Notes under the pieces: generated by a model
Told to the model about the DNA's origin: nothing
What the model saw: only the letters and a program-made list of their open reading frames with translations
Database searches by the model: none
Origin: Bacteroidota bacterium
Lineage (GTDB): Bacteria > Bacteroidota > Bacteroidia > JAFLBG01
Reading direction: 5' to 3'
DNA: 64,000 bases
Assembly: GCA_017303975.1 (NCBI GenBank)
Contig: JAFLBG010000002.1
Location: 62,001-126,000 of the forward strand
Made by a program: the position numbers and the translations under genes
Shown here: piece after piece, positions 1 through 64,000 of the stretch
Layout: each line of letters opens with the position of its first letter
How positions within the stretch are numbered: position 1 is the stretch's first letter

Positions 1-52
1 ATTAAGGTACAAAATATTTGATAAATAAACAGAAACGAAGGCGCTTTAAATA

Positions 53-83
53 TTGTCAAACTCACTATTTTAATGTACGTTTG
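53..83 (+). promoter_or_regulatory. Bacteroidota-type promoter for the aminotransferase operon
   Basis: TTG at 53-55 is followed after 20 bases by TACGTTTG at 76-83, which fits the Bacteroidota sigma consensus of a -33 TTG and a -7 TAnnTTTG. It lies 25 bases before the ATG at 109 and covers the alternative upstream ATG at 73, so it also supports the 109 start. It is inferred from sequence only. Confidence 0.6.
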
Positions 84-108
84 TGCGTTGCTTAAACTCA
101 TTGCCCGT

Positions 109-1386
109 ATGGTAGAACAAACAACTCCGCTTCGCGTTTCTCAACTAGCAGAAAACATTATTGGCTCAGAAATAATTAGACTTGCTGCCGAAGTAAATGA
201 AAAAATAAAAAAAGGAGAAAAAATATACAATCTTACTATTGGAGATTTCAACCCTAAGCTTTTCCCCATTCCTGCCGAGCTTAAGTCGGCCATTATTACG
301 GCATACGAAAATGACGAAACAAATTATCCGAGTGCAGAAGGAATGATAGACTTACGCAATTCGGTTTCTGCGTATTTAAAGAAATACGGTAATTTGAATT
401 ATGGTACGGATGAAATTGTAATATCAGGCGGTGCTCGTCCACTTATTTATTCGGCTTATCGAACGTTGATAGATCCGGATGACGTAGTAGTTTTTCCTAC
501 TCCATCGTGGAACAACAATCACTATTGCCATTTAACATCGGCAAAAGCGATAATTGTTGAAACAACAGCAGAAAATAATTTTATGCCCACTGCGGCAGAG
601 CTAAAACCTTTTTTAAAGGATGCTACCATGTTAGCACTCTGTTCGCCTTTAAATCCAACGGGTACAACGTTTTCGAAAAATCAGTTGCGAGAAATTTGCG
701 AGCTTGTATTAGATGAAAACCGCAAACGAGATTACACCCAAAAGCCGTTGTATTTATTGTACGATCAAATTTATTGGGCACTTACATTCGGAGATACCAA
801 GCATTACGATCCGGTTTCCTTGCTTCCGGAAATGAAAAAATACACTATTTACATTGATGGTATTTCAAAATCGTTAGCTGCCACAGGCGTTAGAGTTGGC
901 TGGGCTTTTGGACCTAAAAAAGTAATTGATAAAATGAAGTCTATAATTGGGCATGTAGGTGCTTGGGCTCCCAAGGCAGAACAGATGGCTTGTGCCGACT
1001 ACCTATCCAATTATGCGAGTATAGATTCTTTTATGGTTAACATGAAAGAAAAAATCAACAGTAGACTACAGGCATTTTATACAGGATTTACGCAACTACA
1101 AAAAGAAGGATTTAAAGTTGCCTGTATAGCCCCACAAGCAGCTATATATCTTACGGCACAATTCCGTTTAATCGGAATGAAAAAAGAAAACGGGGAACAA
1201 CTTTCTTCCACTAAAGAAATAACTGCGTATTTGCTGAATGAAGCAAAAATTGCGATTGTTCCGTTTTACGCTTTTGGAGACAAAGAAACATCTGACTGGT
1301 ACAGAATATCCGTTGGTACTTGTAAGACAGAAGACATTCCTTTAATTATTGACAACATAAGACACGCATTAAAAAAATTATCGTAA
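109..1386 (+). CDS. PLP-dependent class I/II aminotransferase
   Basis: This is a fold type I aminotransferase that transfers an amino group between an amino acid and a keto acid through pyridoxal phosphate. Counting from the ATG at 109 (425 residues), the SPLNPTG motif holds Asn182, Asp219 and Tyr222 sit in YDQIYW, Lys254 in DGISKSLAATG is the expected Schiff-base lysine, and the arginine just after (VRVGW) completes the usual site. An in-frame ATG at 73 would add 12 residues unlike the family and would overlap the -7 element, so I chose 109. The stop is 3 bases before manC, so the genes are probably co-transcribed. The substrate cannot be told; an aspartate-aminotransferase-like enzyme is most likely. 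A sugar-nucleotide role is possible only by context. Confidence 0.9.
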   Translation: MVEQTTPLRVSQLAENIIGSEIIRLAAEVNEKIKKGEKIYNLTIGDFNPKLFPIPAELKSAIITAYENDETNYPSAEGMIDLRNSVSAYLKKYGNLNYGTDEIVISGGARPLIYSAYRTLIDPDDVVVFPTPSWNNNHYCHLTSAKAIIVETTAENNFMPTAAELKPFLKDATMLALCSPLNPTGTTFSKNQLREICELVLDENRKRDYTQKPLYLLYDQIYWALTFGDTKHYDPVSLLPEMKKYTIYIDGISKSLAATGVRVGWAFGPKKVIDKMKSIIGHVGAWAPKAEQMACADYLSNYASIDSFMVNMKEKINSRLQAFYTGFTQLQKEGFKVACIAPQAAIYLTAQFRLIGMKKENGEQLSSTKEITAYLLNEAKIAIVPFYAFGDKETSDWYRISVGTCKTEDIPLIIDNIRHALKKLS

Positions 1387-1389
1387 AAA

Positions 1390-2478
1390 ATGCAAAACCA
1401 GTATTGTGTAATAATGGCAGGCGGTGTAGGAAGCCGCTTTTGGCCCATGAGCAAAACAGCTCGACCTAAACAATTTATTGATGTATTAGGAACAGGTAGA
1501 ACGCTTTTGCAACAAACATTCGACCGCTTTATAAAAATTTGTCCAATTGAAAACATAATTATTGTTACGCATAAATCGTATTTAGATTTGGTAAAGGAAC
1601 AATTACCGGATATAAAACACGAAAATATTTTATGCGAACCGATTCGAAAAAACACCGCACCTTGCTTAGCTTACGCAAGCTATAAAATACACAAAAAAAA
1701 CCCAAGGGCACTAATTGTAGCTGCACCTTCTGACCATTTGATAAAAAAAGAAGATACGTTTGTAAAAGCAATAAATTCGTGTTTTAAAAAAGCACAACAA
1801 GAAGAATGTATTGTAACACTTGGCATTAAACCCACTCGCCCCGACACCGGATATGGATACATCCAATTTATTGAATCCACGCACAAAGAGAGAGACAAGC
1901 GAATTAAACGAGTAAAAGTATTTACCGAAAAGCCGGATTTAGACATGGCTAAATTTTTTATGCAAAGCGGTGATTTTCTGTGGAACTCCGGCATTTTTAT
2001 TTGGAGCTCAAAAACTATTGTAAAGGCTTTTGAAAAGTACGAGCCCGAAATGGCAGGTATTTTTTCAGAAGGAAGTAGCAAATACTACACTAAAGAAGAA
2101 GACGAGTTTATAACAGATGCATACACTCGTTGCAAGAATATTTCTATTGATTATGCTGTATTAGAAAAAGCGGAGAATGTATATGTGCGAGAATCTATTA
2201 TTGGCTGGAGCGATTTAGGCACGTGGGGCTCTTTATACAATCACATAAAAAAGGATGACAACAAGAATGCGATTGTTGGGAAAAATGTAATGATGTACGG
2301 AAGTAAAAATTGTATAGTTAATATTTCTAAGGATAAACTATTGGTAGTTGAGGGATTAGATGATTATATAATTGTAGAGTACGACAACACCATTTTAATT
2401 TGCAAAAAACAAGACGAACAGCAAATACGAAATTTTGTAAATGATGTGAAAGTTACCAAAGGAGAACGTTTTGTATAA
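1390..2478 (+). CDS. manC: Mannose-1-phosphate guanylyltransferase
   Basis: This enzyme makes GDP-mannose from mannose 1-phosphate and GTP, the precursor for mannose, fucose and related sugars in surface glycans. The N-terminal nucleotide-binding signature MAGGVGSRFWPMS with RPKQF is at residues 9-29, and the FTEKP sugar-binding motif is near 177-181. At 362 residues it has only the nucleotidyltransferase domain and lacks the C-terminal phosphomannose isomerase cupin of bifunctional ManC/AlgA proteins. It starts 3 bases after the aminotransferase stop. Its TAA shares one base with the ATG of the glycosyltransferase (TAATG), which suggests translational coupling. Identification is firm. Confidence 0.95.
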   Translation: MQNQYCVIMAGGVGSRFWPMSKTARPKQFIDVLGTGRTLLQQTFDRFIKICPIENIIIVTHKSYLDLVKEQLPDIKHENILCEPIRKNTAPCLAYASYKIHKKNPRALIVAAPSDHLIKKEDTFVKAINSCFKKAQQEECIVTLGIKPTRPDTGYGYIQFIESTHKERDKRIKRVKVFTEKPDLDMAKFFMQSGDFLWNSGIFIWSSKTIVKAFEKYEPEMAGIFSEGSSKYYTKEEDEFITDAYTRCKNISIDYAVLEKAENVYVRESIIGWSDLGTWGSLYNHIKKDDNKNAIVGKNVMMYGSKNCIVNISKDKLLVVEGLDDYIIVEYDNTILICKKQDEQQIRNFVNDVKVTKGERFV

Positions 2479-4553
2479 TGCTATTGGATAGTAAAGGCAC
2501 TAACAAAAAAGCTGAAGAGCTTATTCTCTTACTTATTCCTCTCTTACTAGGCATAGCTGCTTATGTCTGCTTATTTGCAATTGGTAGCTACTACTCTACC
2601 TACCCTGATTCTGTTTATATTTATTTGATTAACGGCACTCACATTGCCAATGGCGATTTTGAAATTGGTCATTATGACAACCCGGGAACTACGGTACATT
2701 TACTTGCCGGAATAATTATTTATGTTGCACATGCAATCCTTGGCACCCAAACTGTTTTTCAAGATGTATTGGCCAACCCCGAGTTGTATATTAAAATTTG
2801 CTCCGGAGTACTTATAGTTACAGGCGTTTTAGTTATCTACTTTAGCTCGAGAAGTATCTATAAAACATTTACAAATTTATACTTAGCACTTGCGTTTCAA
2901 CTAATTCCGCTATGTGCTTATTTTTGTACCCACTATTTCTTATTAACGAGAATTGTTCCGGAAACATTAATTCTCTTTGTAGTAATTTATTATGCAGCAT
3001 TCGTTTTAAAAATTTGCAACAAACTAAACAACAACGAAAAGTTAAGTGTAGGTAATATTTTAACTTTCTCAGCTATAACGGGCTTTTTGGTTGTAACTAA
3101 AATTACGTGCCTTCCCTTTTTTATACTTCCGCTTTTTTTAATCAGCTCCATCAAAAACAAACTTATTTTTATTGCCGAAACGCTTTTGTTTATTCTTTTG
3201 CTAACATTCCCTATTTGGCATAAACTTAGCGATGCTGTGACATGGTTTACAAACCTAACTACCCATACGGGAAACTACGGGCAAGGAGAAGAAAAAATAA
3301 TTAACACTTCTCTTTTTTACGACAACCTAAAAAAACTTTTACAAAGAGATTTGTTTTATTATACATCTCTGCTTGTCCTACTAACTATACTAATATGGGG
3401 ATTTGCTAAAAAACAATGGAGTAATTATTATTTTAAGTTGGTGTTTGCCGGAGTGCTAATTATGTTGAGCCAAGTAATTTTTGCAGCAAAACATTTTGGG
3501 TATCACTATTTAATTGCATCCCAGTCATTAACTATCCCGCTGCTAATTGCATCCATACTACTTATTAAAAAAGAATACGAAAATAAATACATCCCGATTG
3601 CATTGTTAGCCCTTGTGCTTATTTTCCAGTATGAAAAATTTGACGAACAATTTTCCATTTTTTCAGAGCCAAATGCAATTTATCAAACAAGTTTAGAAGT
3701 GGAAAAATATAAAGACACTCCGAAGATAATTACTACAGGTTATCAAGGCTCTTGCTTTGTAGCGTCCGCACTAAACTTTGGAGCTTTTTATCACGGCAAC
3801 TATTTCTTTACAAACTATTATTATCTGCGAACACTTTATCCTACATCCTATTTTTACTCTATTGGAGAAAACAAAATAAGGCATTGGGAAATTGAAATAA
3901 GCAATAAAGAGCTTATAAAAAACAATCCAAACATCTTAGTTTACTTCAGAGAGATGGATGATGTGGTTCTGCTAAAAAAAATAACCGAAGGATGCGATTC
4001 TCTTATAAAAAAGATAACTCGTGTAAAAGAAAACAAAAACACGAGAGAAACATTTTATTTAATTGAAACCATTTACAGAGCTAACACAGCAGTGTATAAG
4101 ACAACAAAGACTGTGCTTTGTGATTTCGAGCACATAAATAAAACAGCTAATACTTTTTTTTCTAGCGACAGCGCATTTCAGTTTAAAGGATTAGATAAAA
4201 TAACCAATGTACTTTATACTTCGGGAAACACATCCATTAAAACAACTCCAGAAAATTCAATTGCCTGCGAAACAAGTATTCCGGTAAAGAAAGGAGACCG
4301 TATAAAAATATCTGTAAATAGCTTCTCGCAAGACATGCCAGGACTACTACTACTGCAGGAAGTGGATAAAAGAAAATTTAATTTTAGAAGCGAGTATGTT
4401 ACTACTATTTTAGAAAATGGATGGAGAACAATTTCTCTTGAAGCTATAATTCCTGAAAACTATACGAGTTCCAAAATAGAATTCAACCTTTACTACTATG
4501 GAACAACAGAATGTTACTTTGATGATTTAAAAATAGAAATTCAAAGCCAATAG
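2478..4553 (+). CDS. Polytopic membrane glycosyltransferase-like protein (GT39/ArnT type)
   Basis: This 691-residue integral membrane protein has about ten hydrophobic segments between residues 15 and 405. The first loop contains YSTYPDSVYIYLINGTH and a DNPGTTVH stretch, the kind of acidic periplasmic loop seen in GT-C enzymes that use polyprenyl-phosphate sugars. The last 155 or so residues are soluble and beta-rich, ending in YYYGTTECYFDDLKIEI, which looks like a jelly-roll carbohydrate-binding domain. It overlaps the manC stop by one base. GDP-mannose supply upstream makes transfer of mannose or a derived sugar in the periplasm a reasonable inference. The exact family and acceptor cannot be assigned from sequence alone. 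Confidence 0.7.
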   Translation: MLLDSKGTNKKAEELILLLIPLLLGIAAYVCLFAIGSYYSTYPDSVYIYLINGTHIANGDFEIGHYDNPGTTVHLLAGIIIYVAHAILGTQTVFQDVLANPELYIKICSGVLIVTGVLVIYFSSRSIYKTFTNLYLALAFQLIPLCAYFCTHYFLLTRIVPETLILFVVIYYAAFVLKICNKLNNNEKLSVGNILTFSAITGFLVVTKITCLPFFILPLFLISSIKNKLIFIAETLLFILLLTFPIWHKLSDAVTWFTNLTTHTGNYGQGEEKIINTSLFYDNLKKLLQRDLFYYTSLLVLLTILIWGFAKKQWSNYYFKLVFAGVLIMLSQVIFAAKHFGYHYLIASQSLTIPLLIASILLIKKEYENKYIPIALLALVLIFQYEKFDEQFSIFSEPNAIYQTSLEVEKYKDTPKIITTGYQGSCFVASALNFGAFYHGNYFFTNYYYLRTLYPTSYFYSIGENKIRHWEIEISNKELIKNNPNILVYFREMDDVVLLKKITEGCDSLIKKITRVKENKNTRETFYLIETIYRANTAVYKTTKTVLCDFEHINKTANTFFSSDSAFQFKGLDKITNVLYTSGNTSIKTTPENSIACETSIPVKKGDRIKISVNSFSQDMPGLLLLQEVDKRKFNFRSEYVTTILENGWRTISLEAIIPENYTSSKIEFNLYYYGTTECYFDDLKIEIQSQ

Positions 4554-4623
4554 ATAACACTAATAGGTATGTCCCTGCAATTTTTCCATTCTGCCGATTA
4601 ATCTATTTAACTTTTAATAGGAC

Positions 4624-5634
4624 TTATACAAAGAGTTCCTTTTGCAATCCCAACCACTCCAAGGCAGTACCATGTAATAGTTGTTCTTTAACATGCTTTG
4701 GATAGTGCGCGCTTTCAATTAATTTACCGGGTTCGGATTCCCCCAGTGGAAATGGGTAATCGCTGCCTAATGCAACACGATCCGATCCAAATAATTTTAC
4801 AATTACATCCAATGCGCCTAAATCATGTACTAAAGAATCTACATAAAATTTTCCTAGATACTCTTTGGGATTTACATCGTTGTGAATGGCAACCAAATCG
4901 GGGCGACATTTAAAGCCATGTTCAATACGCCCAATGGTAGCAGGAAATGAGCCTCCACCGTGTGCAAATGCAATTTTCAATTTTGGCAATCGTTCAAACA
5001 CTCCTCCAAATATCATGGAGCAAATTGCTCTTGATGTTTCTGCGGGCATCCCCACCAACCAAGGCAGCCAGTAGCGAGCCATGTGTTCTTGTCCCATCAT
5101 TTCCCATGGGTGAACAAATATGGCTGCATTTAATTTCTGTGCCACTTCGTAAATAGGGAACAACGAAATAGAACCCAAATTCCAATCGTTAATTACGTGT
5201 GAGCCAATTTGCACACCACGCAAACCAATTTTCATACATCGTTCGAGTTCTTGTGCTGCTAAATCCGGGTCTTGCATAGGTATCGTTCCCAGACCAATAA
5301 AGCGTTTAGGATACCGTTGAACAATCTCTGCAATATGATCGTTTAAAAATTGAGACACGGCCAAACAATCCTTTGGTTGCGACCAATAATTAAACATAAC
5401 CGGAACAGTTGATAACACCTGAACTTGCGCCTTGTGTGCATCACATTCGTGCATACGCTTTTCTGCACTCCAAGCATTATCTTCTACCTCTCTGAAAAAT
5501 TTATCATCCACCATCATCTTTGCACAACATGGCTTGTGGTGATCTAGTCGTACAAATCCGCCATATCCAAACTTTTCTGCCCAGTTAGGCATTTTTTCTG
5601 GCAAAATGTGTGTATGTATGTCTATTTTAAGCAT
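4624..5634 (-). CDS. 2-amino-3-carboxymuconate-6-semialdehyde decarboxylase (ACMSD)
   Basis: This zinc amidohydrolase-fold enzyme decarboxylates ACMS, the product of 3-hydroxyanthranilate dioxygenase, and diverts the kynurenine pathway from quinolinate/NAD synthesis to 2-aminomuconate. Metal ligands are visible: H7-x-H9 in DIHTHILP, H175 in FVHPWEM, H225 in FAHGGG and D292 in GSDYPFPLGE, at nearly the same positions as in the characterised bacterial enzyme. Length (336 residues) is normal. It lies 3 bases downstream of the dioxygenase gene, so the two consecutive steps are in one operon. It converges on the glycosyltransferase gene with about 70 bases between and no clear terminator hairpin there. 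Confidence 0.95.
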   Translation of the reverse strand: MLKIDIHTHILPEKMPNWAEKFGYGGFVRLDHHKPCCAKMMVDDKFFREVEDNAWSAEKRMHECDAHKAQVQVLSTVPVMFNYWSQPKDCLAVSQFLNDHIAEIVQRYPKRFIGLGTIPMQDPDLAAQELERCMKIGLRGVQIGSHVINDWNLGSISLFPIYEVAQKLNAAIFVHPWEMMGQEHMARYWLPWLVGMPAETSRAICSMIFGGVFERLPKLKIAFAHGGGSFPATIGRIEHGFKCRPDLVAIHNDVNPKEYLGKFYVDSLVHDLGALDVIVKLFGSDRVALGSDYPFPLGESEPGKLIESAHYPKHVKEQLLHGTALEWLGLQKELFV

Positions 5635-5637
5635 AGC

Positions 5638-6165
5638 TTACTTTTTATACGAAGCCGGGGGCTCCATTACAGCACTACACTTTTTACATGTGCGTAAATC
5701 TTCATTACCATAAAACTCTGCAAATGTATTTTGAAAAGCAATTTCAATATTTTTCATTTCAAAATATTTTTCGAACAGTTTGTTATTGCACTTCTCACAA
5801 AACCACAATAGTCCATCTTTTTCATTATCCTTCCTTCTGCGCTCCATAACCAGTCCAATGGTATTTGATCCACGCCCTGGACTATGCGGCACTTTCGGAG
5901 GCAACAAAAATATATCACCTTCTTTTATTGGCACCTCTACCGCCTTGCCGTCTTCTTGAATTTTAACAACAATGTCTCCCTCCAATTGATAAAAAAATTC
6001 TTCGCTTTCGTTGTAGTGATAATCCTTACGGGAATTAGGCCCTCCCACTACCATTACAATAAACTCGGTGTCTTGATACACCACTTTATTTCCTACAGGA
6101 GGTTTTAATAAGTGTCTATTATCGTCAATCCACTTTTTAAAATTAAAAGGTCGCTGTAAAGCCAT
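5638..6165 (-). CDS. nbaC: 3-hydroxyanthranilate 3,4-dioxygenase
   Basis: This cupin-fold extradiol dioxygenase opens the ring of 3-hydroxyanthranilate to give ACMS. The catalytic iron ligands H50, E56 and H94 and the substrate arginines R46 and R98 match the bacterial enzyme with a one-residue offset. The C-terminal pairs C123/C126 and C160/C163 form the rubredoxin-like second iron site that is typical of bacterial but not animal HAAO. Length 175 is standard. The next gene downstream is ACMSD, which uses its product. No KynU, KMO or tryptophan dioxygenase gene is in the window, so the upstream steps must be elsewhere or the substrate is imported. Confidence 0.95.
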   Translation of the reverse strand: MALQRPFNFKKWIDDNRHLLKPPVGNKVVYQDTEFIVMVVGGPNSRKDYHYNESEEFFYQLEGDIVVKIQEDGKAVEVPIKEGDIFLLPPKVPHSPGRGSNTIGLVMERRRKDNEKDGLLWFCEKCNNKLFEKYFEMKNIEIAFQNTFAEFYGNEDLRTCKKCSAVMEPPASYKK

Positions 6166-6206
6166 AATAAAGAGATTTAACTAATTGTAGATAATTTAAC
6201 AATACA

Positions 6207-6623
6207 CTATTGCCTGCTTAGTGTAGCAGTTACACTATCCTTGGTACTACCATCAAAAACAGAATAGGTCATAAAAATAGCACTAGGGCCTTGCAAATTA
6301 CCAGAGCCTTTTACCGTATTACCTGCAACAGTTTGTTGATTAATTGTAAAATTATTTGCATCAATTACTGCAGTAGCACTGTTATTATTTCCAAGTGCAT
6401 AAAAATTTTGAAATACAATTTCATCATCTCCACTTCCCTTCACTATTTTAACTGTAAACGTTGGATTTGTTCCGGTAATAGAACTATTCTCGACACAAGA
6501 CCAAGAACCTTCGTAATTATCTCTTGCATCAGTGCTAGGATCGGTATCTTCTTTCTGACAAGAAGAAAACACAAGTACTACGCCAATTAAAAAAGCGGTA
6601 AATGATTTGAAAATTGAATTCAT
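6207..6623 (-). CDS. Small predicted lipoprotein of unknown function
   Basis: This 138-residue protein has a signal peptide ending in the lipobox VFSSC (Cys21), followed by acidic residues (QKEDTDPS), a common arrangement in Bacteroidota surface lipoproteins. The mature part is beta-rich and contains YEGSWSCVE and a ....TVKGSGNL pattern, similar in style to the small lipocalin-like lipoproteins common in the phylum. It lies 41 bases before the dioxygenase gene and 26 bases after the beta-lactamase-like gene, probably in the same transcript. I do not recognise a specific function. Confidence 0.75.
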   Translation of the reverse strand: MNSIFKSFTAFLIGVVLVFSSCQKEDTDPSTDARDNYEGSWSCVENSSITGTNPTFTVKIVKGSGDDEIVFQNFYALGNNNSATAVIDANNFTINQQTVAGNTVKGSGNLQGPSAIFMTYSVFDGSTKDSVTATLSRQ

Positions 6624-6649
6624 TTGAATAAGTGATTTATTCTAATTTA

Positions 6650-7939
6650 CTATTTATACCTGAATTGTTGCAAATTCGGAGCATATTTTCTAGTACGATT
6701 TACTTCGTAGTTATAAACAGCCTGTCCGATCTGCTTTAAAAAAGGGAAGCCAATTTCCTTATACTCATATTTACCATCATTTAGCACACCATCCTTATTT
6801 ACATAAATTGCAGCCGAAAGGAAAAACTCTACATTGTTTTTAAAATCTACTATATAGGCACAGTCGCTCAAAAATCCATATGACTGACCAACTATATTGA
6901 ATATTTTAACAGTTGTATCCATGTTTACATTCTTATCTGCTCCCCAAAATAAATATTTTTTATACGCATCGTAATACTCTTTTCTGTTGTAGGCAGGATT
7001 CTGAGATTGATAAGGCATCATAGCTAAGTATTTTCTAATAAAATCATACTCTCCAGAGGAAATCGCAAAGCGTTCCGCTTTATCAACATTAGTTGGGAAC
7101 ATCGTTGCCACAACCATTCTATGTACATCTTGTAAAGAAATATAATTCGAAAAAGTAAAATCCTTAGGTTGGGTAACAAGTTTGTTATTCGCATCTACAT
7201 ACGCGTTCCCAATCCGAATTACACCCAAGGGGTGGTAAAAATTATGCGTATCAATCTGCGGAGGCTTTGAATACACTAGTTTCATGCTATCGTTAAAAAA
7301 ACGAATAGGATTAGTATATCTATTTTCTTTGGTGCCACACTGCGCATCAAATCGATGTATAATGTAAGAGCTTTTATATCCTTTATCGTGAAGCTTAGTA
7401 TTAATATAATCTGCACCCAAAAATTCAAATACTCGGCTATATGCATTGTTATCACTAACAAGCAACATCTTTTTTATGTATTGCTCTATGGATGGCTTTT
7501 TGCTTTCCGAACTTTCATCTGTAAAATAGGACCGCTGACATTTATGTGCACTATCCGTAAACATGTACGAACTTTTAGTCAATTCCGGAAGATCCAATTC
7601 ATTCAGTTTCTCTAGTGCCAATAAAGCAGTTGGCAGCTTAACCAGACTGGCAGGGTAATAATACTCAAGCGTATCTACCGAATAAAAAAAAGTTGAAAAT
7701 GTGGGATTGTTAAGCGAGTCGCGATTTATTTGCGTATAAATTAGTTGAATATGGTACGTTGAGTCTTGTGTAGCTATTCTTTGTAAAAAAGCATTAGATG
7801 ATTTTTTTATAATAGAATCGAGCAGTCCGTAAGGCTTGTCAACAGGTGGATTTATCTTGGCAGTATTACTACAATAAGAAAATAAAAAAAAAGTAACTAC
7901 AAAAAAATATTTGTCGAGTTGTTTAGGGAAACCCATCAT
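6650..7939 (-). CDS. Class A beta-lactamase-like serine hydrolase, lipoprotein
   Basis: This 429-residue protein has a lipobox-like FLFSYC at residues 18-23. A penicillin-binding/beta-lactamase fold is indicated by SLVK (nucleophile S98, K101) and SDN at 162-164. I see no clear KTG/KSG third motif, and the protein is longer than true class A lactamases, so it may be an inactive or non-lactam relative (peptidoglycan or peptide hydrolase). The start codon sits inside ATGATGA, overlapping the stop of the upstream lipoprotein gene by 3-4 bases, so translation is likely coupled. Two adjacent ATGs (7939 and 7936) are possible starts. Confidence 0.75.
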   Translation of the reverse strand: MMGFPKQLDKYFFVVTFFLFSYCSNTAKINPPVDKPYGLLDSIIKKSSNAFLQRIATQDSTYHIQLIYTQINRDSLNNPTFSTFFYSVDTLEYYYPASLVKLPTALLALEKLNELDLPELTKSSYMFTDSAHKCQRSYFTDESSESKKPSIEQYIKKMLLVSDNNAYSRVFEFLGADYINTKLHDKGYKSSYIIHRFDAQCGTKENRYTNPIRFFNDSMKLVYSKPPQIDTHNFYHPLGVIRIGNAYVDANNKLVTQPKDFTFSNYISLQDVHRMVVATMFPTNVDKAERFAISSGEYDFIRKYLAMMPYQSQNPAYNRKEYYDAYKKYLFWGADKNVNMDTTVKIFNIVGQSYGFLSDCAYIVDFKNNVEFFLSAAIYVNKDGVLNDGKYEYKEIGFPFLKQIGQAVYNYEVNRTRKYAPNLQQFRYK

Positions 7940-9114
7940 TGCTTTGTTCGTATTACCTGTAAATTCGATTCTCCGAGTTTATATTTGTAACCTATTCCAA
8001 ATGGAAGTGGCTTCACCAAAGAAGCTTTCGCCTTGTAAGCAGCTACAAAATCGGGCTGATAAGAACCTCCAAACATTGGTATTGGGCCACTATACGTTCC
8101 GTACAACTGAACATCCCATTTTGTGGAATCAATAAATCTGTATGGAATTCCGGAATCATCCTGCACAATTTGCGAAGTGTTTGCTAAAATAAAATTTCTG
8201 ATTTTAGAAAAATAAGTTTTGTGCATAAGATAAGAAGCAGATTTTAAGTATGTATTAAAACTGCCTTCCTTAGCAAGATAGGTGAACAATCCTTGGTTTC
8301 TATTTAATTTATCATCCGACAAGTCAACTGAAAAATAGTACACCTGTTTTATTTCTTTTCCATCAGTAAATTTAATAACACAGCCTTTATTTAAAGCAGA
8401 ATCTAATTGTAGTGAGGTATAATCTAAAAAACTTTTTTCGTTGCCATTAGCATCAATAGCAACATAATTAAAACTTACCAATTGCAAATTCATACGCTTC
8501 AAAAAAAGCACAAGCAAATGAACCGTCCCATTTAATTCCTTTTGATGAAAATCACTTGCCATAGAAATGGTGCGAAAAAAACTAAAATTTAAAATGGCGT
8601 ACAACGATGCATTTACAGCACTTGTGTAGGCATTGAATTTTGATGCATTTGAAAATACTGACGTATCGGGCAAACTACCAATTGGCTCTAAACCAATAAG
8701 TATATACTTATCAGCGTCAGGAAATAGTGTATATGCGTTTAGTATATCGGCTCCGGCAAAAGGATAAAACAAAAAATGGGTGGAATCATAAACCAACTCT
8801 TTGTTTCTCCATAGAGTCATGGGAAGCGTGTGCAGCGAGTCGTACCGAAGCCAACTAGCATTCATTTTATTGGCATACGTGTACCATTGTTCATTTTTAA
8901 GTTGATTAAATTGAGATAGTGTATAAGTTATACTATCTATACCCGCAACGGCTGCGGCTAATTGATTGAGGGGGGCGTCAATATTAATAGCAAGGGCATT
9001 TCTATTTGCCTGAAAAACTTTAGAGCTATCGGTAGATATTTCTACATTCTTAGATACTTCATTTTTACAAGAGAAAAAAAACAGAAGTATAAAAACACTA
9101 ATTAGAAGCCTCAT
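7936..9114 (-). CDS. Predicted lipoprotein of unknown function
   Basis: From the ATG at 9114 the protein begins MRLLISVFILLFFFSC, a clean lipoprotein signal, whereas the longer reading frame to 9144 adds ten residues with no signal character. The mature protein (about 390 residues) has no motif I recognise. It contains FYPFAGADILNAYTLFPDADKYILIGLEPIG, and a phrase like this is typical of an uncharacterised Bacteroidota family. The 5' end overlaps the permease 3' end by 17 bases and the 3' end overlaps the next gene's start codon, so it is the middle of a tightly coupled trio: permease, this lipoprotein, beta-lactamase-like lipoprotein. Confidence 0.75.
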   Translation of the reverse strand: MRLLISVFILLFFFSCKNEVSKNVEISTDSSKVFQANRNALAINIDAPLNQLAAAVAGIDSITYTLSQFNQLKNEQWYTYANKMNASWLRYDSLHTLPMTLWRNKELVYDSTHFLFYPFAGADILNAYTLFPDADKYILIGLEPIGSLPDTSVFSNASKFNAYTSAVNASLYAILNFSFFRTISMASDFHQKELNGTVHLLVLFLKRMNLQLVSFNYVAIDANGNEKSFLDYTSLQLDSALNKGCVIKFTDGKEIKQVYYFSVDLSDDKLNRNQGLFTYLAKEGSFNTYLKSASYLMHKTYFSKIRNFILANTSQIVQDDSGIPYRFIDSTKWDVQLYGTYSGPIPMFGGSYQPDFVAAYKAKASLVKPLPFGIGYKYKLGESNLQVIRTKQ

Positions 9115-10399
9115 CTGATTTTGACAATAATTTATTAAGTACATAAAAAGCTACACCACTAAAAACAGTTGCTAAACCATACAACGATTCGGTGGGTTTT
9201 TGAAGAAATCCTTGATAGGTAAGCCATCCGCTAATAAGTAAAAACAATATCGGAATTAGTGGATATAACGGAGTTTTATAGGGACGAGGTAAATTAGGCT
9301 GTCTAACTCTCAAGACAATTAATCCAAGAACTGTTATTAGCAAAAACAGATTTAATGTAAAACTTATATAGGTAATCACCTCATCAAACTTGGCGGTGAT
9401 AACAAATAAAATAGCAATAATGCCTTGCAATAAAATAGCGTAAATAGGAGATTCATTTTTACTGCGTCTGGCAAACAGTTTAAAAAGTTTAAAATCAGAA
9501 CCAATTGTTTCGATTACTCTTGGACCAGCGAATATCATGGAACTAACAGAGGCCAATAATAATAACGCAATAATAAGCCCCATCACATTTCCACCTGTTT
9601 CGCCCAAAATAAATCGAGAAGCAATAATACCAACCTCCGCTTTACCTTTTATATCGGCTACGGGAGAGCATCTTAAAAAAACATAATTAATTAAAATATA
9701 CAACACTCCTACTATAACGGTTCCCAGAAGCAAAGAGCGAGGTAAATTTTTATGAACATCTTTTATCTCTCCTGCAATGTAAGCAGAAGCGTTCCATCCT
9801 GAATAAGCTAGACTTACAAAGAAAAACGAAATAGCAAACCCTGAACTAGAAATATCATTTACCGAAAAAGCAAAAGAAATATCGCCAGTTGGTTTCACGC
9901 TTAGCCCAACAACAATAAGTGTGATTATAATAAGCACATTTAAAACAGTAGTAATTACTTGAAATTTTTTACTTACAGAAATATGTAGCGAATGAATGCC
10001 TGCTACTACCACAATTACAATTATAGCGGTCAATTGCGCGGAGCAGGTCGGGAAAACAGCATTTATATACTTACCAAAAGCCATTGCCGAAGCTGCAATA
10101 GGCGCAGAAAAACCAACGGTAGCAGAAATCCAACCGGACAAAAACCCCAATAAAGGATGATAAATAGTAGATAAAAAATTATACTCTCCGCCAGAGCGAG
10201 GCATAGCTGCCCCCAACTCCGCATAGCAAAAGGCTCCCAATAGAGCTGCAAATCCTCCTAACACCCAAAGCAGCAAAATAGAAAAACCCGAACTCAATCC
10301 TTCCACTTGATATCCGAGGCTTGTAAACACACCTACCCCTATCATACTTGATATTACGATAGAAGTAGCTGTAAATAAACCGATGGATTTCTTAGACAT
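9098..10399 (-). CDS. APC-superfamily amino acid permease
   Basis: This 433-residue polytopic protein starts with the APC signature in TM1, SSMIGVGVFTS, with the unwound glycine-rich segment that binds the amino-acid carboxylate. FCYAELGAAMPRSGGEYNFL after TM2 is also typical. About twelve hydrophobic segments are present. The short final segment ends just before SKSDEASN. It is the first gene of the - strand run leading to the kynurenine-pathway enzymes. Import of an aromatic amino acid or a tryptophan catabolite is a possible role, but the substrate is not shown by sequence. The 177 bases upstream contain no strong promoter I can call. Confidence 0.85.
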   Translation of the reverse strand: MSKKSIGLFTATSIVISSMIGVGVFTSLGYQVEGLSSGFSILLLWVLGGFAALLGAFCYAELGAAMPRSGGEYNFLSTIYHPLLGFLSGWISATVGFSAPIAASAMAFGKYINAVFPTCSAQLTAIIVIVVVAGIHSLHISVSKKFQVITTVLNVLIIITLIVVGLSVKPTGDISFAFSVNDISSSGFAISFFFVSLAYSGWNASAYIAGEIKDVHKNLPRSLLLGTVIVGVLYILINYVFLRCSPVADIKGKAEVGIIASRFILGETGGNVMGLIIALLLLASVSSMIFAGPRVIETIGSDFKLFKLFARRSKNESPIYAILLQGIIAILFVITAKFDEVITYISFTLNLFLLITVLGLIVLRVRQPNLPRPYKTPLYPLIPILFLLISGWLTYQGFLQKPTESLYGLATVFSGVAFYVLNKLLSKSDEASN

Positions 10400-10576
10400 T
10401 TTATTTATAACTATTTTTTTTGATGTCCTACTTTATGGATATCTATAATTTTTATATGATTAGTATTGGCAAATAAAATACTGTATTCTACCACTCTTAT
10501 TCTACAGTTAATTCACAATTACGTTTAAGCAAAAATACAAAAACCTTACCTAAAGCTGCTTGTTTTCGTCTCTGAA

Positions 10577-11971
10577 TCACCTTGCTACAACAAGCTTAGT
10601 TGTTTTTCTTCTTCCTGAACTATTATCAATTGTTAGCAATTGATATATCCCGTTCGCGAATTTACTGGTTTCAACAATTACATAATTCGAGCTTGCCTGA
10701 GTTTCAAAAACTACAGCTCCGGAAATATCCATTACAGATACCGCATGCAGTCCATTTTCATTAAACTCAATATTTACAACATCACCAGCAGGGTTAGGAT
10801 ATACAAGCAATTGTTCGTCATTTGTATAGTTATTTACAAATGCAGGAATGGATAGCATTCCAAGGCTCTCTTTAAAAAGCCCTCTAACAGAACTTACAAG
10901 TATGGCATTATTACTTACGCTGTCTTGATTTGTAAGAACTGATACACTAACATTTGTAGTAGGCTCGAATAAATTTTCAGAAATATATCCAAAACAGGTA
11001 CCTCCGTGAGAATAAACCGTTTTTCCCGCATAAAAATTAGTAAATCTAAATAGCCCCAAACCGTAGGAAGATCCACTTCCTGAGAATATAAATTGTTTCA
11101 TGTCATTCAACGAACTTGCATTTAAAATGGTTTGGCTATGCATCAAATTATCCCAAAACCATGATAAATCTTCGGCAGTTGCACATATAGCACCGGCCGC
11201 GGAAGCCATTGACAAAAAAGCATTGTTAGACCATCCATAGTTAACTTGCATATCTTCTTGGTATCCCATAATATCAGCAGTCCAACCGTTGGGGATGGTG
11301 TCTAGAGTAGTTTCAAAAGGAGGAGTAATAGTGTGCTGCAAATTAAATGGAGTAAAAATATAATTTCGCAACGCCATATGGTAAGACAATCCGGTTACTT
11401 GTTCGATAATTAATCCCGCCAATAAATAATTCGTATTGCAATAATTGAAAGCCCCTCCGGGATTTGCAATTGGTGCCTTTATAAATTGAAACATCTCTGT
11501 AGGTTGCCAAGTTCTTGTAAAATCGGCATTCAAACTATCAAACGTGGCGGGGTTGGAATTAAAATAGTCGTACAATCCACTTTGATGGCGCAACAATTGT
11601 TTGATGGTAATTTTTCCGGGAATATTAGGATTGCCAGGAAACCACGTGCCAATTGTATCATTGATACTCAACAATCCTAATTCTTGCAATTTAAGAATCA
11701 TTACGGCTGTATATGTTTTGGTATTGCTACCGATTGGGAATAACATACTTTTGGTGATTGGCACCCCAACTTCCGAAATTCCATGAACACCATTCCACAC
11801 GCCAACATTAGGAATAAGAACATTTGCGGCAGCTCCTTTTATGTTGTGTGCATTACACACACTGTCAAAGACAAAATCTAATCGCGCCTTATATACCGAA
11901 GGAAATTGAGCAAATACAGAGGTACTCAGAAAAAAAACTGAAACTAAAATTAATAGCAATTTAGATTTCAT
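10577..11971 (-). CDS. Secreted class C beta-lactamase-family serine hydrolase with T9SS type A CTD
   Basis: This 464-residue protein has a Sec signal peptide (1-21) and a serine beta-lactamase/DD-peptidase-like domain: SNTK (S82, K85), YCN (Y177, N179) and HGG (322-324), i.e. the SxxK, YxN and KTG-equivalent triad of class C/esterase members. A type A sorting domain follows from about residue 388, starting LLVYPNPAGD and ending KTTKLVVAR. The protein should be exported by Sec, then moved across the outer membrane by T9SS and anchored or released. D-aminopeptidase, esterase or DD-peptidase activity are all possible; lactam hydrolysis is not implied. It is monocistronic by spacing (177 bases to the permease). 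Confidence 0.88.
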   Translation of the reverse strand: MKSKLLLILVSVFFLSTSVFAQFPSVYKARLDFVFDSVCNAHNIKGAAANVLIPNVGVWNGVHGISEVGVPITKSMLFPIGSNTKTYTAVMILKLQELGLLSINDTIGTWFPGNPNIPGKITIKQLLRHQSGLYDYFNSNPATFDSLNADFTRTWQPTEMFQFIKAPIANPGGAFNYCNTNYLLAGLIIEQVTGLSYHMALRNYIFTPFNLQHTITPPFETTLDTIPNGWTADIMGYQEDMQVNYGWSNNAFLSMASAAGAICATAEDLSWFWDNLMHSQTILNASSLNDMKQFIFSGSGSSYGLGLFRFTNFYAGKTVYSHGGTCFGYISENLFEPTTNVSVSVLTNQDSVSNNAILVSSVRGLFKESLGMLSIPAFVNNYTNDEQLLVYPNPAGDVVNIEFNENGLHAVSVMDISGAVVFETQASSNYVIVETSKFANGIYQLLTIDNSSGRRKTTKLVVAR

Positions 11972-12006
11972 GATGCAAACAATTTGGTTTGATTGAATAT
12001 AAGGTT

Positions 12007-12064
12007 TAAAGGCTACCTAAGCAAATACAGACATTGCTTCACAAAATATATGTTTGAGCCTTTA
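12007..12064 (-). terminator. Possible terminator after nfeD
   Basis: TAAAGGCT (12007-12014) pairs with AGCCTTTA (12057-12064), and inside it AAGCAA (12020-12025) pairs with TTGCTT. The structure begins 2 bases beyond the nfeD stop and lies before the serine-hydrolase gene. The loop is long and the T-tract poor, so the call is weak. Confidence 0.3.
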
Positions 12065-12065
12065 C

Positions 12066-13427
12066 TTACAAACTCTTGCGTACCAATACTTGTGCGGATT
12101 CTGTCTTTACCACTTCCACCTTATCACCTTTTTCAATATAGCCATTCATGGCAATAGCATCGTACACTTCCGATTCAATTTCTACTTTACCGGATGGTCT
12201 TAATACCGTAAAAGCTAGGCCTGATTTGCCAATCAAAAAAGAAGTATCTATATCAGCGCTTACGTACCCTTTGTTTGAAGCTTGTGTAGTTTGCAAAACA
12301 AATTTTCCAAACAGTTTTGTATCCATTAGCTTAGGCCCAAGATACATGGAAACGCCCACAGACAACACAATAGAAAGCACTACCACAAACAGTGATTTTA
12401 CAAATCCTTCAAACGGAGGTAAATCAACCGGAGCGTCTATTGTTGGCATTGCGCCTACTAAACTCAATGTTAACCCTAACACAATGCACACAATACCCGA
12501 AATACCAATTACACCAAAGCCCGGAATAGCAAAAAGCTCTACAACAACTAATACTACACCCAACACAAATAATGCTATCTCCCAGTTAGCCGCAAGCCCT
12601 TCTAAGTAAAGAGGAGCAAAGTAAAGCACAGCAGCTCCAATAGCAGCAAACAGCGGAAAGCCAATGCCAGGAGCCTGCAATTCAAAATAGATTCCGCCAA
12701 TAATTACCATAATTAAAATGCCACTAACGGCAGGACTTAGCAAAAAGTCAACAATAGCCTCAATTGTAGAAGGCTTGTATTCTTTTATTTCGGAATTTGT
12801 AATTCCTAAGCGCGCAATAACATCATCAATATTTTTTACTTCACCCTCGCAATAGCCATTTTTTATGGCTTCTTCCGTAGTAAATGTCAACACCTTGCCG
12901 GAATCATTTACGTTTTCAATTTTTATTCTTGGGTCGTTCATTGCTTCTGCAATTCTAGGGTCTCTTTTATTTACTTCTGCTGTAGCACGCAATTTTGAAC
13001 GCATGTACGACTGGTATTTTTCCGGCTGAGGTGTACCGGCTTGATCAACCACAGTTGCAGCGCCAATGCTGGCTCCTGGAGCCATGTAAATACTATCGCA
13101 AGCAATAGAAATAAGTGCTCCGGCAGATGCCGCATTTTTATCTATAAAAACGATAACAGGAATTTTCGAATCCAAAATTTTGGTGCAAATTTTATCAGCC
13201 ATATCCACCATGCCTCCGTAGGTGTTCATGTGAATAAGAATGTAATCGGCTTTTTGCTCCTCCGCATTGTCAAACGCTGCCTGCGTTTGACGCCATGCAG
13301 CTGGGTCTATCTCGCGCTTGATATCGAATTTATAGATAAGTTTGGATTGAGCTTGAATAAAACTGCTTGCGCATACAATTAGGATAAGCAGTAGAGTGAG
13401 TTTTTCTAGGGTACCTTTTTTCATCAT
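12066..13427 (-). CDS. NfeD-family membrane-bound serine protease (long form)
   Basis: Starting at the ATG at 13427 (453 residues) the protein has a signal sequence, a ClpP/SppA-like periplasmic protease domain (about 30-230), four to five membrane segments (about 235-370) and a C-terminal NfeD OB-fold domain ending EVVKTESAQVLVRKSL. The catalytic serine is in NAASAGALI (residue 101 in this numbering). The longer frame to 13454 adds nine residues before the signal sequence and is less likely. Long NfeD proteins work with stomatin-type proteins in membrane quality control; no stomatin/floA gene adjoins it here. A CATCTTTG element overlaps the start region (13429-13436), resembling a -7 box but too close to the ATG to be sure. 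Confidence 0.88.
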   Translation of the reverse strand: MMKKGTLEKLTLLLILIVCASSFIQAQSKLIYKFDIKREIDPAAWRQTQAAFDNAEEQKADYILIHMNTYGGMVDMADKICTKILDSKIPVIVFIDKNAASAGALISIACDSIYMAPGASIGAATVVDQAGTPQPEKYQSYMRSKLRATAEVNKRDPRIAEAMNDPRIKIENVNDSGKVLTFTTEEAIKNGYCEGEVKNIDDVIARLGITNSEIKEYKPSTIEAIVDFLLSPAVSGILIMVIIGGIYFELQAPGIGFPLFAAIGAAVLYFAPLYLEGLAANWEIALFVLGVVLVVVELFAIPGFGVIGISGIVCIVLGLTLSLVGAMPTIDAPVDLPPFEGFVKSLFVVVLSIVLSVGVSMYLGPKLMDTKLFGKFVLQTTQASNKGYVSADIDTSFLIGKSGLAFTVLRPSGKVEIESEVYDAIAMNGYIEKGDKVEVVKTESAQVLVRKSL

Positions 13428-13835
13428 GCAAAGATGGGGATAAAATTTATACATAAAAGGGTTCAGTTTTCTTGCTCAAAAATTAAAAACATAATCTCAT
13501 AAATTTTTATTTTTCTAACACAGTAAAACCTATCAGAGTCTGCTTAAATTTATGTGCGCAAACCTGCACACGCATCTCTACTCTGCTCTATTTGACCATA
13601 CGCTCAAAAGTGTGAGTCAAAGAATCTAGAAACGTATTTATACTAAATTTTCATATAAAGTTAAATGACTCTAGGAGTTATATGATTTTGACTCATATTT
13701 ACTTGCAAAAAACTGAATATCAAATACTTGCATATTAAAAATTAAAAACAGGAGCATTAGATTTCACTAATTTCGAGTTGATTACCCCAACCGCTGAAAG
13801 TACTTTTGAGTAACCAACAACTAAAAATTACACAC
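13428..13835. other. Intergenic region with an inverted repeat, between divergent genes
   Basis: About 400 bases separate the divergent nfeD and barrel-protein genes. No ORF is evident. TGAGTCAAAGAATC (13613-13626) is matched by the near-complement GATTTTGACTCA (13684-13695), and a further TGACTC/GAGTTA pair lies between them, so the TGACTC core recurs three times within 85 bases. This could be an operator with repeated half-sites or an RNA hairpin about 140 bases before the + strand gene. Nothing else is recognisable. Confidence 0.4.
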
Positions 13836-14516
13836 ATGAAAAAATACAATATTAGCACGCTAGCTGTTTTATTATTTGTTTGCTCTTCGCTTTTTGCTAA
13901 AGAAAATAAAAGAAAAAATTATGTTTCAATAACAACCTATGGCGGCTATGTTCTTATGCAAAAATTAAAGTACGAGCAAATCAATACATTTCAAAAGGTA
14001 GATGCGAGTAATCCTAAAAATAGCAGCTATTTTAATGGATGTGGGATAAAAGCAGACATCCGATTAGCAAAACAATTCAGCCTTACGTTGGATGTAAACA
14101 GAACGCGAGTAGATGTAGAATATTTGTTCGATAATTTGGACGATAAATCCTATATGACAAGAGATATAAAAAAAGCAGGCGTTTCCGATGCAGGTAGCTA
14201 TGTGGTGCAATACAACGATAGCAGGTATAGAGCACGAATTGGAGCTACCTATTTTGCAGATTCATTTGACGATTGGAGCGGTTACATTCATGCCTCTGTA
14301 GGACTTATGTATAAAAATGAGAGGTATGCCGCGTTCGGAAATAACATACAAGATGTGTATGTTTCTAGTTCAAAAACTTATGAAAAGAACTATGTTCCTA
14401 CCGGTCGTGTTGCTGTTGGTTACCAAATACTAATGGGAAGATTTGTTGGAATAAATGCCGAATTGGGTGTGGGGGGAGGACCTTTGGCGTGCATAGGATT
14501 GCAGGTAAGGCTGTAA
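13836..14516 (+). CDS. Predicted outer-membrane beta-barrel protein
   Basis: The protein starts at the ATG at 13836 (226 residues) with a signal peptide ending LFAKENK; an upstream TTG frame start at 13806 is unnecessary. The mature part alternates short beta strands and turns and has no cysteine clusters. The end, ELGVGGGPLACIGLQVRL, is a typical final barrel strand with a hydrophobic/aromatic C-terminus. I recognise only the general outer-membrane porin-like/OmpW-like style, not a family. It precedes a lipoprotein gene by 62 bases and may be co-transcribed with it. The repeated TGACTC motifs upstream could regulate it. Confidence 0.65.
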   Translation: MKKYNISTLAVLLFVCSSLFAKENKRKNYVSITTYGGYVLMQKLKYEQINTFQKVDASNPKNSSYFNGCGIKADIRLAKQFSLTLDVNRTRVDVEYLFDNLDDKSYMTRDIKKAGVSDAGSYVVQYNDSRYRARIGATYFADSFDDWSGYIHASVGLMYKNERYAAFGNNIQDVYVSSSKTYEKNYVPTGRVAVGYQILMGRFVGINAELGVGGGPLACIGLQVRL

Positions 14517-14578
14517 TTGTAAACAAAAGATAATTAATGGATTTAATAAAATTGAACTTAATTAAAAAGCATGTAAAA

Positions 14579-15331
14579 ATGAAAAATGTAATTTTATCTA
14601 TACTGGCTTTGGTAATTATTTTATCTTCTTGCAAAACGAACACTTTCGTTGCAAGAAAATACACAAAAGGAAACTATGCTGAAAAAGCTACCAAATTAGA
14701 TAAACAAACAAAGAAAATTGCTGTAATATCAGGCACTTCGGAGACAAAAAACAATACAACTCAAAAAGTGCCGATTGCAGAGCAAAGCACATCCTTCAAT
14801 GGTGCAAAAACAGCGAACGAAAAACCTAATTTCTTTAAAAATTCAAATGCTCTTGTAGAGGCTAACAGAAAAGCAACAGTCAATTCTAAAAAGGTGTTTA
14901 GTATAAAAAACAATACGATAACTCCAGCAGTAGCAGAAGCTATAGATACAGAGGCGCAACTAAAAAAAGTTGAAAGGCATAGAAAGGCTAATTTTTTTAC
15001 AGCACTGGGGGTTGCTATTTTGAGGGTATTAAATTTTCTGTTTTTTGTTACTCAGGTTTATGCGGCATTTGAACCTGCCGGTGTTTGGTTTGCAGGATTG
15101 GGCGCTTATTTAGTAGGCTTAATAGGATTATCTATAATAGGACTTTGCGTGTTTATTGTTAATTTGTTTGCATTAAAAGAAGCGAAACGAGCTTCAAAAC
15201 AACCCAACTTAAACGAGGAGCAGAAACTAAGGGCAAATAAAGCAGTATGGTATGCAATAATTTCTTTACTACTATCTTCTGTTTTTCTTCTAATTTCTAT
15301 ATCTATACCCTTGTTTGTGCTAATAGCATAA
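14579..15331 (+). CDS. Lipoprotein with two C-terminal membrane segments
   Basis: The true start is probably the ATG at 14579, giving MKNVILSILALVIILSSC, a lipoprotein signal with the lipidated Cys at residue 18; the longer frame from 14537 places charged residues before the signal. The middle (20-140) is Lys/Thr/Asn-rich and low in complexity. The C-terminal 100 residues contain two or three hydrophobic segments around a KEAKRASKQPNLNEEQKLRANKA loop, resembling DUF4190-type small membrane domains. A lipobox plus internal membrane segments is unusual for an outer-membrane lipoprotein, so inner-membrane retention is likely. Function unknown. Confidence 0.65.
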   Translation: MKNVILSILALVIILSSCKTNTFVARKYTKGNYAEKATKLDKQTKKIAVISGTSETKNNTTQKVPIAEQSTSFNGAKTANEKPNFFKNSNALVEANRKATVNSKKVFSIKNNTITPAVAEAIDTEAQLKKVERHRKANFFTALGVAILRVLNFLFFVTQVYAAFEPAGVWFAGLGAYLVGLIGLSIIGLCVFIVNLFALKEAKRASKQPNLNEEQKLRANKAVWYAIISLLLSSVFLLISISIPLFVLIA

Positions 15332-15407
15332 AAACACCTGTTAATCTGTTTCAGGTTAAATTTATGCAGAAAAGTAGTTGAATAGCACTGGGAATCTTTA
15401 TTATTGT

Positions 15408-15456
15408 TGATGCCTGATTAACTTGGAGAGAAATCCTCCTCCTTAATTAGGCATCA
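15408..15456. terminator. Bidirectional terminator between convergent genes
   Basis: TGATGCCTGATTAA (15408-15421) pairs with TTAATTAGGCATCA (15443-15456) over 14 positions with one G-T pair, enclosing a second small GGAG/CTCC hairpin. It lies between the + strand lipoprotein gene and the convergent suhB gene; its right arm covers the suhB stop codon. A T-rich stretch follows on the + strand. Confidence 0.55.
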
Positions 15457-16269
15457 TTTCTCTATATATAAAGTAGTCTTCTTGTAATTGTCAAAAACTA
15501 TCTGTTTTAACTCATTCTGTATTCCCCTATTAGACGCAATCAATTCCCTACCAAATAAATAATTTTCGCCTCCTTCAAAATCCGTTACTACCCCACCTGC
15601 TTCTTGAACAATGATTACACCCGCAGCAATATCCCACGCATTCAATTTTTCTTGATAAAAAGCTTCTAGTCTACCACAAGCTACATAAGCCATATCTGCT
15701 GCTGCTGAGCCAAGACGCCTCACTCCTCGCGAGTTGCTCTGCAAATACTTTATTGTGTTAAAACTAGCATCGATTGTGCCTTTGCTATCATACGGAAAAC
15801 CTGTCGCTATTAGTGACTTTGATAGGCTTAGTGTATTTGTTACACTAATCACTTTATTGTTTAAGTAAGCTCCCCCCTTCTCCCACGCATAAAAACATTC
15901 ATCTAAGTTTATTTCATATATAACACCTAATATGGGTTTATTATTCTTTGCCAACCCCACACTTACACAATAGCAAGGCAATCCGTGTACAAAGTTAGTT
16001 GTACCATCTAGCGGGTCAATTATCCAATTATACACATCGCCCTTTTTATCAATAGTATTTTCCTCCGTTATAAAACCTGCCTCAGGCAGCAACAATTGCA
16101 GGTATTTTACTAATTGCTCTTCCGCTGTTTTATCTACGTAGGAAACCAAATCGTTTCCTCCTTTAAACTCTACCTTACTCTCATTAAATGTAATACGCTG
16201 TTGCTTAATAAAAAGCCCAACCGTTTTTACAACAGGAATAACTTCTTTGCAAATTTTCTCTAAGTCCAT
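15454..16269 (-). CDS. suhB: Inositol monophosphatase family protein
   Basis: This Mg-dependent phosphatase (271 residues) has the complete metal site: E69/E70 in FITEENT, D85-P-L-D88-G-T-T in the family signature, and W212-D213 in NAWDIAAG. It hydrolyses inositol 1-phosphate or related sugar phosphates; in many bacteria the SuhB homologue also acts in rRNA maturation. The gene follows lgt by 10 bases as the last gene of an mtaB-lgt-suhB operon. The stop codon lies within the terminator stem. The name suhB is used in the broad family sense; the physiological substrate is not known here. Confidence 0.88.
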   Translation of the reverse strand: MDLEKICKEVIPVVKTVGLFIKQQRITFNESKVEFKGGNDLVSYVDKTAEEQLVKYLQLLLPEAGFITEENTIDKKGDVYNWIIDPLDGTTNFVHGLPCYCVSVGLAKNNKPILGVIYEINLDECFYAWEKGGAYLNNKVISVTNTLSLSKSLIATGFPYDSKGTIDASFNTIKYLQSNSRGVRRLGSAAADMAYVACGRLEAFYQEKLNAWDIAAGVIIVQEAGGVVTDFEGGENYLFGRELIASNRGIQNELKQIVFDNYKKTTLYIEK

Positions 16270-16279
16270 TAGTTGATTT

Positions 16280-17452
16280 TTAGCTCTGAGAAATAGTATT
16301 GGAGTGCTTTTTTCTAAAATATACTATCCCTGCAATACCCAGTAGTATCAATATACTTGAAATAATTTGAGCTTGGGTAATATCTCTTCCAAAGATATGA
16401 TACACGGAGTTTACCCGAATGCTTTCTATCAAAAAGCGCTCTATCCCATTTAGCAATAAATACAAAGAAAACATCAATCCTGGCGCTTGTATTTTTTTTC
16501 GAACCATCCAAAGTACACCGAATAAGAATGTGCACATTATTGTTTCGTAAAAGGGTGTTGGAAAAACAGGATTAGCAAGCATGGCACAATGCTCTTCTTC
16601 CATGCAACCGGGAATGGGAATACCTACGCTATTTACATTGTGCGGATAATTGTATGCCCACATCCAGTCGGGCAAAAAGCTCATCCAATCTGGTTTGGCA
16701 GCTAAATTATCTATCCCCCAATCTCCATCTCCTGCCACTTGGCATCCCACACGACCAACTGCATAGCCCAACATAATAGCCGGAGCGGAGGCATCAACCA
16801 CATGTAGAACTGTCAACTTGTTTCTTTTTGCATAATAAATCACACAAATTGCACCTAGAATCAACCCTCCATACATGGTCAATCCACTGAATGAAAACAT
16901 GGCTCCCACCGGGTCTGCCATAAACTCATCCGGATTCTCCAGGTTGTGAAATATTTTAGCTCCTAAAATTCCTGACACTACTGCAATCATAATCATATTA
17001 CCAACATGCTCGTAAGGATGCATCAACAATTCTTTTTCAACTTGTGCTTTGCCTTTTAATTTTTTCGCATCGCTATACTGCATGTACCATGCAATTGCCA
17101 AGCCAATAATTCCTCCAAATAAATTCCCTTTAGCAGACAATAAATACGCAGGCGGCTTCTGTATAAACTCATCGTAGTTCATTGTAATACCAAGCAATTT
17201 AAAGCCGAGCACAAACGAAATCAAGAGCATGAATATTCTTTCTACTAAACTAACTGGCGCATTTTCTATACGTTTTACTTTTTGTGGATTCAATAACCCA
17301 AGCTCTTCTTTGCGCTTTAATTCATTTGTCCAAAAAAAAGCAGCAGATAAAAATCCGAATGCAACAAAAAAGCCAAAACTCTGCACCACACGCAAAATGC
17401 CAATTTCAAAGCCAAACAAATCTTTTACTAAATGATAAATGGTAGGATACAT
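16280..17452 (-). CDS. lgt: Prolipoprotein diacylglyceryl transferase
   Basis: Lgt moves a diacylglyceryl group from phosphatidylglycerol to the lipobox cysteine of prolipoproteins, the first step of lipoprotein maturation. The signature GRVGCQVAGDGDWG is at residues 233-246, with about seven membrane segments and the HP..HVGNM motif near 145-153. At 390 residues it is longer than the E. coli protein because of loops around 45-70, 125-150 and 245-290; longer forms are usual in Bacteroidota. It lies 9 bases after mtaB. It serves the many lipoproteins found in this window. Confidence 0.95.
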   Translation of the reverse strand: MYPTIYHLVKDLFGFEIGILRVVQSFGFFVAFGFLSAAFFWTNELKRKEELGLLNPQKVKRIENAPVSLVERIFMLLISFVLGFKLLGITMNYDEFIQKPPAYLLSAKGNLFGGIIGLAIAWYMQYSDAKKLKGKAQVEKELLMHPYEHVGNMIMIAVVSGILGAKIFHNLENPDEFMADPVGAMFSFSGLTMYGGLILGAICVIYYAKRNKLTVLHVVDASAPAIMLGYAVGRVGCQVAGDGDWGIDNLAAKPDWMSFLPDWMWAYNYPHNVNSVGIPIPGCMEEEHCAMLANPVFPTPFYETIMCTFLFGVLWMVRKKIQAPGLMFSLYLLLNGIERFLIESIRVNSVYHIFGRDITQAQIISSILILLGIAGIVYFRKKHSNTISQS

Positions 17453-17461
17453 TAGTGGGAA

Positions 17462-18850
17462 TTAAGAATGTTGAATTATTAATGTTGAATTAGGCTTATT
17501 TATAATATGTTCTGCATTCTGCAAAATAGCGTCATCAATACTTACTTCAAAAACACCATCAGCGCCTATTTTAGTTAGTTTGCAATTTACAATTTGATTG
17601 GTCAACCTCTCCTCAAAAGGGTATTTAATCTTTAAATAATTATCCGAATACCCATATATAAAGGCATCTTTCGTTTCTGTCTCGAATAATACCTTGCGAG
17701 TAGTGCCAACAAACTGATTATAAAATGCCAATTGCTTTTTTGTAGATAAGATTCGAAGCATGTTGTTCCGCTGCTTCCTTACGGCATAAGGCACTACAGG
17801 CTTTATGCTCAAAGCGTCTGTATTATCACGCTCCGAATAAGTAAACACATGCAAATAACTTATATCAAGAGAATTCAAAAATTTATATGTCTCTAGAAAA
17901 TCTTCTTCTGTTTCTCCAGGAAAGCCAACTATAACATCTACTCCTATGGCACAATGTGGCATCAACGATTTTATTGCTTGCACTCTGCTTTCGTACAACT
18001 CTCTTAAATAGCGCCTGCGCATCAACTTTAAGACTTTGTTGCTACCCGATTGTAGCGGGATATGAAAATGTGGCACAAATTTTTTAGAGCCGGAAACGAA
18101 TTGAATTATTTCATCGGTAAGTAAATTAGGTTCGATAGAAGATATCCTATAGCGCTCTATATCCTCAATATTCTCCAACTGTTTTACTAAATCAAAAAAG
18201 TTTTCTTGGTGTTTTTTTAATTCGGGATTACTCTTTCCAAAGTCGCCCAAATTAACTCCTGTAAGCACAATTTCTTTTATACCATCTTGAGCTATTTTTT
18301 GCACTCTCTCTACAACACTTTGCACTGTACCACTTCTACTTTTACCTCTGGCTAAAGGGATAGTACAAAAAGAACATGTGTAATCACACCCGTCTTGTAC
18401 TTTTAAAAACACACGTGTTCTATCGCCAAACGAATGCGAATCAACAAAAGTATTTACATCATCAATTTCGCACGACACTATTTTCTTATCCTCGCGCGTG
18501 GCAATACTTTCAATGTATTGAAGAATATTAAATTTTTCCTTTGCACCTAAAACTAAATTTACTCCCTCTATTTGAAGTATTTCATTAGGTTTTAATTGTG
18601 CATAACAACCCACAATAACAACAATTGAATCAGGAGCTCTTTTCTTTGCGGATTTTACAATTTGCTTACACTCTTTGTCTGCATTCTCGGTAACGGAGCA
18701 GGTATTAATCACATAAATATCTGCCGGATTTGCAAAGTCAACTTTTACGTATCCATTATCTTGAAAAACACGAGCAATAGTTGAAGTTTCGGAAAAATTC
18801 AACTTACAACCCAATGTGTGAAATGCTACTGTTTTTGTGTTCTGCTGCAT
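17462..18850 (-). CDS. mtaB: tRNA (t6A37) methylthiotransferase MtaB
   Basis: This radical-SAM methylthiotransferase converts t6A to ms2t6A at position 37 of ANN-decoding tRNAs. The N-terminal MTTase domain carries cluster cysteines C15 (TLGCKLN), C51 (NTCSVTE) and C82 (GCYAQ). The radical SAM CxxxCxxC cluster is C155, C159, C162 in DGCDYTCSFCTIPLARG. A C-terminal TRAM-like region follows. The TLGCKLNFSET start and 462-residue length distinguish the MtaB branch from MiaB and RimO. It is the first gene of the operon with lgt and suhB and has a TATCTTTG element just upstream. Confidence 0.95.
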   Translation of the reverse strand: MQQNTKTVAFHTLGCKLNFSETSTIARVFQDNGYVKVDFANPADIYVINTCSVTENADKECKQIVKSAKKRAPDSIVVIVGCYAQLKPNEILQIEGVNLVLGAKEKFNILQYIESIATREDKKIVSCEIDDVNTFVDSHSFGDRTRVFLKVQDGCDYTCSFCTIPLARGKSRSGTVQSVVERVQKIAQDGIKEIVLTGVNLGDFGKSNPELKKHQENFFDLVKQLENIEDIERYRISSIEPNLLTDEIIQFVSGSKKFVPHFHIPLQSGSNKVLKLMRRRYLRELYESRVQAIKSLMPHCAIGVDVIVGFPGETEEDFLETYKFLNSLDISYLHVFTYSERDNTDALSIKPVVPYAVRKQRNNMLRILSTKKQLAFYNQFVGTTRKVLFETETKDAFIYGYSDNYLKIKYPFEERLTNQIVNCKLTKIGADGVFEVSIDDAILQNAEHIINKPNSTLIIQHS

Positions 18851-18857
18851 GAAGGCG

Positions 18858-18865
18858 CAAAGATA
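18858..18865 (-). promoter_or_regulatory. -7 element (TATCTTTG) upstream of mtaB
   Basis: On the - strand TATCTTTG matches the Bacteroidota TAnnTTTG box and ends 7 bases before the mtaB ATG, implying a very short leader. I see no well-spaced TTG at -33. Confidence 0.45.
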
Positions 18866-19014
18866 CGAATTTGGTTCAAACAGCCATAATCTACAGTCGG
18901 TCTAATTTACCCCATTTTACTAGCTTATAAAAGAATTTGTAGCACACAAACAAGAAAATATCCGTTGATAAATCTATTTTACTTTCTAGATTTAATTCAG
19001 CATATTTATATAAC

Positions 19015-20667
19015 ATGATTAGAAATTATTTACTTGCTTTTTGCTTGGGCGCTCTTTTGCTTTTTGCATGCGAAAAAAAACAAAAGAAAAACACTCAAGA
19101 CATCAGGACAACCTTTCGCTACAACGAATTGTCGAGCATTACATCATTAGATCCTGCTGCTGCAAGTCGATTTGAAAACATTACTGCTGTTAATCAACTT
19201 TTTAATGGCTTAGTGAAAATGGATGACTCCTTGCGGATTGTAGGAGATATTGCTAAAAGATGGACTATTTCTGAAGATGGCAGAGAATATACTTTTATCC
19301 TTCGAGATGATGTATTTTTTCACAACGACACAATATTCAATGGTGGCAAAGGAAGAAAGGTTGTTGCAGATGATTTTGTACATAGTTTTTTTAGATTATA
19401 TGATGCATCCATTTCTAACGCTACTACACTTTTAACAAATATAGATAGAGGCGAAAGAAGCAACAACAAAGGATTTATAGCCATAAACGACACTACATTT
19501 AAAATTTTTCTTAAAGCTCCTTTCACCCCATTTTTGGGAGTTTTAACGATGAAATTTTTTTCAGTTGTGCCACATGAAGTTGTAGAGCACTATGGGGCAG
19601 ATTTTAGAAGCCACCCAATTGGCACCGGACCTTTTAAATTCAAGCTATGGGAAGAAGGTGTAAAATTGATTTTAGTTAAAAACGAAAATTATTTTGAGAA
19701 AAAAAACAATGAACAATTGCCATATTTAGATGCAGTTTCTATTTCATTTATAAAAGATAAAGAAACAGCGTTTATGGAATTCATGAAAGGCAATATAGAC
19801 ATGCTTTCCGGAATTGATGCTATTAATAAAGATGAAGTATTTACAAAAAATGGGGAACTGAATGATGTGTACAAAGCCAATTTTTATGTGCAAAGTCAAC
19901 CTTATTTAAAAACTGATTACTTGGGTTTCTTAATTGACTCGAAAAATAAATTAGTAGAATACAGCCCTATTAAAATAAAGGCTGTGCGCCAAGCCATAAA
20001 TTATGCCATCGACAGAAAAAAAATGGTTAAGTATTTGCATGCCGGCTTTGGAACTCCTGCCACAGCAGGATTTATACCACCCGGATTAAATGCATTTGAT
20101 GCAACTAAAGTAGTTGGCTACACCTACGACCCAGACAAAGCAAGACAATTATTGACATCTGCCGGATTCCCAAATGGCAACGGACTACCAGAGATAACAT
20201 TATACAGCACAGAACAATATGCCGACATATGTGAGTTTGTGCAAGCACAACTAAAAGAGATTGGAATAAGGGTAAATATAAACATTGAGAAAGCAGCAAT
20301 ATTGTACGAAGCTGTGGCTAGTTCGCAAGTATTATTCTTTAGAAAATCTTGGTTGGCTGACTATCCGGATGCAGAAACTTTTTTGTCGGTTTTTTATTCT
20401 AAAAATTTTTCGCCACAAGGGTATAATTATACGCATTATAAAAATGCAAAATACGATGCATTGTATGAGCAGGCTCAAATAGAATTGAATGAGAAAAACA
20501 GAAATGAACTATACCAACAAATGGATAGAATGATTGTAGAAGAAGCTCCAATTGTGCCTTTGTACTACGACCATGTAGTACGATTGGTAAATAAAAATAT
20601 TTCCGGCCTAAGCTCCAACGCTATGAATATTCTTGATTTGCGAAATGTAAAAAAAACAAACAAATAA
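19015..20667 (+). CDS. Oligopeptide/dipeptide ABC transporter substrate-binding lipoprotein
   Basis: This 550-residue family 5 solute-binding protein starts with a lipoprotein signal, LLLFAC (Cys19). It has the cluster C fold, seen in LDPAAASRFENITAVNQLFNGL (residues 43-64), the RDDVFFHN motif and PHEVVEHYG...IGTGPFKF. It should bind peptides or a related ligand in the periplasm. No permease or ATPase gene lies next to it, so it would be an orphan binding protein that works with a transporter encoded elsewhere. It is followed after 39 bases by a T9SS cargo gene on the same strand. Confidence 0.9.
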   Translation: MIRNYLLAFCLGALLLFACEKKQKKNTQDIRTTFRYNELSSITSLDPAAASRFENITAVNQLFNGLVKMDDSLRIVGDIAKRWTISEDGREYTFILRDDVFFHNDTIFNGGKGRKVVADDFVHSFFRLYDASISNATTLLTNIDRGERSNNKGFIAINDTTFKIFLKAPFTPFLGVLTMKFFSVVPHEVVEHYGADFRSHPIGTGPFKFKLWEEGVKLILVKNENYFEKKNNEQLPYLDAVSISFIKDKETAFMEFMKGNIDMLSGIDAINKDEVFTKNGELNDVYKANFYVQSQPYLKTDYLGFLIDSKNKLVEYSPIKIKAVRQAINYAIDRKKMVKYLHAGFGTPATAGFIPPGLNAFDATKVVGYTYDPDKARQLLTSAGFPNGNGLPEITLYSTEQYADICEFVQAQLKEIGIRVNINIEKAAILYEAVASSQVLFFRKSWLADYPDAETFLSVFYSKNFSPQGYNYTHYKNAKYDALYEQAQIELNEKNRNELYQQMDRMIVEEAPIVPLYYDHVVRLVNKNISGLSSNAMNILDLRNVKKTNK

Positions 20668-20706
20668 TCCTTTTTAAAAATCAACAACCTAAACAAACAA
20701 CAAAAA

Positions 20707-21900
20707 ATGAAAAGAACAATTACACAATTACTTATCCTACTTAACAGCCTTTTATTTGCACAGGCGCCAAAACTATATGTGCATATTGTTTCACACAATG
20801 AGCCATCAGACAACCTACAAACACAAATTAATTATACAAAAGCCAAAAACAATGCCTTGCAAATGGCAAATATTGTTGACACCAAAAACGTTAAATGGAA
20901 TCTACAAACATCAGATGGGTTTGTATTAGGCGCTCTTCAATATGACAATGGTGGAACAACAGCAAATGATATTTTTGAAATACTTGCTAGTACCCCTTAT
21001 AACGACAACATTGAAATAGATCCTCGCTCCAAAAATATGAACGGCAGAAACATTGCTGACCAATGGTACTTGCTGGATTCTCTGGGTGCCAACCCTACAC
21101 ACCACTTGGGAGGATGCATATACGCCACTACAAACGCCACGCTTCAGCCTATTGATTGGTTGCAATACAGAAACCCCATTATTGGAAATGTATTTGGCAA
21201 CTCTTGGCAATGTTCTATGATAACAGGTGCAGGAAGTTATCCTCCACATAGCAATGACTTAAATGATTTCGGCATTTTTAAACCTGACACAACAACTAAT
21301 TTTTACAATCACAATCCAGCAAAAAACTTATGGTGTATGGGAACAGGATGTGCTCCGGTGCTAGACTCATTAGACAACGAACAAGATATTATTGATTTAA
21401 TTCAAGGGCAAGTAGATAGTATTCAACAAGGATTATGGCCGGGAAATAAATTCTATGTTACTCGTATAATGACAAATCAAAGAGAATATGGCCCATTATT
21501 TTTTCAGAAAATAAACAAAGTAATCGATTCGTTAAACGCAATTGGCTCAAACAAACTAGAATGGGCTACCATAAGCGAGGTGTTTACTGCATTTCAAGCA
21601 TGGCAACAAACTCCGGCTGATTATAGTCAATGGCTTTGCGGACAAACAGCTACAGGCATTGTCACTACAACTCTCCTGCAAGATGCGTTTACAATTTCCC
21701 CAAATCCATCTAATGGAGTATGTATGGTATCTGCAACCGATTTTAACAAACACGAAATTGTCGTTTATGATTATTTAGGAAAAAAAATAATGGATGCCAC
21801 ATTAACACAAAAATGCGAATTGAATTTAAGTAATTTAAACAGTGGAATCTATCAGCTTTTAATTGACGGAGCATTTATAAGCCGCATTGTAAAAGAATAA
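20707..21900 (+). CDS. Secreted protein of unknown function with T9SS type A CTD
   Basis: This 397-residue protein has a Sec signal peptide (1-18, ending LLFAQA) and a type A sorting domain from about residue 325, starting TISPNPSNG and ending FISRIVKE. The 300-residue body begins PKLYVHIVSHNEPSDN and contains HHLGGCIYATTNATLQP and a late EWATISEVFTAFQAW; the order of strands and the paired histidines loosely recall polysaccharide deacetylase (NodB-like) domains, but the core metal motif is not clear, so I do not assign a function. It probably shares a transcript with the peptide-binding lipoprotein. Confidence 0.7.
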   Translation: MKRTITQLLILLNSLLFAQAPKLYVHIVSHNEPSDNLQTQINYTKAKNNALQMANIVDTKNVKWNLQTSDGFVLGALQYDNGGTTANDIFEILASTPYNDNIEIDPRSKNMNGRNIADQWYLLDSLGANPTHHLGGCIYATTNATLQPIDWLQYRNPIIGNVFGNSWQCSMITGAGSYPPHSNDLNDFGIFKPDTTTNFYNHNPAKNLWCMGTGCAPVLDSLDNEQDIIDLIQGQVDSIQQGLWPGNKFYVTRIMTNQREYGPLFFQKINKVIDSLNAIGSNKLEWATISEVFTAFQAWQQTPADYSQWLCGQTATGIVTTTLLQDAFTISPNPSNGVCMVSATDFNKHEIVVYDYLGKKIMDATLTQKCELNLSNLNSGIYQLLIDGAFISRIVKE

Positions 21901-22046
21901 GACACATACATCTGCTTTATTATAATTTGTCTATTCAATTTTTATTGCCAAATAGCCCTTGGCGTTATTGTGGATTTGCATAATAAATGCGATATTTGCA
22001 TCCATAAATTTTATAGATTAATAATAACAATTAAAAAAAACAAAAA

Positions 22047-22628
22047 ATGAAAGCTAAATTTTTAGTAGTATCTGCTGCAGCTGCTGTAATGGCACTATCA
22101 GCTTGTAAACATGGTCCTAGTGCTGAAACAATGAAAGCTGTTGCTGATTTTGGTACAAACTGGACAACTTTAGGCTCTGAAGCTACAACATGGGCTGCAG
22201 ACTTAGAAAAAGCAATTGCTGATTGTGATGCAGAATGCAAAAACCACGAAACAATGTCAATGGAAGGCATGAGTGAAGAACTTAAAGCAAAGGCTGCTGA
22301 AACAGCTAATGCTTGCAAAAGCGACAAGTCTTCTTTCGAAGCAATGAAAACTGAGTGGGATGCATTTAAAACTTCTTGGGAAGAAAACACAGCTGCGTTT
22401 ACAGCTATGCAAGAAAAAATGAACAAAGGTGAAGTTGACGAAGAAACTGCTAAAAAACAATTAGCTGAATTGACTACAAAAATGGAAGAAAGCAAAGCGA
22501 AAGTTGAAGGATGGAAAGTTGCTTTTACTGCTGCTAAAGAGTCTTGCATGAAAAACATGGAAGCTAGCGCAAGCATTAAAAAAATGGCTGAAGAAGAAAT
22601 GGCTAAAGCTCCTGCAAAAAAGAAGTAA
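22047..22628 (+). CDS. Abundant-type coiled-coil lipoprotein of unknown function
   Basis: This 193-residue protein has a lipobox MALSAC (Cys20). The mature part is almost entirely helical and rich in Ala, Lys and Glu, with heptad-like spacing from about 85 to 175 and a basic tail APAKKK. Four further cysteines (CDAEC near 54-58, C about 92, C about 169) are unusual for a coiled coil and could pair. Codon choice is narrow (mostly GCT, AAA, GAA), unlike the neighbours, which suggests high expression; an exceptionally strong terminator follows. It might be an Lpp/YiaD-like structural envelope protein by analogy, but no family is recognised. Confidence 0.7.
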   Translation: MKAKFLVVSAAAAVMALSACKHGPSAETMKAVADFGTNWTTLGSEATTWAADLEKAIADCDAECKNHETMSMEGMSEELKAKAAETANACKSDKSSFEAMKTEWDAFKTSWEENTAAFTAMQEKMNKGEVDEETAKKQLAELTTKMEESKAKVEGWKVAFTAAKESCMKNMEASASIKKMAEEEMAKAPAKKK

Positions 22629-22650
22629 TTAATCGTTTTAAATTATAAAA

Positions 22651-22677
22651 AAAGGTGCGCCAATTTGGTGCACCTTT
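22651..22677. terminator. Strong intrinsic terminator, usable in both directions
   Basis: AAAGGTGCGCCA pairs with TGGTGCACCTTT (12 positions, one G-T) around a 3-base loop and is flanked by an A-tract on the left and a T-tract on the right. It lies 22 bases after the coiled-coil lipoprotein stop and before the convergent idi stop. Confidence 0.85.
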
Positions 22678-22694
22678 TTTTGTTAGTAATACAA

Positions 22695-23201
22695 TCAAAT
22701 AACTATTCTATCCAAACATTTCTTAAACCAAACGGTATAGTTTTGTGGATATCGCAACACATCTTGCTTAACCAACTCCAATGACTCGTACTTCCATTCC
22801 GAAGCCTCCTCAGTATTTATAACGGGAGCATCATTATACGTACCAATAAAAACATGGTCGTACTCATATTCAAATAAATTATTCTCCAGTTTAGCATCGT
22901 ATATAAAACTGAAGGACCTTTGAAGCGAACACACAAATCCCATTTCTTCTTGTAATCTTCTAGTAGCTGCATTTATTGTTGTTTCATTTGGCCTAGGATG
23001 CCCACAACAAGTGTTTGTCCAAAGCCCGGCCGAATGGTATTTTGTTACAGCTCGCCTTTGAAGTAGAAGTTCTTTTTTATCATTGAAAACAAAAATAGAA
23101 AATGCGCGATGCAATAATTTTTTCTGGTGCGCTTCTATTTTTTCGCAAACACCAATTTCATTATCAAGCTCATCAACTAATATTAATTTTTCTTCTGTCA
23201 T
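22695..23201 (-). CDS. idi: Isopentenyl-diphosphate delta-isomerase, type I
   Basis: IDI interconverts IPP and DMAPP for isoprenoid synthesis. It is a Nudix-fold metal enzyme. HSAGLWTNTCCGHP holds the catalytic cysteine, and EEMGF with the downstream EYEYDHVF holds the metal-binding/catalytic glutamates. I prefer the ATG at 23201 (MTEEKLILVDE, 168 residues) over the one at 23216, because the porE terminator ends only 5 bases before 23216. The gene therefore needs its own promoter close to, or in, the terminator region. Length is normal for type I. Confidence 0.92.
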   Translation of the reverse strand: MTEEKLILVDELDNEIGVCEKIEAHQKKLLHRAFSIFVFNDKKELLLQRRAVTKYHSAGLWTNTCCGHPRPNETTINAATRRLQEEMGFVCSLQRSFSFIYDAKLENNLFEYEYDHVFIGTYNDAPVINTEEASEWKYESLELVKQDVLRYPQNYTVWFKKCLDRIVI

Positions 23202-23220
23202 TTTAAATAATTCCATTTAT

Positions 23221-23256
23221 AAATAAGAAAGCCTGCTGGTGCAGGCTTTCTTATTT
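23221..23256 (-). terminator. Terminator after the porE-like gene
   Basis: A perfect 16-bp stem pairs AAATAAGAAAGCCTGC (23221-23236) with 23241-23256 around the loop TGGT. It lies about 60 bases beyond the porE-like stop and immediately before idi, so it separates the two - strand units. Confidence 0.8.
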
Positions 23257-23318
23257 TAATTTTATTTCATTTGCTGCTTTTAATAAAACAAGCAAGCTAA
23301 ATAATGGTTCGTTACGTA

Positions 23319-25265
23319 CTATAGAACTTTTACCTCTACACGTCTGTTTATCTGATTTTCTGCTTCCGTACATTTGGTAGCATCTTTACAATTATTCAAC
23401 AATTTAGTTTCGCCATATCCCTTCGGAATTAAACGACTCTTATCAACACCTTCGCCAACCAAATAATCAAAACATGTTTGTGCACGAGCTTGAGATAGTT
23501 TCATATTGTATGCATCTCCACCAGCGGCATCCGTATGTGCACTTAGCTCAACTCTCACCTCTGTGCTCTCTTGCAATACACTAATTAAATTTTCAAGTAT
23601 AGCATACGATTCTGAACGAAGCGATGCTTTATTGTAGTCAAAATAAATATTATCAATTCGGATAACAGTATTCTTCTTCATTACCGGAGTCATATCAAAC
23701 CCTGTAGATTCAAGCTCTGCCAACACCTGCTTGCGAGATGGCTTTCTTTTTGAATCTGCGGTAGGCACAAATATTTCTCTATCTTGATAACCATCTTTTT
23801 TAAATACAAATTTGTATTCTTTCTTAGGATCGGATAAAAAATTAATACTTCCATCATCCGCAGTAACTATTTGTTTTAAGAAAACCGGCTTACCATTTAC
23901 ATACTCGTACACATCAATAGATACACCGGTAATAGGTTTTTTAGTAATTCTGTCTACTACTTTTCCTGAGATAGTATCAATAATTATTTTTTGGTTAAAA
24001 TAGTACACTCTATCGTATCCGTGGGTTCCTTCTCTGTTGGATGCAAAATATCCTTTGTTTCCTTTCTCATGAAACACGATAGAAATATCGTCTTTAGAAG
24101 AGTTGAAAGGCTTGCCCATATTTTTTATATTTTTCACATCCTCTCCAACCAATACACCTTCGTATAAATCATAACCACCAAAACCTATTCTACCTTTGGA
24201 TGCAAAATAAAATTTGTCTTTTACTACTTGCGGGTAAATTTCATCTTCTGCCGTATTCACGCCTTCGCCTAAATTAACAGGCTTAGTACACGTAGAGTCA
24301 GTTAAAAATTGGCATTTGTACAAGTCGAATCCTCCAAAACCACCAGGCATATTGCTTGCAAAATAAAGTGTTTTCCCATCTTCGGATAGAGCAGGAAATG
24401 CACAATCATACTGTACGCTATTGATGTTTAATACATTCAACTCTTCCCAAACACCTTCTTTGTTTTTACAGGAGTAAATCCCTAAAGTAGATAATCCGGA
24501 TTTGTTTACACCTGCTTTATCAGCCTTGTTTACAGAGAATTTTTTATACCGGCTTCCGTTTTTCGAAAAATACAATGTCTTTCCATTCTTAGATAGACAG
24601 GGCGTAGCATCGTAATAAATTTCATTTATTTTATTGAAAGTGTATTCTTTTTTATTGAATGTTAATGAATCTTTTTGAGGAACAAAAACGATATCGTAAT
24701 ACACCGTTTCCATTTTAAACTCATTCCCCAATGGAGACGCAAAAATTAATCCGTTATTGTAAAACTCCATTCCCATGTATCTACCACCGGTTTCTAAATT
24801 GGTAAGGAACGAATTGAACTCCTTTACCGAATCTTTATGTTGGATAGCCCAATTGCATTTTTCTTCAAATGTTTTTTGCACCAATGGTCCTTTCCCAGAT
24901 TTTTCTACATACTGCTGATGAATGGCTTTTGCATCGGCATACTTCTCATTGTTTACCAATATTTGAGCATAGTTGTAATAAATATCAGGAGTTGCATCAC
25001 TTTTAAAAACCATCAATTTAGAGTACCATTTTTCTGCATTTTCGTAATCAAAAATACGTCTGTAGCATTCTGCAATTTGCTTGTTTACATAGTAATTTCT
25101 TGCAGCAGCAGGGTCCTTTACCATCTCTAAATACTCATCTAGCGCTTCGTAGTATTTAAATTCTTTAAAATAGTTATCGGCTGATTTAATTTGTTCTTTA
25201 CTCTGTGCTTTAATTGAAGCAAAAAAAGAAACGAATGTAAAAAGAGCGAGAAAAATTTTTTTCAT
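23319..25265 (-). CDS. PorE-like OmpA-family protein (T9SS-associated)
   Basis: This 648-residue periplasmic/outer-membrane protein has the domain order of PorE: signal peptide (1-20), TPR-like helices (22-125), a PD40/WD40 beta-propeller (about 165-420, with repeated LYFASN/KGYFASN motifs), a carboxypeptidase-regulatory-like beta domain (about 430-500) and a C-terminal OmpA peptidoglycan-binding domain (about 540-648, with SAHTDAAGGDAYNMKLSQ...). It probably tethers a T9SS outer-membrane component to peptidoglycan. It follows the PorP/SprF-like gene by 96 bases, the pairing found repeatedly in Bacteroidota. There is no lipobox. Confidence 0.88.
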   Translation of the reverse strand: MKKIFLALFTFVSFFASIKAQSKEQIKSADNYFKEFKYYEALDEYLEMVKDPAAARNYYVNKQIAECYRRIFDYENAEKWYSKLMVFKSDATPDIYYNYAQILVNNEKYADAKAIHQQYVEKSGKGPLVQKTFEEKCNWAIQHKDSVKEFNSFLTNLETGGRYMGMEFYNNGLIFASPLGNEFKMETVYYDIVFVPQKDSLTFNKKEYTFNKINEIYYDATPCLSKNGKTLYFSKNGSRYKKFSVNKADKAGVNKSGLSTLGIYSCKNKEGVWEELNVLNINSVQYDCAFPALSEDGKTLYFASNMPGGFGGFDLYKCQFLTDSTCTKPVNLGEGVNTAEDEIYPQVVKDKFYFASKGRIGFGGYDLYEGVLVGEDVKNIKNMGKPFNSSKDDISIVFHEKGNKGYFASNREGTHGYDRVYYFNQKIIIDTISGKVVDRITKKPITGVSIDVYEYVNGKPVFLKQIVTADDGSINFLSDPKKEYKFVFKKDGYQDREIFVPTADSKRKPSRKQVLAELESTGFDMTPVMKKNTVIRIDNIYFDYNKASLRSESYAILENLISVLQESTEVRVELSAHTDAAGGDAYNMKLSQARAQTCFDYLVGEGVDKSRLIPKGYGETKLLNNCKDATKCTEAENQINRRVEVKVL

Positions 25266-25361
25266 AATAAGTATTTGGGTGTTATTTCTAAAAACCTTCT
25301 ATACAACTCGCAACTATTTTATTAGCAAGGGAAAAGGTCTATTAATTGGGTATAAATATAA

Positions 25362-26294
25362 TTAAAATCTTGGGGCAAAAGGACGAACATTTAGTTTCTC
25401 CTCGTTCATGCTAAAAATAAGCATAATTTCATGGCTGCCGGAGTTGTAATTTTTAAGATTAGAGAATCCTAAATCATACGCATATCCTAAACGTATTTTT
25501 GATGTAATAGCTGCATTAGCAAGTATTACCAACTCTTTGCTGCTTCTGTAAGAAAATCCGAAACCATATTTTTTCAAATAAATAGCTTGCGCGTTTAAGT
25601 CAACTTGCAACGGAGAGTTGTTTACGTTTTTAATCATGGTAGATGCACCGATATCAAATTTCTCGGAAATTTTAAATAAATATCCACCTTGAATGTAGTA
25701 GTGAAAATCACTTACATTAAACTGAGTTTGACCTTTGTAAGCATTTTGAAACTCAACTTTATTTTCTAATAAATTATTGATGGCAAGTCCCACGTAATAT
25801 TTTGGCGAAAAATGGTAGGTACCAAAACGAAAATTAGGCATTACAAAAGTGGGTGTATTACCTGTAAAATAAGGGTCATTAGGTTGATCTGTATTTACAG
25901 CAGCAAAATTACTTTGCACAAAATTTACATTAGCAGCCAATGCAAAAGCTAAATACTTAGATTCAGCTACTTGCACCCTATAGGCGTAATTTCCGGCTAA
26001 TTCAAACGCTTTATTCACGCCAATTTTATCATTCATGATATTTATACCATAAAAACTTTTCTGACTCTTTCCGGGCAATGTAAAATTCAAGCCTGTAGTA
26101 GTAGGCGCACCATCAAAGCCAACCCACTGGCTACGATGAAAAATAGCCCCATTCATAAAATTATTATTTGCAATAGCTGCAGGGTTTACAAATGCTTGAT
26201 GCAACATGTATTGGGACATGTTAAATCTATTTTGTGAATAGGATGTAATAGCAATAGCTAAAAACAAAATAGAGCCTAGTAATACTTTCTTCAT
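25362..26294 (-). CDS. PorP/SprF-family type IX secretion outer-membrane protein
   Basis: This 310-residue predicted beta-barrel begins with a signal peptide, then NRFNMSQYMLHQAFVNPAAIAN, the start motif of the PorP/SprF family (a Q-Y-...-NPA pattern). Sequences such as HRSQWVGFDGAPTTTGLNF are also family hallmarks, and it ends with strands RLGYAYDLGFSNL...HEIML. SprF is needed for export of the giant adhesin SprB, which has a type B CTD. Here the gene lies beside an island of type B CTD proteins, so it may be their export or anchoring partner; that link is an inference. It is followed by the PorE-like gene. Confidence 0.9.
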   Translation of the reverse strand: MKKVLLGSILFLAIAITSYSQNRFNMSQYMLHQAFVNPAAIANNNFMNGAIFHRSQWVGFDGAPTTTGLNFTLPGKSQKSFYGINIMNDKIGVNKAFELAGNYAYRVQVAESKYLAFALAANVNFVQSNFAAVNTDQPNDPYFTGNTPTFVMPNFRFGTYHFSPKYYVGLAINNLLENKVEFQNAYKGQTQFNVSDFHYYIQGGYLFKISEKFDIGASTMIKNVNNSPLQVDLNAQAIYLKKYGFGFSYRSSKELVILANAAITSKIRLGYAYDLGFSNLKNYNSGSHEIMLIFSMNEEKLNVRPFAPRF

Positions 26295-26653
26295 AATATT
26301 TTAGTTTTCGTTACACAATATATCAATAAAACTTAGATATCTCAAGTACATAGTTACCTTTTCTGATGTATTCTAAAATTAGGACTATCACCTAAAAAAA
26401 ATACAATGATTTGACTATCAGTACTGTTGTTTGCTTTTTGTAACAATATTCAGCATAGCTATTCACCGTTTTATTAATCTACTTTGTTCCAATTTACACT
26501 AATAACAATTTAATTTCCACCAATTTCTTTCTAAAAATGAGCAAATACTCCAACCTTTAACCAATGCAAATACACACAACTGGCTGACTATAAGTATTTT
26601 TTGTCAAAATCGCATAAGTTAATTCGGTAAGCATACTGTTTATTCATTTTAAT
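26295..26653. other. AT-rich gap with no feature recognised
   Basis: About 360 bases lie between the porP/sprF-like promoter side and the CTD remnant. I found no ORF, clear hairpin or -7 box on either strand. It presumably holds the promoter of the porP-porE pair. Confidence 0.5.
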
Positions 26654-26845
26654 TTACCTAATCACACTCACATGTCCCACATAATTGTGGCGTTTGCCAA
26701 AAATGTCTGTTAGTTGTACTTTCCAGACATACACATCCTGTTGAACAGTTTCTAAAATATTATTGACTCTGTCATTCCATGTTTGAGCTGTTTTAGGTAA
26801 ATAAAGATGTATTTTTCGAGTAACAACAAACGGCTTTAAAATCAT
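26654..26845 (-). pseudogene. Orphan 3' remnant of a T9SS type B CTD
   Basis: The frame encodes the last 45 or so residues of a type B sorting domain (from about TWNDRVNNILE to GHVSVIR) with no gene attached. By eye the DNA at 26657-26781 differs from the 3' end of the 1302-residue giant (41846 onwards) at about 11 of 125 positions, while similarity fades upstream of about 26817. It lies directly beyond the stop of the 935-residue type B protein, whose own CTD is intact and of a different lineage. A decayed gene end or a leftover from 3'-end replacement fits best. Confidence 0.75.
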
Positions 26846-26854
26846 TCCATATTC

Positions 26855-29662
26855 TTAGCGTAACACGGTAACATATCCAACTTTGGCTTGTTTATTCTCT
26901 TTAGCGTTGTCTGTAGTTATGATTTTATAAACAAAAACTTCGCTTTCAGCCATACCTCCATTGTATTGCCCGTCCCATCGTTCGCTTAACGATGTCAACG
27001 TTTTTATATTTTCTCCCCACCTGTTATAAATTTCACACTTAAGTTCTTTCATGCACGTATACTCTACACCCCATGTATCATTTACACCATCACCATTCGG
27101 AGTAAAGCAGTTAGGAATATATAGTGTACTAATAAAATCTTCCTTAACTTCTATTTGCTTTTGTGTGGTATCGAGACACCCTAAACCACTTTCTACAATA
27201 AGTGTTAAACTATAGGAACCAATCGATGGTAAGCTAAGTGTTAAATTACGGTCGAATGAAATTGGTTCTGCATTTAAATACCACTTATTAAAATATTCGT
27301 TTATTGAATGGTTTATTACAAGCGAAGAGAAACTACACAGCGAATCTATTACTATTATATCAAAATCAGCAATGGGTTTTGTCATAGGTGATATTGTTTG
27401 AGAATATGTATTGACACAGTTATTGGTATCTGTTCCAATAACTGTAACTAGAGTCGAAGAATCTATTTGTAATTGGAATACATTCCCAGAAAATACATTA
27501 TTGGGTGTAATCCAACTATAAGAACTTGCACCAACTCCATTAATAGTAGCATAACTCCCTTGGCATACATTCAGCGCTTGAAATGAAACAACTGGAAGTT
27601 GATTTACCAAAATAGTTTTAACCGCTGTTGCTGTGCATCCATTACTATCGGTTGCAAGCAAGGAGTAGGTGGTTGTTGAAGCGGGCATACTACTTACAAC
27701 ATTTGAAGTAGAACCATTAAACCATGTTATATTATAATTGCCGGATACACTCATGCTTATTGTGCCTCCAATACATATTTCGTGTACAGAAATAATAAAC
27801 GGTGTAGGCAATGGATTTACAACAACAGATGCTGTAGTATCAGAAATGCAGCCATTTGAGTCTGTTCCTGTTAGCGTATAAGTAGTAGAAATAGATGGAG
27901 CAACTAAAATAACAGAAGATGAAGCACCATTAGACCAACTGTAGGCTAGAGCTCCAGCAGCTGTTAAGGTCGCTGTATTGCCATTACAAATGGCAACAGA
28001 ATTAATCAAGAGAATAGGTAAAGGGTTTACTACAATATCAATACTATCAGAATTACTGCAGCCAAATTGATTGGTAACTGTAGAAGAGTAAATTCCAGAT
28101 GTGCTTACAACTATGGCACCTAACGTATCTCCTGTAGACCACCAATAGCTACTTGTAGGGGATTGAACATTAATAACAACTGTATTCCCATTACAAAAAC
28201 TTGTATCATTTCCAAGATTTACAATGGGTTTTGGATTTACGTTTACTTGAAGTGTGTCATATAAGGTATCGCACGGCAAGTATATAGACAAAACATACAG
28301 AGTGCTTGCATTTGGGCTTGCTTTAGGATTAGCAATAGCACTATTACTTAAACCACTTGTAGGCGACCAAGAATAGGTATTATTGGACGATGCTGTTGCT
28401 ACACCAATTGAAATGGAGTCCCCCGCACAAATAGAAGTATCACTTATCGTGTAATTATAATTTATAGCGGAAACAAAAAAACGATTGTATGTATTAGGCA
28501 ACCCTAACTTACTTTGTTTACCTGCTAACGCAATAGCATTAACAAATAGCCCAGGAGATAAATAATTATTGGGAGAAGACAACTCAGATATTGTGCCTGA
28601 ATTACGCTCTGCTATATATAATTTCCCATTTGAGGCTTCCTGTATTAAACCAGGCTGAAATGGTAAAACAACAGAATTAATTGATGTAGCAATGTTTGTA
28701 GCAAACCTATCAAAGCCGTGCAAAGTATATGTTCCAGTATACTGAGTAAAATAAATTTTAGAATCATCGGGAGAAAAGGAAGCACCATAACAAGAAACAT
28801 TCGGTAATAATACTCGCATATTAGAAGCAGCACCTGTTTGATTATTAAAATCTACAATGTGAGCACCACGATAGCTAGCACATGGAAGTGTGCCTGCGTT
28901 TGCTATAAGAATACTTTTCCCATCTTTTGATGCTGATATTGCACCATTTCCAGGAGCACAACCAACACCAAAGCCACTTACCACTGGCGTACAACTTACT
29001 TGACATGAAACATGAAATGCATAAATATTGCTTGTGGGTTGATGTTGCGTAATTATCCAATAATCATGGCCATTTGAGTGTATAGCAGCAGTAACTTTTT
29101 CATCTACCGAATCGAGCAATTGAATTTTATTTGAACCAGAAATATAATTACACTGAGTAGATAAAAAACTGGTGTCAATATCTCCAAACCCACCATTTAA
29201 ATTCATATTTACTACTGTGTAATACAATCCATCCCACTTGCCTTGTGGACCTACATTAGGAAAGGAACTAGCTCCATCTGTGGTAAATACAAAATACTTA
29301 TTAGTGTCGCCAATAAAAGGAGTTATTAATGCAGACTGGGTAGAACTCTCATCTCCTGAAAGCATTTTATTCCAAGATGTTCCGTCTGCAAGAGACATTT
29401 TCGTATGATTTTTATTCCAAATAATTCGACCGTCAGTATAAAACAAAAGTTGACCAACAGAATTAGAAATAGAAGCACAGCCCTCATCAGTTGCCATTTG
29501 GCTGTTTACTAATGGTATAGGAAAACCACTATTGAAATCAAGTCCAGCATTCTGCCCAAAATACCAAACATTAGACTTATTGCTATTTTGGGCTCGTGCA
29601 AAACAGAATACTAGTATATATAGTATAATAAGAAGGGGAAGTTTAATAGACCTTATAATCAT
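26855..29662 (-). CDS. Large secreted protein, beta-propeller plus Ig-like repeats, T9SS type B CTD
   Basis: This 935-residue protein has a signal peptide (1-25), an N-terminal propeller-like region (about 30-400) starting SNVWYFGQNAGLDFNSG, a phrase common in gliding-associated proteins, then about five Ig-like/PKD-type repeats (400-760) with recurring SWSNG and TYTLTGTDSNGC motifs, one more PKD-like module, and a type B CTD (about 850-935) with PNCFTPNGDGVNDTWG and IYNRWGE. Its end, KVGYVTVLR, differs from the neighbouring CTD groups. It is expected on the cell surface, as an adhesin or matrix protein. It is the leftmost intact type B gene of the island. Confidence 0.88.
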   Translation of the reverse strand: MIIRSIKLPLLIILYILVFCFARAQNSNKSNVWYFGQNAGLDFNSGFPIPLVNSQMATDEGCASISNSVGQLLFYTDGRIIWNKNHTKMSLADGTSWNKMLSGDESSTQSALITPFIGDTNKYFVFTTDGASSFPNVGPQGKWDGLYYTVVNMNLNGGFGDIDTSFLSTQCNYISGSNKIQLLDSVDEKVTAAIHSNGHDYWIITQHQPTSNIYAFHVSCQVSCTPVVSGFGVGCAPGNGAISASKDGKSILIANAGTLPCASYRGAHIVDFNNQTGAASNMRVLLPNVSCYGASFSPDDSKIYFTQYTGTYTLHGFDRFATNIATSINSVVLPFQPGLIQEASNGKLYIAERNSGTISELSSPNNYLSPGLFVNAIALAGKQSKLGLPNTYNRFFVSAINYNYTISDTSICAGDSISIGVATASSNNTYSWSPTSGLSNSAIANPKASPNASTLYVLSIYLPCDTLYDTLQVNVNPKPIVNLGNDTSFCNGNTVVINVQSPTSSYWWSTGDTLGAIVVSTSGIYSSTVTNQFGCSNSDSIDIVVNPLPILLINSVAICNGNTATLTAAGALAYSWSNGASSSVILVAPSISTTYTLTGTDSNGCISDTTASVVVNPLPTPFIISVHEICIGGTISMSVSGNYNITWFNGSTSNVVSSMPASTTTYSLLATDSNGCTATAVKTILVNQLPVVSFQALNVCQGSYATINGVGASSYSWITPNNVFSGNVFQLQIDSSTLVTVIGTDTNNCVNTYSQTISPMTKPIADFDIIVIDSLCSFSSLVINHSINEYFNKWYLNAEPISFDRNLTLSLPSIGSYSLTLIVESGLGCLDTTQKQIEVKEDFISTLYIPNCFTPNGDGVNDTWGVEYTCMKELKCEIYNRWGENIKTLTSLSERWDGQYNGGMAESEVFVYKIITTDNAKENKQAKVGYVTVLR

Positions 29663-29927
29663 TATGTTTCTAGCTATTCAAATTATTCAAACATTTTACT
29701 ATCAATATAATCTCTTTTTAATAAACTCTCCACCCATTTTCCATTAAAAAAAGGCTACAAAAACACGCAAAAACAAAACAAAACACTGTATATCAACAGA
29801 ATAAGAAAATTAAGATAAGGTTACACAAACAAGCCCTTGTTGAATAAAACCAAATAAAAAACACGTTGAAAGTAATTTATGCTTTAAGTATCCTTACTCA
29901 AAAAATATCCAATTGAAACCTAAAAAT

Positions 29928-31100
29928 CTAATAACTAATTTTTTTAATCTTTAAGACCTCACAAGTGTTGTCTGTATTAATTGCTAAGGCAATGGAATTT
30001 ATATCTATACACGTTACATCTAAAACCAGTTTTCCTTTTGAAAAATAGGAACACTCATTAGGCACAGCACGAGCTCTTCCAAAGGCATCTATTAATTCTA
30101 GTTTAGCTCTTTTACAAGAAAAATCTTGATATAAATAGATATAAATGAGTCCACCTTCAATATCATATAACACTTGATTCTTTTGTATTTTAGCTATTTC
30201 AACCCATTTGATTGTAGAATAAAAAAACTCTCCATCAAAATCGGTTTGTTTTAATCTATAATAGAAAACCCCTTCAATTATATCAAAATCTTGGTATGAA
30301 TAATTGTTTATCACAAAACTATTCCCCTTCCCTTCTAAAAAAGCTATAGGTTTAAAATTCATTGCATCAATAGACTTTTCTAGTGTAAAGTAGTTATTAT
30401 TTAGTTCGGAGTTTGTAGTCCAGTTAATTTGAACGACTTGATTCATTTTATTACTTACAGAAAAATCTGTCAATTCAATTGGGAGCCCCAAATTTACTGG
30501 ACACGCTTCACCACAAGGAGGAATTCCTGTATCTAAATTTAACGTTGCAGAAACATGATCAATTTGAGCAATAGCAGTTCCAGAACCTGTCCCCCTTTTA
30601 ACAGATATCGCGATTCCAAAAAATGAAGAAGTTACATCTACCGGATTACCACAATAATCCATTAAACTAAATGTATATGTACGATACGTATCAGAAGTTG
30701 GCCAATTTGCTCCAGAAGCAGCATTACAAGGGGCTTGAATTGCTCCATTTACCAATAATCTTACTTGGTCATCAATGATATTAGGAGTACTTCCATTAGG
30801 ATTACTAATCTCAATTGAAAACGTTATTGAACTAACAAAACAGCCTCCTGGGACTGTAAAGCCAAAATTTCTAGCTATGATGTAATCTGTATAATTACCA
30901 GATGATGCTAGATTAGATGTATTAGATGCGTAACTATTATTTGACGTAGCTAAATTAGTTGAATTCGACCACCCTGAACTGGAACCACTTCTTGCTAAAA
31001 CTTGTATTGTTGATGGGTCATTGGGACCAATTGTAGAGCAAGAAAACACATCAATTGTATACATTAAGAAAACTAAAAACACAACAAAAAAAAACCTCAT
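29928..31100 (-). CDS. Secreted protein with fibronectin-like module and degenerate CTD
   Basis: This 390-residue protein has a signal peptide (1-21). Residues 22-200 are a beta-sandwich of low complexity in Ser, Asn and Thr, with a late HVSATLNLDTGIPPC. Residues 207-300 start LPIELTDFSVS and contain INWTTNSELNNNYFTLEKS, the linker module very common just before type A CTDs in Bacteroidota. The final 80 residues should be the CTD but lack the YPNP motif, and the end is EVLKIKKISY. So the sorting signal is degenerate, or the protein is secreted by another route. Gaps of 265 and 407 bases flank it, so it is probably transcribed alone. Confidence 0.7.
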   Translation of the reverse strand: MRFFFVVFLVFLMYTIDVFSCSTIGPNDPSTIQVLARSGSSSGWSNSTNLATSNNSYASNTSNLASSGNYTDYIIARNFGFTVPGGCFVSSITFSIEISNPNGSTPNIIDDQVRLLVNGAIQAPCNAASGANWPTSDTYRTYTFSLMDYCGNPVDVTSSFFGIAISVKRGTGSGTAIAQIDHVSATLNLDTGIPPCGEACPVNLGLPIELTDFSVSNKMNQVVQINWTTNSELNNNYFTLEKSIDAMNFKPIAFLEGKGNSFVINNYSYQDFDIIEGVFYYRLKQTDFDGEFFYSTIKWVEIAKIQKNQVLYDIEGGLIYIYLYQDFSCKRAKLELIDAFGRARAVPNECSYFSKGKLVLDVTCIDINSIALAINTDNTCEVLKIKKISY

Positions 31101-31443
31101 AATATAAATATTTTAATTTTTGCTTATTAATCATTTTACATACAAAACACCAAAAACTACTCGTTAATACTTCTTAAAATCAAAGCTTCAACTAGCACTC
31201 AACTGAATAAAAAACACACCTGTATAAAACTATAAGCACTCGATTTATTATTGCCAATAAGTTGTGCAGATAAAATCCATAGTTTTACTTTAATAGTACT
31301 TTATGATTTATAGAAAATCAAAATCTCCTACCCTTTATCAATCAATGCAAATTGGACTTATTTAAACAAACCACCATTGGCAATATTTTATAATTTTATT
31401 TCCTGTTAATAGTTTGTTTCATCTGCAATTGTTGTTCCAAAAT
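31101..31443. other. AT-rich gap between two secreted-protein genes
   Basis: Apart from the terminator at its right end I see no ORF, remnant CTD or repeat in this stretch. It presumably carries the promoter for the 390-residue protein. Confidence 0.45.
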
Positions 31444-31507
31444 AAAGTTGAAGGTTTAAGTCGAGTTAGACATTAAAACTCCCCAACTTTTTAAACCTTC
31501 TAACTTT
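31444..31507 (-). terminator. Terminator of the type A paralogue array
   Basis: AAAGTTGAAGGTTTAA (31444-31459) pairs with TTAAACCTTCTAACTTT (31491-31507) with a single bulge, and GAGTT/AACTC forms an inner hairpin. It starts at the base after the stop of the 636-residue paralogue and is followed on the - strand by a T-rich run, so it should end transcripts of the three-gene array. Confidence 0.6.
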
Positions 31508-33418
31508 TTATTGTTTAATTATTTTCTTCACTTCTTTATTCCCATTCGCAATAACTTCTATAAAATACATTCCTACTGGTAGTTCAGAGATGTTCACGTT
31601 TGTTTCTGTCTCGGTAAGTGCAATTGTTCTTATGGCAACTCCACTGTAGTTATAAATTGTAGCTGTAGTATTCTCTGTGCTCTCTACCTTAATTGTTACA
31701 AAATCGGTAGCAGGATTTGGATATACCGATACGTTCATTGAACTTTCTTCCAAACCTGTTTTATAGGCTACACTGTTGCTCTCTTCTGCTTGTTCTTCGG
31801 GTGATAAGGCACTGCCACTAAAAGAATATTTAATCATGGCAGGACGATACATTTCAAATGTTATGTTCGGATTTATCAAATTATTGGCTCCCGAATAAAG
31901 TAGGTTAAACGATCCGTGAAGTTCTATTGATACGAAAAGACTATTTTTATATGTAAGAATTTGCGCATTTTTATACATCAAATCTCCTGAGTAAGCATTT
32001 GCGTTATAAATAGGATTATTCCATTTAGTTACACCATTAGACGTACTGTATTTTATTAGATGTGGAATGGTTTTATTGCTGGCATATAATTCCGAATATA
32101 AAAGTATTGGATCTCCATCTGTATCTACTTCTAAATCGTTATTTGTTAAATAATCAGAAGTTGCATTATGCGATCTGCTCCAAATATAGGAGCCTGCTGG
32201 GCCGTATTTTGCAATGTATACTTTATTAGATACTATCTTATTGGTTGCTACAACATCTGGGTTTATATCGATTGGTGAATTTGTATAAGCACTTACAAAT
32301 ATATTACCAAGCTTATCAACTTCTACTTTTGCTGTTTCAAACAAATTATTGGTTACACCACCATCAATAGCTTTGGCCCAAACAAAATTTCCAATGCTAG
32401 TATATTTAGCAATACAAATATCTTCTAAACCATCACTTCCTTGCGTTGTAACATTTGAAACAGAATTAGATGGATCAAAGTCTATATAAGAGTTTGAACT
32501 TGCAGAACCTTTTGAAAAAATCCCACCTACTATAATGTTTGAGTATTTATCTAAATGAATAGAATTTAAACCAAGTTGATTTCCTTTTGCCTCAATTTTT
32601 CGAGCAAATAAAAATTGTAACGAGGAACTAAATTTCAATAGTACAGCATCATTACTTTTTACTTTTACAACACCAGAAGTTCCATTTGCAAAGTTTATAT
32701 TGTGTGAGCCATTACCTTCAATGTATCCTATATTTAATATCGCAAATAAATTACCGTATTTATCCGATTTAATATCGCTTAGATGTGCTTCACTTGGCAT
32801 AGTATTAAGAGGAAGATCTAACGTTTTGGCTATTGTACCATTTTCATTGAGCTTTAAAACATATAAGTTGGAGCGATTATATATTGATGAAAACTGTTTA
32901 CTTTCATACTTAAATTTTCCGGTATAAAGTCCAGCTACATACATTCCTTTCGAGTTACCAATATTGCAAATTGCATTTGCTTCTACAGCAGAATTATTAC
33001 CATTTATAACATACTTTTTCGACCAAAGGTATTTTCCTGCTGAGTTACTTGCGTATGAAGCCAAAAAGGGGGTACCCAAACTATAAGGTATTGAGCCCTC
33101 TTCCATAAAGTCGAAATCTACACCAGCTATATTAGGTTTGTCGAGACTAGGATTAATCAATGCTTTTGAGACATCCGGATTCACATCAATTGCATCTTTT
33201 GCGTATCCAATTCGTATCCACTGATTTGATACTGAATCGATAGCAGATTCACCCCAATACATGCTGACATGAGGTTGTGGTGCGTATCCATTATCGGATG
33301 CAACTTGAAATTGAAATGAATTTTTCCAATCTACAGTAGCTTGAGCATTTACATTTTGTTTAGTGTTTGCTGCCAATAGCAATGCTAGCGCAGCTAGTTT
33401 AATTGTTTGCTTTTTCAT
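31508..33418 (-). CDS. Type A array paralogue 1: SBBP/propeller-like secreted protein with T9SS type A CTD
   Basis: This 636-residue protein begins MKKQTIKLAALALLLAANTK, a signal peptide nearly identical in its two neighbours. The body (30-545) is a beta-propeller of SBBP-like repeats, each of the form (I/V)AKY...G...WA(K)... followed by D..GN(I/L)(F/Y)V. The type A CTD (about 555-636) has VYPNPATDFVTIKVES and ends EVKKIIKQ. The CTD is mosaic: its first half is identical in DNA to paralogue 3 (31638-31772) but its second half has diverged (AIRTIALTETETNVNISELPVG). The function of the propeller is unknown; surface attachment by T9SS is likely. Confidence 0.85.
   Translation of the reverse strand: MKKQTIKLAALALLLAANTKQNVNAQATVDWKNSFQFQVASDNGYAPQPHVSMYWGESAIDSVSNQWIRIGYAKDAIDVNPDVSKALINPSLDKPNIAGVDFDFMEEGSIPYSLGTPFLASYASNSAGKYLWSKKYVINGNNSAVEANAICNIGNSKGMYVAGLYTGKFKYESKQFSSIYNRSNLYVLKLNENGTIAKTLDLPLNTMPSEAHLSDIKSDKYGNLFAILNIGYIEGNGSHNINFANGTSGVVKVKSNDAVLLKFSSSLQFLFARKIEAKGNQLGLNSIHLDKYSNIIVGGIFSKGSASSNSYIDFDPSNSVSNVTTQGSDGLEDICIAKYTSIGNFVWAKAIDGGVTNNLFETAKVEVDKLGNIFVSAYTNSPIDINPDVVATNKIVSNKVYIAKYGPAGSYIWSRSHNATSDYLTNNDLEVDTDGDPILLYSELYASNKTIPHLIKYSTSNGVTKWNNPIYNANAYSGDLMYKNAQILTYKNSLFVSIELHGSFNLLYSGANNLINPNITFEMYRPAMIKYSFSGSALSPEEQAEESNSVAYKTGLEESSMNVSVYPNPATDFVTIKVESTENTTATIYNYSGVAIRTIALTETETNVNISELPVGMYFIEVIANGNKEVKKIIKQ
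31638..31772 (-). repeat. 135-bp CTD block identical to 35688-35822
   Basis: These 135 bases in the CTD of paralogue 1 are identical to 35688-35822 in paralogue 3 (offset 4050). The paralogue 2 counterpart differs over part of the block. Neighbouring coding sequence on both sides is diverged, as expected from a short gene-conversion tract. Confidence 0.8.
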
Positions 33419-33754
33419 GGTTTTGGTTTAAGTTTATAGTTGTTATAGCAAATTTTCATAAAGGCATAATTAGTATTCCAGTTCACCGGTTTATTAATGT
33501 TTTAACCTAACCCTAACTAACAAACCAGCAAACTGGCAAACTAATATTACTTATTGTTTAATTACTTTCTTTACTTCTTTATTCCCGTTCGACACCACCT
33601 CTACAAAGTACATTCCTGCTGGCAGTTCAGATATATTCACTTTTGTCTCTGTTTCGGCAAGAGCAATAGTTTTTACTGCTACTCCACTGTAGTTATAAAT
33701 TGTAGCTGTAGTATTCTCTGTGCTCTCTACCTTAATTGTTACAAAATCGGTAGC
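33356..33754 (-). repeat. 399-bp direct repeat, copy 1 (spans the paralogue 1/2 junction)
   Basis: This copy covers the signal-peptide codons of paralogue 1, all 132 intergenic bases and the last 200 bases (CTD) of paralogue 2. It is identical, as far as I can read, to 35363-35761, with a period of 2007 bases. Sequence on both sides diverges at once. Confidence 0.85.
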
Positions 33755-35425
33755 CGGATTAGGATAGATAGCCACATTGGTAGTAGCTTCTTCTACTACT
33801 GTTTTGTACGCTATGCTGTTGTTTTCTTCTGTTTGGTCTTCAGGTGATAGGGCGGAACCGGATAGAGTATATTTTATCATCACATCTTTATAATCTGTAA
33901 ATTGAGCTGCGGCAACACCAAATTGATTGTTAGAGAGAATTGCAGCTTCTTTATAATGCACTCCAACTGTCATTGCAGATAGTAAATAGAAACTATTTTT
34001 GTTTGCTAAAGCAGTAAGACCAAACATCCAAGTATCTTGATTTAAAGATCCAACTGTTGGAGATATTCTATTTTTCCAAATTTGTGCAAATGAGTTAGTA
34101 GTGCTATTAGTTTTGAGTTTAAACATATACAAGCTATTATCAAAAAACACTGTATAATAGATATTTCTCCTTGAGTCTATTGTAAAATCAAATTCGCCAG
34201 AAGTGCCAACAAGTAATGGCTTTTGTTCTTGATACATTCCTAGATAAGCACCTTGTTTATTATATTTTGCAACATACATAATAAGCATATTGGTTGCATT
34301 ATTAATACTAGTAGTGCCGTTATACTGAAAATACTCTCCTTGCTCAAGCAAACCTGCTATATAAATATTACCCATATTATCGACTTTCATTTTTGTTTTA
34401 TTAAACATGTACATAGGTTCGGTTTCAGAGTGTTTCAGTATGTTTGACCAGCTATAATTCATATTAGCAGAATATTTTATGAGAATTACAGATTGATTAT
34501 GCAATTCATAATTAACAGCTGGTAAACTTTGCATACCACTTTGTTTACTATCTAAATCAACAGTAAATGTGCCCCCGTCTTGAGAAGCCGATGCTTTTAG
34601 TATAATGTTTTTACTAGCATCAAAGCTCACATCCTGTATATGAAGACTCAAACTATTTGATACAATCTTATTGTGATTTAAATAATTTAAATTTTTATCG
34701 TATTTAACCATAAAAACTTCACCATCTAATGCTGTAACACTTTTTACTCCTGCTCCCGGATCTAAATCTAATTTGCACGATTCTGCTTCAAACACTACTA
34801 GCAGGTTCCCATTAGGATCAACGGCTATTTGGGAAGAATATATACGAGATTGATTTGTAACATTACCAATAGGCTTAATAACAGCAGATTTTAATAGAAT
34901 GCCTTTCTCATCTATTTTCATTAGTAAAATATCATCAGGATTACTTGAATGTAACGTGGGATTAAACGTACCATTAAATACTTTGGTTCCATAGGAAATT
35001 TTTCCCGAAAAACTAGCACTTACATATAACCCCTTTTGAGCGCCAATAGCTTCTATATCCTCAATGATAGGTGTTCCCCATTGATTGAACCCTTTTAGCT
35101 CATTCGCCCACTTGTATTTACCAGAGTTAGCATCGTAAGCAGCAATTGTATAGCCTTCTCTAATAGCTTTGCCGGCAGATGGGTCAACATCAAAATTTAT
35201 GATTGTAAAACTCTCATCGTACTCATCGCTACTATATCTGTAAATTTGATTACTTAGCGTATCAAGTACACCATTTGAAGCAACCCGCTCTTCTTCATTT
35301 TGAGTATAGGGAGTTGCATCAAATACATTTCTCCAAGCTACCGTAGCCTGTGCGTTTACATGTTGTTTAGTGTTTGCTGCCAATAGCAATGCTAGCGCAG
35401 CTAGTTTAATTGTTTGCTTTTTCAT
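33551..35425 (-). CDS. Type A array paralogue 2: SBBP/propeller-like secreted protein with T9SS type A CTD
   Basis: This 624-residue protein has the shared signal peptide MKKQTIKLAALALLLAANTK, a propeller body that is homologous to but clearly diverged from its neighbours (for example KYDKNLNYLNHNKIVSN, AKYNKQGAYLGMY), and a type A CTD from about 545. The CTD second half (VKTIALAETETKVNISELPAG, ending VKKVIKQ) is identical to that of paralogue 3, while the stretch before YPNPATD (VVEEATTNVAI) is its own. It is separated by 132 bases from each neighbour. Both intergenic regions are identical, so all three genes may share transcription and a downstream terminator. Confidence 0.85.
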   Translation of the reverse strand: MKKQTIKLAALALLLAANTKQHVNAQATVAWRNVFDATPYTQNEEERVASNGVLDTLSNQIYRYSSDEYDESFTIINFDVDPSAGKAIREGYTIAAYDANSGKYKWANELKGFNQWGTPIIEDIEAIGAQKGLYVSASFSGKISYGTKVFNGTFNPTLHSSNPDDILLMKIDEKGILLKSAVIKPIGNVTNQSRIYSSQIAVDPNGNLLVVFEAESCKLDLDPGAGVKSVTALDGEVFMVKYDKNLNYLNHNKIVSNSLSLHIQDVSFDASKNIILKASASQDGGTFTVDLDSKQSGMQSLPAVNYELHNQSVILIKYSANMNYSWSNILKHSETEPMYMFNKTKMKVDNMGNIYIAGLLEQGEYFQYNGTTSINNATNMLIMYVAKYNKQGAYLGMYQEQKPLLVGTSGEFDFTIDSRRNIYYTVFFDNSLYMFKLKTNSTTNSFAQIWKNRISPTVGSLNQDTWMFGLTALANKNSFYLLSAMTVGVHYKEAAILSNNQFGVAAAQFTDYKDVMIKYTLSGSALSPEDQTEENNSIAYKTVVEEATTNVAIYPNPATDFVTIKVESTENTTATIYNYSGVAVKTIALAETETKVNISELPAGMYFVEVVSNGNKEVKKVIKQ

Positions 35426-35761
35426 GGTTTTGGTTTAAGTTTATAGTTGTTATAGCAAATTTTCATAAAGGCATAATTAGTATTCCAGTTCACCGGTTTA
35501 TTAATGTTTTAACCTAACCCTAACTAACAAACCAGCAAACTGGCAAACTAATATTACTTATTGTTTAATTACTTTCTTTACTTCTTTATTCCCGTTCGAC
35601 ACCACCTCTACAAAGTACATTCCTGCTGGCAGTTCAGATATATTCACTTTTGTCTCTGTTTCGGCAAGAGCAATAGTTTTTACTGCTACTCCACTGTAGT
35701 TATAAATTGTAGCTGTAGTATTCTCTGTGCTCTCTACCTTAATTGTTACAAAATCGGTAGC
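35363..35761 (-). repeat. 399-bp direct repeat, copy 2 (spans the paralogue 2/3 junction)
   Basis: This copy covers the signal-peptide codons of paralogue 2, the 132-base intergenic region and the last 200 bases of paralogue 3. It is identical to 33356-33754. A third, partial match occurs at the start of paralogue 3 (around 37400-37455), where the coding part has several differences and the upstream part diverges after about 17 bases. Confidence 0.85.
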
Positions 35762-37435
35762 AGGATTTGGATATACCGATACGTTCATTGAACTTTCTTC
35801 CAAACCTGTTTTATAGGCTACATTATTGTTCTCTTCTATTTGCTCTTCTGGAGATAAAGCAGTACCACTTAAAGTGTACTTTATTACTACATCAGCAGCT
35901 CCTTTTGCTACAGAAAATTTAGACAATGGGTTATTAACTAAATCTTTGTACGTATTTAATGAATGCCCATCACCTAGATTAGCAAATAGATACACCTCAT
36001 TTTTATTTGCAATAATAGTTGGAAAAGATTGAATTGGCTTTGATGGATTAACATTAAAAATGCTGTTTTTCCAAATCCTGGTAATTGAGTTTCCTGCCGT
36101 ATTCAACTTCGACATATAAAGTCCATCATTCACTATGCAAGACAAATAGGCATTATTTTTTGAGTCTATAAAAAAACTTAATTCATCCACGGAACTTTCT
36201 GGACCCTTTATACCATATTTTGTTTCGGAATAAACTGTTTTTAAAGTACCTAATTTATCGTATTTAGCTACAAATAATTTCAGACTATCTTTCACTGGTC
36301 CGTGTAGAGTTTTAGTAGCCGACAAATCTATACTAGTGTTAAATCCTCCCCATGACTGATCACCTAAAATACCTGAAACAAATATATTACCTTGCTTATC
36401 AACATTTGTTCTAAGAAAAAAATCTTGTGTCAACGATAAATTAACTGTTCGTGTAAATGAATTAGTCCATAACAATTGCATACTAGGAGAGTATTTCGCA
36501 ATGTATCTTCCCGGTAGTCCGTTTAGCTTTTGTGCACCAGATTGTTTCGCATCAAAATCTACGCTAGTTTGACTTTGATTGAATCCATGACCAAAATCAA
36601 CTCCCGAAATAATAAAATTTTTGCTTCCATCAAAAAATATTCCATCAACAGAAAACTCTTCGCCATATGAAACTATTTTATTACTATTAATAAATTTCAA
36701 ATTTGAATCGTACTTAACAATTCCAACATCATTTGGCCCTAAAATCACTTGCTTAGTAGAAGAAAGTGGATCTATTAAATAACCATTTACTGCAGAAGTA
36801 TAATTTGTGAACACAATTGCTAACGATCCGTTTACATCAACAGCTGCAGTAGACATAGCAAAACTTCCAGGATACATCACATCTGGTTTCAGGAATAATG
36901 ATTTTATCAATGTTCCATTTTCATTAATCTTTAACACAAAAAGGTCGTCCACATCAATACCCTCAGTAATTGCACTAGGAGTATTTGTAGAAGTAAATGA
37001 AGTGTTTTGATATTTTATCTTGCCAGAAAAGCTTCCAATTATATATAAACCTTTCTGCTTCCCTATTGGAACTATCTTAACAATAGATATGCCCCCATAT
37101 TTACTTACCAAGGTTAAATTATTCACCCAATCAAGAGCGCCAGTATTAGATGAGTATGCAGCAACAACAGCACCACTTTTCATTACTTTTCCTACACCTG
37201 GATCAAAATCTTTCAAAGTTTTCTCATCAAATCCAAATCTGTAAATTTTATTAGACAACGTATCGATAACAGCCTCAGATGAGGATTGATAATCGTTAAC
37301 ACCCTCAAAATAAGTGAATGGACTATTATTCAATTGAGTTCGCCACGCAACAGATGCTTGCGCATTAATTTCATTTTTTGCTGAAGCCGCTAGTAGCAAT
37401 GCTAGTGCAGCCAATTTAATTGTTTGCTTTTTCAT
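35558..37435 (-). CDS. Type A array paralogue 3: SBBP/propeller-like secreted protein with T9SS type A CTD
   Basis: This 625-residue protein is the promoter-proximal member of the array. Its signal peptide has drifted (MKKQTIKLAALALLLAASAK), the body shares the propeller pattern (VAKYDKLGTLKTVYSE, AKYSPSMQLLWTNSF) with many substitutions relative to paralogues 1 and 2, and the CTD from about 545 combines the first half of paralogue 1 (GLEESSMNVSVYPNP) with the second half of paralogue 2. It is thus the sequence that links both mosaics, either as donor or as a recombination product. Upstream lies a 323-base gap that must hold the array promoter. Confidence 0.85.
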   Translation of the reverse strand: MKKQTIKLAALALLLAASAKNEINAQASVAWRTQLNNSPFTYFEGVNDYQSSSEAVIDTLSNKIYRFGFDEKTLKDFDPGVGKVMKSGAVVAAYSSNTGALDWVNNLTLVSKYGGISIVKIVPIGKQKGLYIIGSFSGKIKYQNTSFTSTNTPSAITEGIDVDDLFVLKINENGTLIKSLFLKPDVMYPGSFAMSTAAVDVNGSLAIVFTNYTSAVNGYLIDPLSSTKQVILGPNDVGIVKYDSNLKFINSNKIVSYGEEFSVDGIFFDGSKNFIISGVDFGHGFNQSQTSVDFDAKQSGAQKLNGLPGRYIAKYSPSMQLLWTNSFTRTVNLSLTQDFFLRTNVDKQGNIFVSGILGDQSWGGFNTSIDLSATKTLHGPVKDSLKLFVAKYDKLGTLKTVYSETKYGIKGPESSVDELSFFIDSKNNAYLSCIVNDGLYMSKLNTAGNSITRIWKNSIFNVNPSKPIQSFPTIIANKNEVYLFANLGDGHSLNTYKDLVNNPLSKFSVAKGAADVVIKYTLSGTALSPEEQIEENNNVAYKTGLEESSMNVSVYPNPATDFVTIKVESTENTTATIYNYSGVAVKTIALAETETKVNISELPAGMYFVEVVSNGNKEVKKVIKQ

Positions 37436-37758
37436 GGTTTTGGTTTAAGTTTATGCTGCAAATAAACTACCAAAAGGATATCTGTGTCAAAGCAAAAAAA
37501 AAGTAGATAAGCTTGAATTAATAGGGCAACTGCTTACAATAGTTTGAAAATCAGGAAAGTAAAAATTGATGATTAGATTTAATATCATTTTTCTTTTTTT
37601 CACAAACTCTATTTATTAACACTTGAATTGAATAAAATTAATGGGTGCACAAATACACGTGTTTTACTTAACATTCATTAAAATTCCGAGGGAGTATTTG
37701 GGGAGTTAAAAACACAATTTAACTCAAATTGAATATGAGAACTAGTTTATAGCGGTCA
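37436..37758. other. Gap upstream of the type A array
   Basis: These 323 AT-rich bases follow the 3' end of a type B gene and precede the type A array. The only recognisable item is CTTAAACCAAAACC just before the ATG on the - strand, shared by all three array genes and probably part of the leader/RBS. No ORF or hairpin is clear. Confidence 0.4.
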
Positions 37759-40104
37759 CTACCTAATGACACTTACGTGTCCTATATAGTTATGGTGTTT
37801 ACCAAAAATGTCTGTTAGTTGTACTTTCCATACATACACATCTTCTTGCACATTTTCTAATACATTATTTACTCTACCATTCCACGGAACCGCTGTTTCG
37901 GGAGAATTGGTTTTGTGTGTAGTATAGATCATTTGCCCCCAACGATCGTATATCCATAACTGGTATTCGGCTATACCTATTCCTGCTCCATTTAACAAAT
38001 CATTAATTCCATCGCTATTTGGAGTGAAAGAATTGGGAACATAAAAACCAAAATCTTCTGTGATTGTTAAACATTGCTCGGTTGTATCTTTACAAGTATG
38101 TGCATTTTCTACTACCAATAGCACACAAATCCTACCTGTATCATCAAACGTTTTAAACATATTCCAACTAACACTATCTGGCCCCTCCCCTTCAATACTC
38201 CACTTCCACTTACTTGCATCGGTAGATGTATTTTTAATTTCTACTATAGGGTTGGTTATAGATACTACGCTGGATGATAGGCTAAAGTCTGCATTAGGAG
38301 AATTGTACACAGTAATTTGATTGGGAATAACTGATGTTGATTGACACCCATTTATATCCTTTACAGATACAGTTGTACTATAAACTCCTGGTTCTGTATA
38401 ACAATGCATGGGAGTATATAATGTACTAGTGCCACCATCTCCAAAACTCCAAAAGGTATTTATTAGATTTTGAGTAGATGTACTTATGCTAAAAGTACTG
38501 CATAACAAGGGACAACCAGATGATACATCACTAGTATAGGTTACAACCGGTAGTGCATTTACTGTTATACTTTGCAATGCTGATGCAATACAACCATTTG
38601 CATCTGTTACTTCTAGGGTTACTATTTGAGTACTATCAGGGGCTATTGTAATTACAGAATTAGTACAAGCTCCATTATTCCAGTTATAAGAAAATGGGGC
38701 TGTTCCTCCTGTTGCACTTGAACCTATTACAATACTATCTCCTGCACATAAACTACTTGCGCCTGAAGTTGTTGCTATTAATACCAGCGGCTCTGATACC
38801 GTAAAGCTATCTACATCAAAACAACCCACTTGGTCAGTTACGGTAACTGAATAAACTCCATATTGCAAAAAAAACAATGAATCGTTCTCTTCGCTTGTCC
38901 CTAACCAAGAATAATCTATGACACCTGTTCCTCCTTGAGTTGAAGCCCATACCATTCCATCACTTCCACCATAGCAACTTACACTTTTTCCTGATATTGT
39001 TAATTGTGGCCCAGGAGTGTTGGTTATGGTATATACAGAAATTAGTTTACACAAAGCACTATCACTTACCTCTACCGCATATGTTCCAGATGACATACCC
39101 GTTTGGTTAGATCCAATTGCATTTGTAGACCAACTGTAATGATAATTGCCTACACCTCCGGTTGCAGATAAACTAATTGCGCCATCTGCTCTATTACAAA
39201 ATGTGGAAGTAACAGTTGATGTAATAGCTATTACAGGTGGTTGTGCTATTGCTACCGAATCAACAAATAGTGCACCAACAGAATCGGTTACTGTTACGTA
39301 ATATTTTCCTGCGCATAAGTTTGATATACTATCAGTTGTTTGTCCTCCGGGTTGCCATAAATAACTATAGGGTGCAACTCCTCCATACATCTTTATTTGT
39401 GCTGTTCCATCGCAACTTGAATTACAGGTTACATCGGTTTTCTTAATCTCTTTTTCTGATACGATGCAACTCATATTGTCAATCCCACAATATGTCCACC
39501 CAAGATAAGGATTGTAACTAGAAGAATTGCAAATTGCTTTTGGATTAATTACTTGACCATTATACCCCATGGTTAAATAACACCATGTTTGGGTAGGGGT
39601 AAACTTAAATTCAACACTCTTCCAACTTGTATTATTAATAATTGTGTCAAAAAGAAGTTCTGCCTGATGATTACAATTATTCCCCCCCCAAATGGCAAAC
39701 TTTGGAAACATACACGTATCCGCATTTTGCTGATAATAAAAAAGTAAGACTAGGTCGATAGTAAATTTATACTCTACACCTGCCTTCAAACACCCAGGAA
39801 CTGGCTGACAAACCCTTTCCCACCAACTTCCAGAATAATCGCCAGTTAGACCTTGAAATGTATTTCCTAATGATGCCGGCATAGTTATTCCCCAATGGCC
39901 AGGCAAAATATCTGGAGTAGCTCCATTAGCAGTATGCCACCCTGGAGCTGGACTATGCATTGTGGGAACTCCCTCAAAATCACTATTTGTTAAACATATT
40001 TTTTGAGCACATAGATTAGAAATGTTTAAATGATAAAACAAGATGAAAATTATTACTCGAGAACCTATTCTAGAAATCAATAATTGACTTTTAAATTTAT
40101 ACAT
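37759..40104 (-). CDS. Secreted jelly-roll/SprB-repeat/PKD protein with T9SS type B CTD
   Basis: This 781-residue protein has a signal region (about 12-34), then a cysteine-rich jelly-roll-like domain (35-215) starting KICLTNSDFEG and ending WTYCGIDNMSC, similar to carbohydrate-binding modules. Three to four SprB repeats follow (about 220-520, e.g. DVTCNSSCDGTAQIKMYGG), then a PKD domain with FWSFGDGGTS, and a type B CTD (about 690-781) with PNSFTPNSDGINDL and IYDRWGQ. The end, DIFGKHHNYIGHVSVIR, groups with the 1302-residue giant and the orphan remnant. It is divergent from the first helical-protein gene, sharing a 231-base promoter region. Confidence 0.88.
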   Translation of the reverse strand: MYKFKSQLLISRIGSRVIIFILFYHLNISNLCAQKICLTNSDFEGVPTMHSPAPGWHTANGATPDILPGHWGITMPASLGNTFQGLTGDYSGSWWERVCQPVPGCLKAGVEYKFTIDLVLLFYYQQNADTCMFPKFAIWGGNNCNHQAELLFDTIINNTSWKSVEFKFTPTQTWCYLTMGYNGQVINPKAICNSSSYNPYLGWTYCGIDNMSCIVSEKEIKKTDVTCNSSCDGTAQIKMYGGVAPYSYLWQPGGQTTDSISNLCAGKYYVTVTDSVGALFVDSVAIAQPPVIAITSTVTSTFCNRADGAISLSATGGVGNYHYSWSTNAIGSNQTGMSSGTYAVEVSDSALCKLISVYTITNTPGPQLTISGKSVSCYGGSDGMVWASTQGGTGVIDYSWLGTSEENDSLFFLQYGVYSVTVTDQVGCFDVDSFTVSEPLVLIATTSGASSLCAGDSIVIGSSATGGTAPFSYNWNNGACTNSVITIAPDSTQIVTLEVTDANGCIASALQSITVNALPVVTYTSDVSSGCPLLCSTFSISTSTQNLINTFWSFGDGGTSTLYTPMHCYTEPGVYSTTVSVKDINGCQSTSVIPNQITVYNSPNADFSLSSSVVSITNPIVEIKNTSTDASKWKWSIEGEGPDSVSWNMFKTFDDTGRICVLLVVENAHTCKDTTEQCLTITEDFGFYVPNSFTPNSDGINDLLNGAGIGIAEYQLWIYDRWGQMIYTTHKTNSPETAVPWNGRVNNVLENVQEDVYVWKVQLTDIFGKHHNYIGHVSVIR

Positions 40105-40335
40105 CTAGATAATAATATTGTATGCTTCAATATAACTTAGCATATAAAAGAAAGCTCATCAATATTTTAGAAAATAAGGTTATACAACCCCAAAAAATAA
40201 ACATAACAACCTAACAATCTGTCTGTTGAATCAAAATAAATTAAATTACATAACATGCAATACTAATCAACAAAAAAGCTTATACAAGCGTTTAACTAAT
40301 TTCTAACAAGGTATTTTTCCTAAATTGAAGTAATA

Positions 40336-41850
40336 ATGGCAAACATAAACAATGACTTATTTGAATTAATAAAATCTCTTACTAATGCAGAGATTAAACA
40401 ATTCTATTTTTTTTGTAAAAATCAGGGGCATAAAGAGGAAAAACAGTATTTAGTTTTGTTTGAAGAGCTTAGAAAAGCAAGTTTTTATGATGAAGAACAT
40501 ACAAAAGAAAAACTAAAAAAAGTAATTAAAAATTATGCTGTTTTAAAAAACTACCTATTTGACCTCATCATCAAAAGCTTTATGCTTGATTTTACCAGTA
40601 GCAATCCAATATTTGAGTTAAACAAATCTTTAGTAGAAATAGAAATATTAAGAGGCAAAGGGCTTTTAAAAAGAAGTAATCATTTAATAGAATTGACAAA
40701 AAAGAAAGCACATGAGTGCGAAGAATATCAGATTGTGATTCAACTTATAGACCAGCAACTGAAAAATATATTTTTCAAAGGGCAGTTTAATAAAACAACA
40801 TATTCTAAATTAATTGAAGAAAGAAGAACAGCAAATGACTTTTTATTTAGAAAAAACAAATTACATATACTCGTAAATGATTTGATTTTCTTAGAAAACA
40901 CTACATCATTCATTGCCCCTAATTTCACAAAAAGAATAAATGAAATAAAAGAAGAATTACTAGCACTCCTAAATCAGCAGCCTAACCCTGTTTTTGTTGA
41001 TATCATTTGCCTAGAAAACCTCTCCTTGATAGAGGCAAGAACAGAAGCTTTTGAAGAAGCAATAAAACACATAAGTGAATTACAAAAGAAATTCAAACAA
41101 CTTTCAGAAAAGCTTTTTTTATTTAAACAGTTTCATTACAAATACTTCAACTCTATTTTGAATAAATTTTTTTATGAAATTCGCCTCAAAAAAATAGAGC
41201 AAGCTACAGTCTCCATCCATGAATTGGAGTCTACTGGTAGTTATTACAATAATAAACCCGAAAGCAATGCCATTTTATCTGACTTAACATTTGCAAAATG
41301 CTTTTACATGCTTTCTACTGGGAAATTTAATACGTACGAACTAAATGAATTTGACTCGCTAAATACCCCTAATAAAGTTTCTGCATCAATGCAACAAAAC
41401 AGATCGTTTTTAATATATGCAACTTTATTATTATTCAAAAAAGAACTCAAAAAACTAACGCGTATTTTTTTTCAAATTGAAACAAGTGATACTCAAGTTT
41501 TCTCTGGTCAATTTTCAGGTGGCACATTATTGATATACGCTACTCTACAATTTGAAAAAGGGGATTACGAAGAGTTACTCAGATTAAAAAAACTAGCATT
41601 AAAAAACACAATCACTAATGAGCAAAGTGTACTCTACTGGATTGATAGTTTATTACAGCTCCTAAATGAGGGAATAAACGCTCTACCTATCAAACTAATG
41701 CAATTATCTCAAGCGATTAATAGCAATAACAACAAGACTTTATTGTCACAATATTTTTTAACGGACTGGCTTGAAAGCAAAATTCAGAACAGACCTATTG
41801 AGGAAATATTATCACAAAAAATATTAAAAGATAAAAACAGCTCTACCTAA
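40336..41850 (+). CDS. Uncharacterised helical cytoplasmic protein, paralogue 1
   Basis: This 504-residue protein lacks a signal peptide and membrane segments and is almost all alpha-helical, with a spacing that suggests TPR-like or HAT-like repeats. The N-terminus has DLFELIKSLTNAEIKQFYFF, then YLVLFEELRK, then IKNYAVLKNYLFDLIIKSF. This pattern recurs in the second + strand gene of the island and, as I recall, in uncharacterised Bacteroidota proteins; no function is known to me. It is one of two genes facing the other way in a 37-kb block of - strand secreted-protein genes. The last 8 bases overlap the 3' end of the 1302-residue giant. A regulatory or chaperone-like role for surface proteins is speculative. 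Confidence 0.75.
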   Translation: MANINNDLFELIKSLTNAEIKQFYFFCKNQGHKEEKQYLVLFEELRKASFYDEEHTKEKLKKVIKNYAVLKNYLFDLIIKSFMLDFTSSNPIFELNKSLVEIEILRGKGLLKRSNHLIELTKKKAHECEEYQIVIQLIDQQLKNIFFKGQFNKTTYSKLIEERRTANDFLFRKNKLHILVNDLIFLENTTSFIAPNFTKRINEIKEELLALLNQQPNPVFVDIICLENLSLIEARTEAFEEAIKHISELQKKFKQLSEKLFLFKQFHYKYFNSILNKFFYEIRLKKIEQATVSIHELESTGSYYNNKPESNAILSDLTFAKCFYMLSTGKFNTYELNEFDSLNTPNKVSASMQQNRSFLIYATLLLFKKELKKLTRIFFQIETSDTQVFSGQFSGGTLLIYATLQFEKGDYEELLRLKKLALKNTITNEQSVLYWIDSLLQLLNEGINALPIKLMQLSQAINSNNNKTLLSQYFLTDWLESKIQNRPIEEILSQKILKDKNSST

Positions 41851-44800
41851 TCACACTTACATGTCCAACGTAGTTATGGTGTTTACCAAAAATGTCTGTT
41901 AGTTGTACTTTCCAGACATACACATCCTGTTGTACTATTTCTAAAATATTATTGACTCTGCCATTCCATGGAACGGCCGTTTCCGGTGAATATGTTTTGT
42001 GTGTGGTATAAAGCATCTGTCCCCAACGATTGTAAATCCATAACTGGTATTCGGCTATGCCAATTCCCCAACCATTGAACAAATCATTAATTCCATCGCT
42101 ATTCGGAGTGAATGAGTTTGGAATATAAAACGCAAAATTAGGATTAACAGTTATACATTGAGAAGTGCTATCAATGCAACCTTTCTGGGATATTGCAATC
42201 AATTTGGTACAAAAGTAGCCTGTATCGGGATAGCTGTACGAAGGATTAACAATTGTACTTGTTGATTGAGAATTATCGCCAAAATTCCACAGGTACGATA
42301 CCGCATTGGTACTTTCGTTGGAATAATTAACATTTGCATTTAACACATCTGTGCTATACGATGATGGCGTAAATGCCGCTTGTGGTAATCCATACACAGT
42401 TATAGAGTTAGTGCTGCTGATGTTATTTGAACAACCATTGTTATCTATCACCGTAACTGAATACGAGTAGCTGCCCGAATTGGCAAAGCATTGTGTAGCA
42501 TTGCTCATAGTGCTTTGCGAGCCATCGCTAAAATACCATTGTACTTGTTGAGTATTATCTGTAGTGTTGGCAAGCTTTACACACAAAGGTGCGCAGCCTG
42601 CTGTATCTTGTGCTGTATAACTTACCTGCGGCAAAGCATGCCAAGTGAGCGTACTGGAATAACTGGCAGTACAATTCCTACTATCTGTTACTGTTACTTG
42701 ATATGCTGTAGTTGTATTTACTAGCGTAGAAACGGTATTGGTAATAGAACTAAATGGTGTCCACTGGTAAGCAAAGCCACCATTGCCTCCTGTTGGTACA
42801 GCCGTTAAATTGCTTGTTCGTCCGGCACAAGCAGCGCTATCACCTGTTGTTGTTATAATTAATGCGGGTGGCTCTGTAATACTTATTGTTGCAGTATTTG
42901 TACAACCATTGCCATCTGCTACGGTTACGCTATACGTATTAGCGCTAACATTAGAAAGTGTGTTTGTAGTTTCTCCGTTACTCCAATTGTAAGAATAGGG
43001 GGCAAATGTATTTTGTCCTGCCACAGCAGCACTTCCATCACTCAGCGAATTACACGATACGGGAACAATAGTTGTTGTAGCAATACTTGGTAGCGCATTT
43101 ACAGTAAGTGTGTAGGGTAATGTATAAGGACAGCCTTGTGTGGTGTTGCCGCTTACTGTATACGTAACACTAGTGGGAGGATTGGCAATAACTGTTGTAC
43201 TTGTGGCAGTATTTAAATTACTCGCAGGACTCCAGTTGGCAGTACTTACACCCTTAACTTCTAGTATTGATAGGCTTCCTGTACAAAGTACACTATCTCC
43301 ACTAATAGTAACATTATTATTCGGAATGGAAACGGTTACACTTTTGAAAACACTGTCGGTATTGCAAACAGAGCTAATAATTAGCTTAACTTGATAGGTG
43401 CCACTACTACTGTAGCTTACCTGTGGGTTAAAAGAAGTAGACGAACTTGGCGTGCCTCCTTGAAAACTCCATACAAAATTAGTACCACTCGGATCGCAGT
43501 AATGGTGTGGCGTATAGTTCACTTGCACCGAACACCCTTGCGGAACCACTGTGGTATCAAAGGTTACATCGCTGTACGTATCGTCACCACAGTTTAAGGC
43601 GCAAATTCGGCCAATAACCAAATCTTCAAAGCCGCCAGCATGTGTGGGTTGAAAGGAGTTTGCTGTTGTAGGATAACCACCTTGACCTGCATTTACAAAA
43701 TAAATAAATCCGTTCTTTACTTTAATATCGCCACGCACATCTCCGTTATCCCAGTCATCTTCATCCGGACCACCTAAGTAAGTAGAGCATAAATAATCGC
43801 CTGTAAGTCCATCAAATTTTGCTATGTAATGATCTTCTATGCCTCCAAATGTATTCTGATAACCACAAGAGCTAGTAGTTATACTGGCTTCAAAATCTTC
43901 GTACTCGCCAAATATATAGGGATTGCCGTTAGCATCAAGAGTTAAAAATGGGAAAAGTTCTCTATCAGATGTTCCAAACGCTGTGGACCACAGAATAGAG
44001 CCATTAGCATTTAACTTAACTAAATACAAGTCTGTCCCTCCTTGAAAAGGATTATTAGTTGGAGGGGAACACGTATAAGCGCCATCTGCAGTTGTTGAAA
44101 CGACTATATCATTTGAGGCATTACACTGAACATCGGGAAAGTTTCCTGGTATCATAGTAGACCAAACAATATTTCCGATAGCATCCATCTTTACACAAAA
44201 ACTTTCGAAAACGTTTGTACTGCAACCAAATGGATTGATGGTTGTTGGATATAATCCTAATGGTTGTCCTACTAATACAATATTATTCAATGCATCTGCT
44301 GCTACTGCCTTTGATTCAGAACCCACAACAGCACTATAAAAATTTGCAAATACAATATTTCCCAACTTGTCGAATTTAGAAACGAATGCATTCCCTTTGG
44401 TATTTCCGGGATTTATGCTTTGAGTTGAAGATATGGGTAAACTATCCATAGCTGTACCACAAAAAACAATGTTATCATTTTGATCGATGGCAAGATCAGA
44501 AGAATAACCATCAATGTATGCCATAGCTCCTTGCCCTGAAATAAAAGCACGATAATAAGAGCTCCAATTAAGAATACCGGCAGAGTTTAATTGAAATAAA
44601 AAATAACAAAATACACCCATAGGATTAGAGCTTTGAAAAGCTCCTAAAGTGACAGGTAAGTTTAGAGAATTCGTAATGCCAAGTATAGATAGATTGTTTT
44701 GACTGTCGTGAGCAATTGCTTTTGACACTTCAAACTTGCTACCCCCAAAGTAGGTTGCCCAATTTCTACTACCTGTATTTGAAAAACTTGCAACCACAAT

Positions 44801-45751
44801 CTCTTTTGTACCGGAACTAGAGTTGTTTACCACTTGAAAGGCTCCAACAGAAACTGGGAAACCGTTAGAGAATGTAGTTCCTGAGGTAATTAAATTATTC
44901 AAGTTATCAGCAGTAATTGTATTTGCGTAATCCATTCCACTGCCGCCCATAAATGTTATCCAGGCGCTACTAGGGTCTATTACTAACGAATAATTTTTAT
45001 TGTATGCCCCCACAGAAAAAGAAAGAAAAAAAGATTGCTCCTTCGATTCGTCTTTTTTTACTATATACTGCATAGCTACATCCTGTATAGTTCCATCAAT
45101 AGTTTGATACACTTTGGGCATCCACTCTTCTATCGTGCCTACCGATGTTTCGATATACAGCCTACCATTTACTTCTTTTATGTTATCGACACCTGTATAG
45201 TTTAGTTGTATGTCATTTACTTCTCCACCCGGATTTACAACCATGTCATATTTAATTCCATTCGCTTTGTTTCCATACGCTACAAAATCAATGTTGTTGT
45301 AAATGTTTTCGTAGGTTACTTTATTAAAGCCCTTTACATGCGTTATTCCTGTTGGGCAGTGCGCATAGTAATAATTAGTATAGCCTTCTACTTCTTGTTC
45401 TTTTCTTGTTTGAAAGGCGTTGTTAGCTCCTACAAAATTAACATCTACCCTGCAACCGTTTATTGGTCTGGTATCTGGACCAGCACCTAATTTTTCTTCT
45501 TCGCTAGCAAATGTGCGCACTAAATTTTCTAACAGTACATAGCTAATTCCCGTTTGACGCAAGTACACTTTGTTGCCACCTCCATCACCTACAAACAATA
45601 CATCGGGACGCAGGTTTTGGTTCATATCCACTACCTGTCCCTTGTTCTCAATAAAGTTCATGCCATTTCCTCGCAAGGCAGTAGATGTTTCAGAAGTATT
45701 TCCTACGCAATAATTGCAAATAAAAAAAAGAAGAAGATATCTGAACTGCAT
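41843..45751 (-). CDS. Giant secreted SBBP/PKD/SprB-repeat protein with T9SS type B CTD
   Basis: The ATG at 45751 gives 1302 residues (an upstream TTG is possible). After the signal peptide comes a domain starting FIENKGQVVD (about 35-265), the DUF7948-type N-terminus found with SBBP beta-propellers. SBBP repeats follow (270-720: GSGMDYANTITAD, WATYFGGSKFEVSKAIA), then a PKD domain with FVWSFQGGTPS, Ig-like and two SprB-type repeats (SVTVADGNGC, QVTVTDSRNC), two more PKD domains (YFSDGS, YLWNFGDNS) and the CTD (about 1210-1302) ending DIFGKHHNYVGHVSVIR. It should be a long surface adhesin. It overlaps tail-to-tail with helical paralogue 1 by 8 bases. Confidence 0.9.
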   Translation of the reverse strand: MQFRYLLLFFICNYCVGNTSETSTALRGNGMNFIENKGQVVDMNQNLRPDVLFVGDGGGNKVYLRQTGISYVLLENLVRTFASEEEKLGAGPDTRPINGCRVDVNFVGANNAFQTRKEQEVEGYTNYYYAHCPTGITHVKGFNKVTYENIYNNIDFVAYGNKANGIKYDMVVNPGGEVNDIQLNYTGVDNIKEVNGRLYIETSVGTIEEWMPKVYQTIDGTIQDVAMQYIVKKDESKEQSFFLSFSVGAYNKNYSLVIDPSSAWITFMGGSGMDYANTITADNLNNLITSGTTFSNGFPVSVGAFQVVNNSSSGTKEIVVASFSNTGSRNWATYFGGSKFEVSKAIAHDSQNNLSILGITNSLNLPVTLGAFQSSNPMGVFCYFLFQLNSAGILNWSSYYRAFISGQGAMAYIDGYSSDLAIDQNDNIVFCGTAMDSLPISSTQSINPGNTKGNAFVSKFDKLGNIVFANFYSAVVGSESKAVAADALNNIVLVGQPLGLYPTTINPFGCSTNVFESFCVKMDAIGNIVWSTMIPGNFPDVQCNASNDIVVSTTADGAYTCSPPTNNPFQGGTDLYLVKLNANGSILWSTAFGTSDRELFPFLTLDANGNPYIFGEYEDFEASITTSSCGYQNTFGGIEDHYIAKFDGLTGDYLCSTYLGGPDEDDWDNGDVRGDIKVKNGFIYFVNAGQGGYPTTANSFQPTHAGGFEDLVIGRICALNCGDDTYSDVTFDTTVVPQGCSVQVNYTPHHYCDPSGTNFVWSFQGGTPSSSTSFNPQVSYSSSGTYQVKLIISSVCNTDSVFKSVTVSIPNNNVTISGDSVLCTGSLSILEVKGVSTANWSPASNLNTATSTTVIANPPTSVTYTVSGNTTQGCPYTLPYTLTVNALPSIATTTIVPVSCNSLSDGSAAVAGQNTFAPYSYNWSNGETTNTLSNVSANTYSVTVADGNGCTNTATISITEPPALIITTTGDSAACAGRTSNLTAVPTGGNGGFAYQWTPFSSITNTVSTLVNTTTAYQVTVTDSRNCTASYSSTLTWHALPQVSYTAQDTAGCAPLCVKLANTTDNTQQVQWYFSDGSQSTMSNATQCFANSGSYSYSVTVIDNNGCSNNISSTNSITVYGLPQAAFTPSSYSTDVLNANVNYSNESTNAVSYLWNFGDNSQSTSTIVNPSYSYPDTGYFCTKLIAISQKGCIDSTSQCITVNPNFAFYIPNSFTPNSDGINDLFNGWGIGIAEYQLWIYNRWGQMLYTTHKTYSPETAVPWNGRVNNILEIVQQDVYVWKVQLTDIFGKHHNYVGHVSVIR

Positions 45752-45850
45752 AGTTGTCAAAATAGCTTAGAAAAGAAATTATACCAATTTAATTTTTGTA
45801 TTAAATATGCTATTCTTACAGTTAAAATAAACACAAAACAATGATAATGA

Positions 45851-45871
45851 ACTTATTAAAATTTAATAAGT
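45851..45871 (-). terminator. AT-rich hairpin after the 605-residue type B gene
   Basis: ACTTATTAAA pairs with TTTAATAAGT around one or a few loop bases, just beyond the stop of the 605-residue protein gene. It is all A/T except two G-C pairs, so it is a weak terminator candidate. Confidence 0.3.
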
Positions 45872-45874
45872 GAG

Positions 45875-47692
45875 CTAATACCGCAGCTCCAAATATCCCT
45901 TATACGATTTGTTATCGTACTTAGTAGTAAATACATAAAAATAAGTACCGGAAACTACTTTGTCGTTGCCTAGTGCGGGATTAGAAACGTTAACGCTTCC
46001 ATCCCACTGATTACGATAATTATCTAAAGTATACACTAAATCGCCCCAACGATTATACACTTCAAATGTATTTTCTAGATTTTTAAATGCACTTCTTATA
46101 ACAAACGTATCGTTTATACCATCGCCATTGGGGCTAAATCCGCTGGGGATAAAAAGACTGTCTTTAATTACAATTGTTTCTGAAAAAGAATTTGAGCAGC
46201 CATACGCATTTGTTACCGTTTGCAAAACACTATATGTTCCAGGTTCTTCAAACATATGAACCGGATTCGATTCTTGCGAAGTGCTACCATCACCAAAACT
46301 CCACTGCCAGCTTACTACCGATTGCGACTGATCTATAAACGAATTTACAGTGCCCATATCACCACTAGAACTTACCGCAAACCCTGCTTGAGGAAGAGAA
46401 GCAACAGAAATATTGCAAACAGATACTGCTGACTTACATCCGTTTGCCGCCACCTGATAAACACTTATGGGTCCGGGACTATTATTCCAATCTACCAAAA
46501 TAGTTGATGTGCCTTGTCCGCTGCTTATTTGAGTACCGCTAGGAGTTGCCCACACAAAGGTACCGCTGCCAGATGCCGAAATACTATTACCTGCTTTATT
46601 TGCACAAATGCTATCTATACAAGCTATAGAAGGCGCTACAGGAGACTCTTTGCTAAGCACCATCGAATCGTTAGAAAAATTATTCCAATTAGCTTTTTTC
46701 ACAGAACTATAATTTGTAAAGGCATTGTTTGTTGCACCCACTAATCCGTTCCAATAGGATACAAGCGGAGTATTCCACTGTGCAATACCATCCCAATTGC
46801 CATCTGCTATTTGATCATAATAAATTTCAACCGCTGCACTGGTTGTAAAACTAGCAGCTCGTTTTACTTTATGAAAAAAATGTAAATTAATTCCACACAC
46901 CGTTGCCGTATCTAGCTTATTGGTATTGGTAGGCAAGGCATTCACAAGTCGGGCTGAAAACGTATCGGCTAAAGAAGTTGATGGTGTAACAAAAACAGGC
47001 CTATATCTTGTTGTTCCTAAAGAAGAGCCTGTGGGATAAAAATAAGTGCTTGTACTATTTACAACCCTTGACAAACTACCGTTACCAATGCTACTTACAA
47101 AACCTTCGTTACCAAAAACAGTAGCATTCATAATAGCTGAAACGGATGGGTTGTTTACATAAAAAGTATTTGTATCAGTGTCTAACTCACGGTCACTAAT
47201 TATTAACACACCAGTTGCATCAACTCCTGCATTCGTAGATTTTAAGCTCTTTTTTCGTGCATTGCCCGCTCCCAGTCCAGTTAAATGCAAATTATGAAAT
47301 GTTGTTGGCGTATTGTTTGTACTTGTAATAAATTGTTGCGCAGTACTTGAAAATAATTCAACTGTGCTAGTATCAGCTATAAATGTAGCATCGTTCTCCC
47401 AATCTTGCTCCACACGATACAACCCACTTCCAGACAAAACGGAATTCCCTTTTAAATACAAAGAGCCAAGGTTTCCGCTATTGGCAATAGTTACAGTTCC
47501 ATTGTTTACAATATTGCCAGAGGCAGTATTCCAAACATCGCCATTTACCATCACTAGCAAGCCCGGGCTTATTACAACTGTACTACATTGGTTGAATACA
47601 ATAGGTTGAGCAAAAACTTTTAAATAAAACATTAGTGTTACCACAAACAGGTTAGCACTAAGCCTTGGAGTAAATGAACAATTAGTTATCAT
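45875..47692 (-). CDS. Secreted PKD-domain protein with T9SS type B CTD
   Basis: The ATG at 47692 gives 605 residues with a signal peptide ending KVFAQP; a GTG at 47704 would add four residues. The first 330 residues form beta-helix-like strands with VNNGTVTIANSGNLGSLYLKG and no known catalytic motif. An Ig/PKD pair follows (about 370-515, with WQWSFGDGSTSQESNPVH), then the CTD (520-605: PSGFSPNGDGINDTF, YNRWGDLVY, YKGYLELRY). The CTD belongs to the YLE(I/L)R(R/Y) group shared with the three giants on the right. It follows the fibre-like protein gene by about 25 bases and is probably in one operon with it. Confidence 0.87.
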   Translation of the reverse strand: MITNCSFTPRLSANLFVVTLMFYLKVFAQPIVFNQCSTVVISPGLLVMVNGDVWNTASGNIVNNGTVTIANSGNLGSLYLKGNSVLSGSGLYRVEQDWENDATFIADTSTVELFSSTAQQFITSTNNTPTTFHNLHLTGLGAGNARKKSLKSTNAGVDATGVLIISDRELDTDTNTFYVNNPSVSAIMNATVFGNEGFVSSIGNGSLSRVVNSTSTYFYPTGSSLGTTRYRPVFVTPSTSLADTFSARLVNALPTNTNKLDTATVCGINLHFFHKVKRAASFTTSAAVEIYYDQIADGNWDGIAQWNTPLVSYWNGLVGATNNAFTNYSSVKKANWNNFSNDSMVLSKESPVAPSIACIDSICANKAGNSISASGSGTFVWATPSGTQISSGQGTSTILVDWNNSPGPISVYQVAANGCKSAVSVCNISVASLPQAGFAVSSSGDMGTVNSFIDQSQSVVSWQWSFGDGSTSQESNPVHMFEEPGTYSVLQTVTNAYGCSNSFSETIVIKDSLFIPSGFSPNGDGINDTFVIRSAFKNLENTFEVYNRWGDLVYTLDNYRNQWDGSVNVSNPALGNDKVVSGTYFYVFTTKYDNKSYKGYLELRY

Positions 47693-47716
47693 AAATTTAT
47701 GCACTATCCGTTTGTT

Positions 47717-48451
47717 CTAGTTAAATACAATTCCATAAAGAGAAACGCCATCTGCTGTAACCCTATGAGTGCGATCTTGATTTCTAACTTCTAATGTGTA
47801 ACTATATACTCCTGAAACAGAAGGGATGTCAACATATTGTATAGACATTGTCTCCCCGTATTCTAGAGGATTAGAATTTAATAAAGTCTTAGTAGCTATA
47901 CCACCTGCTTTAATATAGGTTGAATTTCTTTTGATATACATATAAAAACCTTCTCGTAAAATTCCATTATGTCCACCCCATTGCCCAGTAAGACCACTTC
48001 TGTTAAAATCTGCACTTCCCATTAAGAACACTTTTTGTCCGGCAATAACATTAATTGTAAAAGTCTGAATAGCAATTGGTGTATTTAAACTTGTGGACAT
48101 ATAGGATATATCTAAAGAGTCTCTATCGGTAATTCCATTTTGTTGTGCATACTGAAAACCGGCAATACTAATGCCTGTGGGTGGGCAAGTAGATGTCCAG
48201 GTAGAGAGCATTGCATTGTACACAAACAAGCAGCCAACAGTGGTGTCGTACACAATTAAGCCATCGGCAGGGCTAGCAATAGCAAGGCGCTGAGTGGTTG
48301 TCATGCGAGGTGCCAGCAGCCCTTTGTTGGTAGAAGAAACATCAAGTATCGCGCTTGGGTCGGGGGTGTTGGTGCCTATACCCATATTGTTTTGCGCGGA
48401 TGTGTAAAACCCGGTTACAACTAGATAAAAGAATAGTAGTGCTTTTTTCAT
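47717..48451 (-). CDS. Secreted protein with tail-fibre-like N-terminal motif
   Basis: This 244-residue protein has a signal peptide (1-19), then GIGTNTPDPSAILDVSSTNKG and LLAPRMTTTQRLAI, a motif that opens many Bacteroidota secreted proteins and resembles phage tail-fibre/S74-peptidase precursors. Residues 100-244 form a separate beta domain (TFTINVIAGQKVFLMGSADFN, ending VSLYGIVFN), possibly a C1q/TNF-like trimeric head. There is no CTD of either T9SS type. The gene lies just upstream of a type B cargo gene and may encode a partner or ligand-binding trimer, which is an inference. Confidence 0.7.
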   Translation of the reverse strand: MKKALLFFYLVVTGFYTSAQNNMGIGTNTPDPSAILDVSSTNKGLLAPRMTTTQRLAIASPADGLIVYDTTVGCLFVYNAMLSTWTSTCPPTGISIAGFQYAQQNGITDRDSLDISYMSTSLNTPIAIQTFTINVIAGQKVFLMGSADFNRSGLTGQWGGHNGILREGFYMYIKRNSTYIKAGGIATKTLLNSNPLEYGETMSIQYVDIPSVSGVYSYTLEVRNQDRTHRVTADGVSLYGIVFN

Positions 48452-48920
48452 TTGTATTGGTATTAAATTGTTACCTAAAATCTTTTAAAATTTCGCATAT
48501 AGTTTTGTTGGATTATTCTATTTACAGCCCAATAACTTGATTAAAATGGTTGTGGTATAAATTAAGTTGGCTTCTCATTTTTTTAATGTGTTTATAGTTG
48601 GCTGTATTAAATTGTATCGTTACAATTTTCTTTACCGCATTTATCAGGTTAGAGAAATAACTTGGTGCTTTTTCGGGTGTAGTTTTTCTGTTCATAGCTT
48701 CCTATTTTAGGTGTTATTGTTTTATATAAATGTAGCTGCGCATGTTTTTTATTTCCATGTTGCTTTTGTTTATAATGAGTGGTTTATAAGCTCAACACAA
48801 AACAACAAAACACTCTATTTCAATTAATTAAAACAAAATAACAACCTTAAATATGAGCTATTCCTTTGTATAATTATAATCTATTTGTAACTTAAAGTAA
48901 TTACCAATTTGATAATTAGT
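48452..48920. other. Divergent intergenic region with one possible small ORF
   Basis: About 470 bases separate the fibre-like gene and helical paralogue 2. Besides the small - strand ORF at 48522-48695, I see only AT-rich sequence that must include two divergent promoters. No clear TAnnTTTG box was found; CTATTTGTAAC near 48875 is only partly similar. Confidence 0.4.
48522..48695 (-). CDS. Possible small basic protein (57 residues)
   Basis: An ORF of 57 codons starts with ATG at 48695, preceded by an AGGAAG Shine-Dalgarno-like run 3 bases before it, and stops with TAA at 48522. It begins MNRKTTPEKAPSYFSNLINA and is rich in Lys, Asn and His with no signal peptide. It lies between two genes with no other explanation for the gap. 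No family is recognised, and an ORF of this size can occur by chance. Confidence 0.25.
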   Translation of the reverse strand: MNRKTTPEKAPSYFSNLINAVKKIVTIQFNTANYKHIKKMRSQLNLYHNHFNQVIGL

Positions 48921-50441
48921 ATGCGCAAAGGAGAAGACGATTTGTTTCAATTAATAAAATCACTCACAATTCCTGAGCGAAAACAATTTTATTCGTTTGC
49001 AAATAAATATGATGGAGATGAGAGCTCCGAAAAAACATACATGCTTTTATTTGAAGCAATAGATAAAAGCAAAAATTATAATGAATCTGATCTAAAGAAA
49101 AAATTTGCAGACACAATAAAAAACTTTGCCTTTACAAAAAAATATTTGTTTCAATTAATCATAAAAACCCTTAAATCTTTACCACTAGAAAATGATATTG
49201 ATGCAGAATTAGAGGACATGATTCATACCACAAAAATTTTGCGGAACAAAAAATTATATCACAAGTGCTTAAAGAACTTGTACAAATGCAAAGAACTTGC
49301 GTATGCTCATGAAAAATATAGCTTCCTAGAGCGCATTTTGGCATTGGAAATAAGCCTACACATTCACTCCATAGGAATTTACAGAAGCAATCATATCGAG
49401 TTAACCGAAGAGTTTCAAGATGTATTTAATAAAAACAACTTTCAACGAGAAAAAAGCTTTATTCATCAAAAATTAATAGCACTATATAGTTCGGACGGGC
49501 TGAAGAATGAAAAGAAGAAAGAGATAGATAGTCTAATTTCGCGCTGTGTAGTTTTAGAAGCAGAGTTGACAATCCCAATATCAGTGAGATTAGATTTGAT
49601 TACCATTATAATGGGATATTATTCAAGACTATATTACGAAACTATCGTTTTCGAATATTGCAACCGGTGGTGTAATTTATACGAGAGAAATAACGTAAAG
49701 GAAATTAAAGACAATATTCTTGATAGAAGATATTTACTTTATTTAATGAATGCAGCAGAAGGGGCTAGCCTTGCAAAAGATTTTGCAAAATACAACAACT
49801 TATTAAGCAAAATAGAGGTGGTAATTCACGAATATAATTCTGTCACCAACGATAATTTCATTCAAAGTAAATTACTTGGCATTAAATTGCTTCACTCCAT
49901 TGACTCAGCCTCCATCTCAACTTTTAATTTTGATAGTATCGAGGCATTTTTAGCTAAAGAAAAGAGTTATACTTCTACCTATGTAAAATTGTATTTGTAT
50001 CTGCAATCATACTTTCTCCTTTGTAAAAACTACAAAAAATTTGCAGCATACATGGTAAATTTCGAACACCAAAAGTTAGACAATTATATACTCAGCGAGT
50101 CTATTTTGCGATTCTACCACATACTCTGTTTTAATTATTACTACATCAAAGAGAATTATACTGAAGCGTCAAGAATTGCGAAGAATGCAATTGAAGACCC
50201 AAAAATAAAACTAGAACAATTTGACATCTTATGGTACAATTCCCTTATTGCAGTGCTAAATAGTGGCAAAGTGAATGAAAGTGAATCTCTGAAAAAACTT
50301 CTTAATGATTTAAGCGGAGTGAATGTTTTCGAGAACTCTTTCGGCCCCTACGCAAAAATATGGCTAGAAAGTATCATCAGAAATACAGATGTAGAAATTA
50401 TTATCCGCGAACAAAACAATCAACTATCTTCTAATCTCTAA
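48921..50441 (+). CDS. Uncharacterised helical cytoplasmic protein, paralogue 2
   Basis: From the ATG at 48921 (506 residues; the frame opens at a TTG at 48909) it begins MRKGEDDLFQLIKSLTIPERKQFY, matching paralogue 1 in DLF(E/Q)LIKSLT, KQFY, (Y/L)LFE, and KxxLFxLIIK. It has no signal peptide, membrane segment or known catalytic motif, and helical repeats continue to the end. The last 18 bases overlap the 3' end of the 1297-residue type B giant on the other strand. That is the same tail-to-tail geometry as paralogue 1, so the pair 'helical gene + giant' occurs twice in 9 kb. Function unknown. Confidence 0.75.
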   Translation: MRKGEDDLFQLIKSLTIPERKQFYSFANKYDGDESSEKTYMLLFEAIDKSKNYNESDLKKKFADTIKNFAFTKKYLFQLIIKTLKSLPLENDIDAELEDMIHTTKILRNKKLYHKCLKNLYKCKELAYAHEKYSFLERILALEISLHIHSIGIYRSNHIELTEEFQDVFNKNNFQREKSFIHQKLIALYSSDGLKNEKKKEIDSLISRCVVLEAELTIPISVRLDLITIIMGYYSRLYYETIVFEYCNRWCNLYERNNVKEIKDNILDRRYLLYLMNAAEGASLAKDFAKYNNLLSKIEVVIHEYNSVTNDNFIQSKLLGIKLLHSIDSASISTFNFDSIEAFLAKEKSYTSTYVKLYLYLQSYFLLCKNYKKFAAYMVNFEHQKLDNYILSESILRFYHILCFNYYYIKENYTEASRIAKNAIEDPKIKLEQFDILWYNSLIAVLNSGKVNESESLKKLLNDLSGVNVFENSFGPYAKIWLESIIRNTDVEIIIREQNNQLSSNL

Positions 50442-53400
50442 ATATCCTTTGTACGGATCCATACCTTCAATGATTAACACATAGAAATAGGTTCCCGAAA
50501 CAACCTTTCCGTTACCAATACTCAAGCCCTTATTGGGAGTTCCATCCCAATCGTTCTTATATGGTTTTGCCTCGTACACTTTATCTCCCCAACGATTAAA
50601 GATTTCCAATGTATTATTTCCATTTCCAAACCTGCTTAAATTTTTTAGCACATAGGTATCGTTTATGCCATCGCCATCGGGGCTAAATCCATTTGGAATA
50701 GACAACACCAACTCGGATAACACTTTTAAATACACTTTAGCAGTATCGCATTTCAACGTACAATACAAATCACATAACTGATAAGCAATAGAATCTTCGC
50801 CCGAAAATCCGGAGTTTGGCTTGTATTCAAAATATCCATTTGCATTGGAAACAATTGTGCCATTCTTTGGATTATCAATAATTACAATGTTATTGGCATT
50901 ATTTCCGTTGTCGTTTCCAAACACATACACAGATTTAACTTCGTTAAAAAGCGTACTATCATAATCGTTTGTTGCAAGTACAACACCTGTAGATAATACC
51001 GAAATAGGGAACTGATAAGAAGCGCTACAGTTATTAGCATCCTCAACAGTAACAGTGTATGTACCGGACGTAAGCCCTGTAAAATTACCGTTTGAATTTG
51101 AAATAGAACCCGGGAACAGCTTATAAACCAATCCCCCACTGCCACCTGAGGCAACCACGCTTGCAGCTCCATCTGCAACTCCTGAACAACTTTCATCAGT
51201 TACAGATCCGCTAGATGCCAACAACTGTGATGGTTGAGAAATTGAAACAGTTAAGGTGTTTAACGAATTACAGTTATTCCCATCGCTAACCACTACAGAA
51301 TATGTTCCGGAAGATAAGCCTGTAAAAGCACCTGAACTATTCGTAGTTGAGCCCGGATTTAATTGAAACGTATAAGAGCCTGTTCCGCCCGTTGCAGAAG
51401 CGGTTATTTGACCTGTAGAATTTCCAAAACAAGAAAGATTATTACTAGCACTTAATGTAAGAGTAATTGGCGCAGGTTGCGTAATTACAATCTGTCCTCC
51501 GGAAGATACAGCTATCGCAGAACAACTATTTGCATCAGCCACAACAATAGTGTACGTACCTGCTGACAGATTAGAAAACACACCGTTCGTATTCGAACTG
51601 TTAATTGGGAGTAATGTGTAGGTATATCCGGGCACGCCACCATTTGCAGCAACCACCAAGGATGCATTAGACGAACCGGAGCAAGTCAAAGAGCCTGTCA
51701 TTGTTACCGTTGCACTAACAGCTGCCGAAGGCTCTGTAATAGATACTACTGAAGTAGAACTACAAAGATTTGCATCTGTTATTGTTACCGTATAAGTACC
51801 TGCAGCAACTCCTGTTATATTTTGAGTTGTTTGAGAATTACTCCACAAATAAGTAAATGGCCCAGTACCACCAGCAATAGAAGCTGATGCAGAACCAGTA
51901 GTAGTTCCAAAACAACTTATATTATTCAAAACACTTGCAGATGCAACACCTCCTGTGGTGTTGGCAAGGGTAGTAGTAGCAATAGCACTACAAGCATTTG
52001 CATCGGTAACTGTAATAGAATATATACCGGACGAAAGTGCCGTAGCAGTTTGCGTATTGATTAAATTACTCCACAAATAAGTATATGCTCCTGTACCTCC
52101 TGCAAAATTAGCTGTTGCAGAACCAGTACTACTATTACAACCTGATGGGATAGTAGAAATACTTCCGGTAAGTGTTGCCAATGGTTGAGTTATAGATACA
52201 GTACGTGTTACAGTACACCCTTTAGTATCAGTAGTTGTAACGGTAATTATACCCGATGTAAGATTATTTACAAAAGATGTTGTAGCTGCATTACTCCAAG
52301 AATACAAATAACCACCATTACCTCCGCTACTTGCAACAGAGGCTGTTCCGCTAGACCCTCCAAAACACAATACATTTGTGGAAGAAACAGTTGACGACAA
52401 TGCAGATGGTTGTGTAACGGTATATGTCTTTACTATAGTACAATTATTTGCATCTCGAACAGTAACAGAATAATTACCGGCTGCTAATGTAGATATACTA
52501 TTGGACGTACCGTAACCAGTTCCCCAGTTATATTGGTAATTGGCAACACCCCCGGCAACCGAAGCAATGGCAGCACCATTGGCTTGTCCATTGCAAACTA
52601 CTGAAGTGGAAGATATAGTAGAAGTTATAACAGCGGGTTCGGTAACAGTATAGGTTTGTGCAGTTTTGCAGTTATAACTACAAACTCGTAAGGATAAGTC
52701 ATCTATTACAAAATCGTTTCCTACGGCAGTAGCATTATTATCACGCAATGATAATGTACAAGTAGTTATTGCCCCGGAATTAAAAGTTATGCTGTACTTT
52801 GTCCATGTATTAGACAACGCAGGTAAGGTTTGTGCCGAACCAACATCAACCCCATTAAGCTGTAGCCTAACAACAGCAGGATTTCCAGAATATGTACTCG
52901 CTGCCCAAAAACTAAAACTGTAATTGGTATTAGAAGCTAGAATCGCATTCTGAATCCAAAATCTATTTGTGCTAACAGACGAGCCGTTAACCACTAATAA
53001 ATTTCCGTTCCCTGTAGTATGATCTGTTAAAGCAGTCCACACGCTGTGTACTTTATCTGGATCTGTCTCAACAATTATAGAAGTTTCATCCAAGTCATTA
53101 CTCATATCAAATGTTGCATAATTATAATCGGAAGTAAAGCCTGTGTTACCACTAGTAAAACTTCTATTAATAAGCAATTCGGGACCAATAGGCACACACA
53201 CATTATCATTTACATTAACAGTATAATTGCCCGCAGATAAAGTATTGATGAAATTTGTAGTTGCATTTGAAGGCGACCATAGATAAGAATAAGGTGTGGT
53301 GCCGCCTGTAACACTAGTTGTTATAGCACCTGTAGAATTGCCATTGCACAACACATTAGTAACACTTCCATTTATAGCCACAACCGATGGCTGCGAAATG

Positions 53401-54317
53401 TTTACAACAACAGACTTTGTACAAAGTGGGTCTGCCTCAGCGCTTCGAGCAGAAACAGTATATGTGCCAGGGGTTAGATTAGCAAATGTATTGGATGTGC
53501 CCCAAACTCCATTATTTAAGGCATATTGATGATTTTGATTCCCTCCCCAAGACATGGCAGTAATTTGTCCATCTCCACTACCATTGCAAAACAATGGCTC
53601 AGTAGTTGCAGATTCATTAAACAGTTTTATATCTCCATAGTTATAGGTCTTTAGAACTCTTGTAGCGCCAGTTGCGGTTGCAGTTCCTGTCCAAACACCA
53701 AAATTTTTCTGATTCGAAAAATCAAAATCATAATCATAATACGCTATCAAATTTGTTTCCATCCAATAGGTAGGAAGAGTGTTCATATTCGCCCTTATTT
53801 GAGTTTGCGTTCTAGCAGCATTCCAAATTCTCACTTCATCAATATATCCATAAAAAAGCTCATCCGGGGCACCGTAATTCCATCGACTCCCAATAGAAGT
53901 GTTGTGTGCATTCTGAACCATTGTGCCCGAACAACTCATTGTGCCAGTCAAACAACCATTTGTATAATAACACAATACTGTTCCATCGTATGTTGCTGCA
54001 ACGTGTGTAGGAGTGTTAAGGGGAATAGATACCGAGTTCACAACACTTTTATATCCATTTGTAGTTGTAACTTCAAAAGAACCAGGACGTAATAAATAAT
54101 TTACATCTGCAGGGGAGTGATGTTTTGAAACGATATTATTAGCAGATGAATTGTTTGTCACAGTAATAATTGCCTCTACAGTTATTTTATCCCCAGAAAC
54201 ATCCAAGTCGCCCAAATTAACTGCTCCCCCATTTGTATTTAGCCAACTATTTTGAGTGAAAGCGGAAAAAGTAAAAAGTAAAAAAAATGTTGAAACAATC
54301 AGATTATTGAAACGCAT
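50424..54317 (-). CDS. Giant LamG/SprB-repeat protein with T9SS type B CTD
   Basis: This 1297-residue protein has a signal peptide (1-21), a LamG/concanavalin-like domain (about 24-185, with FYGYIDEVRIWNAARTQ), about nine SprB repeats (236-1095), a bacterial Ig domain of the 'YxPxxGFxGxDSxxYxxCD' type (about 1105-1205) and a type B CTD (about 1205-1297: PNGFSPDGDGINDTYV, IFNRWGDKVY, YKGYLEIRR). The second SprB repeat is interrupted at residue 377 by a jelly-roll-like domain of about 174 residues and resumes at 551. Predicted to be a long surface adhesin. It lies 141 bases downstream of the next giant and overlaps helical paralogue 2 at its 3' end. Confidence 0.9.
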   Translation of the reverse strand: MRFNNLIVSTFFLLFTFSAFTQNSWLNTNGGAVNLGDLDVSGDKITVEAIITVTNNSSANNIVSKHHSPADVNYLLRPGSFEVTTTNGYKSVVNSVSIPLNTPTHVAATYDGTVLCYYTNGCLTGTMSCSGTMVQNAHNTSIGSRWNYGAPDELFYGYIDEVRIWNAARTQTQIRANMNTLPTYWMETNLIAYYDYDFDFSNQKNFGVWTGTATATGATRVLKTYNYGDIKLFNESATTEPLFCNGSGDGQITAMSWGGNQNHQYALNNGVWGTSNTFANLTPGTYTVSARSAEADPLCTKSVVVNISQPSVVAINGSVTNVLCNGNSTGAITTSVTGGTTPYSYLWSPSNATTNFINTLSAGNYTVNVNDNVCVPIGPELLINRSFTSGNTGFTSDYNYATFDMSNDLDETSIIVETDPDKVHSVWTALTDHTTGNGNLLVVNGSSVSTNRFWIQNAILASNTNYSFSFWAASTYSGNPAVVRLQLNGVDVGSAQTLPALSNTWTKYSITFNSGAITTCTLSLRDNNATAVGNDFVIDDLSLRVCSYNCKTAQTYTVTEPAVITSTISSTSVVCNGQANGAAIASVAGGVANYQYNWGTGYGTSNSISTLAAGNYSVTVRDANNCTIVKTYTVTQPSALSSTVSSTNVLCFGGSSGTASVASSGGNGGYLYSWSNAATTSFVNNLTSGIITVTTTDTKGCTVTRTVSITQPLATLTGSISTIPSGCNSSTGSATANFAGGTGAYTYLWSNLINTQTATALSSGIYSITVTDANACSAIATTTLANTTGGVASASVLNNISCFGTTTGSASASIAGGTGPFTYLWSNSQTTQNITGVAAGTYTVTITDANLCSSTSVVSITEPSAAVSATVTMTGSLTCSGSSNASLVVAANGGVPGYTYTLLPINSSNTNGVFSNLSAGTYTIVVADANSCSAIAVSSGGQIVITQPAPITLTLSASNNLSCFGNSTGQITASATGGTGSYTFQLNPGSTTNSSGAFTGLSSGTYSVVVSDGNNCNSLNTLTVSISQPSQLLASSGSVTDESCSGVADGAASVVASGGSGGLVYKLFPGSISNSNGNFTGLTSGTYTVTVEDANNCSASYQFPISVLSTGVVLATNDYDSTLFNEVKSVYVFGNDNGNNANNIVIIDNPKNGTIVSNANGYFEYKPNSGFSGEDSIAYQLCDLYCTLKCDTAKVYLKVLSELVLSIPNGFSPDGDGINDTYVLKNLSRFGNGNNTLEIFNRWGDKVYEAKPYKNDWDGTPNKGLSIGNGKVVSGTYFYVLIIEGMDPYKGYLEIRR

Positions 54318-54458
54318 AAGCCTAAGAGTAGTTTATAAATTGACACTATAAAGCTACGCTTTAACACACTTTTATTCAAACCAATGTTGAAATAAAAGAA
54401 TATATCTGAAATGCTAAGAAATAATCAATTTGGCACTTACGTGCTGAAAAACAACCAC

Positions 54459-57400
54459 CTATCTTCTTATTTCCAAATACCCTTTATAGGTGTCTAAGCC
54501 CTCTATTGTAAGTACATAATAGTACGTACCCGCAACAACCTTCCCATCCCCAATATTTACTACACCTTTGTTAGGAACTCCATCCCAATCATTTTTGTAT
54601 GGATTTGCTTCATACACCTTATCTCCCCAACGATTATATATCTCTACTTTGTTATTTCCATTTCCAAATCTATCTAAATTTCTTACCACCCATTTGTCAT
54701 TTATATTATCTCCGTCAGGACTAAATCCATTGGGAACATTTAATAATACTTCCTGCAATACTCGAATATATAATTTTGCTGTATCGCATTTAAGTGCACA
54801 AAACTGATCACAAATTTCATAAACCAACGAATCGTTTCCTGTAAAATCTTGATTAGGCTTATATTCTATAAGTCCATTACTGATAGAAACTACCGTACCA
54901 TTAACAGGAGCTATTAGAACACTAATGTTTGCAGAACTTACAGCAGTATCGTTCTGATACACATCAAACGATTTTGTTGTGTTGTATTCTGTACTATCAT
55001 TATCATTTAGCGCAATTACTATTCCATTAGAAGAATTGGATATACTAAAAGTAAAATCATTAAAGCATCCTAAATTATCAGTAACTTGAACAGTATATGA
55101 ACCTGCGGTAAGTCCTGCAAAAACTCCAGTAGTATTAGTAGCCGAAGATGGCTGAAGAAGATAAGAAAATCCGCCATTCCCACCTGTTGCAGTAACAGTA
55201 GCACTTCCATCTGCATCGCCAGGACAAGACTCATTCACAAGACCCGCATTAGTAGATATTGAAATTGCAGCAGGCTGTGTAATTGTATGCACAGCACCAA
55301 CAGGAGATACACAACCAAGTGTATCGGAAACAACCACTGTATAGGTGCCTGCAGCCAGCGCAGTGAACAAGCCTGAAGTATTACTTACTGCACCCGGACT
55401 TAAAGAGTAGGTATAACTACCACCTCCGCCAATAGCCACTGCTGTAAGCTGAGCAGAAGAAGCTCCGTTACATGTAGCATTTGTACTGCTTGTAACTGTT
55501 ACGGTAATAGGAGTGGGCTGTGTAATAACAATAGAGTTTGTTCCATTGGCAAGTGCCGTACAACCATTGGCATCACTAACAGTTACAGTAAATGTTCCAG
55601 AGCCTAATCCAGAGAAAACTCCGGTTGTATTCGTTGTATTACCAGGCTGAAGAATATATGAGTATCCCGAAGTCCCGCCTGTAGCAGTAACTGTAAGAAC
55701 TGCATTATTAACATTTGCGCAAGCAAGTGTGGTGGTAACCGCAGCGCCTGCTGTTAAAGAAAACGTAGGTTCGGTAATTGTTACAGTAGCTTGAGAAGAA
55801 CAATTATTTGCATCCAAAACAGTAACGGTATAAGTACCTTGAGCAAGATTATTTGCAACGGCACCAGTAGCTGCATTGCTCCACAAATAAGTTATAGCAG
55901 GTGTTCCATTTGTAACAGTAGCGGTGGCAGAACCATTATTTCCAGCGTTACAACTTACATTTGTCTGTCCTGAAACGCTCACTACCGGACCTCCCGAAGA
56001 AGTAACGGTTGTAGATAAAGTAGTTGTACAGCCATTAGCATCGGTAACTAAAACACTATATGCGCCTAAGCCTAATCCATTAATACTTTGTGTTGTTTGC
56101 GTAGTATTCCAAAAATAAGTATAAGCTCCTGTTCCACCAGTAGGATTAGCCGTTGCAACACCATTGGTATTTCCGGAACATGCTGAAACAGAATTTGAAA
56201 TGACACCTCCTAAAGCCAATGTAGGCTGAGTAATACTAACGGTAGCAAAACTAGAACATCCATTAAAATCAGTTATTACAACTGTGTAGGTTGCGGCAGA
56301 TAAACCATTAACCACTTGGGCTGTGGAACCATTGCTCCATATATAGGTAAACGGAGCTTGACCTCCTGTCATATTAGCCGTAGCAGAAGCATTAGAACCA
56401 CCATTACAGCTTACATTACTATTGGTAGTAACGGATGCTGTTCCTCCGGACAAATTTGTAAGAGTTGTAGAAACAATTCCTTTACAACCATTTGCATCGG
56501 TAACAGTACAAGTATAAACTCCCGATGATAAATTGTTAATTACATTCGTATTCCCCCCATTACTCCAAAAATAAGTATGTCCACCAGTTCCTCCACTCGA
56601 AGTAATTGTTGCTGAACCTATACTGGTAGTACATCCGGAAGGAGTTGTTGCAATAGTACCTGAAACGGCAGTAGCAGGCTGTGTTACGGTTGCACTCACA
56701 ACCGAAGTACAAGAATTTGCATCCGTCATAGTTACTGAATAAACACCTACAGTTAGTGTAGTAATGGTTTGTAATCCAAAACCATTGCTCCAACTGTAAC
56801 TAAATGGTGCTGTTCCTCCGTTATTGGTAGCAGTAAGCACTCCAGTTGCTCCGCCAAAACACAATACATTTGTTTGAGAAGCAATGGTTACAGTACCCCC
56901 GGCAATATCTGTTAATGTGGTAGTAGAAACAGATTTACAGCCATTGATATCAGACACGGTAAGCGTATAAACACCCGCAGGCAAATTAGTTAAATTAGTA
57001 GTAGTATTCCAACTATAGGAATAGGTAGGACTTCCACCGGAAGCAGAGGCAGACACAGAGCCATTAGCAAATCCGCATTTAGGTGATATGGAAGTAACGG
57101 TAACACTAAGAGCTGCAGGCTGAAGTACAGTCGTTGTACGAACTACTGTACAGCCATTGTCGTCTGTAACGGTAACAGTATATGTTCCTGCCAGTAAGTT
57201 TGTATTGATAGAGGTAGTCGCACCATTGCTCCACAAATAGGTATAATTAGGCGTTCCACCACCGGCAGTAACAATTGCACCACCATCTGCAATTCCATTA
57301 CAAGAAGTAGAATCAGAAGTAACTGTAGCCGAAAGTGCCGATGTAGGTTGATTGATAGTGGCAGTATAAGTAACAGAGCATCCGTTTGCATCTGTTAAGC

Positions 57401-58595
57401 GAATAGTATAAGAACCTGCGGAAAGTGAAGTGTTTGAGGCAACAACTCTTCCATTACTCCATGAATAAGTATATGCACCTGTTCCTCCAGAGGGAGTAAT
57501 TAGGGCTGAACCTGTAGATCCTCCAAAACAAGCAACATTGGTAGTAGTTACAGTTCCTGACAAAGGAGCTGCTGGTTGAGTTATAGTAACCGTGGCAGTA
57601 ACAATACAATCATTATCGTCTTTAACGGTAACAGTATAATTACCGGCCGCTAAACCTGTTTGGGTTTGGTTTCCAAATCCTGTACTCCAAGTATAACTAA
57701 AGGGACTTGTACCACCTGTCATTGTAACTTTTGCAGAACCAGTTGAATTTCCATAACAAAGCACATTTGTTTGGGTAATTGCAGCAGTACCTGCGGGGGT
57801 ATTGGTAATACTTGTAGATGCAGAAGCAGTACATCCGTTATTGGCAGTAACGGTAACTGTATAAACACCTGCAGAAGCTCCTGTTATTGTTTGGGTTGTT
57901 TTTGCATTACTCCATAAATACGTATAAGAAGTTCCTCCCGTTGGATTGGCAGTAATGGAGCCATTTGCAGAAGTACACGTTTCGTTTGTTTTAGTAAAGG
58001 ATATACCAACAGTAGGTGTAGAAACAACGCCACCTGCGGTAGCTTGACCATAGCAAGTATATGTATCGATTACGGTTACAGTATATGTTCCAGGACACAG
58101 ACCCGATATTGCATGAACCGTTGATGCAGTAACAGCAGTAACACCATTACTCCAACTGTACGTGTAGGGTGGCGCCCCACCTGAAACCAAGGCCGTTGCA
58201 GTACCATCACAAGCCCCTAAACAATCACTTACATTGGTAGCAGTTAAAGTTACGGTTGGATAAGATGTAGGTGGCAAATAAACAGATTGAGAAACAGTAT
58301 TGCCTTTATCATCCGTTACTGCCAATAAGTACGTGCGGTCAAACTCATAATTATACAACTTTAATGTTGTTTCACCATTACTCCATTTGTATTTGTAATT
58401 ACCAGAACCTCCTGTTACAACAGGTTTAACAGGAGACAATGTTGCTTGAAGCGCGCATTGTGGTATTGGAATTGCTTGTAGTGAAAGTGAAAGTTTTTCA
58501 GAATTAACTGTTGGGTTATAAGCACTTTGTGCATTTGCTAACGAAAAACAAATACTCAATGCAACAACGAAATTAGCTAGTAGTCTTTTTTTCAT
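54459..58595 (-). CDS. SprB-repeat giant with T9SS type B CTD
   Basis: This 1378-residue protein is the most repeat-rich of the island. After the signal peptide (1-22) come about fifteen SprB repeats (45-1180) of 70-80 residues, each with a pattern like NV.C.G..(T/N)GSA....GGT.PY.Y.WSNG....I..L..G.YTVTVTDANGC......I(T)QP. The last three belong to a subtype with YxLxPG...NTTGxFxGL. A bacterial Ig domain (about 1190-1290) and the CTD (about 1290-1378, ending YKGYLEIRR) follow; both closely resemble those of its two neighbours. SprB of Flavobacterium, a gliding adhesin, has the same repeats. It lies 9 bases after the 1127-residue giant. Confidence 0.92.
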   Translation of the reverse strand: MKKRLLANFVVALSICFSLANAQSAYNPTVNSEKLSLSLQAIPIPQCALQATLSPVKPVVTGGSGNYKYKWSNGETTLKLYNYEFDRTYLLAVTDDKGNTVSQSVYLPPTSYPTVTLTATNVSDCLGACDGTATALVSGGAPPYTYSWSNGVTAVTASTVHAISGLCPGTYTVTVIDTYTCYGQATAGGVVSTPTVGISFTKTNETCTSANGSITANPTGGTSYTYLWSNAKTTQTITGASAGVYTVTVTANNGCTASASTSITNTPAGTAAITQTNVLCYGNSTGSAKVTMTGGTSPFSYTWSTGFGNQTQTGLAAGNYTVTVKDDNDCIVTATVTITQPAAPLSGTVTTTNVACFGGSTGSALITPSGGTGAYTYSWSNGRVVASNTSLSAGSYTIRLTDANGCSVTYTATINQPTSALSATVTSDSTSCNGIADGGAIVTAGGGTPNYTYLWSNGATTSINTNLLAGTYTVTVTDDNGCTVVRTTTVLQPAALSVTVTSISPKCGFANGSVSASASGGSPTYSYSWNTTTNLTNLPAGVYTLTVSDINGCKSVSTTTLTDIAGGTVTIASQTNVLCFGGATGVLTATNNGGTAPFSYSWSNGFGLQTITTLTVGVYSVTMTDANSCTSVVSATVTQPATAVSGTIATTPSGCTTSIGSATITSSGGTGGHTYFWSNGGNTNVINNLSSGVYTCTVTDANGCKGIVSTTLTNLSGGTASVTTNSNVSCNGGSNASATANMTGGQAPFTYIWSNGSTAQVVNGLSAATYTVVITDFNGCSSFATVSITQPTLALGGVISNSVSACSGNTNGVATANPTGGTGAYTYFWNTTQTTQSINGLGLGAYSVLVTDANGCTTTLSTTVTSSGGPVVSVSGQTNVSCNAGNNGSATATVTNGTPAITYLWSNAATGAVANNLAQGTYTVTVLDANNCSSQATVTITEPTFSLTAGAAVTTTLACANVNNAVLTVTATGGTSGYSYILQPGNTTNTTGVFSGLGSGTFTVTVSDANGCTALANGTNSIVITQPTPITVTVTSSTNATCNGASSAQLTAVAIGGGGSYTYSLSPGAVSNTSGLFTALAAGTYTVVVSDTLGCVSPVGAVHTITQPAAISISTNAGLVNESCPGDADGSATVTATGGNGGFSYLLQPSSATNTTGVFAGLTAGSYTVQVTDNLGCFNDFTFSISNSSNGIVIALNDNDSTEYNTTKSFDVYQNDTAVSSANISVLIAPVNGTVVSISNGLIEYKPNQDFTGNDSLVYEICDQFCALKCDTAKLYIRVLQEVLLNVPNGFSPDGDNINDKWVVRNLDRFGNGNNKVEIYNRWGDKVYEANPYKNDWDGVPNKGVVNIGDGKVVAGTYYYVLTIEGLDTYKGYLEIRR
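55025..58465 (-). repeat. Array of about fifteen SprB repeats (coding)
   Basis: The repeats are diverged at DNA level and each starts with a Cys-containing N(V)xC(F/N)G motif. The array is the coding part of the 1378-residue giant. Two subtypes are ordered: twelve WSNG-type, then three YxLxPG-type. Confidence 0.75.
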
Positions 58596-58604
58596 AATTC
58601 ACTT

Positions 58605-61600
58605 TTATCTTCTTAATTCAATATATCCTTTGTACGTTTCTTTTTTATTTACAGTTACATTCAAAATATAAAAATATGTTCCGGAAACAACCTTACTGCC
58701 TCCTATCTTTGGAGCATCTGTATTACACACTCCATCCCAATTATTCAAATACGGGCTAGAGGTATAAACCAAACCACCCCATCGATTATAAATCTCCAAA
58801 CTATTTTCCGGAAATCGCTCCAGATTCTTTATCACAAACACATCGTTTACACCATCGCCATCAGGGCTAAATCCGTTAGGTATAGAAAGAACAAATTCCG
58901 GTAATACTTTAAAATAAACCCATGTTGTATCACATCTAGTCATACAAAATGGGTCGCAAATTACATATTTTAATGAATCATTCCCACTAAATCCATTACT
59001 AGGTTTGTACAAAACTATTCCATTAGCCAACGACTGCACCTGACCATTGATTGGAGGCACTAGGATAGTTATGCTAGAAACAGATCCTGTATCATTTTGG
59101 TAAATATTAATCGATTTAGAGCCATTGAACATAATACTGTCTTTATCGGCATTTGCTACAACAAATCCGTTTGAATTGCTTGTAATTTGAACCGTTGTGG
59201 AATACATGCAACCCTTTTGATCTTTACTTATTACAGTGTACGTGTTTACAGCCAGATTTACAAAATCTCCAGTTGTATTTATTTGTGCACCAGGCTGCAA
59301 GGTATATGAATAGGACGGAGTGCCTCCAATAGCAGAAAAATCAATAGCGCCATCCATCATACCAAGACAAGATTCGTTTGTAATAGAATCTGCTTGTAAC
59401 AACAAAGGCGGTGGCGCAGAAATTACAACTACAGTATCTATACTACAACCAATAGCATCTGTGGCTTGAACGGTATATGTACCTGCAAGTAAGTTTGTAA
59501 ATGAGCCTGTAGAATTTACTGTTCCAGAAGGAGCTAAATCAAAGGTATATCCAGGAACTCCTCCAATAGCTGCAACGGAAAGCTGTCCGACAGTATCAGT
59601 ACTGCAAGACAAACTAGTTGTAGTAACTGTGTTAAGTAAAAAAGCGGAAGCCGGTTGTGTGATTACAAACGTTTGAACAGTAGGGCATCCATTAGCATCG
59701 GATATAATACAAGAATAGGTACCCGCTGCTAAATTAGCCGCAGACGGACTTGTTGAAACGACAGTACTAGTAGAATTAAGCCATGTATACTGATAAGGTG
59801 GTGTACCGGAAGAAATAACCGGTGTAGCCGAACCGGTACTTGCTCCTTTACAAAGCACATTAGCAATATCAACAGAAAATGTAGGCGCAGGTGCAGTAGT
59901 AACAGTAACCGTCTTAATCAATGTATACGGTGGACAAGAACCATCTCTAATTGTTACGTTATATACACCGGCATTCAATCCTGTTATGGTAGCTGTAGTT
60001 TTGCTATTGCTCCAAACATAAGTATAACCACCCGGGGCGCCTCCGGTTATATTTGAAACAGTTGCAGTTCCTTTAATACTGCCACATACAGATGTAGCAC
60101 TGATGCTTGCACTCAATGGAGCCGAAATAGTACAAGTAGTTGTAAAAGCCGTTTCCGAAACAAATCCATTTCCGCAAGCATATACTTTTCCATTTCTACC
60201 TACTATCACATCAAACACGTTACCTGTTGTTGTTTGCAAACCTACTTGGTTCAAATTAAGGTCGTATTGATATACACCATTCTTTGACCCTACAAATACA
60301 TTTCCGCAGGCATCAACCGCTAAACCGCCAACAGTATAGAATTGACCATTGGGTACATTCACAAATGCAGAAGAGTTCCCGTTTGATTTATCCCACCTTT
60401 TAACTGTTAGCCCATCGTACGTAAAAACATAATTGCCGTAGTTTGTAATGCAATTCATTCCCATCCCCATACTAGCAGTACTGAAACCGGTATTAACAGT
60501 TGGATAAATATTATTTGACATTGTTTCAACAATACTATATCCACTTGGTACTGTCCACTGAATGTTGTATTGAAATACATTAGGTCGCACTTTCATTAAA
60601 TCGTTTCCATTTGAAATATTCATCGGTTGTGCAAATAAAAGATATGCATCACCATTATCATCCAACGTAACACCCACCGCATCATTACAACAATTTGTAT
60701 TTCCGCTATATAAAATGGTTTGCTTGTCAATTCCCCAAAATGCAGGCTTAACCAACCCAATATTTACAGGGGGACCGCTACCTCCAGGACCAAAAGGATT
60801 GTACTCCTTACCTGTTCCACCTCCAACAACTAGTATTTCGTTCGATTTGCAATTGTTGGTTAACCTCCACGCCTCTTCCATAAAATTATCGGTGGTGTAA
60901 TAAATATAGTATGAACCACCGGAAGTAACATTCTCCAAATAAGCCCCTCTTACAGGAGGAACAACACTATTGGCTAATGAAAAACCTTCTGATAAATAAC
61001 ACTCTCCATTAGGCATGGTAAGTAAATCACCATAATACGTTGTCTTAATTTGACCGGGAGAATAAGTCCATTGCTTTGACCCAAAACTATTGTATTTGAT
61101 CAATTTTAAATTATTTATTCCACCACCATATACATAAACATTTCCGGCAGTATCAACTCCAATATCATATGCTTTAGCGCCAGACAAATCGCTATTCGTA
61201 ATAGTAGTAGTCCAAGGGTCGATAATAATTTGTTCTGTTATCTGTGCAATTCCTCTTAATTCAAATTGTACTGCGTCAGGTTGCAAAATAAAATCACATA
61301 CAATATTCCTTTTTTTTGCAGACGATGCAGATGGAGCATGATCTATAATATCTCCGGAACGGGTATGAATAATGAGGTTTCCAATTTGGTCCTTTTCTAT
61401 GCCCGATGTGTTTTTATAAGACAGTTTAATGGCATTTAAATCGGCTCCAGGATTTAAAATCAGATTATATTTTATTCCTCCTCGTGTATCTGTAGTATAT
61501 TCAATATCTACCTGGGGATACATGTTTTTGAATACAATTTTTTTAAATGCATTACAAAATAAGGTGGTCGCCTTTTTTGTCTTACCCTCTGCCTCCAATA

Positions 61601-61988
61601 CATAATGGTGCTTGAATGGCAATGCTGTTGAGGTTTCTATGGCAGCTGATGAGCTACCTCCCACCCATTGGGCATTTACAAAGGCTTGATTCAACAAAAC
61701 ATCGCGTTCTTCTTTTTTAGGATTATCGTCCGGCTCTTGTTCTCCGTGCTTTGACGCAATTTTTACTACTTCATAGGTAAGGGTAAAATCGGAATTGAAG
61801 TATACATTGAAAAGTCCCTGATGCGCAGCAAAAAGAATTGTTTTGCCATTTTCAGATTTAAACTGCCCTTTATTTTCTACAAAATAGGTTTCGCCAAAAG
61901 TAGTATCTACCCAAGGAGCTTTTTCGAATGAATAAGCAAATTGAGAAAAAAACAACAAACTAATTATTGGCAATAATCTACCAAACAT
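58605..61988 (-). CDS. Giant propeller/SprB-repeat protein with T9SS type B CTD
   Basis: The ATG at 61988 (1127 residues) gives a clean signal peptide (MFGRLLPIISLLFFSQFAYS); the frame extends upstream only through a TTG at 62018. The N-terminal domain starts YFVENKGQFKSENGKT (DUF7948-type), followed by a propeller-like region (about 260-630), four SprB repeats (640-945), a bacterial Ig domain with YKPSNGFSGNDSLKYVICD, and the type B CTD (about 1030-1127) ending YKGYIELRR. The Ig-CTD end is shared with the two giants to its left. It lies in a run of closely spaced - strand genes from the right window edge to 50424. Confidence 0.9.
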   Translation of the reverse strand: MFGRLLPIISLLFFSQFAYSFEKAPWVDTTFGETYFVENKGQFKSENGKTILFAAHQGLFNVYFNSDFTLTYEVVKIASKHGEQEPDDNPKKEERDVLLNQAFVNAQWVGGSSSAAIETSTALPFKHHYVLEAEGKTKKATTLFCNAFKKIVFKNMYPQVDIEYTTDTRGGIKYNLILNPGADLNAIKLSYKNTSGIEKDQIGNLIIHTRSGDIIDHAPSASSAKKRNIVCDFILQPDAVQFELRGIAQITEQIIIDPWTTTITNSDLSGAKAYDIGVDTAGNVYVYGGGINNLKLIKYNSFGSKQWTYSPGQIKTTYYGDLLTMPNGECYLSEGFSLANSVVPPVRGAYLENVTSGGSYYIYYTTDNFMEEAWRLTNNCKSNEILVVGGGTGKEYNPFGPGGSGPPVNIGLVKPAFWGIDKQTILYSGNTNCCNDAVGVTLDDNGDAYLLFAQPMNISNGNDLMKVRPNVFQYNIQWTVPSGYSIVETMSNNIYPTVNTGFSTASMGMGMNCITNYGNYVFTYDGLTVKRWDKSNGNSSAFVNVPNGQFYTVGGLAVDACGNVFVGSKNGVYQYDLNLNQVGLQTTTGNVFDVIVGRNGKVYACGNGFVSETAFTTTCTISAPLSASISATSVCGSIKGTATVSNITGGAPGGYTYVWSNSKTTATITGLNAGVYNVTIRDGSCPPYTLIKTVTVTTAPAPTFSVDIANVLCKGASTGSATPVISSGTPPYQYTWLNSTSTVVSTSPSAANLAAGTYSCIISDANGCPTVQTFVITQPASAFLLNTVTTTSLSCSTDTVGQLSVAAIGGVPGYTFDLAPSGTVNSTGSFTNLLAGTYTVQATDAIGCSIDTVVVISAPPPLLLQADSITNESCLGMMDGAIDFSAIGGTPSYSYTLQPGAQINTTGDFVNLAVNTYTVISKDQKGCMYSTTVQITSNSNGFVVANADKDSIMFNGSKSINIYQNDTGSVSSITILVPPINGQVQSLANGIVLYKPSNGFSGNDSLKYVICDPFCMTRCDTTWVYFKVLPEFVLSIPNGFSPDGDGVNDVFVIKNLERFPENSLEIYNRWGGLVYTSSPYLNNWDGVCNTDAPKIGGSKVVSGTYFYILNVTVNKKETYKGYIELRR

Positions 61989-62067
61989 AGGTGTAAAGGA
62001 GTCTTTTGAATATCGCAATATACTGAAAAATATAGAATTTATATACTTTTAGAACCCACCATTATTG

Positions 62068-64000
62068 TTAACGAATTAAAGTAACATGCCCAAGCAAATT
62101 ATGTATTTTACTTTGGGTGTCTTTTATTCGCACCTTCCACACATACACATCTTGCTGCGCAATTCTTGTATCTCCCCCAACTCTTCCATCCCACCCTTTT
62201 GTAATATCAGTAGTATAGTAAATTGATTTTCCCCATCTATTAAATATCCACATTTCAAACTCATCTACCCCAACACCTTGTCCCCTAAAGGTGTTATTTA
62301 CATCGTCTCCATTACCCGGAGTAAATGCGTTAGGTGCAAAAAAGATAAAGCCCGGTTTTATTTCTACGGGCTTAGTGGCTGTATCTCTACAACCATAAGA
62401 GTTTTCAACAATAAGTTGTGTTTGATACGTTGCCGGATTGTAACTATCGTAGTAATGAGAAATATTAGTATTTACAGAATCTATGGATGAAAAATCGCCA
62501 AAATCCCACCACCACTTGGTATAATCAACTGAGTTGTTGATGTAGTAAATAAGAGGAGTAACTACAGTTGTATATGGTGGATCTGGAGTATAATCTGCTA
62601 TGGGGTTTGGGTACACTGAAATAGCGCTAACATCAACCACAGAGTCTTTACAGCCTTTATTGGTAGTAACAACTAGCTTAACATCAAACAAAGCAACTTG
62701 GGTGGTGCTACTATTATCGTAGCAATGCAATTGAGTAGAATTTGTAGTTGAAGATATTTTTGAACCGTCTCCAAAATACCAATCCCATATAGCATTTTGA
62801 GAAGGATTTATACCGGAAGGTGTTGCATCTGTAAATGTAACGCAATGAAGCGGACAGCCCGCTGGCTTATCTAACGTAAATGCCGGAACAGGATTTGCAA
62901 AAACATTTACCGGCTTAGTAATAGTATCCGCACAACCATGCACAGATGTTGCAATCAAGCTTACATCATAAATTGCATTCGCATTGCCACCGAGCGAATA
63001 TTGATGCGTTGGATTTGCATTCGTTGAAACAACAGACCCATCGTCAAAATTCCAAGTGTAGTTGGGTGTGCCGCCTACATTGGCGTTGGTAAGAATATCG
63101 GTAACGTCCGTAAAAATTGTTGAGCTTCCAAAACAAGCATCTGTTGCAGTAAAATTTGCTATTGGATACCCCCAAACATCAACAGGCACAGCAGCGGTAT
63201 CTTTACAGCCGTTTTCCGAAACAACTATCAAACTAGCGATATAATTACCGGATGCAGGAAAAACAAAGGTTGGAGAAGCGGTGGCATTATCTACAGTGCC
63301 ATTGGTTGTAAAATCCCAATACCACTCGGCTACCTTATTGGGCAATGGATTGGCCGGTGTAGATAAATCAGCGAATGTGGTAGCAATTCCTTCGCAAACC
63401 GATGTTGCATTAAATGCTGCAATTGGCGCAGGCTTTACGTTAGCCGAAAAAGAAGTATCGTTCGTGCACCCAAAATTATTTGTTACGGAATAGGTATAGG
63501 TATAATTGCCCGAAAGCGCTTGTACCGTGCACAATGTATCTCCATTCGAAGAAAGAGAAAAAGCTCCCGGACCTGTAAAGCTTGTTCCAGTTACCGTTGC
63601 AGAGAGTGCAGGTAAATTTACATACAAACTGGTATCAAAATTCATCCCCCAAGCCCAAACATCTCCTTGGTCTTGTGCCCACATATCGCAAATGCGAAGT
63701 GTCCAAGTTCCGTTTAGCTCGCTGCCTACAAGTCCAGATAGTGGCTGCACACTCTCGTATGTTCCAGGTCCACTATAATTAGTAGCCCACGTGCCATTAG
63801 TTGAGTTAGGATCCCAATAATAATCGCCTCCTAAATTGGCGCCACCACCACCTTGCTGATGTAGGATTACAGATTGTCCAGAAGGGCTGATAATAGTAAT
63901 GATTAAATCGCCAATAAACGTATGCGACATGTTTGCATAAATATTATTTAGCTGAGAAATGTTTGTAAGCAATGCCCCCACAGGGAAAACACTGAAATAT
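62068..64000 (-). CDS. P-domain/PKD protein with T9SS type B CTD (5' end outside the window)
   Basis: The reading frame is open to the window edge, so the N-terminus is missing. The visible part (about 643 residues) starts with a proprotein-convertase P-domain (MSHTFIGDLIITIISPSGQ, ELNGTWTLRICDMWAQDQGDVWAWGMNF), then an Ig-like module and about four PKD domains (EWYWDFTTNG, YTWNFDDGS, WDWYFGDGS, WWWDFGDFSS), each with the cysteine pair typical of this family, and the CTD (about 550 to the end) with PNAFTPGNGDDVNNTF and HNLLGHVTLIR. P-domains follow secreted proteases and adhesins; a protease domain could lie upstream outside the window. The CTD end belongs to the ..GHV(S/T)(V/L)IR group. Confidence 0.88.
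   Translation of the reverse strand, partial: YFSVFPVGALLTNISQLNNIYANMSHTFIGDLIITIISPSGQSVILHQQGGGGANLGGDYYWDPNSTNGTWATNYSGPGTYESVQPLSGLVGSELNGTWTLRICDMWAQDQGDVWAWGMNFDTSLYVNLPALSATVTGTSFTGPGAFSLSSNGDTLCTVQALSGNYTYTYSVTNNFGCTNDTSFSANVKPAPIAAFNATSVCEGIATTFADLSTPANPLPNKVAEWYWDFTTNGTVDNATASPTFVFPASGNYIASLIVVSENGCKDTAAVPVDVWGYPIANFTATDACFGSSTIFTDVTDILTNANVGGTPNYTWNFDDGSVVSTNANPTHQYSLGGNANAIYDVSLIATSVHGCADTITKPVNVFANPVPAFTLDKPAGCPLHCVTFTDATPSGINPSQNAIWDWYFGDGSKISSTTNSTQLHCYDNSSTTQVALFDVKLVVTTNKGCKDSVVDVSAISVYPNPIADYTPDPPYTTVVTPLIYYINNSVDYTKWWWDFGDFSSIDSVNTNISHYYDSYNPATYQTQLIVENSYGCRDTATKPVEIKPGFIFFAPNAFTPGNGDDVNNTFRGQGVGVDEFEMWIFNRWGKSIYYTTDITKGWDGRVGGDTRIAQQDVYVWKVRIKDTQSKIHNLLGHVTLIR

Follow-up and report, generated by a model that had tools for sequence, protein, structure and literature searches.

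The array of three genes described here raises the question of how neighbouring genes with diverged bodies come to be joined by DNA that is identical base for base. In the window (the whole 64,000-nucleotide stretch of DNA that was analysed), genes C, B and A are located on the minus strand and transcribed in this order. Gene C (35558..37435), which is transcribed first, encodes a protein of 625 aa composed of a putative signal peptide, a beta-propeller-like body and a type A sorting domain at residues 554-625 (TIGR04183, 4e-15; PF18962, 3.3e-15). Gene B (33551..35425; 624 aa) consists of the same parts, and gene A (31508..33418; 636 aa) has the same layout with a body from a different subfamily. 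All three proteins exceed the curated cut-offs of both sorting-domain models, with 51-56 bits for TIGR04183 (cut-off 23) and 52-57 for PF18962 (cut-off 27); judged by this domain they are T9SS type A cargo, and their export is predicted. Their N-terminus follows the signal-peptide-like pattern MKKQTIKLAALALLLAA...NAQ, as assessed by eye.

The bodies of A, B and C are 25-35% identical at the amino acid level. Gene A gives a local match to the SBBP propeller lipoprotein model NF047494, far under the cut-off of that model, and gene B a marginal SBBP repeat match. The AlphaFold2 model of B is all-beta, with a beta-propeller-like body followed by a beta-sandwich tail; it is only of moderate quality (mean pLDDT 67) because a three-sequence alignment served as input. 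The PDB structures that match this model best are mainly beta-propellers. As modelled, the middle part of the three proteins is thus beta-propeller-like.

The repeat and the bodies between its copies

The preliminary description had reported that the two junctions of the array are identical, with a period of 2007, and that the repeat covers the sorting-domain (CTD) codons of one gene, the whole intergenic region and the signal-peptide codons of the next. A base-by-base alignment bears this out in each respect: 33356-33754 equals 35363-35761 at 399/399 positions, the neighbouring base differs on both sides so that the match cannot be extended, and 1608 bases separate the copies. Each copy, delimited by the exact match and the gene borders, opens with the last 204 nt of one gene (67 codons and the stop codon), continues through the 132-nt intergenic region and closes with the first 21 codons (63 nt) of the gene that follows. 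Copy 1, at the C/B junction (35363..35761, minus strand), comprises the CTD end of gene C (35558-35761), the intergenic DNA (35426-35557) and the signal-peptide codons of gene B (35363-35425). Copy 2, at the B/A junction (33356..33754, minus strand), comprises the CTD end of gene B (33551-33754), the intergenic DNA (33419-33550) and the signal-peptide codons of gene A (33356-33418). In the whole 3.4-Mb genome, the full 399 bp was found at these two sites only. At the tract edges, identity steps from 100% to about 65-80%, and the flanks on both sides are still homologous, the gene ends being 62-82% identical; outside the gene ends, same-offset identity is at background (about 19-40% per 100 nt).

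As the source genome is an assembly of 70 contigs and an exact repeat of 399 bp is longer than common short reads, similar junctions might have been collapsed to one consensus that was placed twice, or a misjoin might have reused the repeat. In particular, an assembler merging near-identical copies could have sharpened the exact identity. However, both copies are in frame, the genes are intact and the flanks are homologous to the extent given above. Moreover, the wider pattern is independent of exact identity, because partly diverged tracts are found in four other clusters and in other genomes, one of them assembled into 9 contigs. An assembly artefact is therefore improbable.

The bodies between the copies are much older than the ends. 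Residues shared by the B and C bodies use the same codon in 75 of 158 cases, and 77.7 are expected from codon usage alone; the corresponding counts are 57/100 for A-B (50.7 expected) and 56/125 for A-C (59.2 expected). With counts so near to expectation, the synonymous sites of the bodies are saturated. In the CTD part of the repeat, 66/66 codons are identical. The divergence of the bodies that had been proposed at the outset is thus real, and the equal synonymous identity of bodies and repeat, named then as the result that would speak against it, was not found. Since 132 of the identical bases are non-coding, selection on protein is not the reason for the identity. Together, the identical non-coding DNA, the synonymous saturation in the bodies and the sharp identity steps at the edges strongly support the recent recombination suggested earlier.

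If the array had arisen by recent tandem duplication and the bodies had then diverged fast under selection, with the ends simply conserved, the tandem order of the genes, their membership in one family and their single orientation would be accounted for. However, with synonymous saturation in the bodies next to identical CTD codons and 132 unchanged non-coding bases, such a history could survive only if the local mutation rate in the body were extreme. Furthermore, the body of A is closest to that of a gene on another contig (G000:C6:9684-11522; 40% aa identity), versus 25-28% to B or C. The saturated synonymous sites rule this candidate out for practical purposes, and it is regarded as highly improbable.

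The alignment of the whole array, which had been recommended in the preliminary description, confirms the B=C repeat and adds a separate exact tract shared by A and C. This tract of 135 nt covers the CTD start and the preceding residues, and it is contained in the CTD end of gene A (31508..31824, minus strand), which is 88.6% identical to that of C over 317 nt. In B and C, the common sequence consists of the CTD end and all that follows up to the next signal peptide. The A=C and B=C tracts overlap by 74 nt, a segment that all three genes share, and in each of the pairs A-B, A-C and B-C identical polymorphic columns occur in non-random runs (run test, p about 1e-5). Two tracts with different partners and endpoints require at least two events. 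At the outer borders of the array, a leader of about 20 nt upstream of gene C (37436..37455, minus strand) matches the repeat and the remaining upstream region is unrelated; downstream of A, past the stop codon, no resemblance to the repeat was found. This is as expected if only complete junctions exchange.

Contents of the junctions

The intergenic module (33419..33550, minus strand), which is exactly identical to the second one (35426..35557, minus strand), includes a hairpin, a TTTG promoter-like site and a leader. The hairpin, long and imperfect, directly follows the stop codon (core stem about 21 bp, MFE -33.1 kcal/mol, z -3.6). The TTTG site is located 34 nt ahead of the ATG, and the A/C-rich leader AACTTAAACCAAAACC is also found before gene C. 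Elements of the same kinds accompany the rest of the propeller family, which has about 14 full-length members in the genome, arranged in small clusters on other contigs besides the array in the window. Each member is trailed by a hairpin within about 110 nt (e.g., at 33470-33540 of the window); these are long in most cases and differ in sequence. In some members the hairpin is a classic U-tract terminator, in others an imperfect A/T-rich palindrome that lacks a clear T run. In most members, a TTTG promoter-like site is also located about 25-40 nt ahead of the start, and a leader motif like AACTTAACCAA, which is perhaps a shared 5' UTR signal, lies between this site and the ATG. With a hairpin after and a promoter-like site before them, the genes probably each possess their own terminator and promoter, and the repeat would then be a complete stop-to-start frame, as far as roles can be read from such elements.

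A known structured RNA in the junction was rejected, as no Rfam match was obtained between 31000 and 38000. The possibility that a hairpin-triggered break starts conversion has no specific support, as hairpins are present in all members, including lone ones.

Because the module contains plausible functional parts (CTD, hairpin, promoter-like site, leader and signal peptide), purifying selection might be thought to hold the junctions identical without recombination, by acting on a regulatory and export module that they have in common. However, the identity takes in all synonymous codons, and paralogues of the same layout differ in their hairpins, leaders and CTDs; therefore, the exact sequence is not required. 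Conservation by selection alone is accordingly disfavoured and has next to no probability.

Position and ancestry in the propeller family

The genome encodes about 150 type A sorting domains. The members of the propeller family that were read are full-length open frames, except for one that is cut by the end of contig C5 (G000:C5:139399-139855; a 152-aa open frame); the copy number in the genome is therefore a minimum. Among the 14 dispersed paralogues, CTD DNA identity averages 0.81 within clusters versus 0.63 between clusters, and body identity is 0.30 versus 0.28. Permutation of the cluster labels, which were hand-picked and span up to about 25 kb (C7), gives p 5e-5 for CTD identity and 1e-4 when the array in the window is left out. 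CTD and body identity are uncorrelated across clusters (r 0.03). Moreover, when the trees of bodies and of CTDs are compared for 13 members in reciprocal AU tests, each is rejected by the other (p 9e-51 and 2e-42); C37, a lone member with no same-cluster pair, was excluded from the trees because its CTD was misaligned (about 42% to all). The body tree places A beside C6a with full support, unites B and C with C7a and C5a, and joins C6b and C5b to C2x and C2y. The CTD groups are A+B+C, C6a+C6b, C7a+C7b and C2x+C2y. Along the proteins, the closest likeness changes from the body relative to the neighbour close to where the signal peptide ends and where the CTD begins.

The four other clusters contain partly diverged tracts, with CTD identity of 75-93%. 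In C5 and C7, homogenised sequence continues about 100 nt past the stop codon into 3' non-coding DNA, so that homogenisation beyond the stop codon is seen in three clusters, the array in the window being the third. In C5, the first part of the post-stop stretch, which makes up most of it, is unique to that pair, and the last part also matches short dispersed repeats. Thus, in this family and in this genome, the tag follows chromosomal position and the body follows ancestry. Tandem CTD genes outside the propeller family in the same genome mostly show no homogenisation. A further gene adjacent to C7b (G000:C7:29461-31884; L011:2461-4884) encodes a protein of 807 aa whose body is not related to the propeller family; its CTD DNA is 78-79% identical to that of two propeller genes on the same contig (78% for C7b).

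Likeness depends on location, tract ends are sharp and lie in homologous sequence, and the tracts reach non-coding DNA, which is the signature of gene conversion or concerted evolution. The best explanation, with a probability of roughly 80%, is that neighbouring junctions of an old tandem array have repeatedly undergone gene conversion in short tracts. The repeat would then be the footprint of a recent non-reciprocal homologous recombination between two intergenic junctions. The stretch that runs from the sorting domain through the terminator-like hairpin, the promoter-like site and the leader to the signal peptide would be alike enough to pair, so that short tracts of one junction, with lengths of 135 to 399 bp in the cases seen, could be overwritten by the other. 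The bodies, being too diverged to pair, would be spared, and the tracts would stop where homology stops. As conversion would be repeated and local, tags would come to cluster by position and bodies by ancestry. The process is presumed to be RecA-type conversion. Homogenisation would for the most part follow incidentally from local homology and in doing so keep export and expression signals uniform, and this reading is favoured over a dedicated diversification system.

The same pattern could also arise if incoming or dispersed propeller bodies were swapped into the locus via the conserved ends, the ends being local and the bodies visitors. Body subfamilies are indeed scattered over clusters while tags are local, likeness switches close to where the signal peptide ends and the CTD begins, as expected of exchange, and in another genome (L079) a 1710-aa body unrelated to its neighbours is located between homologous junctions. 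However, the closest body pairs in the genome are only 35-56% identical at the amino acid level, none exceeding 56%, and no recent body movement is seen. Moreover, two overlapping tracts with different partners are better explained by conversion of the ends than by one insertion, and single-crossover insertion alone would not make both flanking junctions identical. Such cassette exchange is therefore considered unlikely. The preliminary description had gone further and seen in constant export signals around a variable body a design that could allow cassette exchange, deletion or amplification. The arrangement itself is real and genome-wide; its role as a design or driver of such events is hypothetical, as the tracts show homogenised ends only and every body is distinct.

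Other genomes, known systems and further repeats

A genome search for relatives found none closer than the same class and no strain of the same species or genus, and a scan of contigs yielded a single distant CTD match, in Chryseobacterium. Five genomes from other Bacteroidota families were sampled for adjacent type A genes; the sample is not random, as the genomes were chosen partly on hints of tandem genes. Most adjacent pairs in the five genomes have background CTD identity only (about 0.5-0.65). Clear homogenisation is seen in L079, L069, L093 and L071. In L079, an array in the 9-contig genome, junctions are 80% identical over 524 nt, comprising the CTD, the whole intergenic region and the first codons, and the bodies are unrelated. 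The array (L079:2235-14727) comprises five type A genes with nearly constant gaps (286-318 nt) and homologous junctions between unrelated bodies. In L069, CTDs are 87.5% identical over 280 nt with unrelated bodies, and in L093, identity is 90% over 305 nt and 37% in the bodies. L071 (92% over 222 nt) is weaker evidence than L069 and L079 because its bodies are partly related (53%). The pattern thus recurs in other Bacteroidota families and is far from universal. As tandem CTD genes outside the propeller family, here and in other genomes, are mostly without homogenisation, the process is not general to T9SS cargo.

Conserved ends provide homology for recombination around variable centres in Neisseria pilE/pilS, Anaplasma msp2 and Borrelia vlsE, in which variable segments move from silent copies into one expression site. 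In contrast, all copies in the array described here are intact and have their own promoter-like sites, and it is the constant end that moves. Among the family members of this genome, neither silent donors with a single expression site nor recent body movement was found, and the array does not qualify as an antigenic-variation system.

A closer likeness is provided by Helicobacter pylori babA/babB and homA/homB, in which 3' segments are homogenised within a genome, an effect attributed to RecA-dependent intragenomic recombination (review PMC3960876). There, as here, surface-protein paralogues have homogenised 3' ends and are diverged in other parts; the likeness is one of process and not of gene homology. 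However, most of the H. pylori loci lie apart from each other, and they are documented to switch adhesin expression or binding, whereas in the present array the tract is centred on the junctions of neighbouring genes, a type IX sorting domain forms the homogenised end and phenotype switching is not known. The gingipain and hagA genes of Porphyromonas gingivalis also encode T9SS cargo with a conserved CTD and, in the portion of the source drawn on here, undergo allelic exchange and domain rearrangement as recombining surface genes (PMC5266723). According to the same portion, what P. gingivalis exchanges between strains and loci are catalytic and adhesin domains (PMC5266723). Homogenisation between neighbours that takes in CTD, intergenic DNA and signal peptide, as in the array, is not described for P. 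gingivalis in that portion (PMC5266723).

The type A sorting domain family (TIGR04183/PF18962), which is present in all three proteins of the window, is defined by protein sequence. A literature search that covered few subscription papers returned no description of neighbour-wise homogenisation of sorting domain and intergenic DNA, nor of local concerted evolution of TIGR04183/PF18962 DNA.

The finding bears on how unrelated passengers gain and keep a shared T9SS tag, since a very large number of T9SS cargo proteins have one C-terminal tag in common. The tags of the propeller family evolve by location and not by passenger; therefore, the history of the tag is separate from that of the cargo, and tag sequences are unfit for inferring cargo relationships inside such arrays. 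The junctions are also candidate sites for array expansion, loss or passenger exchange. It is a tentative and rather doubtful extension that Bacteroidota with large T9SS cargo repertoires might maintain, in tandem arrays, a location-specific recombining frame, built from sorting domain, terminator, promoter, leader and signal peptide, into which unrelated passengers are exchanged; this would be an open, RecA-driven cassette system for surface proteins centred on intergenic junctions.

Other repeats are found in the window. Two type B (CHU_C) cargo genes, located 4 kb apart on the minus strand and encoding proteins of 781 and 1305 aa, are 85.5% identical at the DNA level over their last 296 nt (37759-38054 and 41843-42138), and the whole proteins are 43% identical over 482 aa; this pair possibly reflects the same local homogenisation for type B tags. 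An orphan type B sorting-domain fragment (26655-26781, minus strand) is located in a gap without a long ORF and is 91% identical to a gene end at 41844-41970; it may be what remains of a lost gene, or it may have been left by stray conversion. Finally, a direct repeat of about 430 nt with 71% identity is found at 50413-54878, between neighbouring large minus-strand genes (50424-54317 and 54459-58595), and further partial copies of it occur at 46032 and 58606.
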